From contig NC_057766.1 of assembly GCF_010389155.1 (NCBI RefSeq), forward strand, positions 28,467,516-28,531,515: a stretch of DNA of 64,000 nucleotides. The letters are read 5' to 3'. The first letter of the stretch is position 1; each line of letters opens with the position of its first letter. Under the pieces are notes generated by a model. That model was not told the origin of the DNA, ran no database searches, and worked only from the letters and a program-made list of their open reading frames with translations. The DNA comes from Erigeron canadensis. Taxonomy: Eukaryota; Streptophyta; Magnoliopsida; Asterales; Asteraceae. Shown piece by piece: positions 1 through 64,000 of this stretch. Position numbers and translations under genes: made by a program.

Positions 1-1126
1 CTTATATACAATGAACCCGACTAAAGTTTATTTCATACAATAGTAAATATTCACATGTTACATACACATATTGATACTTTTCCCTTGAAGTATTGGGGAT
101 AAACCCTTTTGAGTTGGTCTTGAGTCATGACGATGTGCATAAGTTGTTCCTTGTTATCTCAAGCCCAGAGTTAGCTATAAACAAACTAGAAACAAACTGT
201 TGGTTAGATAAGAATGTAGAGCCAAAGAACATGCATATATGATATATGGCTCCTTCAAGTGAGACAACTCCTTATTGTAACTCGCCCCACTTTTTGAAAA
301 CCAAGGGTGGATGCTACACGATCTCGAGTGAGGAGTAGAGAGAAAGGTACATCGATATATGGATTATGGAGAGCTAAAGAGTGATCAAGACAAAAAGAGA
401 AAATCGGATGATTGTGATTGCTATTCATAAAAATTGGTTTGGGTAACCAGCATGACCCTTTTAATATTGCTTCGATGGATCAAAAAGTATATCCATGTTT
501 TTAGGAATAGGGTCCTTGGATGTTTCTGAATCAAATCAAATGTAATGTGATACTCTCGTTCAGGTACAGACTAGGGGTGCACGTGAACCACATGATTTTT
601 TTTTTCTTGTTAAATTTTCTCAAAAAAAATGATAACCTTATTCTTTAAAAAACATTATAACACTTGATAAACTTCTATGTTTACTCTTCGTGTTAGAATA
701 GACGTTTTTCATTAAGTTCTTGTAAGTAATTAAGTAAAAATGTAAATAACACAAACATTTAGAGGTAAAGAAAACAGAAAAAATAACTCAAATACTCTTG
801 AAATTTGTATAATCTTTAGATTATTGTCAACATAAACAAAGGAATCATTAAGACATCAAACAAAGCTATAAACTTTATGTTCAACATGAACAAGATATCC
901 ATATGTCCAAAACAAAGAAACCATGAAAGAATTAAAGGTCAAACTAACTCACTCAGCCCAAAAAAGGTCAAACACACTCAATACGTCCCTTTCCTCTCTT
1001 TTCCCCCACCCACCCACACTCCCTCACATAAAGGGCAACAAGGAAAGTTGCTTCAAATCACATAACATTCATTCCATATGTTATTATATAAGTCATGTAA
1101 AAAATACGAGTACTATTTTTGGACTT
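1..1126. other. Intergenic left edge, no gene seen
   Basis: AT-rich DNA with only short chance reading frames and no splice-consistent coding block. The last 100 bp or so before 1127 would hold the 3' UTR of the minus-strand cyclin gene. I see no recognisable repeat termini here. Confidence 0.5.
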
Positions 1127-3432
1127 TTAAGAATTGTTGCTTTGAACAATGTGGATGATCTCTTCTGCAAGAAACTTTGCTGGTTCACATTTTGCTGCAT
1201 AACCAAACTTTGATGTGTTATATTTCCTATAAACACCAGTCAATCTTCCTAATGCTGCATTTTGATGGTACCCCACAATCTTTCTTGAACATTCCCTAAA
1301 TAGAAAGTTTGACAAAAACAAAATTAGAATCCAAAACATGAGACCCATGAATCTTGTATCAGATGACTTTAGAGTTTTAGTATCTTTACCAAAGTTGATC
1401 TTCAGTGTAGTTAGCATGCCATTCACAAGTCTTGGACCATTGTTTTACGCCGTAAAGACTACATTGAGCCGTGTAGACGGATGCTGCTGCTAAGAAGGAT
1501 GGAGGGTATTTAAGCATTTCGTATTCCACTAGGCAAAGCTCGATCAAGTAAAACGACATTTGGTCTAGTTTCGTCTCTGATTGTGCTGCTTTCAGAAATC
1601 TTTTCATAAAGACATATGGAGTTGGAAGGGACATGTTGAATTCCAATGTGTTCAGCATTAGTTTTTCCTGTTGATCAAAAAATATCAACATTTATTTTCG
1701 TTGCTTAAATAAGATCAAGATTAGTGAAAGATGATAACTTTTTAGTACCATTTCAAGAATTTGGCTTCTAGAGTAAGCTTTGTCCGAAATAAAGATTAAA
1801 TCGTCTATAACAGGAACCGAAACTTCTTCATATTTACAAGCCAAAAGCATGCCAACTAAACCAACTAATTGCAAGTTCTTTCTAATCACAGATTGTTTAG
1901 CCAAAAATCTGTCAATGAGATTGACTGTTAAAAACAGTGTTTCTGGTTGCAGATCAAACTTGTGGTGTACCTGTTGAACAATTGTCATTCATTAGTCACA
2001 TAAGTACAATCTTTGATGGGTATATTGAAATTATACTTTAAAATTGAAAATTATAGAATTCAATAGGCCTAAAAGGTTACCTCAATGAGCCAGTCAACTA
2101 GTATTGCTCTCATCTTTTCATTAATGTCAAATTGTTGTGTCATGTAGTCTGGTGAGACCAAGCTACAACCCTGCAAAGAACCCGAATTTCGTGTTCAATT
2201 TTGATTCAAAAGTGAAATCTAAGAAAGTAAAGGCACATTGTGTTTCTTGGTCTTTCATTTTGTGTCATTTTAGTCTAGTGAAACTTAAGGTACAACTTCA
2301 AGGAATTCGATTTCTAGCATCGAAAAAGGGCCAAATTTATCAAGTTATCATGTCAAACCAAGATTTAAAACCATCAAGAACCCGAGCCAACAAAAACTTT
2401 CTATAATTAGAATGGAAATGGTTTAGAACTGCAAAATTCAAACTAGTGAAACTTAAACAAGAAAGTAGCAATAATGCAATGTACCTCAATCCTTCTATAA
2501 TGAGCATATAGATCTTCAACATACTCGACTACAGCTAGATGATTTCCATCATCAGAAACATCGATATCTATAACGGATTCTTCAAAAATATCCTCCATCT
2601 CAACCTCCTCCTATTCAAATTTTATCAATTAAACCAATTGATCCTAAATAAATAGTAACAAAATTTAAATTCAAAACATTGATTGAACAAAAAAAGAAAC
2701 CAATATACCATATGATGATCTCTTTCATCCAACATCGTTTCTGATGTCTCCAAAAACATGGGTATCGGCTCCTCTTGTTCTTGCTCTTGCCATCCTCCAT
2801 GACCCTCATTTGATAAATTTGACTTTTTTACCTCCTAGTAAATATTTTGAACAAAAAGTTAAAATCTTTAATTGCCAATAATTAAACTAAATAGAAATCA
2901 ACATTGATGCAAGAACAAGACTAAAAGTACCTCAGCAGCAAAACATTGTTTCTTGTTGCCTATTTCTGCAGTAATTTTCCTTTTTTTCATAAATCAAAAT
3001 AAAATTACAATGTTAGTATATCATATATAAAATATCCATATAACATATTGCTTAACCATAACTTCATAGTCCAATTCATTATATATATACATCATATATA
3101 TATGTGTGTATATATATATACATATAATAGGAACCTACTGTGTTAAAACTCTCTTATTAGCAGCAACACAATGTAGATGTAATTGAGGTTGAGCTCCACC
3201 ACCATTCAAATTCTGATTAATCACACTCAAAGCTCTTCGGTTATGTCCGATTTCGCAACCGAATTTCCGGGCACCAATAACATCTTCTTTCCCTAAAAAC
3301 CCACAAACAAAATCAAATTTTAATAACTACCCAGATCATTAAAAGAACAGATTTTCAAGATTTGAACATAAAGACACCTTTTTTAATTGTGGGTTTCATC
3401 AAAGATAGATTATTTTCACTTGGGATCTCCAT
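1127..3432 (-). CDS. CYCB2: B2-type G2/mitotic cyclin
   Basis: Regulatory subunit of mitotic cyclin-dependent kinase, acting at G2/M. Nine exons were read: 3378-3432, 3139-3292, 2931-2979, 2709-2834, 2485-2610, 2081-2170, 1749-1970, 1390-1667 and 1127-1295. They sum to 1269 nt (422 aa), the usual cyclin B2 length. The start is the ATG at 3432, giving the family-like N-terminus [15 protein letters not shown] destruction box RRALSVIN lies at residues 37-44, the signal for APC/C-driven degradation. The cyclin box begins near residue 180 with [13 protein letters not shown] and continues with [11 protein letters not shown]; the C-terminal cyclin fold includes [18 protein letters not shown] and ends [11 protein letters not shown]. 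The acidic, glutamate-rich linker before the box is typical of CYCB2. All introns are GT/AG. Subtype (B2;1 versus others) cannot be fixed by eye. Confidence 0.93.
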
Positions 3433-6375
3433 GAATGTTATAAAAATCCAAACTTTGATAATCTTTTTTGATGAAATATGTACAAAAATGATATATAATT
3501 ATATATTTATATCTATATATAATATATTAATGTACTATTCAAGAATGCATTTAGTGAGAAATTTGGTAACATGAAATGTGGATGAAGTTGGCCATTATAT
3601 TTGAAATCAACGGCTATATTATCTGTCCGTTGGATTTAAGATATACTTATAATCAATCTTATTACATTATTATTCTTTACGTAACAATATATATGTATAA
3701 TAAATAATACAATGTTATTATTTCCAGATCAAAAGTTGTTAAATACATAGTTAGTAATCGATTAAAATTTGTGTGTTGTGCAATAAAAGTTGTATAATTG
3801 TTTGCACATAGTGTTTTTTGGTGTGGAAATAAGGCAGGCGCTTTTTAAGGTAATTGTACAGCAACGGTCACCTATGAGGTTTGGACTTTTGGCCATGTGT
3901 CATGCTCAATATAAAATGTGTAATTAATGATCGTGATTTTAGATAAAAAAAATTAAATTATTTATATTTTACCTTCCTAATACTGTATTGTTTTTTAATA
4001 GTAATTTGAATAATTATTGCTAAAATGTGCAGGACAAAAATTATGTAATTTACTATATATAGGATTGATAGTGACATAGTGTACGTTTTGAACTTTTGAT
4101 ACATATGATATTTTGAAACAATTGAGTATTAATATTATTGTTGACGTTAATTTTTGTTTTATCCAAAAGTTAATGTCTTTATTTCATTTAATTTAAAAGA
4201 GAAAAACATTATAATTATAAGTCATATCAACATCTATGGGTGAGATTCAAGTCTTAAGTTAATGTCTTCATCATTAGACAAATTAGTAAAATGTTTGACA
4301 ACAAAAAGTCAAAAATGATACTGATTTTGTAAAACAAAATGATCACTGGTAAAATTCAAGTCTAGATTTATAATGAAGTTTCATTGGCCGTTATTAAAAA
4401 ATCAATAATTATGTTGAGTGAAGTATACTTCGACCAACTAAAATAACAATATTTATGAAATGGAATATATTCATATGTAGTTTGAAAATATAGATATAGA
4501 TAGAGTGAATACAATAATTAGCGATTGGTGATATGGCATACTTTTTGGGGGACGAATGCGCTCTTGCCCACTTTGGGCTTTTTGACAATGGTAAAATTGT
4601 CTTTTATGAACCAGCTCCCCATTGAAGTTTGGGCGAATCTTTCTCTTAAGAGGCTCTTTCAATTCCTTGAATAAAAAAATGTAAAACTAGATTTAAAAGA
4701 AATTAGTTTAGATTACGTGTGGATTACAAGGCTCAACATATGGATATGAATATATAAATCTCATATCAAAATTATTAGGTTTTATGTATACAGATATAAC
4801 TTAATTACTAGTACGATCATACCAACATAATTATCTGGGAATTGTTTCACATGTCAAAAACCAATCATGTAACGATTTTTAAAACATCTTTTGAATAAGA
4901 TATATGTATTCGACGAATATATAACTCTATGTTCATACCGAATACCATAATTCATTGCGATATGACGAATGGACAAAAGATAGAAATTTAGGTTAATGCT
5001 TATCGTTAAATATACCATCTATGCTTATTATCAAGCATTAAAACCTTGTAGAATACGATTCAAAAACTAGATTTCTCTAATAGCTTCGAATACATTGTCT
5101 TTTAACCAATGATTAACTTATTAAAAACCATTTTCATCCTAGAAATGCAAATTAGTCTTACTCCATGCCTACAAGAGTTGAACCAACAATGCAAACTCTT
5201 CAATAAGAGCTTGACTCCATTTTTATTTTTTTATCGAAGAAACACTAGTTATAATTTTCCCTTATATCTCAAAAATCAGCTAGAAAATGTCAAAATGGTT
5301 ATTATTATTGATGATGTACCATCTTTTTAACCCCCAAATATAGCCTACGACCGGAGCCTCAAGAGGCCTGCGAACCGCGGGAGCAAGATAACAATGCTAG
5401 AGTGCTATTTGCTAAGTAGTCTATGGATAACTACATGAATGGGACACATATGCCCAACACAACCATGACATTTACATGGGCATCCCTTGGACTTTGTATC
5501 CCACTTTCCGTATGAGACATAAAGATGTACAAGCAACACGATGCACCGAATAACGGTTTTGTACAGAGAAATACTCAATTTTGGCTCTCACTTCAAGCAT
5601 GCCAAATACACACACAAACACCTACAATACACTTGGTGGTGTGAAGTTAGCCTCCTCACTTCATACTCTTGAGAGTCATCAACAAGTCTAAACATAATTT
5701 AGTTTTTTCTAAAGCAAGATCAACCTCATTGGACAACCTCTTTGAATATAAGTATAACTTTATACATTAAAATAATCAAAAGAACCTATTGTTAACAATT
5801 GTTGTCATAACATTAGAGTTTGATTTAGATGGATTTCCTTTGGTTTGCATTATTTTGTGATGTTCTAGAAGTTCTCTCATTCTTTGTTGTTCGTAGCTCC
5901 TCAACACACCAAAACTAATTCTACACATTGCTATCCCTTTTTAGCCATCTACAATAGTTATATATATTTTATAGCATAATGTACAACTGTAAAATGCATG
6001 CATATATAGCTATGGATTGTCAAAAGAAGTTGTGGATATATCATTTCCCTTTATTTAAGCATTGGTATTTAGACTAATGATGGCATTTTACTTCATTTGG
6101 CTCATGGTCTAGTATTTCCTTTAAACAAAAATCACATAAAGATGTCTTATTATTACTGTATTATAGCTTATAATTATATTTAAGTTATTTAAATTTCATC
6201 TTTCAAACATCGTGACGTTACAATTTGCTTAAGAACTGTTTGTGAACATTTCTCAAATGTTTAGCACTTTAGCTCATTTACAATCTTAAGTTCTATACAT
6301 TTAGTTATAGAATTTTTACATATAAGGACTCTCCTAATGCATCATCATTACTTATCACTCTCTTCTTAGATAATA
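3433..6375. other. Intergenic, upstream of cyclin gene; no gene seen
   Basis: Contains the cyclin 5' flank and AT-rich filler. A few short open stretches exist (for example 4471-4662 minus and 5109-5330 plus), but they match no family I recognise and lack splice or neighbour support. Confidence 0.45.
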
Positions 6376-6628
6376 CTCTCTTCGTCCCATTTTAGTTGTC
6401 CACTGTTGACTTTCAAAGTCTTTTTGCATCAACTTTGATCGTAAATATTTTTATTTGTATTATATAATACTTGATGAAAGTTATATTATTGAAAAGTTCG
6501 TTTAAAATTAAATTTATTTATATATTTTATATCAAGTGTTATAGAATATAAACAAAAATATATGCAGTCAAAGTTGAGTAAAAAGACTTTGAAAGTCAAC
6601 AATGGACAACTAAAATGGAACAGAGGAG
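6376..6628. mobile_element. Stowaway-like MITE (Tc1/mariner type)
   Basis: A 253-bp near-palindrome. The left end CTCTCTTCGTCCCATTTTAG is mirrored at the right by CTAAAATGGAACAGAGGAG, and the inner parts of the arms (TTGACTTTCAAAGTC) also pair. The CTCCCTCCGTCCC-like terminus is the Stowaway signature; the left flank ends in TA. No coding capacity. Confidence 0.85.
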
Positions 6629-6844
6629 AACCATGTTAGCATTTTTGTACTCACACACCCCTATCAATGAGGCCTCGTTACTTTCTTTATCATTTATATT
6701 TATATTAACTTATAAACATACATCCACGCACATAAAAAAATATCAATACTAGCCACTTAGACAGAAAGGAAAAAACTAAGGCATCAATTAATGACATGAT
6801 ACAAATGATATCAGTTTAGATGACGTAATGACGCAATGATGCCC

Positions 6845-7125
6845 TTAACATTGGAGCATATCCGTATGGTTAGTGATAAATTTACAATATCTTTTAGCCA
6901 TTTACAACATATATACATATTATACTGCATAATGTATAACTGTATAAAATATGTATTGTTATGGATGACTAAAAATTATTGTGGATTTATGACTCCCCTA
7001 TCCATATTACGAAACCTTTAGGTGAGGCGTTCTTGCACAAAGACATGGATTTATCACATTGGAGCATTTCCATATTATGAAGCCATTAGGTGAGGTATTC
7101 TTGCACCAAGACATAGATTTACCTC
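6845..7125 (+). repeat. Short diverged direct repeat
   Basis: The words CATTGGAGCAT, a block ending TTTAGGTGAGGCGTTCTTGCA, and CAAGACATGGATTTA occur again about 60-200 bp downstream with a few changes (…ATTAGGTGAGGTATTCTTGCA). It looks like a local duplication of unknown origin; no gene is attached to it. Confidence 0.5.
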
Positions 7126-8499
7126 GGTACATGCGGCAAGGCCCAAAGTAAAAAATAAAAAAATAAAAAATATTTAGATTTTGAGTGTAACGAGTAGGTG
7201 TTAGAGTTGGAATTTATGAAGGATAGGATCCTTGTTAACTGTTGTTTTATCAACATTTTCTAATTACTTTCTTAATGATGTGGTTGGTAATAACATTTTC
7301 TCTATATGTTTTTTGAGGAAAAATTTTCTACTTTCCGACAAAAAATAATTAAACAAGTAAGTAAGAGAAGATTTAAAAGATAAAGAAGTGGGTGGGTCCC
7401 CGTAAAATTTCAGCCAAATAGCAATGAAAAGGATTATTTTTAATTTAATATATAATAAAATATTTAAGAAAAATGTGGAAAAAAAAAGGTATGGTTGGTA
7501 GTAACATTTTCTGAAATGTGAAATGAGAAAAAAGCTACGTGCCGCTGATGTGACAGTGAAAAAAATGTGAGAAAAAGGTAAGGGTTGGGTATGACCTAAA
7601 TACCTAATAGTATTTGTAGGTTTGGGATATTATAGATTTTGAAGAATTTGTAAGATATGGTGTAATAAATGATATAGCAACTAAGAACATGAGTAGCCAG
7701 CAAGTGAAGTTATATCAATTGGCAGATGCACTTAGGATAAACTGTCAAATTGTCCATCTGTCACGGGGTTTGAACTTATGGTTGAAAATTGAAATAACTG
7801 TGAGATTTTTTTTGGAGAGCTACTCTTTAATACAATAAGCATGATTAACACAACGTAGTTTATCTTGAATTACATTACTCTTATCAAAGCGATTCGAAAC
7901 ATAATGTTACAAAAAAGACTAAAAGAGTAGTATTGGAGACAGTCCTGTAGTTTTCTATATGGCAAGCTACAATCAGTTCACATTCTATCAAGCCAATAGA
8001 CAGCTAGTAGGTTCATGTGCGGAGAAAAATCTAAAGAAATTCAGCATGAGTAGTATTATACGAGTATAAGTTTTTAGAAGCAAGAAATGAAATAAAATAG
8101 AATATAGCATGGTTTTGAATATAATTGACTGACATCTGACATTATGGAGGAAGTGTCGATGATCTTTTTAGCTCAATTGAATATGTTGTCAGAAGACCAC
8201 ACAATTTCCAGTGGGCTTCCTGTTCTGTCTGTTTACAACTCACTATGCATCACCAACTTGTACTGTACAATCAATTTCATCATACGATAGCAACTTAACT
8301 TAATTTCAACAGTTACCGTTAGTCACATTTATACAATAAGTTAATCACTATGATAAGAATTTGTGTTTAAATATAAAGTCATTACCACGTAAAGGTATCC
8401 TGTGAATTCAAAATGCACCATATTTTTTCCAAGCCAATTAGATTGTAGTAACAACATTAATATTGTGTTATCTGAGTGAAACCAATATTACAAATCTAC

Positions 8500-8720
8500 T
8501 TCTTGGTCTCACGAAATTTATTCTTGATATGGATACCCAGATTTTTGTCCAAGAGGTCACATGTTCGATACTCTCAGCCTGTGATTGCCGGCTAGGATTT
8601 TGTCCTGGATTTCGTGGAGTTTTTACCGGGTGGGGTGGGGGGGGGGGGGGATCGGGTAGGTCCACAGTATCCAATCCGGATATCCATGATCCGGCCCTTG
8701 CTGTTCTAAAAAAAAATATA
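8500..8720 (+). mobile_element. tRNA-derived SINE-like element with G14 tract
   Basis: A tRNA-like head (GATACCCAGATTT followed by the B-box-like ATGTTCGATACTC near 8570) is followed by a GC-rich body with a run of 14 G at 8637-8650 and an A-rich tail at about 8710. This is the layout of a Pol III SINE. Exact ends and target duplication were not resolved. Confidence 0.55.
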
Positions 8721-9313
8721 GGGTAATTACCACAACCGTATAGGTTTATAACTTGGAAATATAAGTGGTAGACTAGTTGTCTAATTAACCAACTAACAAC
8801 ATAAATGATCCATAAGGTCTAAACAAACAAGTTTCAAGATCTAGTGAAAAAATTCAAAAGAAGCAAGAATCAGGTGACGAATCAATTCAATAGTGTATAG
8901 ATATAAAGGATCAATTTGAATGACATTACGCTTTTATAAGTTGTCATTGTGGCCAACTATGTACAACATTTACATATCTTATGATGAGAGAAACCAGGAA
9001 GATAGTCAAACAATTTAGGAAGAGTAAGCTTATTCATTATAAGATTAACACTCACTACAATAGAAAAATTCAATCATAAGACTGCTAATCTTAGTCACAG
9101 AATAAAAACAAAACTTTTCCCCAACGGGGAGAATAAAAGACACAGAAATGATACAAACAATTGCTACACCATAGACTGCTAACCTTAATCAATATTGTGA
9201 ACACTACTGAGTAAAAGAGCCTAAATATGATATTGTTATATTTCAAACGCCAAAAATTTGAAGTGATTAGATGGGAGAAGTAGGTCGTATACATTACTGA
9301 GTAAAAGTGGTGT

Positions 9314-12300
9314 TTACTTGAAAAGAGACGACAGCGGCAACACTTTTTTCCTTTTGTGCTTTGTGTTTACACTTCGTTCTATGGTGGTTGACTGATCTAC
9401 TTGTGCTTCTGCATCTACAGTGAGTTTTTCTTCGGAGTTTTGAGCTTCTAATTGAGATGGAAGTTTTTCATTTTCTGTTATGGCTTCCAATGTGTAAATA
9501 AGTTCATGCATTGGTGATTGGGACACACTCATCTCTTCTGATTTCTCCATTGCAGGATGCTGAAAGTTGTCAACGATAAGCATCAACACATAATTTGCGG
9601 ATAACAAGATAAAACAATCAATGAACATCACAATTTCCTCTTTTGGTAAGTTCCAAGATAAACTTACCTATCTGCATGTTGTGGCTATTGCAATTTATTA
9701 TAATCAATCAAATTTCATTACTTGTATTGTGAACATTTGACTAAAGCATAAAACCTCCTTAAGACGTGCTTGAAAGAAGGGTCAAATGAGTTGAAACTCG
9801 CCCCAAATGTATTTCTATTTATAAACTTTTTAAGTAATTTTACACAAAAGGTTAGATTAAATTTTAATATACTTTTATAATTATAACTGGCATATATTTT
9901 AGTCATATAAAGATTGCATAATTTGGGGACAAGTGTTTTGGGTCAACCTGACCTGTACAAAAGTTACCCCATCTGACCCGTTACAACCCACCCATTTGCC
10001 ACCTCTAAGTAATAAGGTAGACCTTAGAATTCGATCGCATCTCAACATTTGGACAGGATGAAGTATTGAGTACTTCAACATGCAACTCAGAACTAACTTC
10101 TTTCCATTGTTCTTGTTCAGGAAGACGTTCATCCTCAATATAATTGATCTTCTTCTGGATAGCTGCATTTTGCTTATTACTACTGCTTAAATTCTCACTT
10201 AGTTTTTGCTTCTTACTGTTAATTGATTTCTGTGTTGGTGATTGAGATGCACTGATCTCTTCTGGCTTCTCCATGTCGTTATCCTGTAAGTTGTTGGCAA
10301 TATCAATCCCTCTTAAGAAAATATATAAGACATTCATCCACTCCATAGAAATGGTATTTTCTTATTCTGAAAGTTTACAAGATAACATCACTCCTTTGGA
10401 GATTGTTGGCATTGCTAATTATTGATGATAATATCAATAATGATCCACGAGAAACTTTTACTTTGTCAATGTCAGAGGACATACAATTAGCAGTCTAACA
10501 TGGTGCAATCAAGTGACAAAAAAGCACCAATCAAATTTTAAGACTTATAAGTTGGACTGACTTGACCTTCAACTTTTAGAATTAGGTGAACTATTCACAA
10601 GATTGAGGATAAATGGAACTTTACTTTAAAATGTGAAAGATTGTAAAGTGATGCTTTAACCTTCCATTGTCCATAAGAATCAGAGTCCTTCCCTGTCCAT
10701 AAGGTCCCAAGAATATGGCAATACTTTATCCTCAGGAATGTTCTCAGCAGAGCCGGCCCTGGCCATGGGCGGGCTAGGCGACAGCCCTGAGCAGGAACTT
10801 ATAAGGGGCAGTAAATCTTGGGTCAATTAAAACCAGATCTGAGCATGTTTCGCGATTTACATTGGTTATTATATAAATTTTGTATGATCAGTATAACTGT
10901 AACCATGTTTGATTACGAAATAAGTATGTGTTATCTAACTATGGTGAGGTTAAAATTGAAAATAAAACTTATATTTTTGTTTTAATGGAGTTTCTGAGAT
11001 GGGTTCTTCATAAAGAAGAAGATCTACAGTATACTTCATTTGGTATTTATTTTGTTTTCTACAACCCCTTATAACTATCTAAAATTCTATAGTAGTCCTC
11101 AAACTATGTGGCTCTTTCACTTTTTCATTTTATCTTTTGTTAAATAGAAACTATGCAGAGAACTAGACATGTCCATATTTTCAAATTTTAGGCTATGTAG
11201 TTTTATTTCATGTATGTATATGTATATACTTTTTTAATACTCGTAGAATAATAAAAGTTTTTGATGTTGTAAGTGTTTAAGACTCATAAATATTCTATTA
11301 TTACATGTTGGATATATTTTGATTTAAAACTCTAGATGCTTGATAACTAAAAAGTAATAATTATTGTGCTTTTGTTGATTTAAGGGCGCTATCGATTTAA
11401 TTACTCGAAACAACTCGATTCACTATTTTGTTTTGTTGAAAAATATTATCAAATACTTTCAAGATAGATCGAATGTAATAAAAATCTGTATGCAAAAAAG
11501 CAATTTAGCTAAATATTGACTTATAATTTACAAATGTTAATGTTTTTGCTTCAAAATGAAAAGAAATATGTCAATTTAAGTGACTGGTAATATAAAACTT
11601 TTAATCTGGAGTTTATTTTCTCAACTTGTATTTGAAATATCTTACGTATTTAAAAAAGAATTAGTATATAAATGAGGCACTAGCCTGACAATATTATAAG
11701 CCCTTGGGTCATTTAACAACAAAGTTTTAGTATGGGTAAATTTTGGCTATCATGCCCTGAGCATCAAATAACTCAGGACCGGCACTGGTTCTCAGGTTGA
11801 AAATTATAATTTCCACCAATTACAGTATAGCTAAACTAAAAGTATTCACATAGGTCGATAAGATTCCTCAAGTTTGCTTTTATTGAACTGAGTTTTAAAT
11901 ATATGACGAAGTGTCATACGATTTCCGTGGAGTATGCTCTATTATAACAAGACAAAGGGTGCACCTGCTATGAAATTGACAGGTAACAAGCTTGAAGATA
12001 AATGCAGAATTGTACCTCAGTATTCAGACAGGAAGGAGTAACCAGCGCTTCAACATGCTTCGTGGAAATATCTTCTTCCCACTGTTCCTGCTCAATAAGA
12101 TATCCATCTTCTATAAGTTCCATCCTTTTCTTTAAAGCTAAATTTTGCTCCTTACCGCTGTTTGATTTCGGATTTAGTTTTTCACTCTTGGGGTTGTAGG
12201 CGTTTGGTTGCTGTAATCTTGAATCGGACGGCGTAACATGTGAGAATTCAGGTAATGCAGGGTGGTTGTGATTGTCGTGTTCAACTTCACAGCCCATAGT

Positions 12301-15300
12301 ATTAAGGATGATCTTTCCAAGGACAAATCTAGTCTCTGAAGCATCACCCTTTCCAAGTAACTCATGGTTCATCTCAAATGAACTTCTTCCCCTATCGTAA
12401 GTTTCCACCTTATGCACAAGAACATGAAAGAGTTGTGCCGTAGCGTGAGCAGCGTTCTTGGATATGAATACCTGTAAAAGAATTTAACTAAAGATAACGT
12501 TTCTTGGATATGAATACCTGTAAAAGAATTTCACTAAAGGGTGTGTGGAAACATATGTGTGTAAGCATGTGTTTAGGTTTGTGTTTGCATGTGAACAATG
12601 AGTGAGTATATATGAAGTGATAAATTCAAATAGTAGAACATGATTTATGCTTCAAAAATAAAGATAAAAGAGGTGATTGTAATATCGGATTTAATTGAAT
12701 TTTTAACAAAAACTGCAACATTTCCACAACCATGATCTAGCCTCCATAACAAAAAACTGTAACATTTACCATACAAGGACGTTGTACAAACATTTTCCAT
12801 TTTTTCAGGAAATCATGGTAAAATCTACACATTTGCTAATTATTGTCATTACCAATAAACTAGAGATGCGTCCATCTATAAAATTGGCTTGATCAAACGC
12901 ACCTTTTCTCTAATGAGCCAAATGATTTAATCTCAAAGATTCAAAGAATAAGAACATAGCTCAAATGGGTTGAGCAGGTTGAGAGTCATCCGGAATGTAT
13001 TCAAAAGAAGTTCAGAGTACTATTCAGAGACTATAGTCTTCAAATCACAATTAAACAGTAAATAATTGTTAGATATTTAAAGAAGAAATTTTCTTCCCTG
13101 TGGATCCCCCAAACGAAACCGTACTACAAAATTACCTCTTTTCACATGTTCCCAAGACCCAAACCCACCATCTCAGCTGATCTTATCTTCTAACCCTATA
13201 GTAAACCCATGCTGTTCATTTGGAGTCGAAAGGTTCCTATATTTTGTCTTAGAGAAAGATCTTCTGGATATTTGAGAAATTTTCCAACTTTCTTTTACGT
13301 ATGTGCAAGTAAGAGAACACAGAAAGAGTGATAATGAAGAAAGAGTTAAAATCCCCTAGGTTTAACTTACCAAACCTGAACATGAGAAAGCCGGGAATTT
13401 CGACATTAAACTTTGCTGGCTATCTGCATCCACAAAAACCTCGATAGAATCCATCACCCGCATTGCTAATTTCTTTACCTTTATAGCAACCTCTTCGTCA
13501 GAAATGAACTTGTATGGGTCTAAAATTTCAGGCTCATAGCTGACTAGTGCTCCACCAGTTTTTCTTGCAAACTTGAGTCCATCTTCCCAACTCTGATGAT
13601 ATAGAACAGAAGCGAAAGTCAAAACCACAAAAGGATGCTGGGGTTTATTTACTAGTGCCTGATGGAAAGCCAAAATTCCGATCCTGTGTCAGACACCAAA
13701 TGCTTAGTCAACTTCCTTGAAAAAAAAGAGAAATTTTACAATCATGATAACTTGCAGGAAGATAAAAATCAACTAAATATGTGTAATGATGAAAACAACT
13801 CACCACAAGGAACATGCAGATGGCTGGCCACAACTAACAAGCTTATCCATGTGGGAAAACAACTTCTGAAAAAACAAATTGCATCTGCCAATTACGTATA
13901 CATGCCAAAGAGAAGAAAAAGATCCAACTCATTTAGTCAATTATGCTCATCTCTCATCTCCTAATTGTGAATTCCATATGCAAAAATCCACTTAACATGG
14001 TAATGAGACCCACAAATTGATAAGATAATGAGATGCAAAATAAGAAAATGAAATAACCCTGGATATTTGATTAATTTCACTGCAAATGAAGTCCTAATAA
14101 CAAGACATATGTTTGATATGCAAAACTTAAAATAAGGCAACTGAGCATACCATCAACATCATGGTACATTCCCCGGATCTGGCGGTGTGTCTAGAAATGT
14201 ATGCTGCCTACAAACAAACATTTCAAAGCTTATAACTAATATAAAATATACTCTCTCAGAACAATAATGCAGCAACAATAATCATCAATTACTTGAAATG
14301 GTAGCAAAATCTCGAGAATGTTATATTTGTGAAGTAGACGTAGGGAAGACTCAGCAGCCCCGTATGCAAGCATATAATCCATCTCCATCATTATCCTGGG
14401 CTGAATAGACAACCTTATAAGAAGCATGAATAATGAGATATAATTTAACACGACACATTCCGTATCAGCTTATGTATCTATGACTTGGTACTTATAAGTT
14501 GTAATGAAAATTTTCAAACAATACCGGGCTTAAGTTCAAGATAGATGAAGCCTGTTTATAAATTGCGGTCTCGATATCTTTTGAAAGTGACAAGCCAAGA
14601 CGAGCAGCAATTCTCAATCCACGTAGAATTCTGGCTGAATAGAAGAACACAATAAAGATGTGCACTTAGTTTATGAAGATAACAGCTCATATTTGCTACC
14701 ATACAGCTATATGCTAAGCATATATGTGGTTGGAAGACTGATGAACTAACCACAATCCTCCGTGAAAGAAATATGCGCAGGCACTAGTGTTCGTAGCTGA
14801 AACCAAGAAAAAAAAAATTCAAGTGAGATTATTCTTCTTGTGTGTGATAAGTAACAAGAATGATGAAGAGGGATGGTTAGATATGTAAATAATTATGTCT
14901 TAACCTTTAGCTCCAATAAATCTTTCATTGCATTGTTGTAATCATAGATCTTGAAGTTAATAGGGTCAAAGAACAAGCTGCTTCCACACATTAAACAAAA
15001 AGAGAGATACATAAAATGACACCAAGAAGTCGAGAAATAAATCAAACAATAAATAAGTCACACCAAGCGCCTTATATAGAACTTTTCACCATGATAGCCA
15101 GCAATAGTGATTAAACACTAAATGCTCTGCAGTGCAATACACAAGAATGCAAATTATACACAAAAGAAGCAGCGCATACCTGTTAACAGTAAAGTCACGA
15201 TGCATAGAGTTTTTCCAGAGGTTAAGGTCTGATTGGTTACAGCCTCTAGGCATTTGAGAGATGAGAAACTTTTCTTTACTTTCAGAATGTTTTGCCAAAG

Positions 15301-17091
15301 TTTTGAAACTGGAAACCTGGTATAGATCACAAATAATGTTTAACTAAGATAATAAACTGAATCAGACAACATCGTTCAAAAAATTGATCTGAGGAAAACG
15401 ACATACCTCAATAACTGACCCCTTAATATGCACCCTACATATAGGAAATCTACGTCCAACGATTATACAACGATGAAACTGCTTCTTAATCTGCAAGATT
15501 AGCATGCATACTTACCTCAACAAAATACAACCAACAGAATAACACCATCATGCTAGCCATGTAAATTATAAATAGCGCAATATCGTATTAGTTTCAAGGG
15601 ATAAAACCTGATTAAGATCAGCTGTCGTGATAACATCAAAGTCTTTTGGTGTTTTATTTAGAAGTAAATCTCTCACACAACCACCAACCAAGTAGGATTC
15701 AAATCCTGTAGATAATGAAATGAAAATGATAATTCAGCACTTAAGAGTTGAAAGCTCAATAGTAACTTAATGGCAGGATTGATGCAGCCATGCAAACAAA
15801 CTATGTATAGAGAATTCTGACTTATAGGAAACTCATAGTGTTCCACTACCCATGCCTCCATGGTATGGCTGCAGCCTGTCTCGGTGCCCATATTTTATGG
15901 TACACCACGAATCACCGTATATAATTGTATGAGCAAATCAGGTACAAAAATTATTCGTACATGATAGTCTGAAGTCTACCCTCTGACACCAAGGTTTTAA
16001 AGCAGAAACTAATATAGGCATATAACTAGTAAAGTTGTCAGCAGGCTTTGTCAAATGTTATATATTTCTCTTATTTTCTACCAAACACTCTTACCATCAA
16101 TATTTCTCATTCATCTTAGGGAAAGTGATTACCTCCTGAAAATTCCCAAAGACCCTCCGTCAAAACCTTCAAAGAATTTCTACCATTGCTGTTCTTCAAT
16201 GAAGTTGTACAAAAAGGCAACAACAACCATGCATACCCTGGGCTATTGTCTACCAAAACCACTTTACATACTAAACAAGAGAAACTTTATATACCATACG
16301 ACACATCTGGTTGTAGATGAATACATTGTAAGTACCAGATTTCATTGACTTTGTTACTGCAATCAGTGAAATGCATACCACCAAATTGTAAGCTACCACA
16401 CCATCGGATTCTATAGAAAAATCTACCAAAGCACTAAGTAAAAGAATACACATGGAAAGCTAACCTATATCAGGCCCATAAATCATCACTTACAGAATAT
16501 TGTTATGTTACGATTTCCTCATCAAAGCTCGAGTTTTTCAATAAAAGTTTACCAAAGAAAACATGAAATCACGAAAATAAAAAATATTCTCAACATCAAG
16601 AAACTAAAAAGATAGAAATACAAGAAATCACCACTGCTTCGTAGAATCTTTAGAAGCGTATAAGGAGACGACGGGACCATAACTCGCGTTATCCCCAATG
16701 ACCTCGAATCCATCTTTTTCCATTTTGAAAAATTGATTTCACCTGCCCATTTTCCTGATAACAAGTAACATATAAATACAAACACACTATCTACATTTAT
16801 ATACATCATAATGTATATCTATATCTATCTATATGGGTTGCATGTGAATTTACCTGGTTTCGAAACCGACTCTTTGTCTTTACGCGATTGCGGTTTATTG
16901 CCAACGTCAACGAAATTATGATAAAAATGCTGCATATAAAAAAATTTACGAAGTATTAAAAAAATAAAAGTTGCTCACAAAGTGTTTGATGAAATGCTTG
17001 AAAGAAAAAGTTTGAAAAAAAGAACCTGAGAAGGAAGAAAGGTTTTGAAGCGAGAAAGAAAGTAGTTGCGTTTAATGGGTATCGCCGCCAT
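9314..17091 (-). CDS. Bacterial-type poly(A) polymerase / tRNA nucleotidyltransferase-like protein, copy 1
   Basis: Template-independent nucleotidyltransferase of the class II PcnB/CCA-enzyme family, expected to add A (or CCA) to RNA 3' ends. Sixteen exons (17026-17091, 16854-16929, 16632-16754, 15608-15705, 15407-15490, 15180-15316, 14905-14977, 14751-14796, 14525-14634, 14293-14400, 14151-14207, 13804-13865, 13371-13683, 12016-12471, 10023-10283, 9314-9559) sum to 2316 nt, 771 aa. The catalytic head has [18 protein letters not shown] near residues 95-112, with the DxD metal ligands, then [16 protein letters not shown] and [18 protein letters not shown], the class II neck motif. The N-terminus [20 protein letters not shown] is basic and acid-free, suggesting organelle (probably mitochondrial) import. 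The last two exons form a charged, low-complexity tail created by exon duplication. The next gene upstream on this strand is a paralogue. Poly(A) versus CCA activity cannot be decided from sequence alone. Confidence 0.88.
9715..10010 (-). repeat. Intronic MITE-like repeat ending in CCACCTCTA
   Basis: Intron between the last two exons of poly(A)-polymerase copy 1. The segment running up to CAACCCACCCATTTGCCACC is rich in TGACCCGTT/GGGTCAA words and recurs in other introns of the window (near 49312, 50890 and 54407, there starting AGAGGTGGCA or a variant). It is non-coding; outer ends are approximate. Confidence 0.5.
10740..11795. mobile_element. Non-autonomous hAT element with 8-bp target duplication
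   Basis: The element spans 10748-11787 (1040 bp) and is flanked by identical 8-bp copies of GTTCTCAG (10740-10747 and 11788-11795). Its ends are inverted: CAGAGCCGGCCCTG on the left, and on the right the reverse complement reads CAGTGCCGGTCCTG. An 8-bp duplication plus CAG-type termini identifies the hAT superfamily. No transposase frame is visible. It lies in the intron between exons 14 and 15 of poly(A)-polymerase copy 1. Confidence 0.93.
12457..12540 (-). repeat. Tandem duplication covering a splice acceptor
   Basis: A stretch of about 43 bp (TCTTGGATATGAATACCTG and AAAAGAATTT words) occurs twice head-to-tail. It duplicates the 3' splice site and first bases of exon 14 of poly(A)-polymerase copy 1, leaving a second acceptor-like site about 45 bp upstream of the used one at 12471. 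Confidence 0.75.
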
Positions 17092-17309
17092 GGAATAAGG
17101 TTATCATGTGGCGGTTAGCCACGCCGGCGTTATAAGTCCGGTGGTCATTAAGGCGGTAAAAGGTAATGGTTTGTGTGTTTGATTGATGTTAGTCTGGGTG
17201 GGTCAAAATTTGGTATTTAAACGTCGTGATTTATTTTTTTTACCTTTTTTCTTAGAAAAATTTGTTTTTGATTTTATTCTCTTGAATAAAAAGTGGGATG
17301 TATTGAATA
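17092..17309. promoter_or_regulatory. 5' flank of poly(A)-polymerase copy 1
   Basis: Region immediately upstream of the minus-strand start codon; it would contain the 5' UTR and proximal promoter. I see no confident TATA box or named element. Confidence 0.35.
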
Positions 17310-18075
17310 ACTGAGTTATTTTGAGAACTAATAACAAAATGATAACTCAATAACAATTTTAGACTATACATTTTTTCTCTTTTTCTCTCTCTTTAATTAA
17401 ATATGGAAATTCATTCAAATCCTTCATAATGTTTTATCTCACAAACCGTAAATCGTTAGACGAAACAAAAAACATGAGTAGTCTTAAAATTTCGTCCTCT
17501 TTCATTAGAGATCCAATTCAATATACCTTTGACGACTTTTTAATTTTCTTTTTTTTTGTACTTACACATAACTTACACATGTGTAGGTTGAACAAAAATT
17601 ATGATACGGAGCGGGCTTCGCCCTTAAGGATATTTATAAACCAAAGTTGGTGGGGGTGATAGGTCATAGGGGTGATCGGTGATGGGTGATCAACTTAACG
17701 GGCTCCGCCATTGACCACCATGGATTAACGGGCTCCGCCCTTAACCTTCATTGTTGTGTATATATGTTCATTTGCTAATTTACATGTGAAAACAATGATC
17801 CTACACATGTGTAGGTACACAAGTACAAGGAGAAAAAAACAAAAATTAAAAAGTCATCAAAAGTATATCGGATTGGATCTCTAATGAAAGAGGACGAAAT
17901 TTTAAGACTACCCGTACTTTTTGTTTCGTCTAACGATTTACAGTTTGTGAGATAAAACATTTTGAATGATTTGGATGAATTTTATTATTTAATTGAAGAG
18001 AGAGAACGATAAGAGAAATATATGGTCTAGAATATTCTTGAGTTCTTAAATAACCTTTTTTCTGTATTGAATTGA
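17310..18075. repeat. Large foldback (inverted repeat, arms about 270 bp)
   Basis: The segment 17310-17590 returns in reverse complement at about 17785-18075. Both arms carry the same recognisable block (for example TTTTATCTCACAAACCGTAAA and CATTAGAGATCCAATTC) with about 10% differences. The spacer holds GC-rich words (GGGCTTCGCCCTTAA, twice AACGGGCTCCGCC). A third, single copy of the arm motif lies at about 37800-37930 next to a Helitron 3' end, so this is probably a head-to-head pair of Helitron-family copies. Confidence 0.75.
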
Positions 18076-18670
18076 ATAAGATTTCTATAATTATTAAAAT
18101 TAACCAAAGAATATCCAATGTCGTTTTTATACTTTTTGAACTTGGCATCAACTATGATTGTCTATAGAGGTTAAAATGTAGACATTATCAGTAAATAAGA
18201 TGTTTTGTACTACTTAGAATCAAAAGGCATTCATCTTTGCGAAAAATGATGACCGATCCTAATCTTTGTATCAGGGACAAATGTATTAATCACTTGATGC
18301 AAACTTACTATCAAATGTTAAAAATAGTAGATATTATTAAAAATATATATATATTAAACATGTAGATATTATTTAACAAAGACATCTTATTCGTTACAAT
18401 GACCGACAATGACCAAGGTTCAAACCTTGAGATAGGAGTATTTAGGGCAATTTGAAAATAGGATCATATATGATGTAATAATTTGCTATTAAATGAGAAA
18501 AAATGGTCTTTAACAAATTTAACCAAACTAGATGATTATGTGATTGAAGTTGTATCCTTGTAGCTAATTCTTTGAAAATTTATGTTTTTCACTTACTTAT
18601 GTTAGATTTTTTACATCAGAAGTGGTAAGTTTTGTTTCACACTCTTTTATATGTAAAAAACATATCTATA

Positions 18671-19841
18671 TCTATATACTTAATAAAATAGTAGTTATCC
18701 TAGCTTTATAAAGTCATCCGACTCAACTTAAAAATATCTTTAGAATTTGCCACGTGGAATTTTTCTTACGTATCATCTTTATAATTTTTTACAATATTTA
18801 TATATCTTTAATCAAATTAAATTAAATATTATATACAAGAATAACTTTTTCTTTAAATTAGAAATACTAAATATTATATAAATAAATGAAATAACAAAAG
18901 AAATCCTGTTAATTAAAAATATTAAATAAGAGATCGTACATATATGGGAGGAATAATGCTACAATCTTAGGAAATTATATGATGAAATAGATTCTAGAAA
19001 GTTATATATTTGATGTTTTAATAGTTGATATTCTCGACAAATTAAATTATAGAAACTAGACATTTATATATAGAGATTTTTATGTATTATTTTGAACGGT
19101 GGAAGAATGAGCAAAACTCATGGAATTGATGTGCTAACCTAACTTTGATTTCTGATAATGCATGACGGATTTGTTTGCCCATGTATTGCATTTGTATAAC
19201 ATTACAAAGGTACCTTTTTTAAATAACTTTGATATGGTTTTAACCTATGATCTCTTAGGATGAAACCTTTTAAAGGAGAAATACTCTCACCACTAGACCG
19301 ACCGCAATGGTTATTGAATTGTTATATGTTTTAAATGATATATACAAGGTATAAGTAAATAAATAATTTTGCTACTCATTGGTTTCTTTGTAGCAAAAAA
19401 ATGTTTAAGATTAATCCAAACCAACAATATGAAATTCTTTTGTTGATAATGTTATTGACTTTTTACATTTTATATGAGTAAAGAATGAGATTGATTTGAT
19501 ATGATTTGAAATTTTTTTTTATCTAGCTATATTACTATTTATAATTTGCAAGTGTTAGTTGTTTACCACTCCTAGAACGGAGACAAAAAAAAATCAAAAT
19601 ACAAGTGACTGTCGTTAATGCATGTTTGCTTTTTTTTAATCTTATAAATTTTGTATAACTTAATAAATCTACCAAATGGTTATGTATAACTGTATAAAAT
19701 AGTCATATAACAATAAAAAATAACAAAACATCATGAACTAATATTCAATACATGTATATCTAAACTTTTCTATATATATTTTTAACTGTCATTTTCCAGG
19801 AGCAACCTAAGTTCGACTCTCGCCAGAAGCAAAATTAAATT

Positions 19842-19894
<53 letters not shown>

Positions 19895-19929
19895 TAACAA
19901 CTCGCGCATCGCGCGGGTAAAATACCTAG
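18671..19929 (+). mobile_element. Non-autonomous Helitron ending CTAG|T
   Basis: The 5' end TCTATATACTTAATAAAATAG after an A and the 3' end CGCGCATCGCGCGGG (a hairpin) followed by CTAG and a host T match the Helitron rules (TC...CTRR, insertion in AT). About 1.26 kb with no coding frame. It contains a tRNA-like GTTCGACTCTCGCC segment and a (TA)n run at 19845-19890. The exact 5' base could be 18665 instead. Confidence 0.7.
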
Positions 19930-20734
19930 TTATTACATAAATTTAAATAGCAACTTGTTAAACTAGTGCTCATGAGACAAGACACATGTTAGAGTTTTAA
20001 ATGTAGTTAGTATTTTCTAAATTAAAAAAAATAATGAAGTTGGGGCTTAATTCCTTTTTTAAAAGGCAAATTTGGGTTTAACGAATGATTAATTAGTTCT
20101 TTACTTGTAATTTTAAAAAAATTTAGGATATATAATTATTAAATCAAATTGTAAGAAATTAAACATCTGATTTAATATTTATACCGGTAAAATCAAATCC
20201 GTGTTGATATATATATGTTTTTATTGTTAAAGTGGATAAGACAGTTTATAAAGATATATGAAAAGTTTACCCAATAGATATGAAAAGTTTAATGATCTTG
20301 CTTAACGATTTTTGTATTTTCTTTATCTAAAAATGTTTCTTGAGCTTCCATGATTGCTTATAGGGGAAAGCTTGCATACTGTTTACTGTATTTAATTAGA
20401 TACAGCAAAGGTGAAAATCAGGGGGGCTGGGTATTTAATAACGTTCCAAAAATTGAATAAGATGAATGTGAGAGCAGTATATATACTGCTAACAGCATTT
20501 AGTATTTTCCCTTGCTTATATATAAGGAAAAAAAAAGAAAAAGGAAAAAGGTTATACAAGAAGATGCAATTGTAGGCATGTAGCCAATAAAATTATACAT
20601 AATGACTACAGATGCAGATATTATTCGATTAAGAAGCAATTTTGCTGACTTATACAATGACAAAGATCATCGAAGACCAGTCACTTAAACCCTCTTAAGA
20701 CGGCCTTAAGAGTTTAACATTTGATAACAAACTA

Positions 20735-21046
20735 TCTATACTACTTATTAAAGAAAATACCCCTATGTTGAAAGTTACATAGGGGGAAATGTCTAAAATG
20801 TCTTTCCATGTAATATTTTCATCTACCACCCATAAGATATGTAATATTTTTACTTAGCATTAAAATATTTTTACTTACACTACCCCTTAACATTAATGAT
20901 TACGTTATACTATCAATCCTTTATTTTTTAAAATATCCCCATTAATAATCTACATCAATCAACGTCTCATCTACCACAAATAGTCGCATCTACCACCACA
21001 TCGTCGCCGCCACGACTACCGCCGCATTGCGCGGGTAACGTGCTAG
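20735..21046 (+). mobile_element. Short non-autonomous Helitron
   Basis: Begins A|TCTATACTACTTATTAAAG and ends with a GC-rich hairpin (CCGCATTGCGCGGG), GTAACGTG and CTAG|T. Length 312 bp, inserted between A and T. No coding capacity. Confidence 0.8.
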
Positions 21047-21714
21047 TCATCTTAAAGTATGTACAAGTATTTAAAACCTTATTGAAATCAACTCCCTAAA
21101 ATGAAAAAATTAAAGCAATGGATCCTGAAATTTGCACATTTCGTAAGAACATAGATTCTAATCAAGTATAGTATCAGTAAGATCAAACACCAACATAAAA
21201 GTAGAGCTACTAATCTGGAATATGAGAAGATAAAATGGCCAGTTAGTACCCCAGAAAATTCCCACTATTTCGTTACGTACTAGTTATCGATCTTTACTAA
21301 ACCGCTAAACAATTATGTACTTTGCAAGAATAAGTAGTTTTAGAACATCTTTTGTTCAAAATGCTTAAAATAGTCTTCTATTCTTCTATCAAAAGTGTTT
21401 AAAAGTCCGTCAGTGTAAGAAACAGCACCCCAGACTGAAGAACTCTTCGTTCCTCCAAAAAAAAGTATCTTCCCTACAGTGAACATAATATAATTCATTG
21501 CATGAGCCACAAGTATGTAGGTTTAATATAGAAGGTTATACGAAGGCAATGAAAATCTTAAATATAGCACTCAGGTTTACCTGGTTGTCTTGTGGTGGAC
21601 AGAAGGCCAGATGCTAACATGCAAAGTATTCTTGAATAATTAAAATCTCATCACAATAGACAGCGTATACTGAGAAGTCAAAAAACTTGAGCAAACCAGC
21701 ATAACTCGAGTACT
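21047..21714. other. 3' flank of poly(A)-polymerase copy 2
   Basis: AT-rich, no independent gene seen. Its right end borders a possible extra terminal exon of copy 2 (21715-21757, minus), described with that gene. Confidence 0.4.
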
Positions 21715-21894
21715 TCATGTTGATTCTGTGTCAATCCTACAAGATGCTTCCTCCATCTGCAATTGAAATAGTAGTAGATATAATAAGATACACAATGGAA
21801 TAGATTCATATAACCTTCATATTAAATATTGTACTTGTATAAATCTTAACAGAGGTTAAAGCCTTATAGGTGACCCAATGAACTTGTTAACGCT

Positions 21895-24800
21895 TTAAGA
21901 AATGGTAACTTTAATGGTTGTCAAAGATTTGTTCATTGTATTCACCTTTCTTTTAGGACATCCAATTTTGTTGTGGCCTACTTCCTTACAATACGAACAA
22001 GCCCTTTGCTTCTTCATTCCGCCATTCATAATCGAATTTATATCAGATTTTGATATCTTCGCCACTGTGATTCTCTTAGATTTAGTAGTCTTGGGTACTG
22101 AAACGATCGGAAAGGATTCCAAGCTACATGTTTCTGAATGCTTCCCTGTCTTTCTTTGCATTTGTTCCTCCACAAAGCTAATAAGAAACAAATTAAGTTT
22201 ACTAAGTTCATCAATTGAATCTCTTGCTTCTTCAATTGCCCTTCTGCAATTATTTTGAATGGCCCACATTTCTGTTCCCCTATGATACTCAGCTATTGAC
22301 TCATTTAATTCTATTCCTTGATCATCCTCAAGTTTCTCTTCAAGGTTTTGACCTTCTAACTGGGGCGGAGACTTTTCATTATCTGTAACAGTCTCTAGGA
22401 TGCTAATAAGTTCCTGCGTAGTTGATTCAGACATGCCAATTTCGAGCTGATTCGTCTTACAATCCTGCAATTTATTACAAGAAGCATTGCAACTACCATT
22501 CCACACTAAAAAAGGTACAGTAAGAAAACTTTTTTGGTCCAAGAGTTGATACAGAATATATACTGTAGAACTTTTAGACTAGAAGAGCTCCCACATTTAT
22601 AGATACTTGTCTCATCTTGATACTGGAAACAACATCAACTTTACTTAAAAGAGCCTGATCGGCTTCAACAGTTGCACAATACCTCATTTTTTGGATCAGA
22701 AGAAACGCCAACTACTTCCATATGCTTTTTCGATAGCTTTTCGTGGTGGTAATCTTGCTCATTTTGATATTCACTTTGCTCGCCACTTTGACGCATAATG
22801 TTGCTGAGTTTTGTAATCAACTTTTCCTTCACGGGGGCACTGCCTAATTGCAGATTCAACTTAGGTGGTCCGGGTGGTGGTATTCTTTTCTCCATTTCGT
22901 TCATAACAAGTTCATTTTTGGCACTACAAGTAGCATGGTTGTTCTCCTCATTGTGACCACTGTAACAATCAACACTACAGCCCATAGTATTCAAAATGAC
23001 CTTCCCCAGGGCAAACCTAGTCTCTATGGAATCCCCCTTTTTGAGTAGGTCATAATTTATCTCAAAAGAACATCTACCCTTCCTGTAGGCTTCCACCTTG
23101 TGAACAAGGATGTGAAAAAGTTGTTTACCGTGACGCCCCAGCTTATGAGGTATAAATATCTGAAAACGTAAAGAAAGAGAATGATTAATCACATTAAAAG
23201 GAGCAATAAGATGCTCAACTTGTGAAAAATAAAGCACACTGTTACCTTATAACATGGATAATAAAGTTACATAGAGCTTTGAAATGATCATTGGAGTATT
23301 TTTATAGAATTGAAGTAGATTGTGTTGAAATTAACCAGATGGCCCAGAAACAAGGGTTAGAAACTAAACGATTGCTAAAAGCAAAAAAAATAAAAAGTGA
23401 TATGCATAAGAATTATAACAGGTGACAGGTTTGGTAACTGGTAAAAATGGACTGATAATGATACAGGTCTTTTCTACCACTGGTCATGTTGGATTTACGA
23501 CTTGATCGTATGGGCCCAGTTTAGAAGGCTGTTTAGGCAGGAGGCCTTAATTGTTTAAAGACAAAAGCAGCCGGCCCCTTATTTCACTTAGGCCCAGATT
23601 GCTTGGTAACTTGGGGATCAAGTTATTAACCCTGATCTATGTATTATATATAGTTTTCATGTACTTGTAATTCCTTAGAGAGTGTTGAGACAGAAGCTTT
23701 AATAAAATATTCTAATTGCAGCCCGTGCATTAGTTCACACATATTAGTGTGAGATACCACGTAGGTCTCTCGTGTTCATTCTTGTTATTTTCTCATTCTT
23801 GCGTGCATGTGTTCAGTATAAATCCTAACAGGTCAAATGGGTTGTGTTGGGTTCATTTGACTGACAAGTCCATTTTAGAGACAATTTCTGTAAACCATCT
23901 ATGTGTTAATGACTACAAAAACAATGTTATTGCAATGATAACCTAAATCTTTGAGAAGAAAAAATTCGATGTTGTACACTTATAAATAGAAACTCAGTGA
24001 CTTTCAACCCACTACACCCATTTGACCTGTTCACTTTTTGCTAACTTTTTTCATTTGACCATTTGAGATTTAAAACAGCCCGAATCTACTCATAGGTAAA
24101 TACATCAAAATGACACCTCTGAGATAAAACAAACTACATCCTGTATCAAGTTAATAGTCCTGCCACTTCTTAGTTATGATTAGGAACATACCAAACCAGG
24201 GCAGAAAAAACCAGGATACTTTGCCATTGTTTTGTGCAGGCTATCTGTCTCGACCATAATGTCAATTGCATCCACAGCAAGCATTGCTAATTGATTTACT
24301 TTTTCAGCAACCTCATCATCTGAAATGGTTTTACACGTCTCCACAGTTTCAGGCTCAAACTTGACTAATGGCCCACCATATTCTCTTGCAAACATGAGTC
24401 CCTCCTGCCAGTTCTGATGATACAAAACAGAAGCAAAAGTCAAGATAACAAAAGGATGTTGGGGATTGTTCACTAGCGCCAAATGAAAGCCCAAAAGTGC
24501 AATCCTGTTTCACAAACGAAAGGTGTTTAGCCAACTTTCTTTAATATACACAAGCTGTTAAGCACATATGATATTCCATTTAAGAATCTACTCACCATAA
24601 GCTACTTTCAGAAGGACGGTCACAAGTGACCAACTTATCCAAATGAGAGAGCAGTTCCTGTAGAAATGAACTGTAACCATTAATTAATAAGAAATGAGCC
24701 AAAGAAAGAAAGCAGATTTTTCGTCAATACAGAAGTACGCCAATGAAAAATGGCTTCAGTCTGATAAGAATAAAGTAAATAAAATAGAAGACAGAGATAC

Positions 24801-27796
24801 AGATGCAGGAATAAAAAAATTTTGGTGTCAGAGATAATAAAAAGGTAAAGTGACTGAGCATACCATTAGCATCATGGAACTTTGCCCAGACCTGGTGGCT
24901 TTTTGAGAAATGTATAACGCCTGAAATTTAGAAAATTATAAATATTGAGTCTTTCCGTAAGTTGGTTCTTTGAAAACAAGAAAGCAGAACAATGGTTCTT
25001 GACTCACCTGAACTGGTAGTAGAATCTCGAGAAGATGATATTTATGAAGCAATGACAATGAAGATTCAGCAGCCCCAAATGATAGCATATAATTTAACTC
25101 CATCATGGTCCTGAACTGAATAAACAAATATATTATACCAATGCAAAAGTTAAGTTGGAAAAACAATGGCTTTTCTCTGGAATTCATTCTTTTCTCTGGA
25201 ATTCATTCTTATCAATGTATTCTACAATCCAGAAATAAAAACAGGAGAGAATCGGAGATGCATAAGTACTAGCTTATTAATGGTCTATTTGACCTAAACT
25301 ATATCATAGCTAGAACGTCACCGGATAGAGTCCTTAAATCTGCTATGAGATGATCCCAAAGATAAACTTTCAGCAGTTTGTGTGTTATCTAAAATGTAAC
25401 TTAACTTACTTCACTACTTAGCTTCATATTTAAAAATGTATGGTCATTCCTATTGTAGGCAAATTATCAAAAAAGTGATTACTGTCTCCAAATTTCTTCA
25501 ACCCATTTTGTCCAATCAATCTGATTAATTTGCTAATATTTCCATAAGATAAACTAAAGTGAACAGTTAATTTATCATCAATATTCATAAGGATTAGATT
25601 TAGCACCTGTCCTAATCTTGCGACCGATGATGTTTGTTTAAGAATTGCACTCTTGATTTCCTTTGACAACGATAAGCCAAGACGAGCGGCAATTCTCAAG
25701 CCGCGAAGTATTCTTGCTGAATGAAAGAAAACAATGAAGGTCTACTAAAGTTCATTACAAGAAGATTATTCAGCTTCATGGTTGTGTGGTTTAAAGGACA
25801 ATGAACTAACCAGAGTCCTCTGTGAATGACAGTTGGGCAGGTACTAACGTCCGTAACTGAAATCACATCATAAATAAATCTCAACAATGTCAAACATAAT
25901 AAACTGATCAACTGCAGAAAGCATTATAAATGGAAGAAGGGGTCAAAACTCAAAAGGTACTAATTCCAGAAGAACAATGTAACAAACGATTGAATAAGAA
26001 ATGAATTTAACCTTTAGTTCCAACAGATCCTTCATTCCATCATTGTAATCATATATTTTGTGAAGAAATGGGTCATAGAACAAGCTGTTTCACAATTTCA
26101 TAGGCAAAAACCAAGACAGAAGATTAATCAAAACATAGAACATAGCCAAGATAGCATATATTAACCATCAAACAAATCTTTATAGTGCAAGTGTGAAACA
26201 CACAGGACCTCAAAATAACAGGAAACCCAAAGCAGCAGAAAATACCTGTTGATAGTGAAATCTCGATGCATCGAGTTCTTCCAGCGAATAAGATCTAGTT
26301 TATCACGGACTTTAGGCATTTGAGAGACAAGAAACTTCTCTTTTCCTTCTGCACCCTTGCCCAGTGTATCAAAACTAGATACCTGGTACAAAACATCAAC
26401 TTGCATAGTGTAAACAGAGATGCAAAAAACATATCTAGAAGCAAGAAAAGTTCAGTTATAACACGAGTGTACCAACGTACCTCAACAACGGAGCCTTTTA
26501 TAAAGACTTTACATACAGGAAATCGGGACCCAACAACTTCACATCGATGAAACTGCTTCCTGATCTGCAAAAACAGCATACATAAATTATTAATGTCACA
26601 TACAACAAATTCAGGTTGATGATTAAATTAAAAGTTAGACCCATGCAAAAAACTCACAACTTATGCTAGTTTTTAGAGTATCTAAACCTGATTAAGATCG
26701 GCAGTGGTGATGATATCAAAATCTTTAGGTGGTCTATTAAGAAGCAAATCTCTCACACATCCACCGACTAAGTAGGCTTCAAACCCTGTAAATAATGGTA
26801 TAAAATAGAATATTCGATCAAAAAACAACTCCTGCAAATAACATCCAGGAGGAAATTGGTATAAAAACAAAAAGAAGAGCCAAAATGTTGAGGAAAGCGT
26901 ATAAGCAGGAGCAACATTTTACTGAACTGAGATACACAGAGAAGGCAAGCCAACAAAATTATGTCTTACACGCTTCAACTTTCAAAATAAAAGACACATA
27001 CACAAGGTCAGCTCTTTTTCGTGTCAAAAAAGTTATAGAAGACATGTCGAATATCCTTATCGGGTAGCTCTACTATCATATAAAGCATCTATGTTACAAG
27101 GTCCTCCTATTTATAAGATAACGTTCTCAAATACTAAAGAGAACAGATTTCAACCCTTTGATCACCTCATGATCCGATCTCAGCCCTATATTCCTTCCGT
27201 ATATCCTTACAACCAAACAACCCTCATCTTTTCCACCATATACACCCACAAAAGACATATTAGCAAGACTATTATAAAACAGTATATACGATAAATTAAT
27301 AAAAACGTCACCTTTGGTTCGAAGAATCTGCAAAACGGAGTATGGTGACTGCGGTAACATTCCTCGAGCCAACCCCAATGATCTTGCATCCACTTTTTTC
27401 CATTTTGAAACATCAACTTCACCTACATTATAATAATAGTAAAAAATATATATATATATATGTATGTATGTATGTATGTATATAAACACACATATTTATG
27501 TAAAAAAAACTATAAACAAAAACAGTTTCGAAACTCATTTCCGGGCTTAACGGCATACCGGGTTTAAAGACTAAATAATCATCTTCAGTAAGTGGTTGAG
27601 GTTTAGTATCTCCAGCTTCAACACATTTATGGTAAATACCCTGTTATTAGTAAAATGAAGATATAAATACAATTGTTCACAAGGTGTGAATGCGCAAATG
27701 AATATGATAAATAAATGAAGGTTTTTATACCTGTAATGAGAAAAAAGGTCTGATGGGCAACAGATATACGTTTCGTCTAACGATTATCGCGGCCAT
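21895..27796 (-). CDS. Bacterial-type poly(A) polymerase / tRNA nucleotidyltransferase-like protein with CCHC zinc knuckle, copy 2
   Basis: Paralogue of the gene at 9314-17091 with the same exon order (15 exons, about 800 aa). The start is the ATG at 27796, giving [19 protein letters not shown], again a basic presequence. The head domain has [18 protein letters not shown], then [10 protein letters not shown] and [15 protein letters not shown], so catalytic residues are kept. The last two exons (22683-23159 and 21895-22464) encode a proline- and acid-rich linker, a putative coiled segment, and near the end [14 protein letters not shown], an exact CX2CX4HX4C zinc knuckle that may bind nucleic acid; copy 1 has none. 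A donor at AAG|GTGAAT (21946/21945) could splice to an in-phase small exon at 21715-21757 ending EASCRIDTEST, so the true C-terminus is uncertain. Copy 2 is probably closer to the ancestral form, but this is inference. Confidence 0.86.
23482..23835 (+). mobile_element. Solo LTR with 5-bp target duplication
   Basis: The LTR is 23487-23830 (344 bp). It opens TGTTGGATTTA and closes TAAATCCTAACA, an inverted terminal pair with TG/CA ends, and is flanked by the 5-bp repeat GGTCA on both sides. Inside are a TATA-like TATTATATATA near 23642 and AATAAAAT near 23700, as expected of an LTR promoter and poly(A) signal. No internal gag-pol remains, so it arose by LTR-LTR recombination. It sits in an intron of poly(A)-polymerase copy 2. 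Confidence 0.93.
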
Positions 27797-28176
27797 TCGA
27801 ATGTAAAAATGATGGATTCCGGGCAGTTTTTCGGCCAAAATTAGCTACCTGTGTTACAGAAATAAGAAACACTAAACCCTATACCCTTTGTGCATTTTAT
27901 AGGTTTACATTTTAATTTTAACAATATGTACTAGTTACGGTTGTAAATCTCAAAGAAGATTGTTTCTAGAAATTTTTTACCTATGTGGTATGCCATTATT
28001 TTTTCCTAAACTATTTTTTAAAATATATGATGTCATAATAGATTTTCTTTTATTTTAAAAACTATTTATCTATAAACCCTTATAAAACATATTGAATTTT
28101 CTATTTTAGAAAATTAAGCATTTTTTTATACCCAAAATACCCCAATTTCTAAATCCTAATTTTCTTATACGCCTAA
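27797..28176. other. 5' flank of poly(A)-polymerase copy 2
   Basis: Proximal promoter region of the minus-strand gene; AT-rich, with no confident element. Confidence 0.35.
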
Positions 28177-28430
28177 TCTATATTTTTATACTATCTAGTA
28201 AAAAAAAAAATACTTTCTCTTTAAATGATACATGGGGAAATTATCTAAATGATTAAATTACATTACCAGTCATTTATATTTTAAAATATCTTCATTAACC
28301 TTTTAAATCAATTAATTTTACAACAATTATTTACACCACTTGACGCCGGCTTCACCACTAACGTACAGTCGCTCCCACCACACACCGTCGCCGCCACGAC
28401 CACCGCCGCATTGCGCGGATATCGTGCTAG
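28177..28430 (+). mobile_element. Short Helitron with CTAG|T end
   Basis: The 3' end (CCGCATTGCGCGGATATCGTG, then CTAG before T) is nearly the same as that of the element ending at 21046, and the preceding CCGCCACGACCACCGC block is also shared. The 5' end is approximate (A|TCTATATTTTTATACTATC). Confidence 0.65.
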
Positions 28431-28869
28431 TAAGGTATTAAGGTGAGAGGATCTCTAACACGGATCTGGTTAAAATAACGTAAGCTAGATTCTCTGTTGC
28501 GATCATTTGATCCACATCTTTCAAAAAAAAAAAGTTATACTTTATGTATGACATTTTGGTTTATGTATTCGTTAGTCATGAAAAATAGTAAATTTAGGCT
28601 CTTCATAAATTTAACTCTAATTAAGAGAAAACTCATATTTAGGAAAACTTGTATATCCATTTTTGGGAGCACTTACACCAAAAATTGAACTCATTTTTAA
28701 GGAAATTTTTTATCTTCATTCTTGTGAACATTTTGCTCATACTAATATTCGAATTCAAAATCTCAGAGTCTCAAATTTCTTTAAATATCAAATTATTTAT
28801 TGATGGCTAATATAAAAAAGTAGTGGTTGATGTATGAAAATTAGAAATATATATATATGTAGAAGTTTA

Positions 28870-29766
28870 AATTACAGTTTTAGTTCAAAAAACTTTGTCT
28901 CTCAACACTTTTGGTCCTGACCATAAACGTCTGTTGAAAAGAAGGTCACGTGTCTGGCAAGTGATGGGTAATCTCGTAATTTGGCTTAGAGTTAGTTACA
29001 GAAATCGTCCTTATCGTGATCCATCACTTTCAGCTCTAGTCCCTAGCTTCTAATATTTAACTTTAAGCCAAATTATATATATACTGAAAACCTATGTAAA
29101 TATACAATTACTTAATGCGTGAAATGTACAAGCCTTTAAACACATACTAATTTTAACAATATTTCGTTTTAACCCCTTAAAATATAACCAAATTTCATTT
29201 TAACCCCTAACATTTCAATTTTTTAAACTTTTTTTTACCTAAAAACCTATGTAAATATACAGGTACTTTATACGTGAAATGTACAAGCCTTTAAAGCACA
29301 TACTAATTTTAACCAAATTTTGTTTTAACCTCCTAAAATTTAACCAAATTTTGTTTTAACCCCTAAAATTTCAATTTTTTAACTTTTTTTACCCCACATC
29401 AACGTTTTCGCTTTCATTTTCGACTTTTCGTGACACTAAACTTTTAGGTTTTCATGTTTTCATCAAACAACTTTCACATATTTACGAGTTTACTTTTAAA
29501 CATTTGGTTTTTGATTATTTTATCTAAGTACTTTATGCATGAAATGTACAAGCTTTAACGTTATGCGTAGAATGTACAAGGTCTTATATTTTTACCATTT
29601 TTCATTGTAACCTCCTAAACTTTCTATTTTTTAACCTTTGTCCTATATTAAAGTTTCCGTTTTTATTTTCTTGACACTGAATTTTTGGGTTCTCATGTTT
29701 TCATCAAATAACTTTCACATGGTTACGATTTTACTTTTTAAACATTAGGTTTAACTATTTTCATCC

Positions 29767-29806
<40 letters not shown>

Positions 29807-30900
29807 CGTTTTTAAATTTGCCCCACATCAAAGTTTTCATTTTTATTTCCTTGACACTAAATGTTTGGATTCTCATTTATAATATACTAAAAAGCTATAT
29901 GAATGTACAAGTACGTTATGAGTGGAATGTACAACTGTACAAGTTTTCTATCTTTTAACTTTTGCTCCACATTAAAGTTTTCGATTTTATTTTCTTGACA
30001 CTAAATTTTTGGGTTCTTATGTTTTCATCAAATAACTTTCATCTGGTTACGATTTTACTTTTGGTTTTCACTATTTTTATTCGTCTTTTTATATACATAG
30101 CGTTTTTAAATTTGTCCCACATCAAAGTTTTCGTTTTTGTTTTTCTTGACACTAAATTTTTGGATTCTCATGTTTTCATTAAATAACTTTCACATGGTTA
30201 CGATTTTACCTTTTTCGTGTAGAAAGCGTACCCCGCAGCAACGCGCGGGTACTATAACTAGTTACTTAAACTAAAACCCAAAATCTTATCAACATATATT
30301 TACTAAATCTTATATACAAACTTCTAAATATAATATATACAAACTTTTAATATATCCACAAAGTGAGCCACGACGAATGAAAAAAGAAATGAGATGTGAC
30401 TATGTGAATGCTACTATAAAGACATGTGCGTGAGGAAACTAGCTAGGAAAGCATGAAACAAATTGAAACTCACGTCTGATAATAACTTAATTATCGGATT
30501 CAAGTGAGTGTTGGGACAGATTCCAGTGACTCATAACTACCGCCATCTCAGGTGACTTCAAACCTGGTAACTCAAATAATGGCAGTGATTTATTAAAAGT
30601 TTGTATATATTATCTCTAGAAGTTTGTATATAAGATTAAATTTAATTATGCTGATAAGATTTAGGGTTTCTAGATTTAGTTTAACTAACTTGGCCTAAAG
30701 TTAATAATTAAAAGTTAGGGGCCAAAACTGAAAGTGGTGGTTCACGATAGAGACGATTTCTATAATTAACTCTAAGCCAAATTACGAGGTTACCCATCAC
30801 GTGCCAAACACGTGAACTTCTTTTTAACGGACGTTTATGGTCAGGACCAAAAGTGTTGTCGGAGCAAAAACTATAATTTATTAAACTTAGGGATGAAAGC
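28870..30900. repeat. Interrupted inverted repeat (foldback)
   Basis: The left arm 28870-29072 continues after an insertion at 30262-30372; the right arm (about 30600-30890) is its reverse complement. Shared blocks include ACACTTTTGGTCCTGACCAT, AACGTC(T/C)GTT, GTGATGGGTAA and CTCGTAATTTGGCTTAGAGT. Arms are about 300 bp once the inserted DNA is removed. No coding frame. Confidence 0.75.
29073..30261 (+). mobile_element. Helitron-like insertion inside the left foldback arm
   Basis: Comparison of the two foldback arms shows extra DNA between about 29073 and 30261. Its right end is the Helitron-type GCAACGCGCGGGTACTATAA followed by CTAG|T. The 5' end does not show the usual TC. The body is made of diverged repeats of a unit with CTTTCACATGGTTACGATTTT, TTTTCATCAAATAACTTTC and TGTACAAG words, plus a (TA)n run at 29770-29804. 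Confidence 0.65.
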
Positions 30901-30964
30901 GGTAAGTAATGATCCACGACAGGGACGATTTCTGTAATTATTAATCTAAAAGTTAGGATATAAA

Positions 30965-32400
30965 AAGGTTAAAAAGGCAAATTTGTCACTCTAAATATAT
31001 CAAAAGAGTTATTTTGCCACTCCTTTTTTAACAAGGCCTTATTTGCCACTACATCTAATACATAGGTGCAATTTTGCCATTTCTTTGATGACTGGACTGC
31101 TGACTAAGATTTTGGAGTCCAACATGACATCTTATCTAATAATATTCACCATGTTTGCTGCACAAACACATAAGCACACAATCCATATTGCCTCAAGTGT
31201 AACTAATTCCAATGGTGACCATAACATCTTTTATACTTTTATGAACCAACAAATTTGAAGCCCCACAAACATAGCAGCAACATCATCATTTACAACCACA
31301 CAACGACAATATCACAATTTCATAGCAGCAACATCATAATTTCAAAAGTCATTAAAATAACTATGTTCTCATAATTTCCATTACAAATTCATCAACTTCT
31401 TAATCAACCTCCCCCCCATCATCTAAATGTAGGTACTCGGTTTCATATCCATCAACACTCGCTTGATTTTCATTAGAAGAATCTTCTGTTTCCATATCTT
31501 CATTAGATTCCTCATCTTTTGAAGGTACAAAATCTTCATCATCTTCGGTGTTATTGCCATCATCATGATCAATGGATTTAACATCAACTTTTTTTACTCC
31601 ATCATCTACCTTTTTTGCTCCAAACCTGTCAAAAAACTTAGAGAAAATTACATTTTTGTTTCGTTGACAAGATTCACAATTTTCGCTCTTAGTTAAATTA
31701 ATTACAAAAAACCCCCTTAAAGTTGGTTTTTTTTTTCATTTTACACTCTGCGACCTAACGAAGTTCAGGTTTGGCCGTTAACCCTTACACGTGCAAAACA
31801 CGTGAGGGCATTTCTGTCATTTTTACCTTTAAGACCAAAAGTGAAAAAATATACAACTTCAGGGACCAAAAAACATAAAAAATCTTGATATGAAAAAATG
31901 AACTTTTATATTACACATGTCCTTTTTAAATCTCATCTTTTTTTTCTTCATCATCCTCATTTATCCCAAAACCCAAACTTAACATCCAAAACTCAAAATT
32001 TACAACTCATATCTTCTTTTTCTTTCATTATCTCCATTCATCCAAAAATCCAAAATTTATATCCGATCTTAATAAAACTCAATTACAACAACTATAATCT
32101 TACAAATTCTAACAAACATCAACTATATAAATATATATCTTTTTTAAAGATAAAAAATAGAAAAAAGGAAAATGATAATCACAAGCCTAAGAATTGTCAT
32201 TAATAATTTATTACATGCATAAAAAGTAGTATTTTATATATCAATAATTACCCCTTAATTTTCACAAGATAAAATATAAATTTTAATGTATCAAATTTTT
32301 TATACTGACATCCTAACACAACTCATAAAAAAATAAAATAAATAAATCCCAAAACAAACTTGTCATTGCATATTTTGAGTGACAAATTCAGTTAAATTCG
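30965..32400 (-). mobile_element. Probable MULE remnant
   Basis: The ends carry an inverted AATTTGTCACTCTAAATAT / ATATTTTGAGTGACAAATT pair (about 30980 and 32375). On the minus strand 31409-31640 reads as an acid-rich block (…NTEDDEDFVPSKDEESNED…ending YLHLDDGGEVD then stop), preceded by an acceptor-like TTGACAG. Such acidic segments occur in plant Mutator-like transposases, but no catalytic domain is present. Target duplication was not resolved. Confidence 0.45.
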
Positions 32401-32703
32401 CCTATTTAAAAACCAACGAAAAATGCCACGTGGAATAAACCTTATAAAACTATCCCCAAATTGAAATTTAAAGTGAAATTAGGGTTTAGCTCCCACTCAA
32501 CACAAAAGAAATAAGCTACTGCAATCAATCAACCAAGTAAGAAACAATTTTGAAGGTGTACTGATTATTATTATATTAAATAAATGCACTAATAAGTTGA
32601 TGATTAATCTTACTCTGTAACCTATTTATCATATTTCAAGCTACATTTTTACTGTAATTTTTTTTACAGATTCCATTTTGCAAATATTAAGAAAAACAAG
32701 AAG

Positions 32704-32792
32704 ATGAGCTCCCCTCCTTCTAGAGAATATTCTCCTGATTGGCTTCGTGATGCCAAGGTTATTACTCTCTTTATTATGTTTTATTTATTTAA

Positions 32793-32839
<47 letters not shown>

Positions 32840-35495
32840 GATTGATGTGGTTGTTAAATTTATTGCGGTGTTAGTGTAACGGTGTCTCCTTGTTTGTGTT
32901 CTAAATTTATTATTATATGCAATGCAATTTTAAATATCGAAATTAAGCCGTATTTAAATAAGCTAAACTGATTGACTGAATGTTGGTTGTACAGGCATCA
33001 ACTGCGACAACGTCGATTTTCACATTGTTGTCGTCCTCGAGTTCTGATGAGGACGACGAAGATGACAAACTTCCTATTGGCTCTGTTATCGGTACAACCA
33101 CGTGTAATTCACTCTCACTTAGCTTACTTAACCTAAATATCGTCTTTTCTTATTTTACGGCATATATATATTTTACTTTATTATGTATTCAAAATGGTTA
33201 ATAATAGCAGTAGGTAGCAAGCCACGTAACGGTAAAAATGAATCCCCAGAGAAGTCTCTCCCGGCTGATCTTCCTCGTGTATGAACTTACTTTGTATTCT
33301 TAATTAATATTAGACTTTTGATTGCTTTCAAATGGTTTCTGTTAATATTTCTAGTTTTAGCCGTATTCTAAATTACTATTCTGATTAAAATCAGGAACCT
33401 AAAACTTCAGTTTCGGAAACTTTTCTATATGATTCTGACCATGACCGACATCCAATGGAGGTAGATGTTGAGGCATCGTCTTTTAAGTTGGAAGATACGG
33501 AATCAAAAGCAAAGGGTCCGACAAAACAAGGTAACATATGCTGGGTGAAAAATGAAAACTATGATTTCGTTTCTTTCTCTCTGTATTATGCTAATCGGTT
33601 TAGTTGAGTTGATTTTAAGTTGCTTCTCGTTTACTTTGCTACAGAGAATGATGACGATATGAAGGTTTTAGAAACAGAGAAAACTGATAAGCAAACTGGA
33701 TCTTATGTAATGTGGAGTTTCAACTTTTTCCGTCATTGTGGTATGTCACCGTCTTGGTTGATTACAATACATATTGCAATTGCAGATTTCATCATCAAGG
33801 TTGCCTTTGGTGCTTGCTGATAAAGTCCAACGTACAAAGGTTGGTTACTTTCACCATTTTACTAGTTAATATGCGTTTCACACACCTGGGATGACTGGTC
33901 ATTTCAAGTTGTAAGCCCGAAGTGAAATATTTTTTGTGTAAACAAGTCAGAGAGATGGGTACACAGATTTACACTTAAGTGCCCGTTATTTGCATTTAGG
34001 AGTATTATCTTTTTAAAGTTAACAGGATATGATTTCAATTCAACAAATTTGTACTATAGGATTATCAATCACTTTTTTTTTGAACCACCTTACGTTAGGA
34101 ATCATCTTACACAAGAACACTATTTTAAATTTATTTCTGCTTCCTTTTGTTACTTTATAATGAAACCTGGGAGTATATAATGAGTCTTTATATAGTGATA
34201 CTACATTGGTTGTTTTGAGAAAGTAGGGCTGTCAGTTGTCCTGTTTTTTCTAATATTATTTGGAGTTTGTTTGGAACTTGGATTTTCTGACAATCTGATA
34301 GTTATTAATCGAGCATCTTGTTCGTAACTTTCCTTTCAAATTTACAGGTGCTTGTGGAGTGCGAGGGTGAATCCATTGATCTAAGTGGTGATTTAGGTAC
34401 TGTTGGGAGAGTGGTCATGTCAGATTCCCTGTCTGGCAATCAAGATATGCTTCTGGATTTAAAAGGTATACATCATTTTTCTATCAGTGAATCTTTGGTA
34501 TGGAACTATGGACACATCATTTCATATAGCCTTTGTGCTCAGTTTCTTGCACATCGCATCCAATAATGAACCCATAAGCTTCTCAATGAGAAAGTTCTTA
34601 ACCTGTCTTGGATTCATTACACAATACAAATACTAATTTGTTTTTTTAATTCAGGAACTATCTACAAAACAACAATAATACCTTCAACAACCTTTTGCGT
34701 TGTATGTACCTTGTCAAATTTCTCTCCTAATCTTCAAACTCGTGTGATTTTGGATTATATTAGTGGAAGAATTATGAGAGAGATAGCTCTAATATATACG
34801 TGATTCTTCTTCAGGTTAACTTTGGCCAGTCAGAAGCAAAGGTCTGTTTGTTCTCTGAGCTCTTATCGTTTTTTGTCCTCTTTTGATATTTGTTTCTTAG
34901 TCATGAGAAGCTTTAAATAGGTTTTGCCCATATTCAGATCGTCTTGGGTAAAAAATGATAGACGGAAATATTCAAACTGGAACTTTATTTGTTGTTTATT
35001 TGTTTTTTTTTTTAAATCAGATAGAGGCAATCATGAATGACTTTCTTCAGTTGAAGCCACAATCGAATGTTTATGAAGCGGAGACTATGGTAGAAGGTTA
35101 GGGTTTCCTTTTGATGGATCAGTTAATGCTTTAGCTTGCATGTTCAATTTCTTCACTTTCTGTTTCTTCATGAGTAGGAACACTGGAAGGATTTTCATTT
35201 GATTCTGAAGATGAAGGCGATAAGCAAAATAATGTTCAAGTTGATGAAAATGACGGCGCTGAGCCACATACTAATGGGAAAGGGAAAGGGAAAGGAAAAT
35301 CTGAGAAAGCATCTGTAAGCCCTCTACTTTTATTAGGGCTGTGCATCATTAACTTTTAATTAAACCCTTGTCTAATATTAAAAACTCTGTTTTCAGGAAG
35401 CCACAAAAAAGAAAGGAAAAGTGGCTGTGAAAAAGCCAGTAAAGAAAGTTAAACGAAAAGCTCCAGTTGCAAAGAAAACCAAGACAAAAAAATGA
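32704..35495 (+). CDS. BIN4: DNA-binding protein BIN4 (MIDGET), topoisomerase VI complex subunit
   Basis: Plant nuclear protein that works with the topoisomerase VI complex in endoreduplication and DNA topology. Twelve exons (32704-32757, 32995-33091, 33214-33278, 33395-33530, 33645-33706, 33786-33839, 34348-34465, 34655-34701, 34815-34841, 35021-35096, 35178-35314, 35397-35495) sum to 972 nt, 323 aa. It starts MSSPPSREYSPDWLRDAK, then a serine/acidic stretch. The conserved core runs from about residue 143: RLPLVLADKVQRTKVLVEC, ESIDLSGDLGTVGRVV, LDLKGTIYKTTIIPSTTFCV, AKIEAIMNDFLQLKPQSNVY and EAETMVEGTLEGFSFDSEDE. The C-terminus is lysine-rich (KKKGKVAVKKPVKKVKRKAP), suited to DNA binding and resembling plant BIN4. 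A (TC)n(TA)n run lies in intron 1 at 32793-32839. All introns are GT/AG; one early acceptor (33213) sits next to a competing AG three bases upstream. Confidence 0.94.
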
Positions 35496-36002
35496 GGGTT
35501 GCAGCAAGTGTTCGTAATTATGTTCTACCATTAGATAAACCACTAACCTGTCATCTGCAGTTTACTCATGTTTAAAACCGCTTATCGATGCTCCCAGGTC
35601 CTGTAGGTTACGAGATGGGAAACTGTTAACATTAAATTAGGTAGGAGAGTGTAGCCTATGATGCTTTGTGGCACTTGGTGATAGTGGAAAGATAAAATGC
35701 TTTTATACACATGTATCTATCTATTTTGTAGTTTCATCCACCTGTTTTTCATTCCCTGTGTAAATGACGAGCATAATTCTCATGGCTTTAGCACAGCCTT
35801 AAACTTGGATGCCGGCTATTGAATTCTTTGGTTTCAGATTTGTTGTTTGTGTGTTGAGTGGGTGCGTGAAACTACCCGGATTGATGTTCATCTGGTTTAT
35901 GTGTTGTGGAAAAAGAAGTTTAATCAATTAATCATGCAATTTAAATGCTACAGCCAAACTTTCTTTTGCTTGCTCCTTATTTTGCTTTGTGTGGCTATCT
36001 TT

Positions 36003-36459
36003 CTATGAGTACAAAAGTAGTGTCACAGTTAACTTGTATCGCAGATTTCTTGTGTGTAGCCCAATATATATTGCAAAGAGAATCAGTTCCTTTTTTTTTT
36101 CCTGCTCAAAGGTGAAAAATATATTAATCAAAACTCTGATAAGTTTTCCTAACTTTTTCCGGTATCCTTTACCTTTAGGCCCATTATCCTTAGCGTAAGT
36201 GCGTAACAGTTTCACATATGCTTTCAATAAAAACCGCTTCACTCCTTTTCTTTCCCCTAAAATACCTTCTATTTCTTTCCTTCCAAATTTGATAAACAGT
36301 AGCCCCAAGAATCAGTCTTCCTACTACATTGCCAATTGTGTTAGTAACGCAGTTTAAAGCCATGTATCTTATGATGTCGTCCCAATTTCCAGCAACTCTT
36401 TGTATAGACCATTTATTCATCATCTCATGGAATGAACAAAACTTGAAAAATAAACCCAT
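36003..36459 (-). pseudogene. LINE reverse-transcriptase C-terminal fragment
   Basis: The minus-strand frame encodes MNKWSIQRVAGNWDDIIRYM... followed by GRLILGATVYQIWKERNRRY, the motif of the zf-RVT region at the C-terminal end of plant LINE (non-LTR) polymerases. No RT catalytic domain is nearby, so this is a 5'-truncated or decayed copy. It continues into a lysine-rich tail in another frame. It has no host function that I can see. Confidence 0.75.
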
Positions 36460-36974
36460 TAGTAGTGGTGGTTAGACTCTCTATACCTCCTATTGAGCAT
36501 ACTAAGTTTATGAAAAATATAATAAGTACGACTTTGAAATGCAATAGATCAAATATTTTCTATACAATTATTACTAAATTTTCAAAACTGACATGATACA
36601 AGGAGTTGCCGGTCGCCAGTACATATCAAGGTAAAAGCCATAAATACTTCTTCTTCTAAGAAAGTTGTGTTCTTAGAACTTTAACTACTTAGTACTATGT
36701 ATGAACTCACAACCACACCAACATTGAGCGTATCCGGATACTTGGCATAGTCTACAATAATGAAAGCAACAAAATTAGTTACATGCATCAGCAACTCGGC
36801 ATAAGACCTCAAGATACTAATTTTGTTTCTGAATCAAAGTATATAATATGAAAAGTAATAGTAATGAACAATCAATTAAGCGAAAGTTTAAATACTAATA
36901 TTGATTAAAGATACGAAGGTTATTGGCTTGTATAGTGTATAATAAGACTTCAACATTTGAGTTTAGCTAATTAC

Positions 36975-37199
36975 AAGGATGTGGGTGCCAATGATGTTTA
37001 GTTCAACTGGTCAGGTTTTACCAAGGTCTTAAGTTCGTTCCTTCGGGGAGATAAGTCTTGAAATTTTTTCTCTGAATACTTGTAACGGCCCATGATCAAC
37101 ATTTCGTTGTCTAGAGTACGTGCAAGACTTTACCATTACACGGTGAGATTTTCCGTATTCCGATTGAATATTCGAGAAAAAAAAACCAAGAATGTGGGT
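36975..37199 (+). mobile_element. SINE, family copy 1
   Basis: The body is 36987-37187, with imperfect 12-bp flanking copies AAGGATGTGGGT (36975-36986) and AAGAATGTGGGT (37188-37199). The head has a Pol III A-box-like TTTAGTTCAACTGGTCAGG and a B-box-like TTAAGTTCGTTCC; the tail is A-rich. A second copy of the same family lies in opposite orientation at about 42336-42545. Confidence 0.8.
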
Positions 37200-37400
37200 A
37201 AAATATATAAATATGTGAGTATGTATTAATGTGTAGTGCGACCATTTTAGGCTATCCTCATTCCCCATTCACAAACTAACCTAATCATACTATTTATTAA
37301 ATAATTTCTTCCTCTTCAACCTACCTAACCCAATCAAACCCAATTTTTACGCTCACATTAACAACCTAACCAAACTATTGATATATATATTATATTAGAT

Positions 37401-37689
37401 TATCTCCAATGGGAATGCCCTTAAGCGCCCTTAGATGTTCTTGGATATTCTTTGTCGTTAAAGCTTGTCCAAAACTAAAGACTTTTTGAAGGATGCCCTT
37501 ACCTAAGGACATGCTCTTATTTATCCTTACATTATATATTTTTGTTTTTACTTGAAGGTAAAAGATATGTAAGGATGTTTGTATGTTTGAAGATAAAATT
37601 ATAGAATTTGAAGGATTTATAAGGATGTGTAAGGATTTGTAAGGATATAATGTGGCGGCTCAAGGAAGGTGTCCTTAGCATTGGAGATA
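37401..37689. mobile_element. MITE with TATCTCCAATG inverted ends
   Basis: Perfect 11-bp terminal inverted repeats TATCTCCAATG (37401-37411) and CATTGGAGATA (37679-37689) bracket about 290 bp containing repeated AAGGAT words. This is the layout of a non-autonomous DNA transposon. Superfamily not assigned. Confidence 0.7.
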
Positions 37690-37789
37690 GCCTTATAAAG
37701 GAGATAGCCTCATAAATCATTTTCAACAATGTACACATGATAATGCATGATGTATCATACATCAATGCCTACAACTTTCTCCCTCCTCC

Positions 37790-38072
37790 ATAAATTATTT
37801 TATTCCTCTAGTTTTTTCAAAATCTTTTATCTCAAAAACCGTACATCGATAAATTATAAAAATGATATGGGTGTTCTTAAAATTTCATGCTTTTTCATTA
37901 GAGATGTTATTCGATATACTTTCGACGAATTTTTAAATCCAAGGGCAAGACCCGTACGACTAAGGCATTTGACTATGACACTCTATGACATATCACCTCC
38001 TATGACCTATCACACTCTATAATCTATCACCCTCACCATCTCACCACTGCAACGCGCGGGTACTTACTCTCG
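37790..38072 (+). mobile_element. Helitron 3' part ending CTCG|T
   Basis: Carries one copy of the arm motif of the foldback at 17310-18075 (TTTTATCTCAAAAACCGTAC, TTCATTAGAGATGTTATTC) and ends GCAACGCGCGGGTACTTACT, then CTCG before a T-run. The left end is not defined. Confidence 0.6.
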
Positions 38073-38273
38073 TTTTTTATAAAAAAAATTATAATATTGA
38101 ATAATTAAGCTAGAAATCATTTCTCAATTAAAAAAATTAAATTATTTATAATCACAAACAAATATAAAACAATTAAATTAATAAAAGTTCACATTACTAA
38201 ATAGCTCCTCTTAAAATTGAAAAAAATTTAGATAAATAAGTTAAAGTAGAGAATAAAAGTAAATATTGTAGTC

Positions 38274-38280
<7 letters not shown>

Positions 38281-38330
<50 letters not shown>
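38281..38330. repeat. (AT)n microsatellite
   Basis: Fifty bases of uninterrupted AT dinucleotide, directly upstream of the SINE target site at 38332. Similar runs occur at 19845-19890, 29770-29804 and 44317-44360. Confidence 0.95.
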
Positions 38331-38331
<1 letters not shown>

Positions 38332-38333
<2 letters not shown>

Positions 38334-38601
38334 TTAAATAATTTTGAAGAGCAGCATGGTTGGATCAGTGGTAAACACCCCTACCTCTGGAAACAGAGGT
38401 CATGGGTGCGATCCTCATCCCATGCAAAGGTTGGAGGGCCTTTTTCTACCATTTAGGTAGATACTGGAAGCAGCATCTCTACTTAGGTAGAAGTAAGGTT
38501 TGCCTACATCTTAACCTCCCCCGTACACCGTCGAGGTATTGGGGCTCAAAACCCGCGGAAGACGGTACTAAGCAGTTACTTACTTTTTAAATAATTTTGA
38601 A
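38332..38601 (+). mobile_element. tRNA-derived SINE with perfect 17-bp target duplication
   Basis: Flanked by identical TTTTAAATAATTTTGAA at 38332-38348 and 38585-38601. The 236-bp body opens with a tRNA-like promoter: A-box-like TGGATCAGTGGTAAACACC and B-box GGTCATGGGTGCGATCCTC. The body contains the GTAGAAGTAAGGTTTGCCTA word resembling Au-type plant SINEs. The perfect duplication implies a recent insertion. Confidence 0.93.
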
Positions 38602-38865
38602 AGGTTATATGTGTTATTATTTAGATAAAAATTAAACTTTAAATAAGTTAAAGTAGAAAATAGTAATTGGATATGTAAAAGGAAACTAAAAAATGCAGTA
38701 CATCTGTACTGTACATGTAAAGCGTTGTCACATGATTTATCAAGCATTTTGACCAAATCCCTTGTTACTTGTTAGGTCTATCGACCAAGTCGGTGGGTAT
38801 AGAAACATTTTTTCTAGCATTTTGACCAACCAACCAACCATACATTTGTTTGCCAAGCGTTTGTG

Positions 38866-41047
38866 TAGGGGGATGAAACGAAAATCTGGTTTGCTACTCA
38901 AACATTGTTTCTTATTATTTTTTTCACAAATATATATTAATAAAAAATAAAATAAATATATAAATACACTTATAAGCAATCTCAAAAATATAGTTATGAA
39001 TATCAATTAACTAAATTACGTTTGGGGACTGGGGTGTTGCTATTTAGATATAGATATAGATAGATATAGATCTTGATTCAGTCATCATAAGGTTAGACTA
39101 TCTACCTCAATTTCTCTTTACTATCATCTTTATTTTTATGATTAAATTATATGCATAATTAGTGTTTATATCTATGTTTGCTGTGTATTTTTGTATATCC
39201 ATCTTGTTTCGAGTTGATTACTTGGTTAGTTAGGAACTGATATAAAAGGAGCTGTTGTTTGTTAGATATAAATATATAATGACTGCTACATTGTTACATT
39301 TCATATCTGTTTGTTCCTTCTTATTAACTAACAACTAACTACCGTATGATTTAATAGTGTAATTGGAATTTAATGCGATGGTCCGAATATTGTCTTAGTG
39401 TCGTTTTTGCAATCGTCGCCTGCCCTTTGTAGCCGTATATTGTTTCTTATTTCATTTTCTTTCTGAAAGTCGATTAAGTGTTTGGGAATGCATATATTCT
39501 TTTTGAAGCCAAAAAATGCTTAGTTTGGATAATGTTTATACATATAAAAGCCGGTGCTTTTTAGGTTATTGAACGAAAAAAGTGCACTTTTTGATGCACA
39601 GGGATAGACTTATTTCTAAAACACTTGAAGCACTAGCACTTATACCCGTACATTATAAGTTATACATGTTTATTCCGTGATAAAGTTTCTGACTTGGGTG
39701 CTTCTGTGAACAATGTTGAACTCTTCGTATGTACTCTATTGTGTTTTTAATTTTATTTGGCTAATGTAGCTCTTCATTGAACACCAGGAACTATTTGCGT
39801 TGTGATACATTATATTGTTAATTTTCAAGTGTACAATTGGTTTCTGGACTGGGTTATAACCTTTTTTTTCTGTCTTTTTCTTTTTTGGGTGAAGTTGTTA
39901 ACATATAAAGTCATCTGGACTTTCACAAAGGAAGACCTTTTTCTACCCAGAAATCGTATTTCATTCTGGCATACATACATTAACAAGTTGGTAGACTAGA
40001 TACAAGGCTTAACGTCTACAATTTCTAGAAACTTAATGTCAGAAAAGGGAGATGACGTTGATGGGAGATCGGGAAAGCTTGTTGTGGATGATGTACAACA
40101 AAATGATAAATTAAACGGCACAAGTCCTCAAAATAGTGAAGATCTTAACAAGGATTCAAGTGCAAAAGCATTAGAGCAAAATGGGACACGTGAAGATTTA
40201 AAAGAGTTGCGTGAAAAGATAGAAGCTTTGAATAGACAACGTGTTATAGAAAGACCACGAGATGCCGCAGAGGCTGTACTTAAGCATCTTCGTGCAGAAT
40301 TTACAAAAGCAGATTCCAAGTCTCAAGACCTTGCTGCTAAACTTGCTGAAGGTTATATAAAGTTCCTGTTTATCCTATGACTTATATTTTTTCTGATTGC
40401 ATTTATAGGTATACCTACAATGTATGTTGCTACCTTTATTTTACTCCCTTTTATACCAATATAAATGCATACTTTGGTGTATGGACACAGCTGAGAAGAA
40501 TCTGCACCAACAAGTCAAAGAGCGTGACGAGACCAACTCCGAGCCTGGTTCCAAGTTGAATCAGCTTCACAAGCAAGCAAAACAACAAATCCAAGAAATT
40601 GAGAAGGTAATTCTGTTGTGGGCCATTTAAAATTATGCTATTGCCATCTTGCTACATTACTGGTCAGATATATGTATATTCTCTCACACTGGTACCCTAG
40701 GGAAAAGTTAGTTTTAATACCTCTGTGTCTGCTTCTTATTTTATCAACACAATATTTTTTTGTATCAATGAATCACTGTTATTAGTTGGTTAAAGTAATG
40801 TATCCTCTAGTTATGTAAGCTAGAAATTATTTACGGCACAGTTGATATTTTATTTTTCTACGCAGTTAAAGGAATTATCATGTAAACATTTAGCTTGTGT
40901 ATTAGTTCTGATTGGTTTGTGAAATAATCATTTATAGGAGAAAGATGACCATGCAGCTCAGCATCACGAAGTCAATGAAAAGTCCAAGCAGGCTGGTTTG
41001 CAACTGCCAGGATTGCAACAGGAGCTTGTCCACACACGCCAAAATGC
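38866..41047 (+). repeat. Upstream copy of duplicated golgin promoter-exon 3 block
   Basis: Matches 44150-46914: both begin GAAACGAAAATCTGG-like, share the ATATAGATATAGATAGATAT / CTTGATTCAGT block (39045 and 44495), the TGGTACCCTAGGGAAAA word and the first three golgin exons with introns. Similarity stops at CGCCAAAATGC (41037-41047 here, ending 46914 in the other copy). Confidence 0.88.
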
Positions 41048-41975
41048 AAGCCAATACTACCAAAACTCTCTTTTTTCCTCAAATCCTAGTTTAATTTCTT
41101 TTAGTCAAAATCCGCAAACCTCACAAAATACTGAAAAACAACCACGAATCAATAAATGGGATGTTGCTGAAGACGTTGCTCTGATGTCAGCATGGTGTAT
41201 GATTAGTGCAGATTGTATTGGTGGGAAAAACCATAAAATAAGATCATTGTGGACTGAAGTTAAGAAATTGTATGATGCAGCTCGGGAAGAAAATCCAAAA
41301 AAACTTGGTGATAGGAATATCGACCAAATGAAAGGTCGTTTTAAACGACTAAACGAAAACGTTGGACAATGGGTTGCAGCATACCAGGAAGCACACCGCC
41401 TAGTAAGAAGTGGAATGACCCAGAGAGATATTGAAAACAATGCTCATAAAATTTTTGAGCAAAGTGGGAAAAAGTTCCACGACTCTGTTGTATTCAATGA
41501 AGTTATGTGCAAATACCCAAAGTGGGCTTTAGAGACAACTCGTGACACAACACGTTCCCGTCCTGAAGAAGTAGATATAGAAGAAAGTGGTGAAAGTACG
41601 AAAAGAACAAGGACTACAGAAGAAGGAGACTATTGTGTGAATTCCAACCCAGATGCGCCAACTAGTGGTGGTTCATCAACACAACGTCCAACAGGTGGAG
41701 AGGCACCCAAAAAGAAGAAGAAAGGAAAATGCAAGGTTCCTAATCAAATTGTTGAAGAACTTCGTGCAATGAGGGTTACTCGAGAAAGTGAAGTTGATTT
41801 TATGAGAAAAAGACTCGAGTTCGAGGAAAAAAAGGAACAAAAGAAAGAAGAAAGAGAGCTTAAGAAAATGCAACTTTTGCATCTTAACACATTATTACAA
41901 AAGGAACATCTGTCGTCTGAAGAAGATAAAATTAAACGTTCTCTAATGTCAAAGTTTTATGGAAACTTAATGTAG
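40036..41975 (+). CDS. Chimeric gene: golgin N-terminal coiled coil fused to PIF/Harbinger-type Myb/SANT-like ORF
   Basis: Three exons (40036-40351, 40491-40606, 40938-41975; 1470 nt, 489 aa). Exons 1-2 and the start of exon 3 copy the golgin at 45752 (start MSEKGDDVDGRSGKLVVDD; splice sites preserved), including coiled-coil segments such as AKALEQNG and LHKQAKQQIQEIEKEKDD. At 41047 homology ends inside codon GCA and the frame continues SQYYQNSLFSSNPSLISF into a SANT/Myb-like domain (about residues 200-290: KWDVAEDVALMSAW, SLWTEVKKLYDAA, MKGRFKRLNENVGQWVAAY) and a NAM-associated-type C-terminus (ELRAMRVTRESEVDFMRKR, glutamate/lysine coiled coil, SLMSKFYGNLM). Such SANT proteins accompany Harbinger transposases, but none is seen here. 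Relative to the parent it lacks a 50-codon in-frame block and one further codon. A basic KKKKKGKCK may be a nuclear signal. Expression is unproven; it could be a two-gene artefact only if transcription starts inside exon 3, which lacks an early ATG. Confidence 0.8.
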
Positions 41976-42271
41976 GTCATTTTCTTACCTTTTATTTTTC
42001 TTCTTATTATTTTTTTCTTTTTTTGAGTTCTTCTATAATGTTTTTTCCTAGTTCATATGTAATGTTTGTATTTTATTTTGAGTTAATTTGTAATGCATTA
42101 TCTATTAGAGTTATCGTTAATTCATCGACTATCTTTTCGACATATACAAGATTACCATTTGACCCTTATCTAATTGTTCGTAATTTAAAACACGAGTTCC
42201 TTATCATTAAGATATCTTCATTACCTTATTTACATCAAATAACACCAAGACTAGTAGTCACCGCCACTACA
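41976..42271 (+). other. 3' flank of chimeric gene
   Basis: T-rich sequence after the stop codon. No golgin exon 4 or later is found here, so the duplicated block ends at the fusion rather than being interrupted by an insertion. Confidence 0.5.
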
Positions 42272-42620
42272 TGGTTTGGTATTGCTTTTGGTATCCTTTG
42301 GTTTTCATTTATTGACTTTCATTGGATGTATAGTAGGTTTTTTTTTTTTTTTCTAACATTCAGTCGGTATGCGACATCAAGAAAACTTCACCGTATAATG
42401 GTGAAGTCTTACACGTACCTTAGACAACAAGCTGTTGACCATGGGCTGTTACAAGTATTCAGAGGAAATAACCTCAAGACTTGTCATCCCTAAGGATCGA
42501 ACTCAAAATCTTGGGTAAAACCTGGGATGCATCTGATCAGTTTGACTAGTCATCATTGGCTTTGATATTGCTTTTGGCATCCTTTTGGTTTTCATTTATT
42601 GACTTTCATTGGATGTTTTT
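42272..42620 (-). mobile_element. SINE family copy 2, minus orientation, inside a 58-bp direct repeat
   Basis: The SINE is about 42336-42545. Read on the minus strand it matches the copy at 36987-37187 (shared words TTTTACC, TCTGAATACTTGTAACAGCCC, CATTA-ACGGTGA) and ends in a long A tail (the T-run at 42340). It is flanked by two copies of a segment of about 58 bp (TATTGCTTTTGG, TTTTCATTTATTGACTTTCA and TTGGATG words at 42278-42330 and 42555-42617), differing at a few bases. Confidence 0.75.
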
Positions 42621-44149
42621 TTTAAATAGATACTCGTAAAATAATCCAACACTATCTATCCGGATATCATATACATTTTTTTTAACGACATTCTATTTTA
42701 CCTTTACTTCTAAATTACACGTATGTCTGAAAACCAGGACTCTCGAAAAACTCATATTAATCCACCCCCATAAATGTGAGAAGTGAGACTCGAACCCAGA
42801 CGGATCCTCCGAAGATCAATATACATCATGTCACTAGAAAAGATGTTTAACAAGGCCACTGACAACCCTGACGCTTTTCTTCGTTGTCACTTCAACTTTT
42901 CTCTCTCCTTAAATCACCTCTTCGTACTCACTACCAACCTTACCTCTTTCTCATCTCTTCCTTAACCGTTTTATTTGAAAAAAGAGTTTTTTTCTTCTTA
43001 TAAGTTTACGTTGAAAACAGGCCCGTATGACTCTTCCTCACCTGGCGATGGGGGAAGAGCAAAATAAGATGATTGCCACGCCGAGCTCATGCCAACCTAG
43101 GAAGGGAGGACGAGATTGCACGCCGAGCTTTTGGACTTGCGTTGGCACCGGCCTAAGCATTTGTAATTTTACAAGTCAGCTTTGCCTTTTTCTGACACAC
43201 ATGTTGAACTGCGTATATAACCATTGATAATATGATTGTCGAGGATGAAAAAGACTCATATCTTTAACTTTTTTTGTGTGAACAACAGTGGTGATTGGAC
43301 TCAGCGGCATGCCTCTTCATCGTCCAGTAGAGATCGACCACGTCGCCAGCACAGTCAATCTTTCCGAGTTTCTAAGTGACACGTCTACAAACCAACAAAG
43401 AAGAAGATCTATTGATTATGATGAACAATATCTGTATTATTCCACCAAACCAATTGCAAGCCTATCAAATTATCACAACTCCACAATAGAGAAGCTCAAT
43501 GTTATTAAAAACAATCTGATTGAGTATATATGGTGAATATTTTCCCGTAATGAATAAGCCTATTATTTGTATGAGATGTACTTTTAATTTACATTTTTAT
43601 TAAGCAATCTTTATGAGTGTAAATTGAACTTTCTTGTATCGAATAACTATGTTGTTTGTTATGTACTTATAATACACATTTTTATTACATATTTTATAAT
43701 ATAATATAATGTCAAATATTTATTATTTTATATTCAATATAAATAACCTGTTAGTTTATAAAAGTAATTACTTTTACTATTATTATTGATGGAAAACAAT
43801 AATCACAATCATATTATTATTAAATAAAAATATTCGTTTAGGTTTGGTTTGAGCGTGAAGATTAATTTTGTGCGGTATAAATAGAAAATAGTTACTTGGT
43901 TGGTTTACCCTCATTAATCTTCGTATTTTTTGGACGGATTAATAAGGGTATTCTCCTATTGGTTATTGAAATAGACATTTTTATTTCGAAAGAGCTCTCT
44001 GGCGTGAACCCGGTTAACACAATGTATGCTAAATTTCTCGCTGTCGAATCACGATACGAAATTTTAAGCGAAATTCACCTTTAAAAAAAATAGAAAAATA
44101 AAATAAAAAAACAATTGTAATAAGAAGTTGGTTTGAGTTAGAATTATGA
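42621..44149 (+). other. Spacer between chimera and golgin, unrecognised open segments
   Basis: Contains a tRNA-B-box-like GTGAGACTCGAACCCAGAC near 42783 and a relatively GC-rich patch at 43020-43200. An open segment at 43288-43536 follows an acceptor-like AACAG and encodes VIGLSGMPLHRPVEIDHVAS..., which I do not recognise. It may be the tail of the same Harbinger-type element or a captured gene fragment. No transposase motif seen. Confidence 0.4.
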
Positions 44150-44311
44150 GGGGTAAAACGAAAATCTGGTTGCCACTCAAAGTTCCCCATTGTTTCACGA
44201 ATACGATTTGTTCATAGAATAATAACATAAAAGGATAAATTATTTTATTAATAATTAATAAACATATAAGCCTTTTTATTTATATGAATCTCCACCCCTT
44301 TTTATTAATCA

Positions 44312-44363
<52 letters not shown>

Positions 44364-46914
44364 GTTAATTATATCAATAATTACGTTTTGATTGATACAC
44401 AGAGGGGTGGGGGGGTGTTCCTGTTCAGATTTTAGATCCCTTATTACTTTCTCTTTCAAAAAAAAAAAATAATAATAATCACGAAATACACATATATAGA
44501 TATAGATAGATATAGATCTTGATTCAGTTATCCATAAGGTTAGACTGTTTACCTCTTCACTATAATCTTTCTGTTTATTATTAAATTATGCATAATTAGT
44601 GTTTGGATGTATGTATGTTTACTGTGTGTTATCGTATATCGATTTTGTTTGTTTTCGAGCTGATTAGTTAGTTTGTTAGTTGCTGAATATTGATATAAAA
44701 GAAGGTTTTGTTTATTAAATGTAATAAATAACTGCTACATTGCTGCATTTCATGTCTGCTTGTTGTTAATTAGTATTTTAAAACGTAAACAACTTTACAC
44801 GATTTGTCATAGTGCGTATCGAACTTTAGTCCTGTGCATTGTATGTAATGAAGTTTCAATTCCAGTACATTGTATGTATCCGACCAATCAAAAACTTACA
44901 AGTGGCAGCTAATATGGTTGCCGCATATACCCGGATACATACAATGCACAGGATTTGAAAGTTCATTACATACAATGCACGAGATTGAACTAACTATTCT
45001 ATGATTTACTAGTGTAATCGAAGTTTAATACAACGGTTCAGATATTATCTTCTATCGTGATAATCTTATGTTGTTTCTTGTTTTTTTTTTTTTTTTTTTT
45101 CTTTCTTTCGGAAAGTTGAGTGAGTGTTTGGGAGTGCATATTTTAGTGCTCACGGCATCTTGTATTCTTTGTTTGAAGTCAAAAAGTGCTTATAACTCGT
45201 AAGTGTTTGGATAATGGATATATAAATAAGCCGATGCTTGTTAGGTTATTGAAGGAAAATGTGCATTTTTATATGCACCAGGATATACACTTGTATGTAA
45301 AACACTTGAATCTCCAGCACTTGTTTTTAAGAAATTCTGGACAACCCTTAAATTATAGATTATACATGGTTTTTTTTCGTGATAAAGTATCTGAAGTGGG
45401 TGCTTCTGTGAACAATGTTGAACTCTGGTAATCGTATGCAATCTACTATGGATTTTTTTTGTGGGTGGGGGGTAATGTAGCTGTCCATTGAACAAGAGGA
45501 CCCCGGTTCATTGCATTATTAATTTCCAAGTCTGCAATTGGGATTTCCATACCGGGTTATAACCAATTTTTCCGTCTTTTTCTTTTTCTTTAGGTAAAGT
45601 TTTTAACATACAAGGTCACCTGGACTTTCATTAAGGAAAACCTTTTTCTACCCAGAAATCATATTTCAATCCCGTATATATATTTTACAAGTTGGTAGAG
45701 TAGATACAAGGATTAACGTCTACAAAATAGATCACGATATTTAGAAACTCAATGTCAGAAGAGGGAGGTGACGTTGATGGGAGATCAGAGAATCATGTTG
45801 TTGATGATGTACAAGAAAATGATAAATTAAATGGCACGAGTCCTCAAAATACTGAAGATCTTAACGAGGATAATGTGTTATCCAAGGATAATGTTTCGTC
45901 CAGTAATCACCTTACCTCTGATAATAGTCAAGATCAGCTGATGCAAATGGTGGTAGATCTTAACTTTCAAAACGAGTACCTGAAGTCTCATTTCCATGAC
46001 TTGAAAAACGTACACATGGATTCAAGTGCAAAAGCATTAGAGCAAAATGGGACATGTGAAGATTCAAAAGAGTTGCATGAAAAGCTAGAAGCTTTGAATA
46101 GAGAGCTTGTTATAGAAAGACAAACACGAGGTGCTGCAGAGGCTGCGCTTGAGCATCTTCGTGCAGAATACACAGAAGCAGATTCCAAGTCTCAAGCACT
46201 TGCTGCTAAACTTGCTGAAGGTTGTATAAAGTTCCCTCTTATCCTTTCACTTTTATCTTTTGTCAATCACATTTATAGTACCTTACAATCTGCATTGCTA
46301 CTTTTATTTTACTTTCCTTTGTAATATAAATGCATATGATGGTGTATGACACAGCTGAGAAGAATCTGGACCAACAATTGAAAGAGCGTGATGAGAAAAA
46401 CTCAGAGCTTGATTCCAAGTTGAACAGGCTTCACAAGCGAGCAAAGCAACGGATTCAAGAAGTTCAGAAGGTAATTTTCTTTGTGGGCCGTTTAATACCA
46501 TGCTACTTTCATTATTCTACATTGCTGGTGAGAAATACTGTATGTATATTCTCTCATACTGGTACCCTAGGGAAAAATCAGCTTTAGTAACTCTGGCCTG
46601 TTGCTTATTTTATCAACACATAAAACTTGTTGTCACAATGAATCACTATATGGTTGGTTAAAGTTATGTATCCTCTAGTCATGTAAGATGGAAATTATTT
46701 ACAGTACAGGTGATCTTCTTTTTTGTATGCAGTGAAAGCATGTATTATGTAAACTTTTAGCTTGTGTGCTAATACTAATTGGTTTGTGAAAATAATCATT
46801 TCCAGGAGAAAGATGACCTTGAGGCTAAGTATCGTGAAGTCAATGAAAAGTCAGAGCAGGCTTCATTGCAACTGTCAGGATTGCAACAGGAGCTTGACCG
46901 CACACGCCAAAATG
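44150..46914 (+). repeat. Downstream copy of duplicated golgin promoter-exon 3 block
   Basis: Counterpart of 38866-41047; see that entry. This copy carries an extra palindromic MITE (44821-44990) in its promoter and a (TA)n run (44317-44360), and continues into the complete golgin gene. Confidence 0.88.
44821..44990. mobile_element. Palindromic MITE in golgin promoter
   Basis: Arms 44821-44884 and about 44930-44990 are inverted copies (GTGCATTGTATGTAATGAA with TTCATTACATACAATGCAC, and CATTGTATGTATCCG with CGGATACATACAATG). The orthologous position in the upstream duplicate (around 39345) lacks it, so it inserted after the duplication or was lost from the other copy. Confidence 0.8.
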
Positions 46915-49900
46915 CTAATGAGGCACTGAAAGCAATTGATACAGAGAGACAACAATTGCGAAGTGCAAACAATAGGTACTTGTATATAACTTGTGATTTC
47001 ATTTTTCCGGCATCAAACAGTTATTGTCTTCTTTATCCTTACATCAATCGTTATCTGTATATATACTGGAATAATATCCCAAGCAGTTGTAGAAAATTGC
47101 CAAACAGTATGTAATGCAATGCTTTGCTTGGCAAAGAAAAAAAAAGAAGAGAATTACCAAACAGTATAATTGTTTTCTCTTGATTTAAGGGCATAGTTGT
47201 TATATTCAACCATCTTTGAAGTCGAGTCTTTTCCATGCATTTTTTTTTTGTTTTTAGCTGAGTAATTACAGTCTCATTCTCATTTAGACTTCGGGACAAT
47301 ATTGAAGAGTTACGTCGTTCTCTGGAGCCCAAAGAGAATGCTATTGAGACATTGCAGCAATCACTTCTTGAAAAAGAACAGGTATTGAAATGTTTGAACT
47401 AGTCTTAGCTTTAATACAATCAATACTTGTGACTGAGCGAATTTACCATAGAATTTTTAGTGTTTTTCCCGAATACATTATCTTTTCATCATATAACCGA
47501 TAAGTTGATCATCCAAGTAAGATTATTGACTTTGTAATATGAGAAAATTAAGAAATTTATGATAAGAATAATTGATATCAACTTGCAAACGTACAGTTGC
47601 TAGACAACATGCGAGGGCTACTGCAAGCTGCAGAAGAAAAAAGGCAAGCCTCATTGGCTGAACTTTCTACAAAACATCAACAGGTAAAATGCACTATGAG
47701 TTTCGAGTATGGATCCAGTATAGTATGAAAAAAACCTTATTCTTAAGTTAAATGTCTGCTTTACTTTTCAGCAAATAGCAAACCTGGAATCTCAACTTAC
47801 TGACTCGGCAGCAGATAGAAGTAAAGCAACAGAAATGATATCTTCTCTGCAGGTAAACAAGTCATATATGGATACTTACATAATTATTATGCTTTTAACT
47901 AAAAGTAGCAACAATTGTGGATTGGGAAAAGCCTGAGTTGAAGGGGTGGTTTTATGTAGCAGTCGAAATGGCATGACCCAGAAAACTTTGTCTAATTTTT
48001 TTCATATTTTATGCATAGTCAATGTGTTACATATGATTACAAAATACATTTTCAGGAATACACTGATAATTGATAAATGACTTGGGAGGTTTTATGCATT
48101 AAATATGCACTTGGGTGACTTCGAGTGTTTAGAGATTAGAAACAAAACCACAAATCAATCCATAGATTAGATTATACGTCGAATTTTTCACCTCTTATTT
48201 CTAACTACCGTATAGCCAACCGGTCTTTCTACTAAACAGATGTTTGACGTTGCATCATTTTCTTATGTTAGAGACTTGTTGCAGAAAAAGAGTCAAAACT
48301 GGCAGAGATGGATGCAGCCTCAACTGGTGAAGCTGCAAGGCTTAAAGCTGCCATGGAGACTATTAAAGGAGAAATTTCCCACCTGAAACAGGAGCATGTA
48401 ATCCTCTTTTCTGTAGGCAGTGGCATCTAATTTTGGCAAGCAAAGTTTTATGTTATTAGTAGCAAATTCAGCTGACAATTTTCATTTTTTTCATAATCTA
48501 AGGAAAGTGAAAAGGAAAAATGGGAAGCTGCTTCCCAGGCACTCAGCAGAAAGCTAGAGATTGCCGAGGGTAACTGTATACGGGCTGAAGTTGAAGCTGC
48601 CAAAATGAAAAGTAAATATGCCTCTTTTTCTTTTTTACTTCCCAGTTCCAGCATTTTTTAATTTCTTAGTTGACCTGATGATGGCAACCTACAGGTCAGA
48701 TGGATCTAGAACTTTCTTTGCAAAGTCAACGGTCAAACACAAAAGATGCTGAATTAGTGGCTGCCAGAGAAGAGGTACCTCTATTGTTTACGTTGTATAT
48801 GTATTGCACTTAATTCACTGATCTCATTCTGAAATCATTTTGCCAAATATTTAGATCAAACGACTGGAAAGTGAATTTGCTTCCTACAAGTCCCGTGCTC
48901 ATGCACTACTTCAGAGAAAGGATGCTGAGCTGGCCTCTGCTAAAGATAATGAACAACTTAAAGTTCTGGAAGAGTCACTGAAGGTGTATATTTGGCTTTA
49001 TTTTTATTTATTTTTGTTTTGTTTTTGTGATGGTGAGATTCGCTAATTTACTCACATATAGAATGTTGTACTTTTAGGAGGCTGAGAATGAAATAATAAC
49101 AACAGCTGGTGAAAGGGACAAAGCGCTACAGGATCTTGAGAATGCGTTAAGTCGTCATGACAAAGAACTCAGTGCTAGGTAACTCACTAATTTCTTTTTC
49201 AAGATATTTAAAATTTGTTTTTATGTTTATCAGATATTGTCAATGGTTTCTAGCATTGATCTGACTACTTTAATATTATCTTTAAGTTTTTATGAATAAT
49301 AATTAGTAGAGGTGGCATATGGGCAGGTTTCTGGTAACAAGTCAAATGTTTCTCTCGTCAAATTGGTTGAAATTCTGGTACATTTTCGTAACAGGTTGGG
49401 TTGACCAAGAACACCAGTTGATCAAAAAAAAATTCTTCTAATTTTAAAGTCGTAAACAATTTCTGTGTCAAATAGTCTTAAATGTGTAAAATTTAATAAA
49501 AATTTAATTTTTGGAGCATTGCCTGGTGCTTTTCATGTCCTCATCATCTAGCTTGATATTCAATCTTGATCACGACTTCTTAGTCTGATGATTTTTTAAA
49601 GTTTTTGACAACTTTTCTTGAATGATATCTTATGGTTGATTCTGTTCATCTTTCATTTCTACTTCAGAGATGAAGCTCTTACCGTCATTGAGCAGCAGGT
49701 TAAAAACATGGAAATGAAGCTCTCTTCTGCACTTTCCAGACATCAATCGGAGAAAGAGTCTTGGGAAAAAAACCTTCAAAATGTGGAAGAAACTTGGCAA
49801 TGTAACTATAACCATTTTAAGCCTACGTACCTAGAATCCCCTTCAACTTAAGTTAATGATTACACTGACTATTTCACAGTGAGATTCCAAGGAATAAAGT

Positions 49901-52402
49901 CTGAACTTGAACAACAAAAATCTTCACCCAGTGAAACTCTACTAAAAGAAGTACAAGATCTCCAAACACGATATAAAAAGTTGAAGGTGCTATTTGTCAC
50001 AGTTTCTATACCGAGTCTACTATCAAGTTATACTATTGCTAAATTCTTTTAATATAAAAATTATAGGAAGAACATGATTCATTTCGTGATCTTGCTGATA
50101 AGTTAATTGAAGAGAAGGACGCGGAGATTGCAAGGCTTGCAGACAACAATAAAAATCTTCTTCATTCATTGTCATTAAAGCCATTGGTATCTCTCCTGCC
50201 CTTTCATTCTGTTCTTTCTTCTTGCCCTAACTTCATCTTCATCATCAATTCCAGGCAAATAACAATGAAAATGGCCATGATATGGGTACATCAAATTCAA
50301 ACACCTCAGTTGCAGAACAGCAGATATTGGTATGTACAATTTTGCTTTGTATGGTAGGTTTTAGACTTTAGAGACATTCTGTTTTTTATTTTCTTTTCTG
50401 TTTTTTTTTTCTTTTGTTTAAATTTTCTTTGAAAATGTTTTTTTTCTCATCTCTGGGTGTCAATCAAATCTATTGAGTTGTTATGGTTACGTATATTGCA
50501 TATGTGACTACCGACAAGGCGATAAGCATACAAAATCATTTGGAATGCAGATTTTGGCAAGGCAACAAGCTCAAAGGGAGGAAGAGCTAGCTCAGTCACA
50601 ACGACATATTCTTGCACTTCAAGTTAGTTTTATTGGCCTTATACTTGAGTTTCCTCCTTAAATTTAAAAATGGATAAATGGGTAGGAACCCTCTGGTACC
50701 ATCTTTCTTAAGTTTTTATTGTAGTTTTATATGTACTTTTTTCCAGGAAGAACTTGAAGAGCTTGAACGTGAAAATCGTCTTCACAGCCAGCAGGTATAA
50801 ATTTTTCATTATGAAAATCTTTGCTAATGGAGACGATATCTTGAGGTGAAGATGTATTTTTAATTACGTGACATTGAGACATTTCCCATTAGAGGTGGCA
50901 AGTTGGCCGGGTTAAAATAGGTTCAGGTTGAAACGTACTAGATCTTTTAATATAAAGGATAGATAGTTTTATCATGTCTGCATAAAAAATAGACTTTGGT
51001 TGAGTTTAACCCATTTGACTATTCCCTTTTTGTACAAAAGCTTTAATTTGACCTGTTTGAGGCATAAGACAACCCAAATTTACCAATTCTTAAGTTAATG
51101 GATTAAATTTACTACCTATAGCTCAGATGATCATACAGAATATGGTATGGACTACATTCTAATCCACTATTATTTTTCTTATAACAACCCACAGCAAGCT
51201 ATGCTGAAAGACGAGCTCCGAAGTATGGAAAGATCAAAAAAGAGGGAAGGAGTAGATATGACGTATCTTAAAAATGTCATAGTAAAGCTTCTTGAGACAG
51301 GTATCTTACTAGGTGCTCAATTGTGGAACCTCGGTGAAAGCTAAATTTATGTTACAATTACAGGTTTCTATAAATTTACCTGTGCACTGTTAATAATGTA
51401 TCATGCTGAACCTTTTTGTGAATAGGTGAAGTGGGGGCTCTACTCCCTGTTATCGCTATGCTCCTTCAGTTTAGCCCTGATGAGGTGAGCAAAATATTTA
51501 CTCAAAGTTCACTTGGAAAATTGTTAACTTGCCAAATTTAATTTGTTAATTTAACATTGTTCAAGCTGGTTTTTATTGTCATGCTGAGGAAATAAGGAGA
51601 TTTGATTGTGGGTCCTATTTGCTTTATGAAATCATCCACACCTTATAGAATGGACAATGTGAATGGAAAATGTGCATGTCAAAAGGGATGTGTAATACTC
51701 TAGTCAAAACTTGCTCGGTTTGTAACTGGTTGGGCCGAGATGGCCCATCAATACTTTTGGTTCATTTTACAAAAAGCTCAACTATTCAATTAACACGGAG
51801 TACTTAATTATCTTTTTTTAAAGTTCAACCCATTCAATGTATTTCAGTTCTATTATATTTCTTAATTTTTTACTTCTTAGATCTGTTGACGATACAGAAA
51901 ATAAATCAAATTAGCCCATTTGCAAAAAAGGGTCAAAGTCGCCAATGTTCAGCAAGTTTTATTCTATTTTCATCTCTCATTTTGCGGGCCCACATCATAT
52001 CTCAAGATATGTTTCCTTTTTTTCATAAACAATATGAATCTTGAGATGTCATCGCTACCCACATCATATCTTCGTTTCTCATTAGCACATGCATTTGGCG
52101 TATCCAGTAGCGATCCAGATGCCTATTTGGCTATAGATCTCAGGCCATTGTTGGCAAAGGGCGTACAAAGTTTCCTTGAACCACTTTGAGTCCTTCGCAA
52201 ATTTAATACCTTACACAGAGTAAAGAAACACTCAACCTCTCCAGAGCAGCTACGCTCCAGATCTAATTAGTTTCATTTCATACTAATGCAGTTACAAAAG
52301 TGTCAAAACGCTTATCGGACTTTCACAGAAGCTCCACCAAGCCCAGGAGGTGAATCACCAGGACCTGGACTCTCGCTTCTTTCACGCTTCTCCTTCTCAT
52401 AG
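45752..52402 (+). CDS. Golgin with GRAB domain (golgin candidate 3/4 type)
   Basis: Long coiled-coil tether of Golgi membranes. Twenty exons (45752-46220, 46355-46470, 46806-46975, 47288-47381, 47597-47683, 47772-47852, 48272-48397, 48503-48611, 48695-48774, 48855-48983, 49078-49178, 49668-49801, 49880-49986, 50067-50186, 50255-50329, 50551-50622, 50747-50794, 51195-51300, 51426-51484, 52292-52402) give 2394 nt, 797 aa. The acidic N-terminus MSEEGGDVDGRSENHVVDD leads into almost continuous heptad-like coiled coil (residues about 50-650). The C-terminus carries the GRIP-related Arf-binding (GRAB) motif KREGVDMTYLKNVIVKLLET, GEVGALLPVIAMLLQFSPDE, and ends LSLLSRFSFS, as in Arabidopsis GC3/GC4. 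By family knowledge this end recruits the protein to cis-Golgi through Arf-type GTPases. The last intron (807 bp) holds foreign-looking sequence. Start chosen as the first ATG of the conserved acidic N-terminus. Confidence 0.93.
49310..49480 (+). repeat. Intronic AGAGGTGGCA repeat
   Basis: Begins TAGAGGTGGCATATGGGCAG with the following TCAAATTGGTTGAAATT and GGTTGGGTTGACC words of the family. In intron 11 of the golgin gene. Ends approximate. Confidence 0.45.
50888..51090 (+). repeat. Intronic AGAGGTGGCA repeat
   Basis: Starts TTAGAGGTGGCAAGTTGGCC and ends with TTTGACCTGTTTGAGG / ACCCAAATTTACC words, the same family as the repeat ending at 10010 and the ones near 49312 and 54407. Lies in intron 17 of the golgin gene. 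Ends approximate. Confidence 0.5.
51985..52250 (+). other. Unrecognised open segment in the last golgin intron
   Basis: A frame from about 52037 to 52189 encodes LEMSSLPTSYLRFSLAHAFG and then VSSSDPDAYLAIDLRPLLAK, ending in a stop. It reads like a protein fragment, unlike the AT-rich introns around it, but I recognise no family. The word CCACATCATATCT occurs twice nearby (51989 and 52059). Possibly a captured exon or an old insertion. Confidence 0.35.
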
Positions 52403-53824
52403 GGAGTCTGTGAGGGTGGAATTACATAGCTGGAAAATATGACATCACCTATGATTCTTGTATTCTTTTTTTGTAACAGTGGACCTATAAATTAGAATGA
52501 ACAAAGAGGTAGTTATATACGAACACATCAAAAGATGAACAGGAAGTGTGATAGCAACCTTAAATTTTTGTACCATGTATCCATTAACCGCACTTGTGTA
52601 TAAAAGTGTGAAGCATTTACCCTTTCTTTTCTTTCTTTGTTTTGCTGAATTGATCATATGATGCTCTACTCGTTTATTATCATTTTGGTAAGTTGTCTTC
52701 TGAATTTTGACCTCTAGGGGATTCTCAGTTTTCTTGGACCAATTTTTTCTTCAATTATTCATTCATGCATTATTGGAGATGCTCTTAGTTGAGACTTGAG
52801 ATAATTAATATTGAACACAAATTAATAGAAATAGAATATCCTAATCGGAACGGTATAAGAAATTATCTCTAGTCATCAGTGGATATCTGTTTAACAGATG
52901 ACGATCAGCATTGCCACAAAATCACTCTCAGATATGCAAAATTGTGTTGCATGAAGTTGCTCCATTTTTTGGCTGTTGAGTACCACTGCTGCTGGGCTAT
53001 ACAATGCTCCGTATTTTTGTTGATGAAGAGTGTGTTATGTAATATCTGATTTTATGACAGTTCTCATCTCTAAAGATTCATAACATCAAGAACTGTAAAC
53101 CATGAAGCCCCTCTTGACCTGCGAAGCTTAAGCTCCAACTAAATTCAACAGGTCAACAAATCATTGATTTACTCTCAAGATCATATCAAGGAACGTCCAA
53201 TCTCAGTTCAAGCTCAATTCAAGAGCTCGTATAGATCTAAAATTACCAGAAAATAAGCTCAAAGTACAATCTATTATTTAAAATAGAAATTTCTGTTCAA
53301 GCTGGGCCTAGAAATTTTTAGCATGGGCATAGGGCTCTTAATACTTGATATGAAATCAAAGTGACATTTTACAAAACCAAACACAACTCGTATGAATTCA
53401 AACTCCCTACCTATAAATCTTAACTGAATGAAAGCTTGAACCACTTGGTCAAAAGTAGACATATTTTGGAGCCTCATTTGATTTTCTGGGTACATATTAT
53501 CAAAAATAAGAAGCCAAGCAAGAAGTACAATCCTGATCTTCAACTACATCTGAAGTTTGATTGCAAAATCATTTGTAGCAATAATTAAACCATACATATT
53601 CACATTAATCTCATCTTTAATTAGCCATATGTTATCTGACTTCCTGTGTGTTACCAAGTCTGACCTTTTACATTAGGAGGATTCGGCAATGTATTCAGTA
53701 ACATAGTAAAACAATTTCCTTTATTTCAAAAAAACGCTACAACTTTGAGAGTAAATGGTTATCTAAAGTACTCTCTCATGGATCTTCCTTTGCAACCCAA
53801 GGCCACATGCATAAAGAAGAATGA
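52403..53824. other. Intergenic between convergent genes
   Basis: Holds the 3' ends of the golgin (+) and serine acetyltransferase (-) genes. A TTGGAGATGCTCTTA word at about 52774 looks like the end of a decayed MITE. No gene seen. Confidence 0.45.
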
Positions 53825-53885
53825 TTATATAGAGTACTCGCCGTTGGATCTTCCTTCGTGACATATGGCCACATGTTCAAAAAAG
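53765..53885 (-). repeat. Tandem duplication of serine acetyltransferase terminal exon end
   Basis: The end of the last coding exon (about 53827-53880) is repeated just downstream at 53770-53815: GTACTC.C..TGGATCTTCCTT and GGCCACATG words recur in the same order. The duplicate lies after the stop codon, so it is in the 3' UTR. Confidence 0.65.
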
Positions 53886-56800
53886 TCTTTGCTTGCATCT
53901 GCCATAAAAACATCACAAAGTATTAGCGATGTGATTAAAGTAAATTGTCAAATAAATATTTTATCAAGACCTTGACAAAGTACGATTGCCAAATATATCG
54001 ATCTTGAATATTAAAATGTCACATTGACATACCATGTTTCATTGTTAGAGATGGAACTTGCTCTTCTACATAACCAATCACCTTGGCTGGTATTCCTGCA
54101 ACCATGCTTTATGGAAGAAAAAAAAAAAGAAAATAGTATTAGACTACATCGGTTTAGTAGTCAACATAAGATGAATTCCAATCACAAAGCTGTCTCACCT
54201 ATGTTGAGGAACATCTTTAAGAACAAGAGAACCTGAAGCTATCATTGCACCTTCACCAATTTTGATATGTCCAAGTACAGTCACACTGGCTCCAATTAGT
54301 GCACCTTGACCGACTTTTGGATGTCGATCCCCTGTTTCTTTCCCGCTACCTCCCAAGGTTACACCCTGTTGAAAACAATAGATAAAACCTTTATATTACT
54401 GGAAGTGGCAAGAAGGGAAAGTTGGTAAATTGGTATAAGCCAGTTGGTGATGAAACGAGTCAAAAGTTATATCGGTCAAACGGGCTGAAATGGGTTGGAT
54501 TTACCTGAAACCACCCTTATTTATTTATTTTATTAATATTAAATGCATTAATTATGAGTACAAAACAAAACTAATCTTCATCTATGAGTAAGAAAGGATT
54601 TAACTGGTTGTATGCATTAGAAAAAGATTACAGGAGACTTTTAACCTGTTCAACACGATTGATCCCTTCCATTTTAGCTAAATGTTTTAAGTAGATAAAC
54701 TTGACTCTTTTAATATAATCACGGCCTGAGGGAACTTATATACTCAAAATTGATACCCTAGATGTTTACTATACACTATGCCATGAAAGAGTTGTAGACT
54801 TGTGGTTGCATCCTAGATAGTTGGAAACTTGGTACTCAATATATCTCTACTCATTTACAAAGCATTTGAACCTTCTCTTAAATTATGAATTCTTAAGAAC
54901 AGTATTATGATTTTTGGGGGGTTTAGGAAGGGAATATATGATTTTCCCTAATTTTTTAAATTCGATTTAAATTGAATGTTTATTTTTTGATAAATCATTT
55001 ACTGGCAAGCCAGGCGCATCACACGGAATACGATTCTAGTTTTTATTATACCTATGAATATAAATTAAACCTTCAGTTCTATACACAAGCTCTAAAAGTT
55101 AACATCAAGTTTAGCATAGCTGCAACCTGCAGGGAGTGTATGCATATACCTGAACTAATTAGATATAATAAACTGACTTACCTGCATTAGTGAAACTCTA
55201 TCTCCAATAACAGCAGTTTCGCCAATAACCAATCCCGTCCCATGATCCAATAATATCCCCTCTCCAATTTTGGCAGCTGTGTAGCCACAACAGATACATC
55301 AGTTAGTAAGATTTAGCTTCATACAGACAAAAAGAAGCATTTACAATCCTTCCAGTCAAACAGGTATTTCTACACATTCATATTTGCCCACTCATCCTTG
55401 TTTTTAGTCAGGCAGCTTTCCAAAGTCTAAACTTTCTCTACACTATACTATGAAAAAAAAGAAGAAAGAACTAGAAAAAAGTAATTGCAATGGAAATGCA
55501 GTTTAAACAATACCTGGATGTATGTCGACTCCAAATACCTAGAACAAAGTAAATGTTTGTGAGCAACTTAAATGAATAAACACAAACATACCATAAATAA
55601 GTGAAATCAAAAAGCAAAATGCTTTACCTCACTAACTCGACTTTGTAGTGCAAGAGCCAACACCTTGCGTCCTTGATTCCACAATGCATGCGCTACTCGA
55701 TGTGTTTGTAAAGAATGGTAACCCTACAAAAGTACCTTGGGCTCAATGAATGCCGGTTACCTTAACACTACAAAAAGTGAACGAATTCTAATATAAAGAC
55801 AAAGAAAAAACAAAAATGGTTTTGTAACTTCATAAAAGTAAATTGAATGATACACGGTTGCTAATGAAATACATAAAGATGTCGTCTACTGATTGAAATA
55901 CCTTTAGGTATAAAAGAGCAGAGCAATAAGACATACATGAAGGATCTCTTTCTTTAAATGCCTGTGAAAGTCAGTTGAGAAGTAAAATCAGCTCTGTGAT
56001 ACTTTAACCAGCAACAAAATGATACAAAAGACGCTAAAATTCTAAATACGTGTCAACAAACATCACCTGTAGATCCAAGCGAATAGCCCGCTTGATGCCT
56101 CGATTTTGAACCAATACATCACAGAATATATCCATTAATTGAGTTTCCAATAAAGTATTATTTTGTAGCCGGTTGGCAATAATAAATCCCAAGGCTCGCT
56201 CTAAACAATCATGTGATAGTATACTGGCATATAAGAAGCTGCTTAAGATTGGCTCGTTCTCTGCCTGAAATTTTACATCAAAGAACCAACCTTATATATA
56301 CAAGTAATTCTTATATTAACATATATCATATTGAAAACTGATCTCAAAACTGCATCCAACTAAAAAATACATAGCAAATGAGTCTCCTTTACAAAGTCAT
56401 TTCATATAAATTCACATCATTTGGATGGAATGATATTAAACAATATCCACCCACCATACTTGATGGCAATTAACTATAACTCATAAACACTACTTTAACC
56501 TTACAAGTACTTATTTATAACGAAGGCATCTTTAAGAGAGAAGACGAAAGTCTTTCTAGAAGCAATATCTCTCTACCTTCGGGTAAAGGTATGATTGTTT
56601 ACATCTCACCTCTCCTATACCCTGCCCTACGGGATTGGGTATTATTGTTGTTATTGTTTGTGAAAAAAGAAGATTTCTTCCCTCCGTTATAAAATTGAAC
56701 ATTATGAGTGGGTAAAGAATCAATCTTGTTAACTGGAGTTTAATCATTAGTATTAATATTCTGATAATTATGTCATTGAACACTTTAATGCATACTGCAA

Positions 56801-57665
56801 AGTGGGACTTTTTATGGGCCAAGGTAGCACCATAGTAGTATCAAACTATTACACTAATTCAAGAAGTTGACTTTCACCAAACTCCCTTTTAAGCAAATCT
56901 TTGAACACCAATTAGTACATGTATCAAATCCACTAATTTCAACAATAAAAAAAGTACACTTTTTTTGTATCCCTTTTGGAATAAAACCACCATCATATCA
57001 TTCTTAATCACATTACATAAATCAATAAAACAGTTAATCAAAAAGAGACCCTTATCAAGCTACCAGCTTTTAGCTAAGATATACACGGCCTAACCAGTAT
57101 TTTTGTGGCCGTGTCCTAACGTTTATCCGGACCACCTTATTACCCTGTGAGGTTCAAACCCAGCTAAACTTACCTCAATAAAAAAGTGTACCTTTTTTTA
57201 CCTAGTGAGATATACGCAGCCTAACCGGTACATACATGGCGGTTTCCTCTACATAGTGAGATTCGAACCTAGGTGAACTACTTATTTCAATTAAAAAAAA
57301 AAATAAAAATCAAAACTTTTTAAGAAATAGTAAAAAAATTATATATTGGAAATTACCTCAGACTTAGCTTCTAACCTAACAGCATCCCAAATGGAATCAC
57401 CAACAACAGAACCCGAATTACCAACCGGGTCGGATCTTGGAGACAACCCACCTCTTGCATAAACAGGAAAGATTCTTTCAACCTTATGTCTCATAACCAT
57501 AATAGAATTAGAATTATAATTTGATGTTGATGCAAATGGGTTAGGATTTGAATCCGAATACGATTCGGGTCGGACCCTTTCTTTATCATCATTATTAACA
57601 TCAAGTTCTTCAAGAATTGTATGTATTGTATGCATTTCGGGCTTAGAACCCAAACAAGTTGCCAT
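53825..57665 (-). CDS. Serine O-acetyltransferase (SERAT3-like)
   Basis: Transfers acetyl from acetyl-CoA to L-serine, giving O-acetylserine for cysteine synthesis. Nine exons (57357-57665, 56067-56264, 55902-55961, 55628-55723, 55514-55538, 55182-55276, 54199-54365, 54033-54106, 53825-53898) sum to 1098 nt, 365 aa. The start MATCLGSKPEMHTI opens a long serine/asparagine-rich N-terminus, followed by the SAT N-terminal helical domain (DSIWDAVRLEAKSE, EPILSSFLYASILSHDCLE). Next is the left-handed beta-helix: VFGVDIHPAAKIGEGILLDH, GTGLVIGETAVIGDRVSLMQ, GVTLGGSGKETGDRHPKVG, with the catalytic Asp of VDIHP and His of DHGTG kept. SGKETGDRHPK and the extended C-terminus suggest the SERAT3 (low-activity, cytosolic) branch; the lack of a clear transit peptide agrees. 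Intron 1 (1.1 kb) contains SINE fragments. Confidence 0.92.
56560..56665 (+). mobile_element. Au-type SINE 3' fragment
   Basis: TCTCTACCTTCGGGTAAAGG, a CTCCTATACCCTGCCCTACG block and a TTGTTGTTATTG tail match the 3' half of Au-like plant SINEs in order. It lies in intron 1 of the serine acetyltransferase gene, antisense to it. The promoter half is missing. Confidence 0.65.
57065..57290 (-). mobile_element. SINE-like tandem pair
   Basis: Two similar units of about 115 bp (each with GATATAC.C.GCCTAACC and a B-box read on the minus strand, GGTTTGAACCTCAC and GGTTCGAATCTCAC) lie head-to-tail. The second box is a perfect Pol III B-box. They look like tandem or dimeric SINE copies in intron 1 of the serine acetyltransferase gene. 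Confidence 0.55.
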
Positions 57666-58467
57666 TAATATGCAAAAAGTTTAAAACTTTAGGGTTTGAA
57701 TTGAAAAAAAGATTGGTGGGTGTTTCTTGTTTTTGGTTGATGAGAGTTGTGTGGGTGTTTGTGTAGTGAAACATGAATCATATCACCATTGAAATGAAGA
57801 CATGTTATCATTATGTGTGTATATATATATATATATATACACAAAAGCTACCTCTTTTATATCATTATCGTGTATGGCTTTTAGCGGTTTATTTGAAGGG
57901 ACACCCTTGCTTTAAATATGCTATGAAAATTTTTTGCTTCAGACATCATGTAGCTACTAAAGTTATGTGATTTTTTTATTTTTTTTTATTTTTTTATTTT
58001 TTGTTTTGTTTTAGAATGATTAATTAACCCAAATTATATGGCTAAAAATAAATGTCTAAAAATCAACTTAAAATTTTAAGAATTTGACATGTGGGTTTCA
58101 CAAATTCTCTTTCCTAATCTTGCCTCATTATTTTTTTCACGTGTCATCATACTATAATTAGGTTGATTTTTAGGCATATAAATTAGGTTAATTTATCATA
58201 ATTTTTTTTGTTTAACAAAATTTGGATCATTTACAGGTAATAGATTCGTCTGATTATAAAGAAATTTTATCATAAGTGAAAAAAATATTTATGTTTTATG
58301 TGAAATCTAAATTAATAATTCTTCTATTATTAAAGTCAGAAAATATTTTATCTCAACCACTCAAATGGAAGTTTATTGAAATGTAGTATTTATGTTAAGT
58401 TTTTATCTTTTTGATGATTGGGATTATGTTTTTTTAATCAAGCATACTTTCTAATTTTCTATAATTA
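57666..58467. other. 5' flank of serine acetyltransferase gene
   Basis: Contains its 5' UTR/promoter, a (TA)n run at about 57817-57840 and AT-rich filler. No gene seen. Confidence 0.4.
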
Positions 58468-58670
58468 CTAGCTTAGTAGCCCGTGTATTACGCGGGTAGA
58501 TAAAGAAAAATGTATATAAAGTTTAAAAGAAAACATATAACCTATTTACATATAACAAACTAAAATATTTAAAAGTGAAGACATTTAATGGTAGAATAGA
58601 GAAAATCAAAATTTAATTAGATATGATGTCATAAATTAATTAGATAAAATATAAATAATTAATAAGAAAA
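58468..58670 (-). mobile_element. Helitron 3' terminus, minus strand
   Basis: Read on the minus strand: CCCGCGTAATACACGGG (hairpin), CTACTAAG, then CTAG followed by T. This is a Helitron 3' end whose body extends to the right, towards the ATP-synthase fragment. The other end was not found. Confidence 0.55.
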
Positions 58671-58903
58671 TGTGCTGAACTAACGACTCTATTAGAAAGT
58701 AGAAATAACAACTTTTACACGAATTTTCAAGTGGATGAGATTGATCGAGTGGTCTCAATTGGAGATGGGATTGCACGTGTTTATGGGTTGAACGAGATTC
58801 AAGTTGGGGAAATGGTTGAGTTTGCAAGCGGTGTGAAAGGAATAGCCTTGAATCTTGAGAATGAGAATGTAGGGATTGTTGTCTTTGGTAGTGATGCCAA
58901 GTA
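58671..58903 (+). pseudogene. atp1: Fragment of mitochondrial ATP synthase alpha subunit (atp1)
   Basis: An open segment of about 77 codons reads AELTTLLESRNNNFYTNFQV, DEIDRVVSIGDGIARVYGLN, EIQVGEMVEFASGVKGIALN, LENENVGIVVFGSDA. This is the N-terminal beta-barrel region of plant mitochondrial F1-ATPase alpha, from about codon 8 to 84, and then it breaks off. No start codon, downstream exons or upstream gene are present, so it is a nuclear copy of mitochondrial sequence (or of a transferred gene), not a functional gene. The frame is still intact. Confidence 0.9.
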
Positions 58904-61067
58904 ATATTTTTTTAAAAATATATGTGTCATCACATTCTTGCTTTATTTATATAAAAGATGTCGTACAATAAGTATTATTAAGTACCCAACCTACATGTAC
59001 AAAGCCCATAGCCCACTTTACTTCACGTCCCTAAAAAGACTCATCTACCCGAAGACTCACTAATGGTAAAACTTGGTCGCTCTTGAAATCACGATACCAA
59101 AATAACAAATGATGTTGATGACAATACTTGACCTAAATCATGTGTGCAACTGACCAACTCCTCAACTTCGTCAACCAAATGCCTTTGGCTATTAATGTCG
59201 ATGTTAGCGTTATCAAGATTGAATCTTGTCATAAACACACCACGAGAGAGGTATTATTTAGCCATTTTATTCTTACCAGTAGATAAAGAAAATGTTTTTT
59301 AAAAAGATCACTAACCAAGACTAAATAAATATATTTTAGTTTCTTCTAAACAAGTTACGGTTAATAGTAGGATAAGTTTTATCTATACTCCCTTATAAAG
59401 AGTATTGAATTTCTTAAATTCAGCATATTTTTTCTTCCCAAAATACCCCTGTTTAAACATAAAACCCTTATATACCCTCATTTCCCCCATTCTCTCTAAT
59501 CATTACACACTCTCTTCGACTTTCTATTACCGTCCGCCGCTGCCCTCCTTCTTCACCGCCGCAACGCGCGGGCACTATGCTCGTATTATTAACCCATATA
59601 AAATGCTTAACAAATAGATCAAATTTGAGTTAAGTGACTTGCTAAAATCATGACAAAACGAAAAACAAAAGCTTCATTTTTAACTACCATTAGATTATAA
59701 CTCATATCCATATTAGCCTACTAATTTATCTAGATGGATTTGTTAACCTACGTTGTTTATGAATATTTGTCCATCCGAGTCATCCCGGACTTCAAAAAAG
59801 CAGAGGTGACTAGGTGAGGTTCGGAGAGTGGGACATATCTATATGGATTAAACGTATAGAAGTTAGGTTTATCATTTATGTTCGTTTGGATTTAAACAAC
59901 TATATAAACGAATAAAACGAGTCGTATTCAGATGGTGTGATGCTAACTCGCAAACCCAAACTTGTCACAATTTCCAACTCTACTAATTTTCATTTTCTCA
60001 CAAGCATCTATGCTTACGCTTCGTGATAAATTTGAACACGCACAGATATGATATAACATGACATGAACAATCATGCCTTTCATTTCTTATCGTTATCATG
60101 ATAGATTTTGGGTGCTTCATGGGTCCATTTTTTATATATAGATTAATTGTCGATTTGTTACATGTTCAACCTTTGACTTATTTTGTATATTTTCTGTAGG
60201 TCATAAAATGTGGGCCAAATTGATAGGTTTGGTTTTTAAGGGTTTAAAAAGGAATACAAAAGATATAAGGATAATAGGCATTAACATATGCGTACAAGAT
60301 ATGGCTATAAGTTTGGTTTTGAGGGTCTCAAAACAAAATTTAGATTATGACCATTACCAATAACATATAGCTAACTCGAATTTATAAGTTTAAAACTTTA
60401 CAATTGTGGTTTCTAAATTTTATGATACAAAGGTACTAGTTCTCATTTAGATCACATGAGAATGAGTCCAGAAACATTGTTTTGAATCGATTTATATAGT
60501 CCGTGGTTTTTGTCAAAAATACTATAATTTTAAAGTTAGTACTTACTACTTAGTCTAAGTTAGTTGATGTATAATGATTTCATTAAGGTAAGGTTTTGGG
60601 TTTGTTAACTTTGCTGAATGAATTAACTTATTTAAATTTCGGATTATCTATGATATTTTTTTTATTTAGTAAAGCATGAATAAATGACTAATACTTACAA
60701 ATTTTGTACTAAACCGAGTTCGAATCCTGACATCCTGCCAATAGTTCAAAAGGTTTTCAAAGGATATAACGTTGTTAATTACATCTTGAGATTGAAAACT
60801 TTTTTATTTTTTTATTTTTTATAAAACCATTAAATTATTCGATATCACAAGGTACAATATTGAATAGGTAAACCTATTACTCGTATTTTATTTAAAAAAG
60901 GAAATTCTAAAATGCCAAAGAACAAATAGAATCTCATTCTCTCTTTTAAGAAAAACAACAATTATAATCTGATAATCATAAAAATTCCTTAAAACGCAAA
61001 TTTAATTCTTATTCATTAGCACAAATCCCCACAAACCTATACATACATGATACATATACACACAAAA
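58904..61067. other. Intergenic upstream of isocitrate dehydrogenase gene
   Basis: Apart from the short Helitron at 59382-59583, this is AT-rich filler. The last few hundred bases are the promoter/5' UTR of the plus-strand gene. No other gene seen. Confidence 0.45.
59382..59583 (+). mobile_element. Short Helitron ending CTCG|T
   Basis: Starts A|TCTATACTCCCTTATAAAG and ends CCGCAACGCGCGGGCACTATG then CTCG before T. Only 202 bp. It shares the CTCG variant of the 3' end with the element ending at 38072. Confidence 0.7.
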
Positions 61068-64000
61068 ATGGCCCAAAAAACATCCCCGATTCTAAAGAAG
61101 CTCTTTTCCGGCAACCCCACATGTCAATTCCGTCCATTTTTCCGTTCCATAACATACATGCCCCGACCCGGATCAAACCCGATAACACCCACAACCACCC
61201 CACGGGCGGTAACACTAATCCCCGGCGACGGAATCGGCCCATTAGTGACCAACGGCGTCGAACAAGTGATTTCCGCCATGAAAGCTCCGGTAACATTCGA
61301 GAAATTCGAAAATGTTCATGGGGATATGAAAAAGATCCCTGATGACGTCATAGAATCGATAAAAAGGAATAAAGTTTGCTTGAAAGGTGGCTTGATGACG
61401 CCAATGGGTGGTGGGGTGAATTCGTTGAATGTCGTGTTGCGAAAAGAATTGGATTTGTTTGTGTCGCTTGTGAATTGTTGTAATTTTGATGGGTTGGTTA
61501 CTAGACATGAAAATGTTGATATTGTTGTTATTAGAGAGAATACTGAAGGTGAGTATTCTGGGTTGGAACATGAAGTTGTTCCGGGTGTTGTCGAGAGTCT
61601 TAAGGTCCGTTTTTCCTCGTTTCGTGTTTTTGTTTCCTGTTTTCTTGGTTATTATTGTATGGAATTATACATGTTTTTGTTACTTATATATTGATGTTGG
61701 TGTATGGTTTACAAGTTATATTGGACTTACTTGTTAGATGTTTTTTTTTTTTTGCTGATTTGACAACTATATAATGTGCTACTTCATTAAAATTGGTGCC
61801 TGGTATACGAGTTATAAGATGACGTATAGACGATAGTAGCTTGAATGGTTTGAAGGTGTTTTTTAAATGAGATTAGCATTTAACCGATGAAGCACCTTTT
61901 TAAGCATCATTTGAGGTGGTCATTTTGAATGCCCTTTTAGTAATAAGCTCTTCTAAAGTATGCAATCTCAAATGGCCCCAAATTTGTTATATCAAAAGGC
62001 CACAGTGAAAGGTTAACATAAGAGGGATAGTTTAGTTGGATATGTTTTGGTGTAATGTGCCGTTATTAATTTCAAGTAGAACTTAAAATACAGACAGTAT
62101 TATTAGTCCTGCCATCCGAAAGGGAATATATGAATGTTCATGTTTTAAGTAGAATAATAGATCTTTACAAACAGGTCTTTGTCCTAGTGATATATAAGGT
62201 GTATCTCTCAACCAAGTGGTTGTTGGTTCAAGTTTAAGATGGGACAAATGTGTAGTAAAAGGTGTGGTGTATGGCATTTGTTTGTTAAACCTGACAACAT
62301 TAAATAACAAATAACTGCTACAAAGAAAGATTTGTCTGCAATGGCAAAGATAATGGCTCAAAAGGTGTAGTAAAAAGCTGAACTTGGATAATGGCTGTCG
62401 AAATTAGATAGGTTCATAAATTGCCGAACTAAACTTTTTGGACGATTTAACTTCCGTAATGTAATTCTTTTACTTGTTGAAATATAGTGAAATGAAGCAG
62501 TAGCATTTTTGCTTCTATTGTTTCTGATTATTGTTTGCTTTTAGGTGATAACAAAATTCTGCTCTGAGCGAATTGCACAGTATGCTTTTGAGTATGCTCA
62601 CCTGAACAACAGAAAAACCGTGACTGCTGTTCATAAAGCAAACATCATGAAGCTTGCAGATGGTCTTTTCTTGGAGTCATGCAGGGAGATTGCGAAAAGG
62701 TATCCCGATATCAAGTACAATGAGATTATTGTGGACAACTGCTGCATGCAACTTGTGTCTAAACCAGAGCAATTCGATGTCATGGTATGTTAATCTTATT
62801 CTGTAATATAGCTATTAATTTTTCCTTTCATTTCTCACTATTGTGTCGTCCTCCTTATTAGATTATATTGATTTAGGTTAGTCTGCACACGTTCCTAGCT
62901 TCATTAATCTTAATTTGGTATACGGACCGTCAATCTGTAAACAAACTGAATTACATCTGTAACGTATTTTCATCTGGAAGAAACTTATTAGAAGATGTTG
63001 TCTGCGAGCTATGGCAGCACTTGTGAACACGGCATATTCTCATGATTGTTGGTTTCCCTTGGAACCACATGGGAGTTCTAAAAAGGAATATTGCCTTATC
63101 ACGTGGGACCATATGAATTATTAGAGCTGAAAATAAGTGGTCTAAGAACCACTAGTCTGGTGGCGTTGTGGATGTATGATACGCCCCGACTGGAAAATAT
63201 GCAAAAACACACGATGATAACGACCACCGTAATGATCCATTTTCAAGAGGTTGGTCAACTTCCCTAGATGACAGTTACCATTCGAGATGCAAACCAACTC
63301 TCCAAATCATGCTCACATATTTAGTTCTCTATTGAAAAGCATAATAAGCTTAATATTCTACTGAAATTGCTAATTCTAATCATTGGCTTAATAATGATAA
63401 TACATATCTAATGATTATATTTACCAATAATATTTGCTCATATTCTTGTCATACTTAATCATGCACAAATCTAAGAATATCCTTATTCGGATTCGCTTCT
63501 TGGCTGCACAATATATTATACCGCACTCTACTTTCAGCTCACCACTTTCTGCTTAACTAGTAGTCTTTGTGTCCATATTCACATGTCTTTTGAGAAATGA
63601 ACAAGGATTGGCCTTATTCTTTCTAATCATTAAAAACTTTATTAGTGTGGGTCCCCAGTCACCTAATAGGACGTGAGAAGAAGAAATAAAGATGTGATTG
63701 TGGGGTCACATTATGAGGAAAATTGAAGATGAAAATCAGCAGAACAAGAACCAAATAAAGGTCACACATGACTGACTCATAATGCGAGATTGTTAGCCAA
63801 ATATCTAAACTAATCCTAATATGGGACAAAATAAGAGAACCTTTTGAACAAAAACCAATTTGATTAGTATTGATTAATTTTTACTAATGGGACGTTGTAA
63901 TTCTTATGTTTTGTGGCACACATAAATGAATCATTGTGTTTATTTTCGAACGGGTGAGGTATTAAATAAGACAATTCAGAACTGGCAACTGCATAGATAC
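61068..64000 (+). CDS. IDH1: NAD+-dependent isocitrate dehydrogenase, regulatory subunit (partial)
   Basis: Mitochondrial TCA-cycle enzyme subunit (isocitrate + NAD+ to 2-oxoglutarate). Exon 1 (61068-61604) begins [20 protein letters not shown], a presequence rich in basic and hydroxyl residues, then [84 protein letters not shown] and [15 protein letters not shown]. Exon 2 (62545-62784) encodes [20 protein letters not shown] through [18 protein letters not shown] and ends at a GTATGT donor. The expected remainder (starting near TPNLYGNLVAN in relatives) is not in the window, so intron 2 exceeds 1.2 kb and the gene is cut at the right edge. An in-frame ATG at 61047 would add seven residues; the start at 61068 suits the family better. 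The regulatory-subunit call rests on overall match to plant IDH1/IDH2; the exact paralogue is less sure. Confidence 0.92.
62785..64000 (+). other. Intron 2 of isocitrate dehydrogenase gene, to window edge
   Basis: Non-coding sequence after the donor at 62785. I find no further IDH exon and no clear repeat termini in it. Confidence 0.6.

Follow-up and report, generated by a model that had tools for sequence, protein, structure and literature searches.

Harbinger transposons code for two proteins that work jointly, a nuclease and a Myb-type DNA-binding protein. According to one account, both proteins have been domesticated repeatedly, as in Arabidopsis HDP1/HDP2 and ALP1/ALP2 (PMC7282668). Co-domestications of Harbinger proteins are also described for insects in a second source (PMC9710019). 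A further source describes host exons that have become fused to transposase DNA-binding domains, with SETMAR, CSB-PGBD3, KRABINER and the F-box-HTH fusions of nematodes as examples (PMC12062965). Here, we describe a locus of Erigeron canadensis (horseweed) in which the duplicated start of a golgin gene is joined in frame to the Myb/SANT-like ORF1 of a PIF/Harbinger element. Horseweed is the subject of a transcriptome paper (PMC8535903). In the open-access literature found, titles and abstract openings did not contain the chimera, and a search for a GST-Myb precedent gave nothing usable. The stretch of DNA that was analysed, referred to as the window, is 64,000 nt long. Because the parent gene, the golgin fragment and the element with the broken transposase all lie within 14 kb, one can tell from the locus in which order events took place and how selection has acted on each half separately.

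Structure of the candidate chimeric gene

The initial annotation proposed that a duplicated golgin start runs in frame into a Harbinger-type SANT ORF, and the exon model and homology agree with it. The chimera and its golgin source consist of the following features:

39048..40035, plus strand: 5' flank of the partial golgin copy, a candidate promoter or leader (72.7-77.9% in blastn against the flank of the parent, from 44494 on)
40036..40351, plus strand: exon 1, golgin-derived, with the start codon (splice model)
40491..40606, plus strand: exon 2, golgin-derived, 39 aa (splice model)
40938..41047, plus strand: golgin-derived portion of exon 3, up to the junction (blastn and splice model)
41048..41975, plus strand: Harbinger ORF1-derived portion of exon 3, 308 aa, to the stop codon (homology)
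45752..52399, plus strand: parent gene, encoding protein GRIP of 797 aa (P0020) with a C-terminal GRIP domain

The three exons proposed by the annotation were reproduced in full. Their lengths (316+116+1038) sum to 1470 nt, or 489 aa plus a stop codon, the frame has no internal stop, and both introns are GT-AG. The junction of golgin and ORF1 sequence also falls where it had been placed, at 41047/41048; the last duplicated blastn block stops exactly at 41047, paired with 46915. A single open frame spans host and element sequence, and the splice sites are conserved, as in a host-transposase fusion. The proposal of a new gene holds as that of a candidate.

Where does the golgin half come from? 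A blastn comparison within the window pairs the duplicated blocks at 39048-41047 with 44494-46915 at 73-83% identity, introns included. Exon 1 of the copy differs from the parent by two in-frame deletions, one of 50 codons and one of a single codon. A partly palindromic, MITE-like insert of ~220 bp sits in the 5' flank of the parent at about 44765-44987 and is missing from the copy. In the parent protein, the GRIP domain (PF01465) occupies residues 725-765; a scan of the products of exons 1 and 3 of the chimera gave no PF01465 match. The chimera lacks the GRIP domain, and Golgi targeting of that kind is therefore not expected. Separately, a 320-aa protein of Tanacetum cinerariifolium (P0027) has a GRIP-like N-terminal part, with 47% identity over 24% of the chimera query. 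Its C-terminal part is apparently unrelated, and it is possible that this protein is another fusion of a GRIP fragment or an error of the gene model.

A protein search with the chimera, run on the 7997 candidates sharing most words, returned 26 proteins at E ≤0.001. One of them, P0002 from E. canadensis, is identical across all 489 aa in UniRef and nr and is presumably an independent gene prediction. The other 25 align to at most 63% of the chimera, one half each; for example, a Mikania protein aligns to the second half with 62% identity over 63% of the chimera (E 8e-115). Judged by homology, the chimera is not a product of chance: its golgin half matches the parent over ~2 kb, and its ORF1 half matches the Mikania protein. 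The database name of P0002, “glutathione S-transferase T3-like,” is misleading. Identity as a GST is not supported by Pfam, with no GST match at E up to 1 for the products of exon 1 and exon 3. The same label, or “T2-like,” is attached to P0008, P0013, P0015, P0147, P0150 and other plant proteins of the Harbinger ORF1 family. Thus, the name “glutathione S-transferase T3-like” covers Harbinger ORF1-family proteins.

The window also contains features at a distance from the chimera. The regions 12281-16744 and 22969-27424 share seven matching pieces with 69-80% nucleotide identity and minus-strand ORFs, and are probably tandem gene copies; beside the second of these, an ORF at 21898-22578 has a weak C2H2 zinc-finger match. 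An inverted repeat at 17356-18033 has 201-nt arms that are 87% complementary, with related sequence at 37777-37936. At 28903-30858, five copies of a 118-nt repeat lie within an inverted repeat with 173-nt arms, in a stretch with more C than G.

The ORF1 half and the decayed Harbinger element

The second half of the chimera and the element downstream of it comprise the following:

41163..41459, plus strand: helical domain predicted to be Myb/SANT-like, at about residues 220-318 of the chimera
41709..41729, plus strand: basic run KKKKKGK (sequence)
41742..41900, plus strand: long C-terminal helix, at about residues 413-465 of the chimera (AlphaFold2, residues 232-284 when numbered within the ORF1 part)
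42342..42524, minus strand: repeat within the Harbinger remnant, past ORF1 and before the transposase tail, inverted at 37012-37185 (79%, 183 columns)
43157..43264, plus strand: HARBI1-type transposase remnant, piece 1, with two stops and 11 residues missing (tblastn)
43363..43548, plus strand: HARBI1-type transposase remnant, piece 2, in a different frame and with one stop (tblastn)
43417..43907, plus strand: Harbinger 3' end region, with DNA homology to genome copy L006 (local alignment)

A profile search with the 308-aa ORF1 part found 93 proteins at E ≤0.001, the named ones coming from Asteraceae and other plants. In P0021, P0023, P0024, P0180 and P0213, an ORF1-family part and a PF04827 transposase domain occur in one predicted protein, and homology to ORF1s that sit with this transposase places the ORF1 part among the PIF/Harbinger ORF1 proteins. 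The annotation had called this half DNA-binding. A Myb/SANT-like helical arrangement is indeed predicted, but a Pfam match above cut-off, which would have given the Myb name a sequence basis, was not obtained; PDB sequences also gave none, and a Foldseek search was without matches at E ≤0.001. Among 14 aligned proteins, the family tryptophans W230, W249 and W340 of the chimera are invariant and W289 is nearly so. The AlphaFold2 block that holds the C-terminal helix has a pLDDT of 64-97. The KKKKKGK run is one that we take to be a possible nuclear-localisation signal. Another member of the family may have met a different host gene: P0025, a predicted JmjC-domain protein of Lactuca sativa (768 aa), has an ORF1-family match over 30% of the query with 47% identity, and may be a separate fusion with a host gene or else a wrongly joined model.

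How is the ORF1 part translated? The ORF1 of other copies has, at its start, an ATG and some 20 codons missing from the chimera. The first in-frame ATG past the junction is codon 227, which lies within the domain, and an in-frame TAG directly precedes exon 3. With no earlier ATG on the ORF1 side of the junction, the complete ORF1 domain needs the golgin ATG. Independent translation of the complete domain is ruled out by the position of the codon 227 ATG and by the TAG before exon 3.

The Harbinger origin given in the annotation is supported by the transposase remnant downstream of ORF1 and by 3' DNA common to other genome copies. The linked remnant pieces match P0021 and P0024 in tblastn, with E 2e-6 and 3e-7, respectively, in a 2.6-kb search, and with E 6e-7 and 3e-4 when the whole window is searched; in the latter search, piece 2 matches P0024 with E 5e-3. 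P0023 gave no match to the transposase tail. In total, the tail (43157-43548) has three stops and a frame change. Beyond it, 43417-43907 aligns to L006 with a score of 96 compared with a maximum of 54 in 40 shuffles, and L005, L004 and L002 likewise exceed their own shuffles against the 3' DNA of the element. Homology to the 3' end of the element extends to 43907; its 5' end was removed by the fusion.

A search of the 426-Mb assembly listed 22 matches, with 117 of 233 candidates scored, such that the counts are lower bounds. Apart from the chimera, the listed matches include 11 of ORF1 type with at least 40% identity, at 7 loci, and these 11 are fragments or contain stops; no other full-length open family member is present among the matches scored. 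Of four copies compared by DNA, the closest is at dS 0.62, and the ORF1 part therefore does not look like a fresh insertion with siblings. Thus, as for domesticated Harbinger genes, it has no close, intact mobile siblings among the scored matches and is retained where its relatives have decayed. L002, L006 and L008 form one element subfamily, with DNA identity of 94% between L006 and L002 and 86% between L002 and L008, and their ORF1 frames are broken or fragmentary.

Selection, origin and possible use of the fusion

Is the golgin part of the chimera guarded by selection? Over 180 codons, copy and parent differ with dS 0.217 and dN 0.110, a ratio of 0.51 (bootstrap 0.32-0.87), and the divergence of the introns (0.224) is near the golgin dS. 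Amino-acid changes were polarised with the GRIP proteins of Rutidosis, Mikania and Lactuca and checked against nine outgroups picked from 120 listed of 391 found. The 42 differences divide into 32 on the copy branch, 4 on the parent branch and 6 of unassigned direction; a neutral simulation expects 38 (28-49) on the copy branch. Columns that are invariant in the nine outgroup GRIPs have changed at 15 of 64 in the copy compared with 2 of 64 in the parent, and at the remaining columns copy and parent differ at the same rate (26/113). Prolines have been gained at chimera positions 74, 124 and 168, where 0 of the 9 outgroups has one. On these comparisons, the golgin residues are not visibly guarded and appear to drift at a near-neutral rate, with a copy-branch ratio of ~0.7 fitting as well. 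The reading frame, in contrast, has been kept. By the same clock, the golgin part should have gained 2.6 stops and 5.8 frameshifts, and none is observed; if the part has been neutral since duplication, an open frame has P about 2e-4 (about 0.07 x 0.003), odds whose indel rate comes from a single gene pair with 1394 aligned noncoding columns. Thirty of 34 noncoding gaps between copy and parent are not multiples of three, whereas the exon indels are the two in-frame deletions. That the joined frame is open despite the free drift of the golgin residues suggests that a new gene may have formed.

The ORF1 part is similarly open, with 4.1 stops and 9.9 frameshifts expected in its 308 codons since duplication and 0 observed. 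At the residue level, 8 of 86 conserved columns deviate compared with about 20 if neutral since duplication (P 0.0017; Poisson baseline of 3.2% from six close relatives, with 21 of the 93 ORF1 relatives used). Dead copies keep the conserved residues similarly, with deviations at 6/77 columns in L002 and 4/52 in L008b; further copies deviate at 7/29 (L004), 3/14 (L005), 3/14 (L008a) and 2/12 (L006). The residue-level test was dropped as evidence for domestication of ORF1, since this control shows that it does not separate the readings. The deviation of the chimera (9.3%) lies within that of all 21 relatives compared (0-20%) and is greater than that of the six close relatives (1.4-4.7%), and hence the ORF1 part may have been somewhat relaxed.

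What, then, is the fusion? It could be a relic, a real join of transposon and pseudogene that is untranscribed or functionless, with a frame open by youth or luck and a database entry that is a computed model. We consider this a substantial possibility, although one clearly short of even. The neutral rate of the golgin part, the similar residue conservation of the dead copies L002 and L008b, and the excess deviation of ORF1 over its six close relatives would all be expected of a relic, and the generic name of the entry is borne by several transposon-family entries as well. The difficulty lies in the open frames of both halves, which neutral decay since duplication would rarely have spared, and in the company they keep: the other family copies found and the transposase of the element itself are broken. 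At the opposite extreme is the proposal of the annotation that the golgin coiled coil serves as an arm that oligomerises the DNA-binding part. The chimera does contain most of the N-terminal region of the parent to residue ~232, less 51 codons, but the drift ignores conserved positions and has introduced three prolines, from which, rather than from a predictor, loss of the coiled coil was judged. Moreover, AtGRIP is reported to dimerise through its C-terminal GRIP domain (PMC4047078), a domain missing from the chimera. The arm is not supported by these data, and a functional chimera of this kind is improbable. A translated leader for a useful payload is favored over both, because a pseudogene would lose its frame and a working golgin would keep its residues. 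This argument, on which our reading turns, depends on an indel rate taken from a single pair of genes.

Two other explanations concern the way in which the halves met. The contiguity of a gene fragment and an element ORF is what a Pack-TYPE capture would leave, with a Harbinger element taking up a GRIP fragment that it may carry as cargo. The fragment, however, lies in tandem with its source, ~3.4 kb upstream and in the same orientation, and includes its own 5' flank; within the scored part of the genome search, the short golgin piece of exon 3 had no match beyond the copy and the parent, and tblastn found no ORF1 or transposase match upstream of the fragment in the window. We consider capture the least probable of the explanations raised here. 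Scarcely more probable is a one-step origin, in which a tandem duplication with breakpoints inside ORF1 and GRIP exon 3 made the fusion directly; this is a variant of how the fusion arose and not of what it does. The order that it predicts, with the fragment followed by the ORF1 remainder and the intact GRIP gene, is the order observed, and an additional short match (38870-38911 with 44150-44196, 48 columns) lies upstream of the main duplicated block. There may also be weak homology between 38200-38869 and 43500-44149, which score 25.4 compared with a maximum of 24.4 in 30 shuffles, the one of three upstream comparisons to do so; the other two fall within the shuffle range. The upstream element copy that a one-step origin predicts gives no ORF1 or HARBI1 tblastn match in the window, such that a later deletion would be required.

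The explanation that we favor, with an even chance of being right, is that a Harbinger ORF1 protein has been retained and is used, with a promoter and start codon borrowed from the golgin gene and the golgin peptide as a passive leader. The tandem partial copy of the GRIP gene consists of its 5' flank, exons 1 and 2 and 110 nt of exon 3. This copy became joined in frame to the ORF1 of a PIF/Harbinger element lying between it and the intact GRIP gene, and the join removed the 5' end of the element, the ORF1 start codon and about 20 codons. The promoter taken over from GRIP would drive transcription, and the golgin peptide would be kept solely for its start codon and frame. The working part would be the ORF1 protein, a putative nuclear DNA binder of the Myb/SANT type with a long C-terminal helix, which would contact a HARBI1-like partner as other Harbinger-derived proteins do; the partner would now be encoded by the host or supplied by other elements. 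More tentatively, and with a chance clearly below even, the gene may be caught early in its birth. The tandem golgin fragment would have saved the ORF1 protein from decay by lending it a promoter, introns and a start codon, with selection guarding only the frame of the host half while the plant uses the DNA-binding half. If so, the host side of this transposase capture would have supplied expression in place of a domain. Should the chimera be transcribed and common to sister species, it would provide an example, datable by its neighbors, of a transposon DNA-binding protein becoming a host gene. The route in such a case would be through a donor of a promoter and start codon.

Comparison with known systems

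A close counterpart of the ORF1 half is HDP2, likewise a host-kept Harbinger ORF1 and described as a Myb-type DNA-binding component (PMC7282668). The chimera has the family tryptophans W230, W249, W340 and W289, which may include the three reported as required for DNA binding. In the available part of that source, HDP2 is not described as a fusion, whereas a golgin leader replaces the ORF1 start in the chimera. The HDP1/HDP2 system also differs in its nuclease; that adjoining the chimera is decayed. ALP2 is another domesticated Myb-type component of Harbinger origin, associated with PRC2 together with ALP1, but by the same account it lacks the three tryptophans required for DNA binding, whereas the chimera retains the family tryptophans (PMC7282668). 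ALP2 is also described there as ancient, being syntenic between A. lyrata and A. thaliana, whereas the chimera is known from one species (PMC7282668). Protein GRIP is the source of the 5' flank, exons 1 and 2 and part of exon 3 of the chimera, and differs from it in having a C-terminal GRIP domain. In fusions of the SETMAR, CSB-PGBD3 and KRABINER type, the host part gives a working domain. These fusions resemble the chimera in joining host exons to a transposon-derived protein or DNA-binding domain, as summarized in one source (PMC12062965). The host part of the chimera, in contrast, looks like a passive leader and promoter, and the chimera is of the Harbinger class and from a plant. The horseweed locus thus seems to combine Harbinger domestication with host-transposase fusion, and to be distinct in that the host half gives expression and a start codon.
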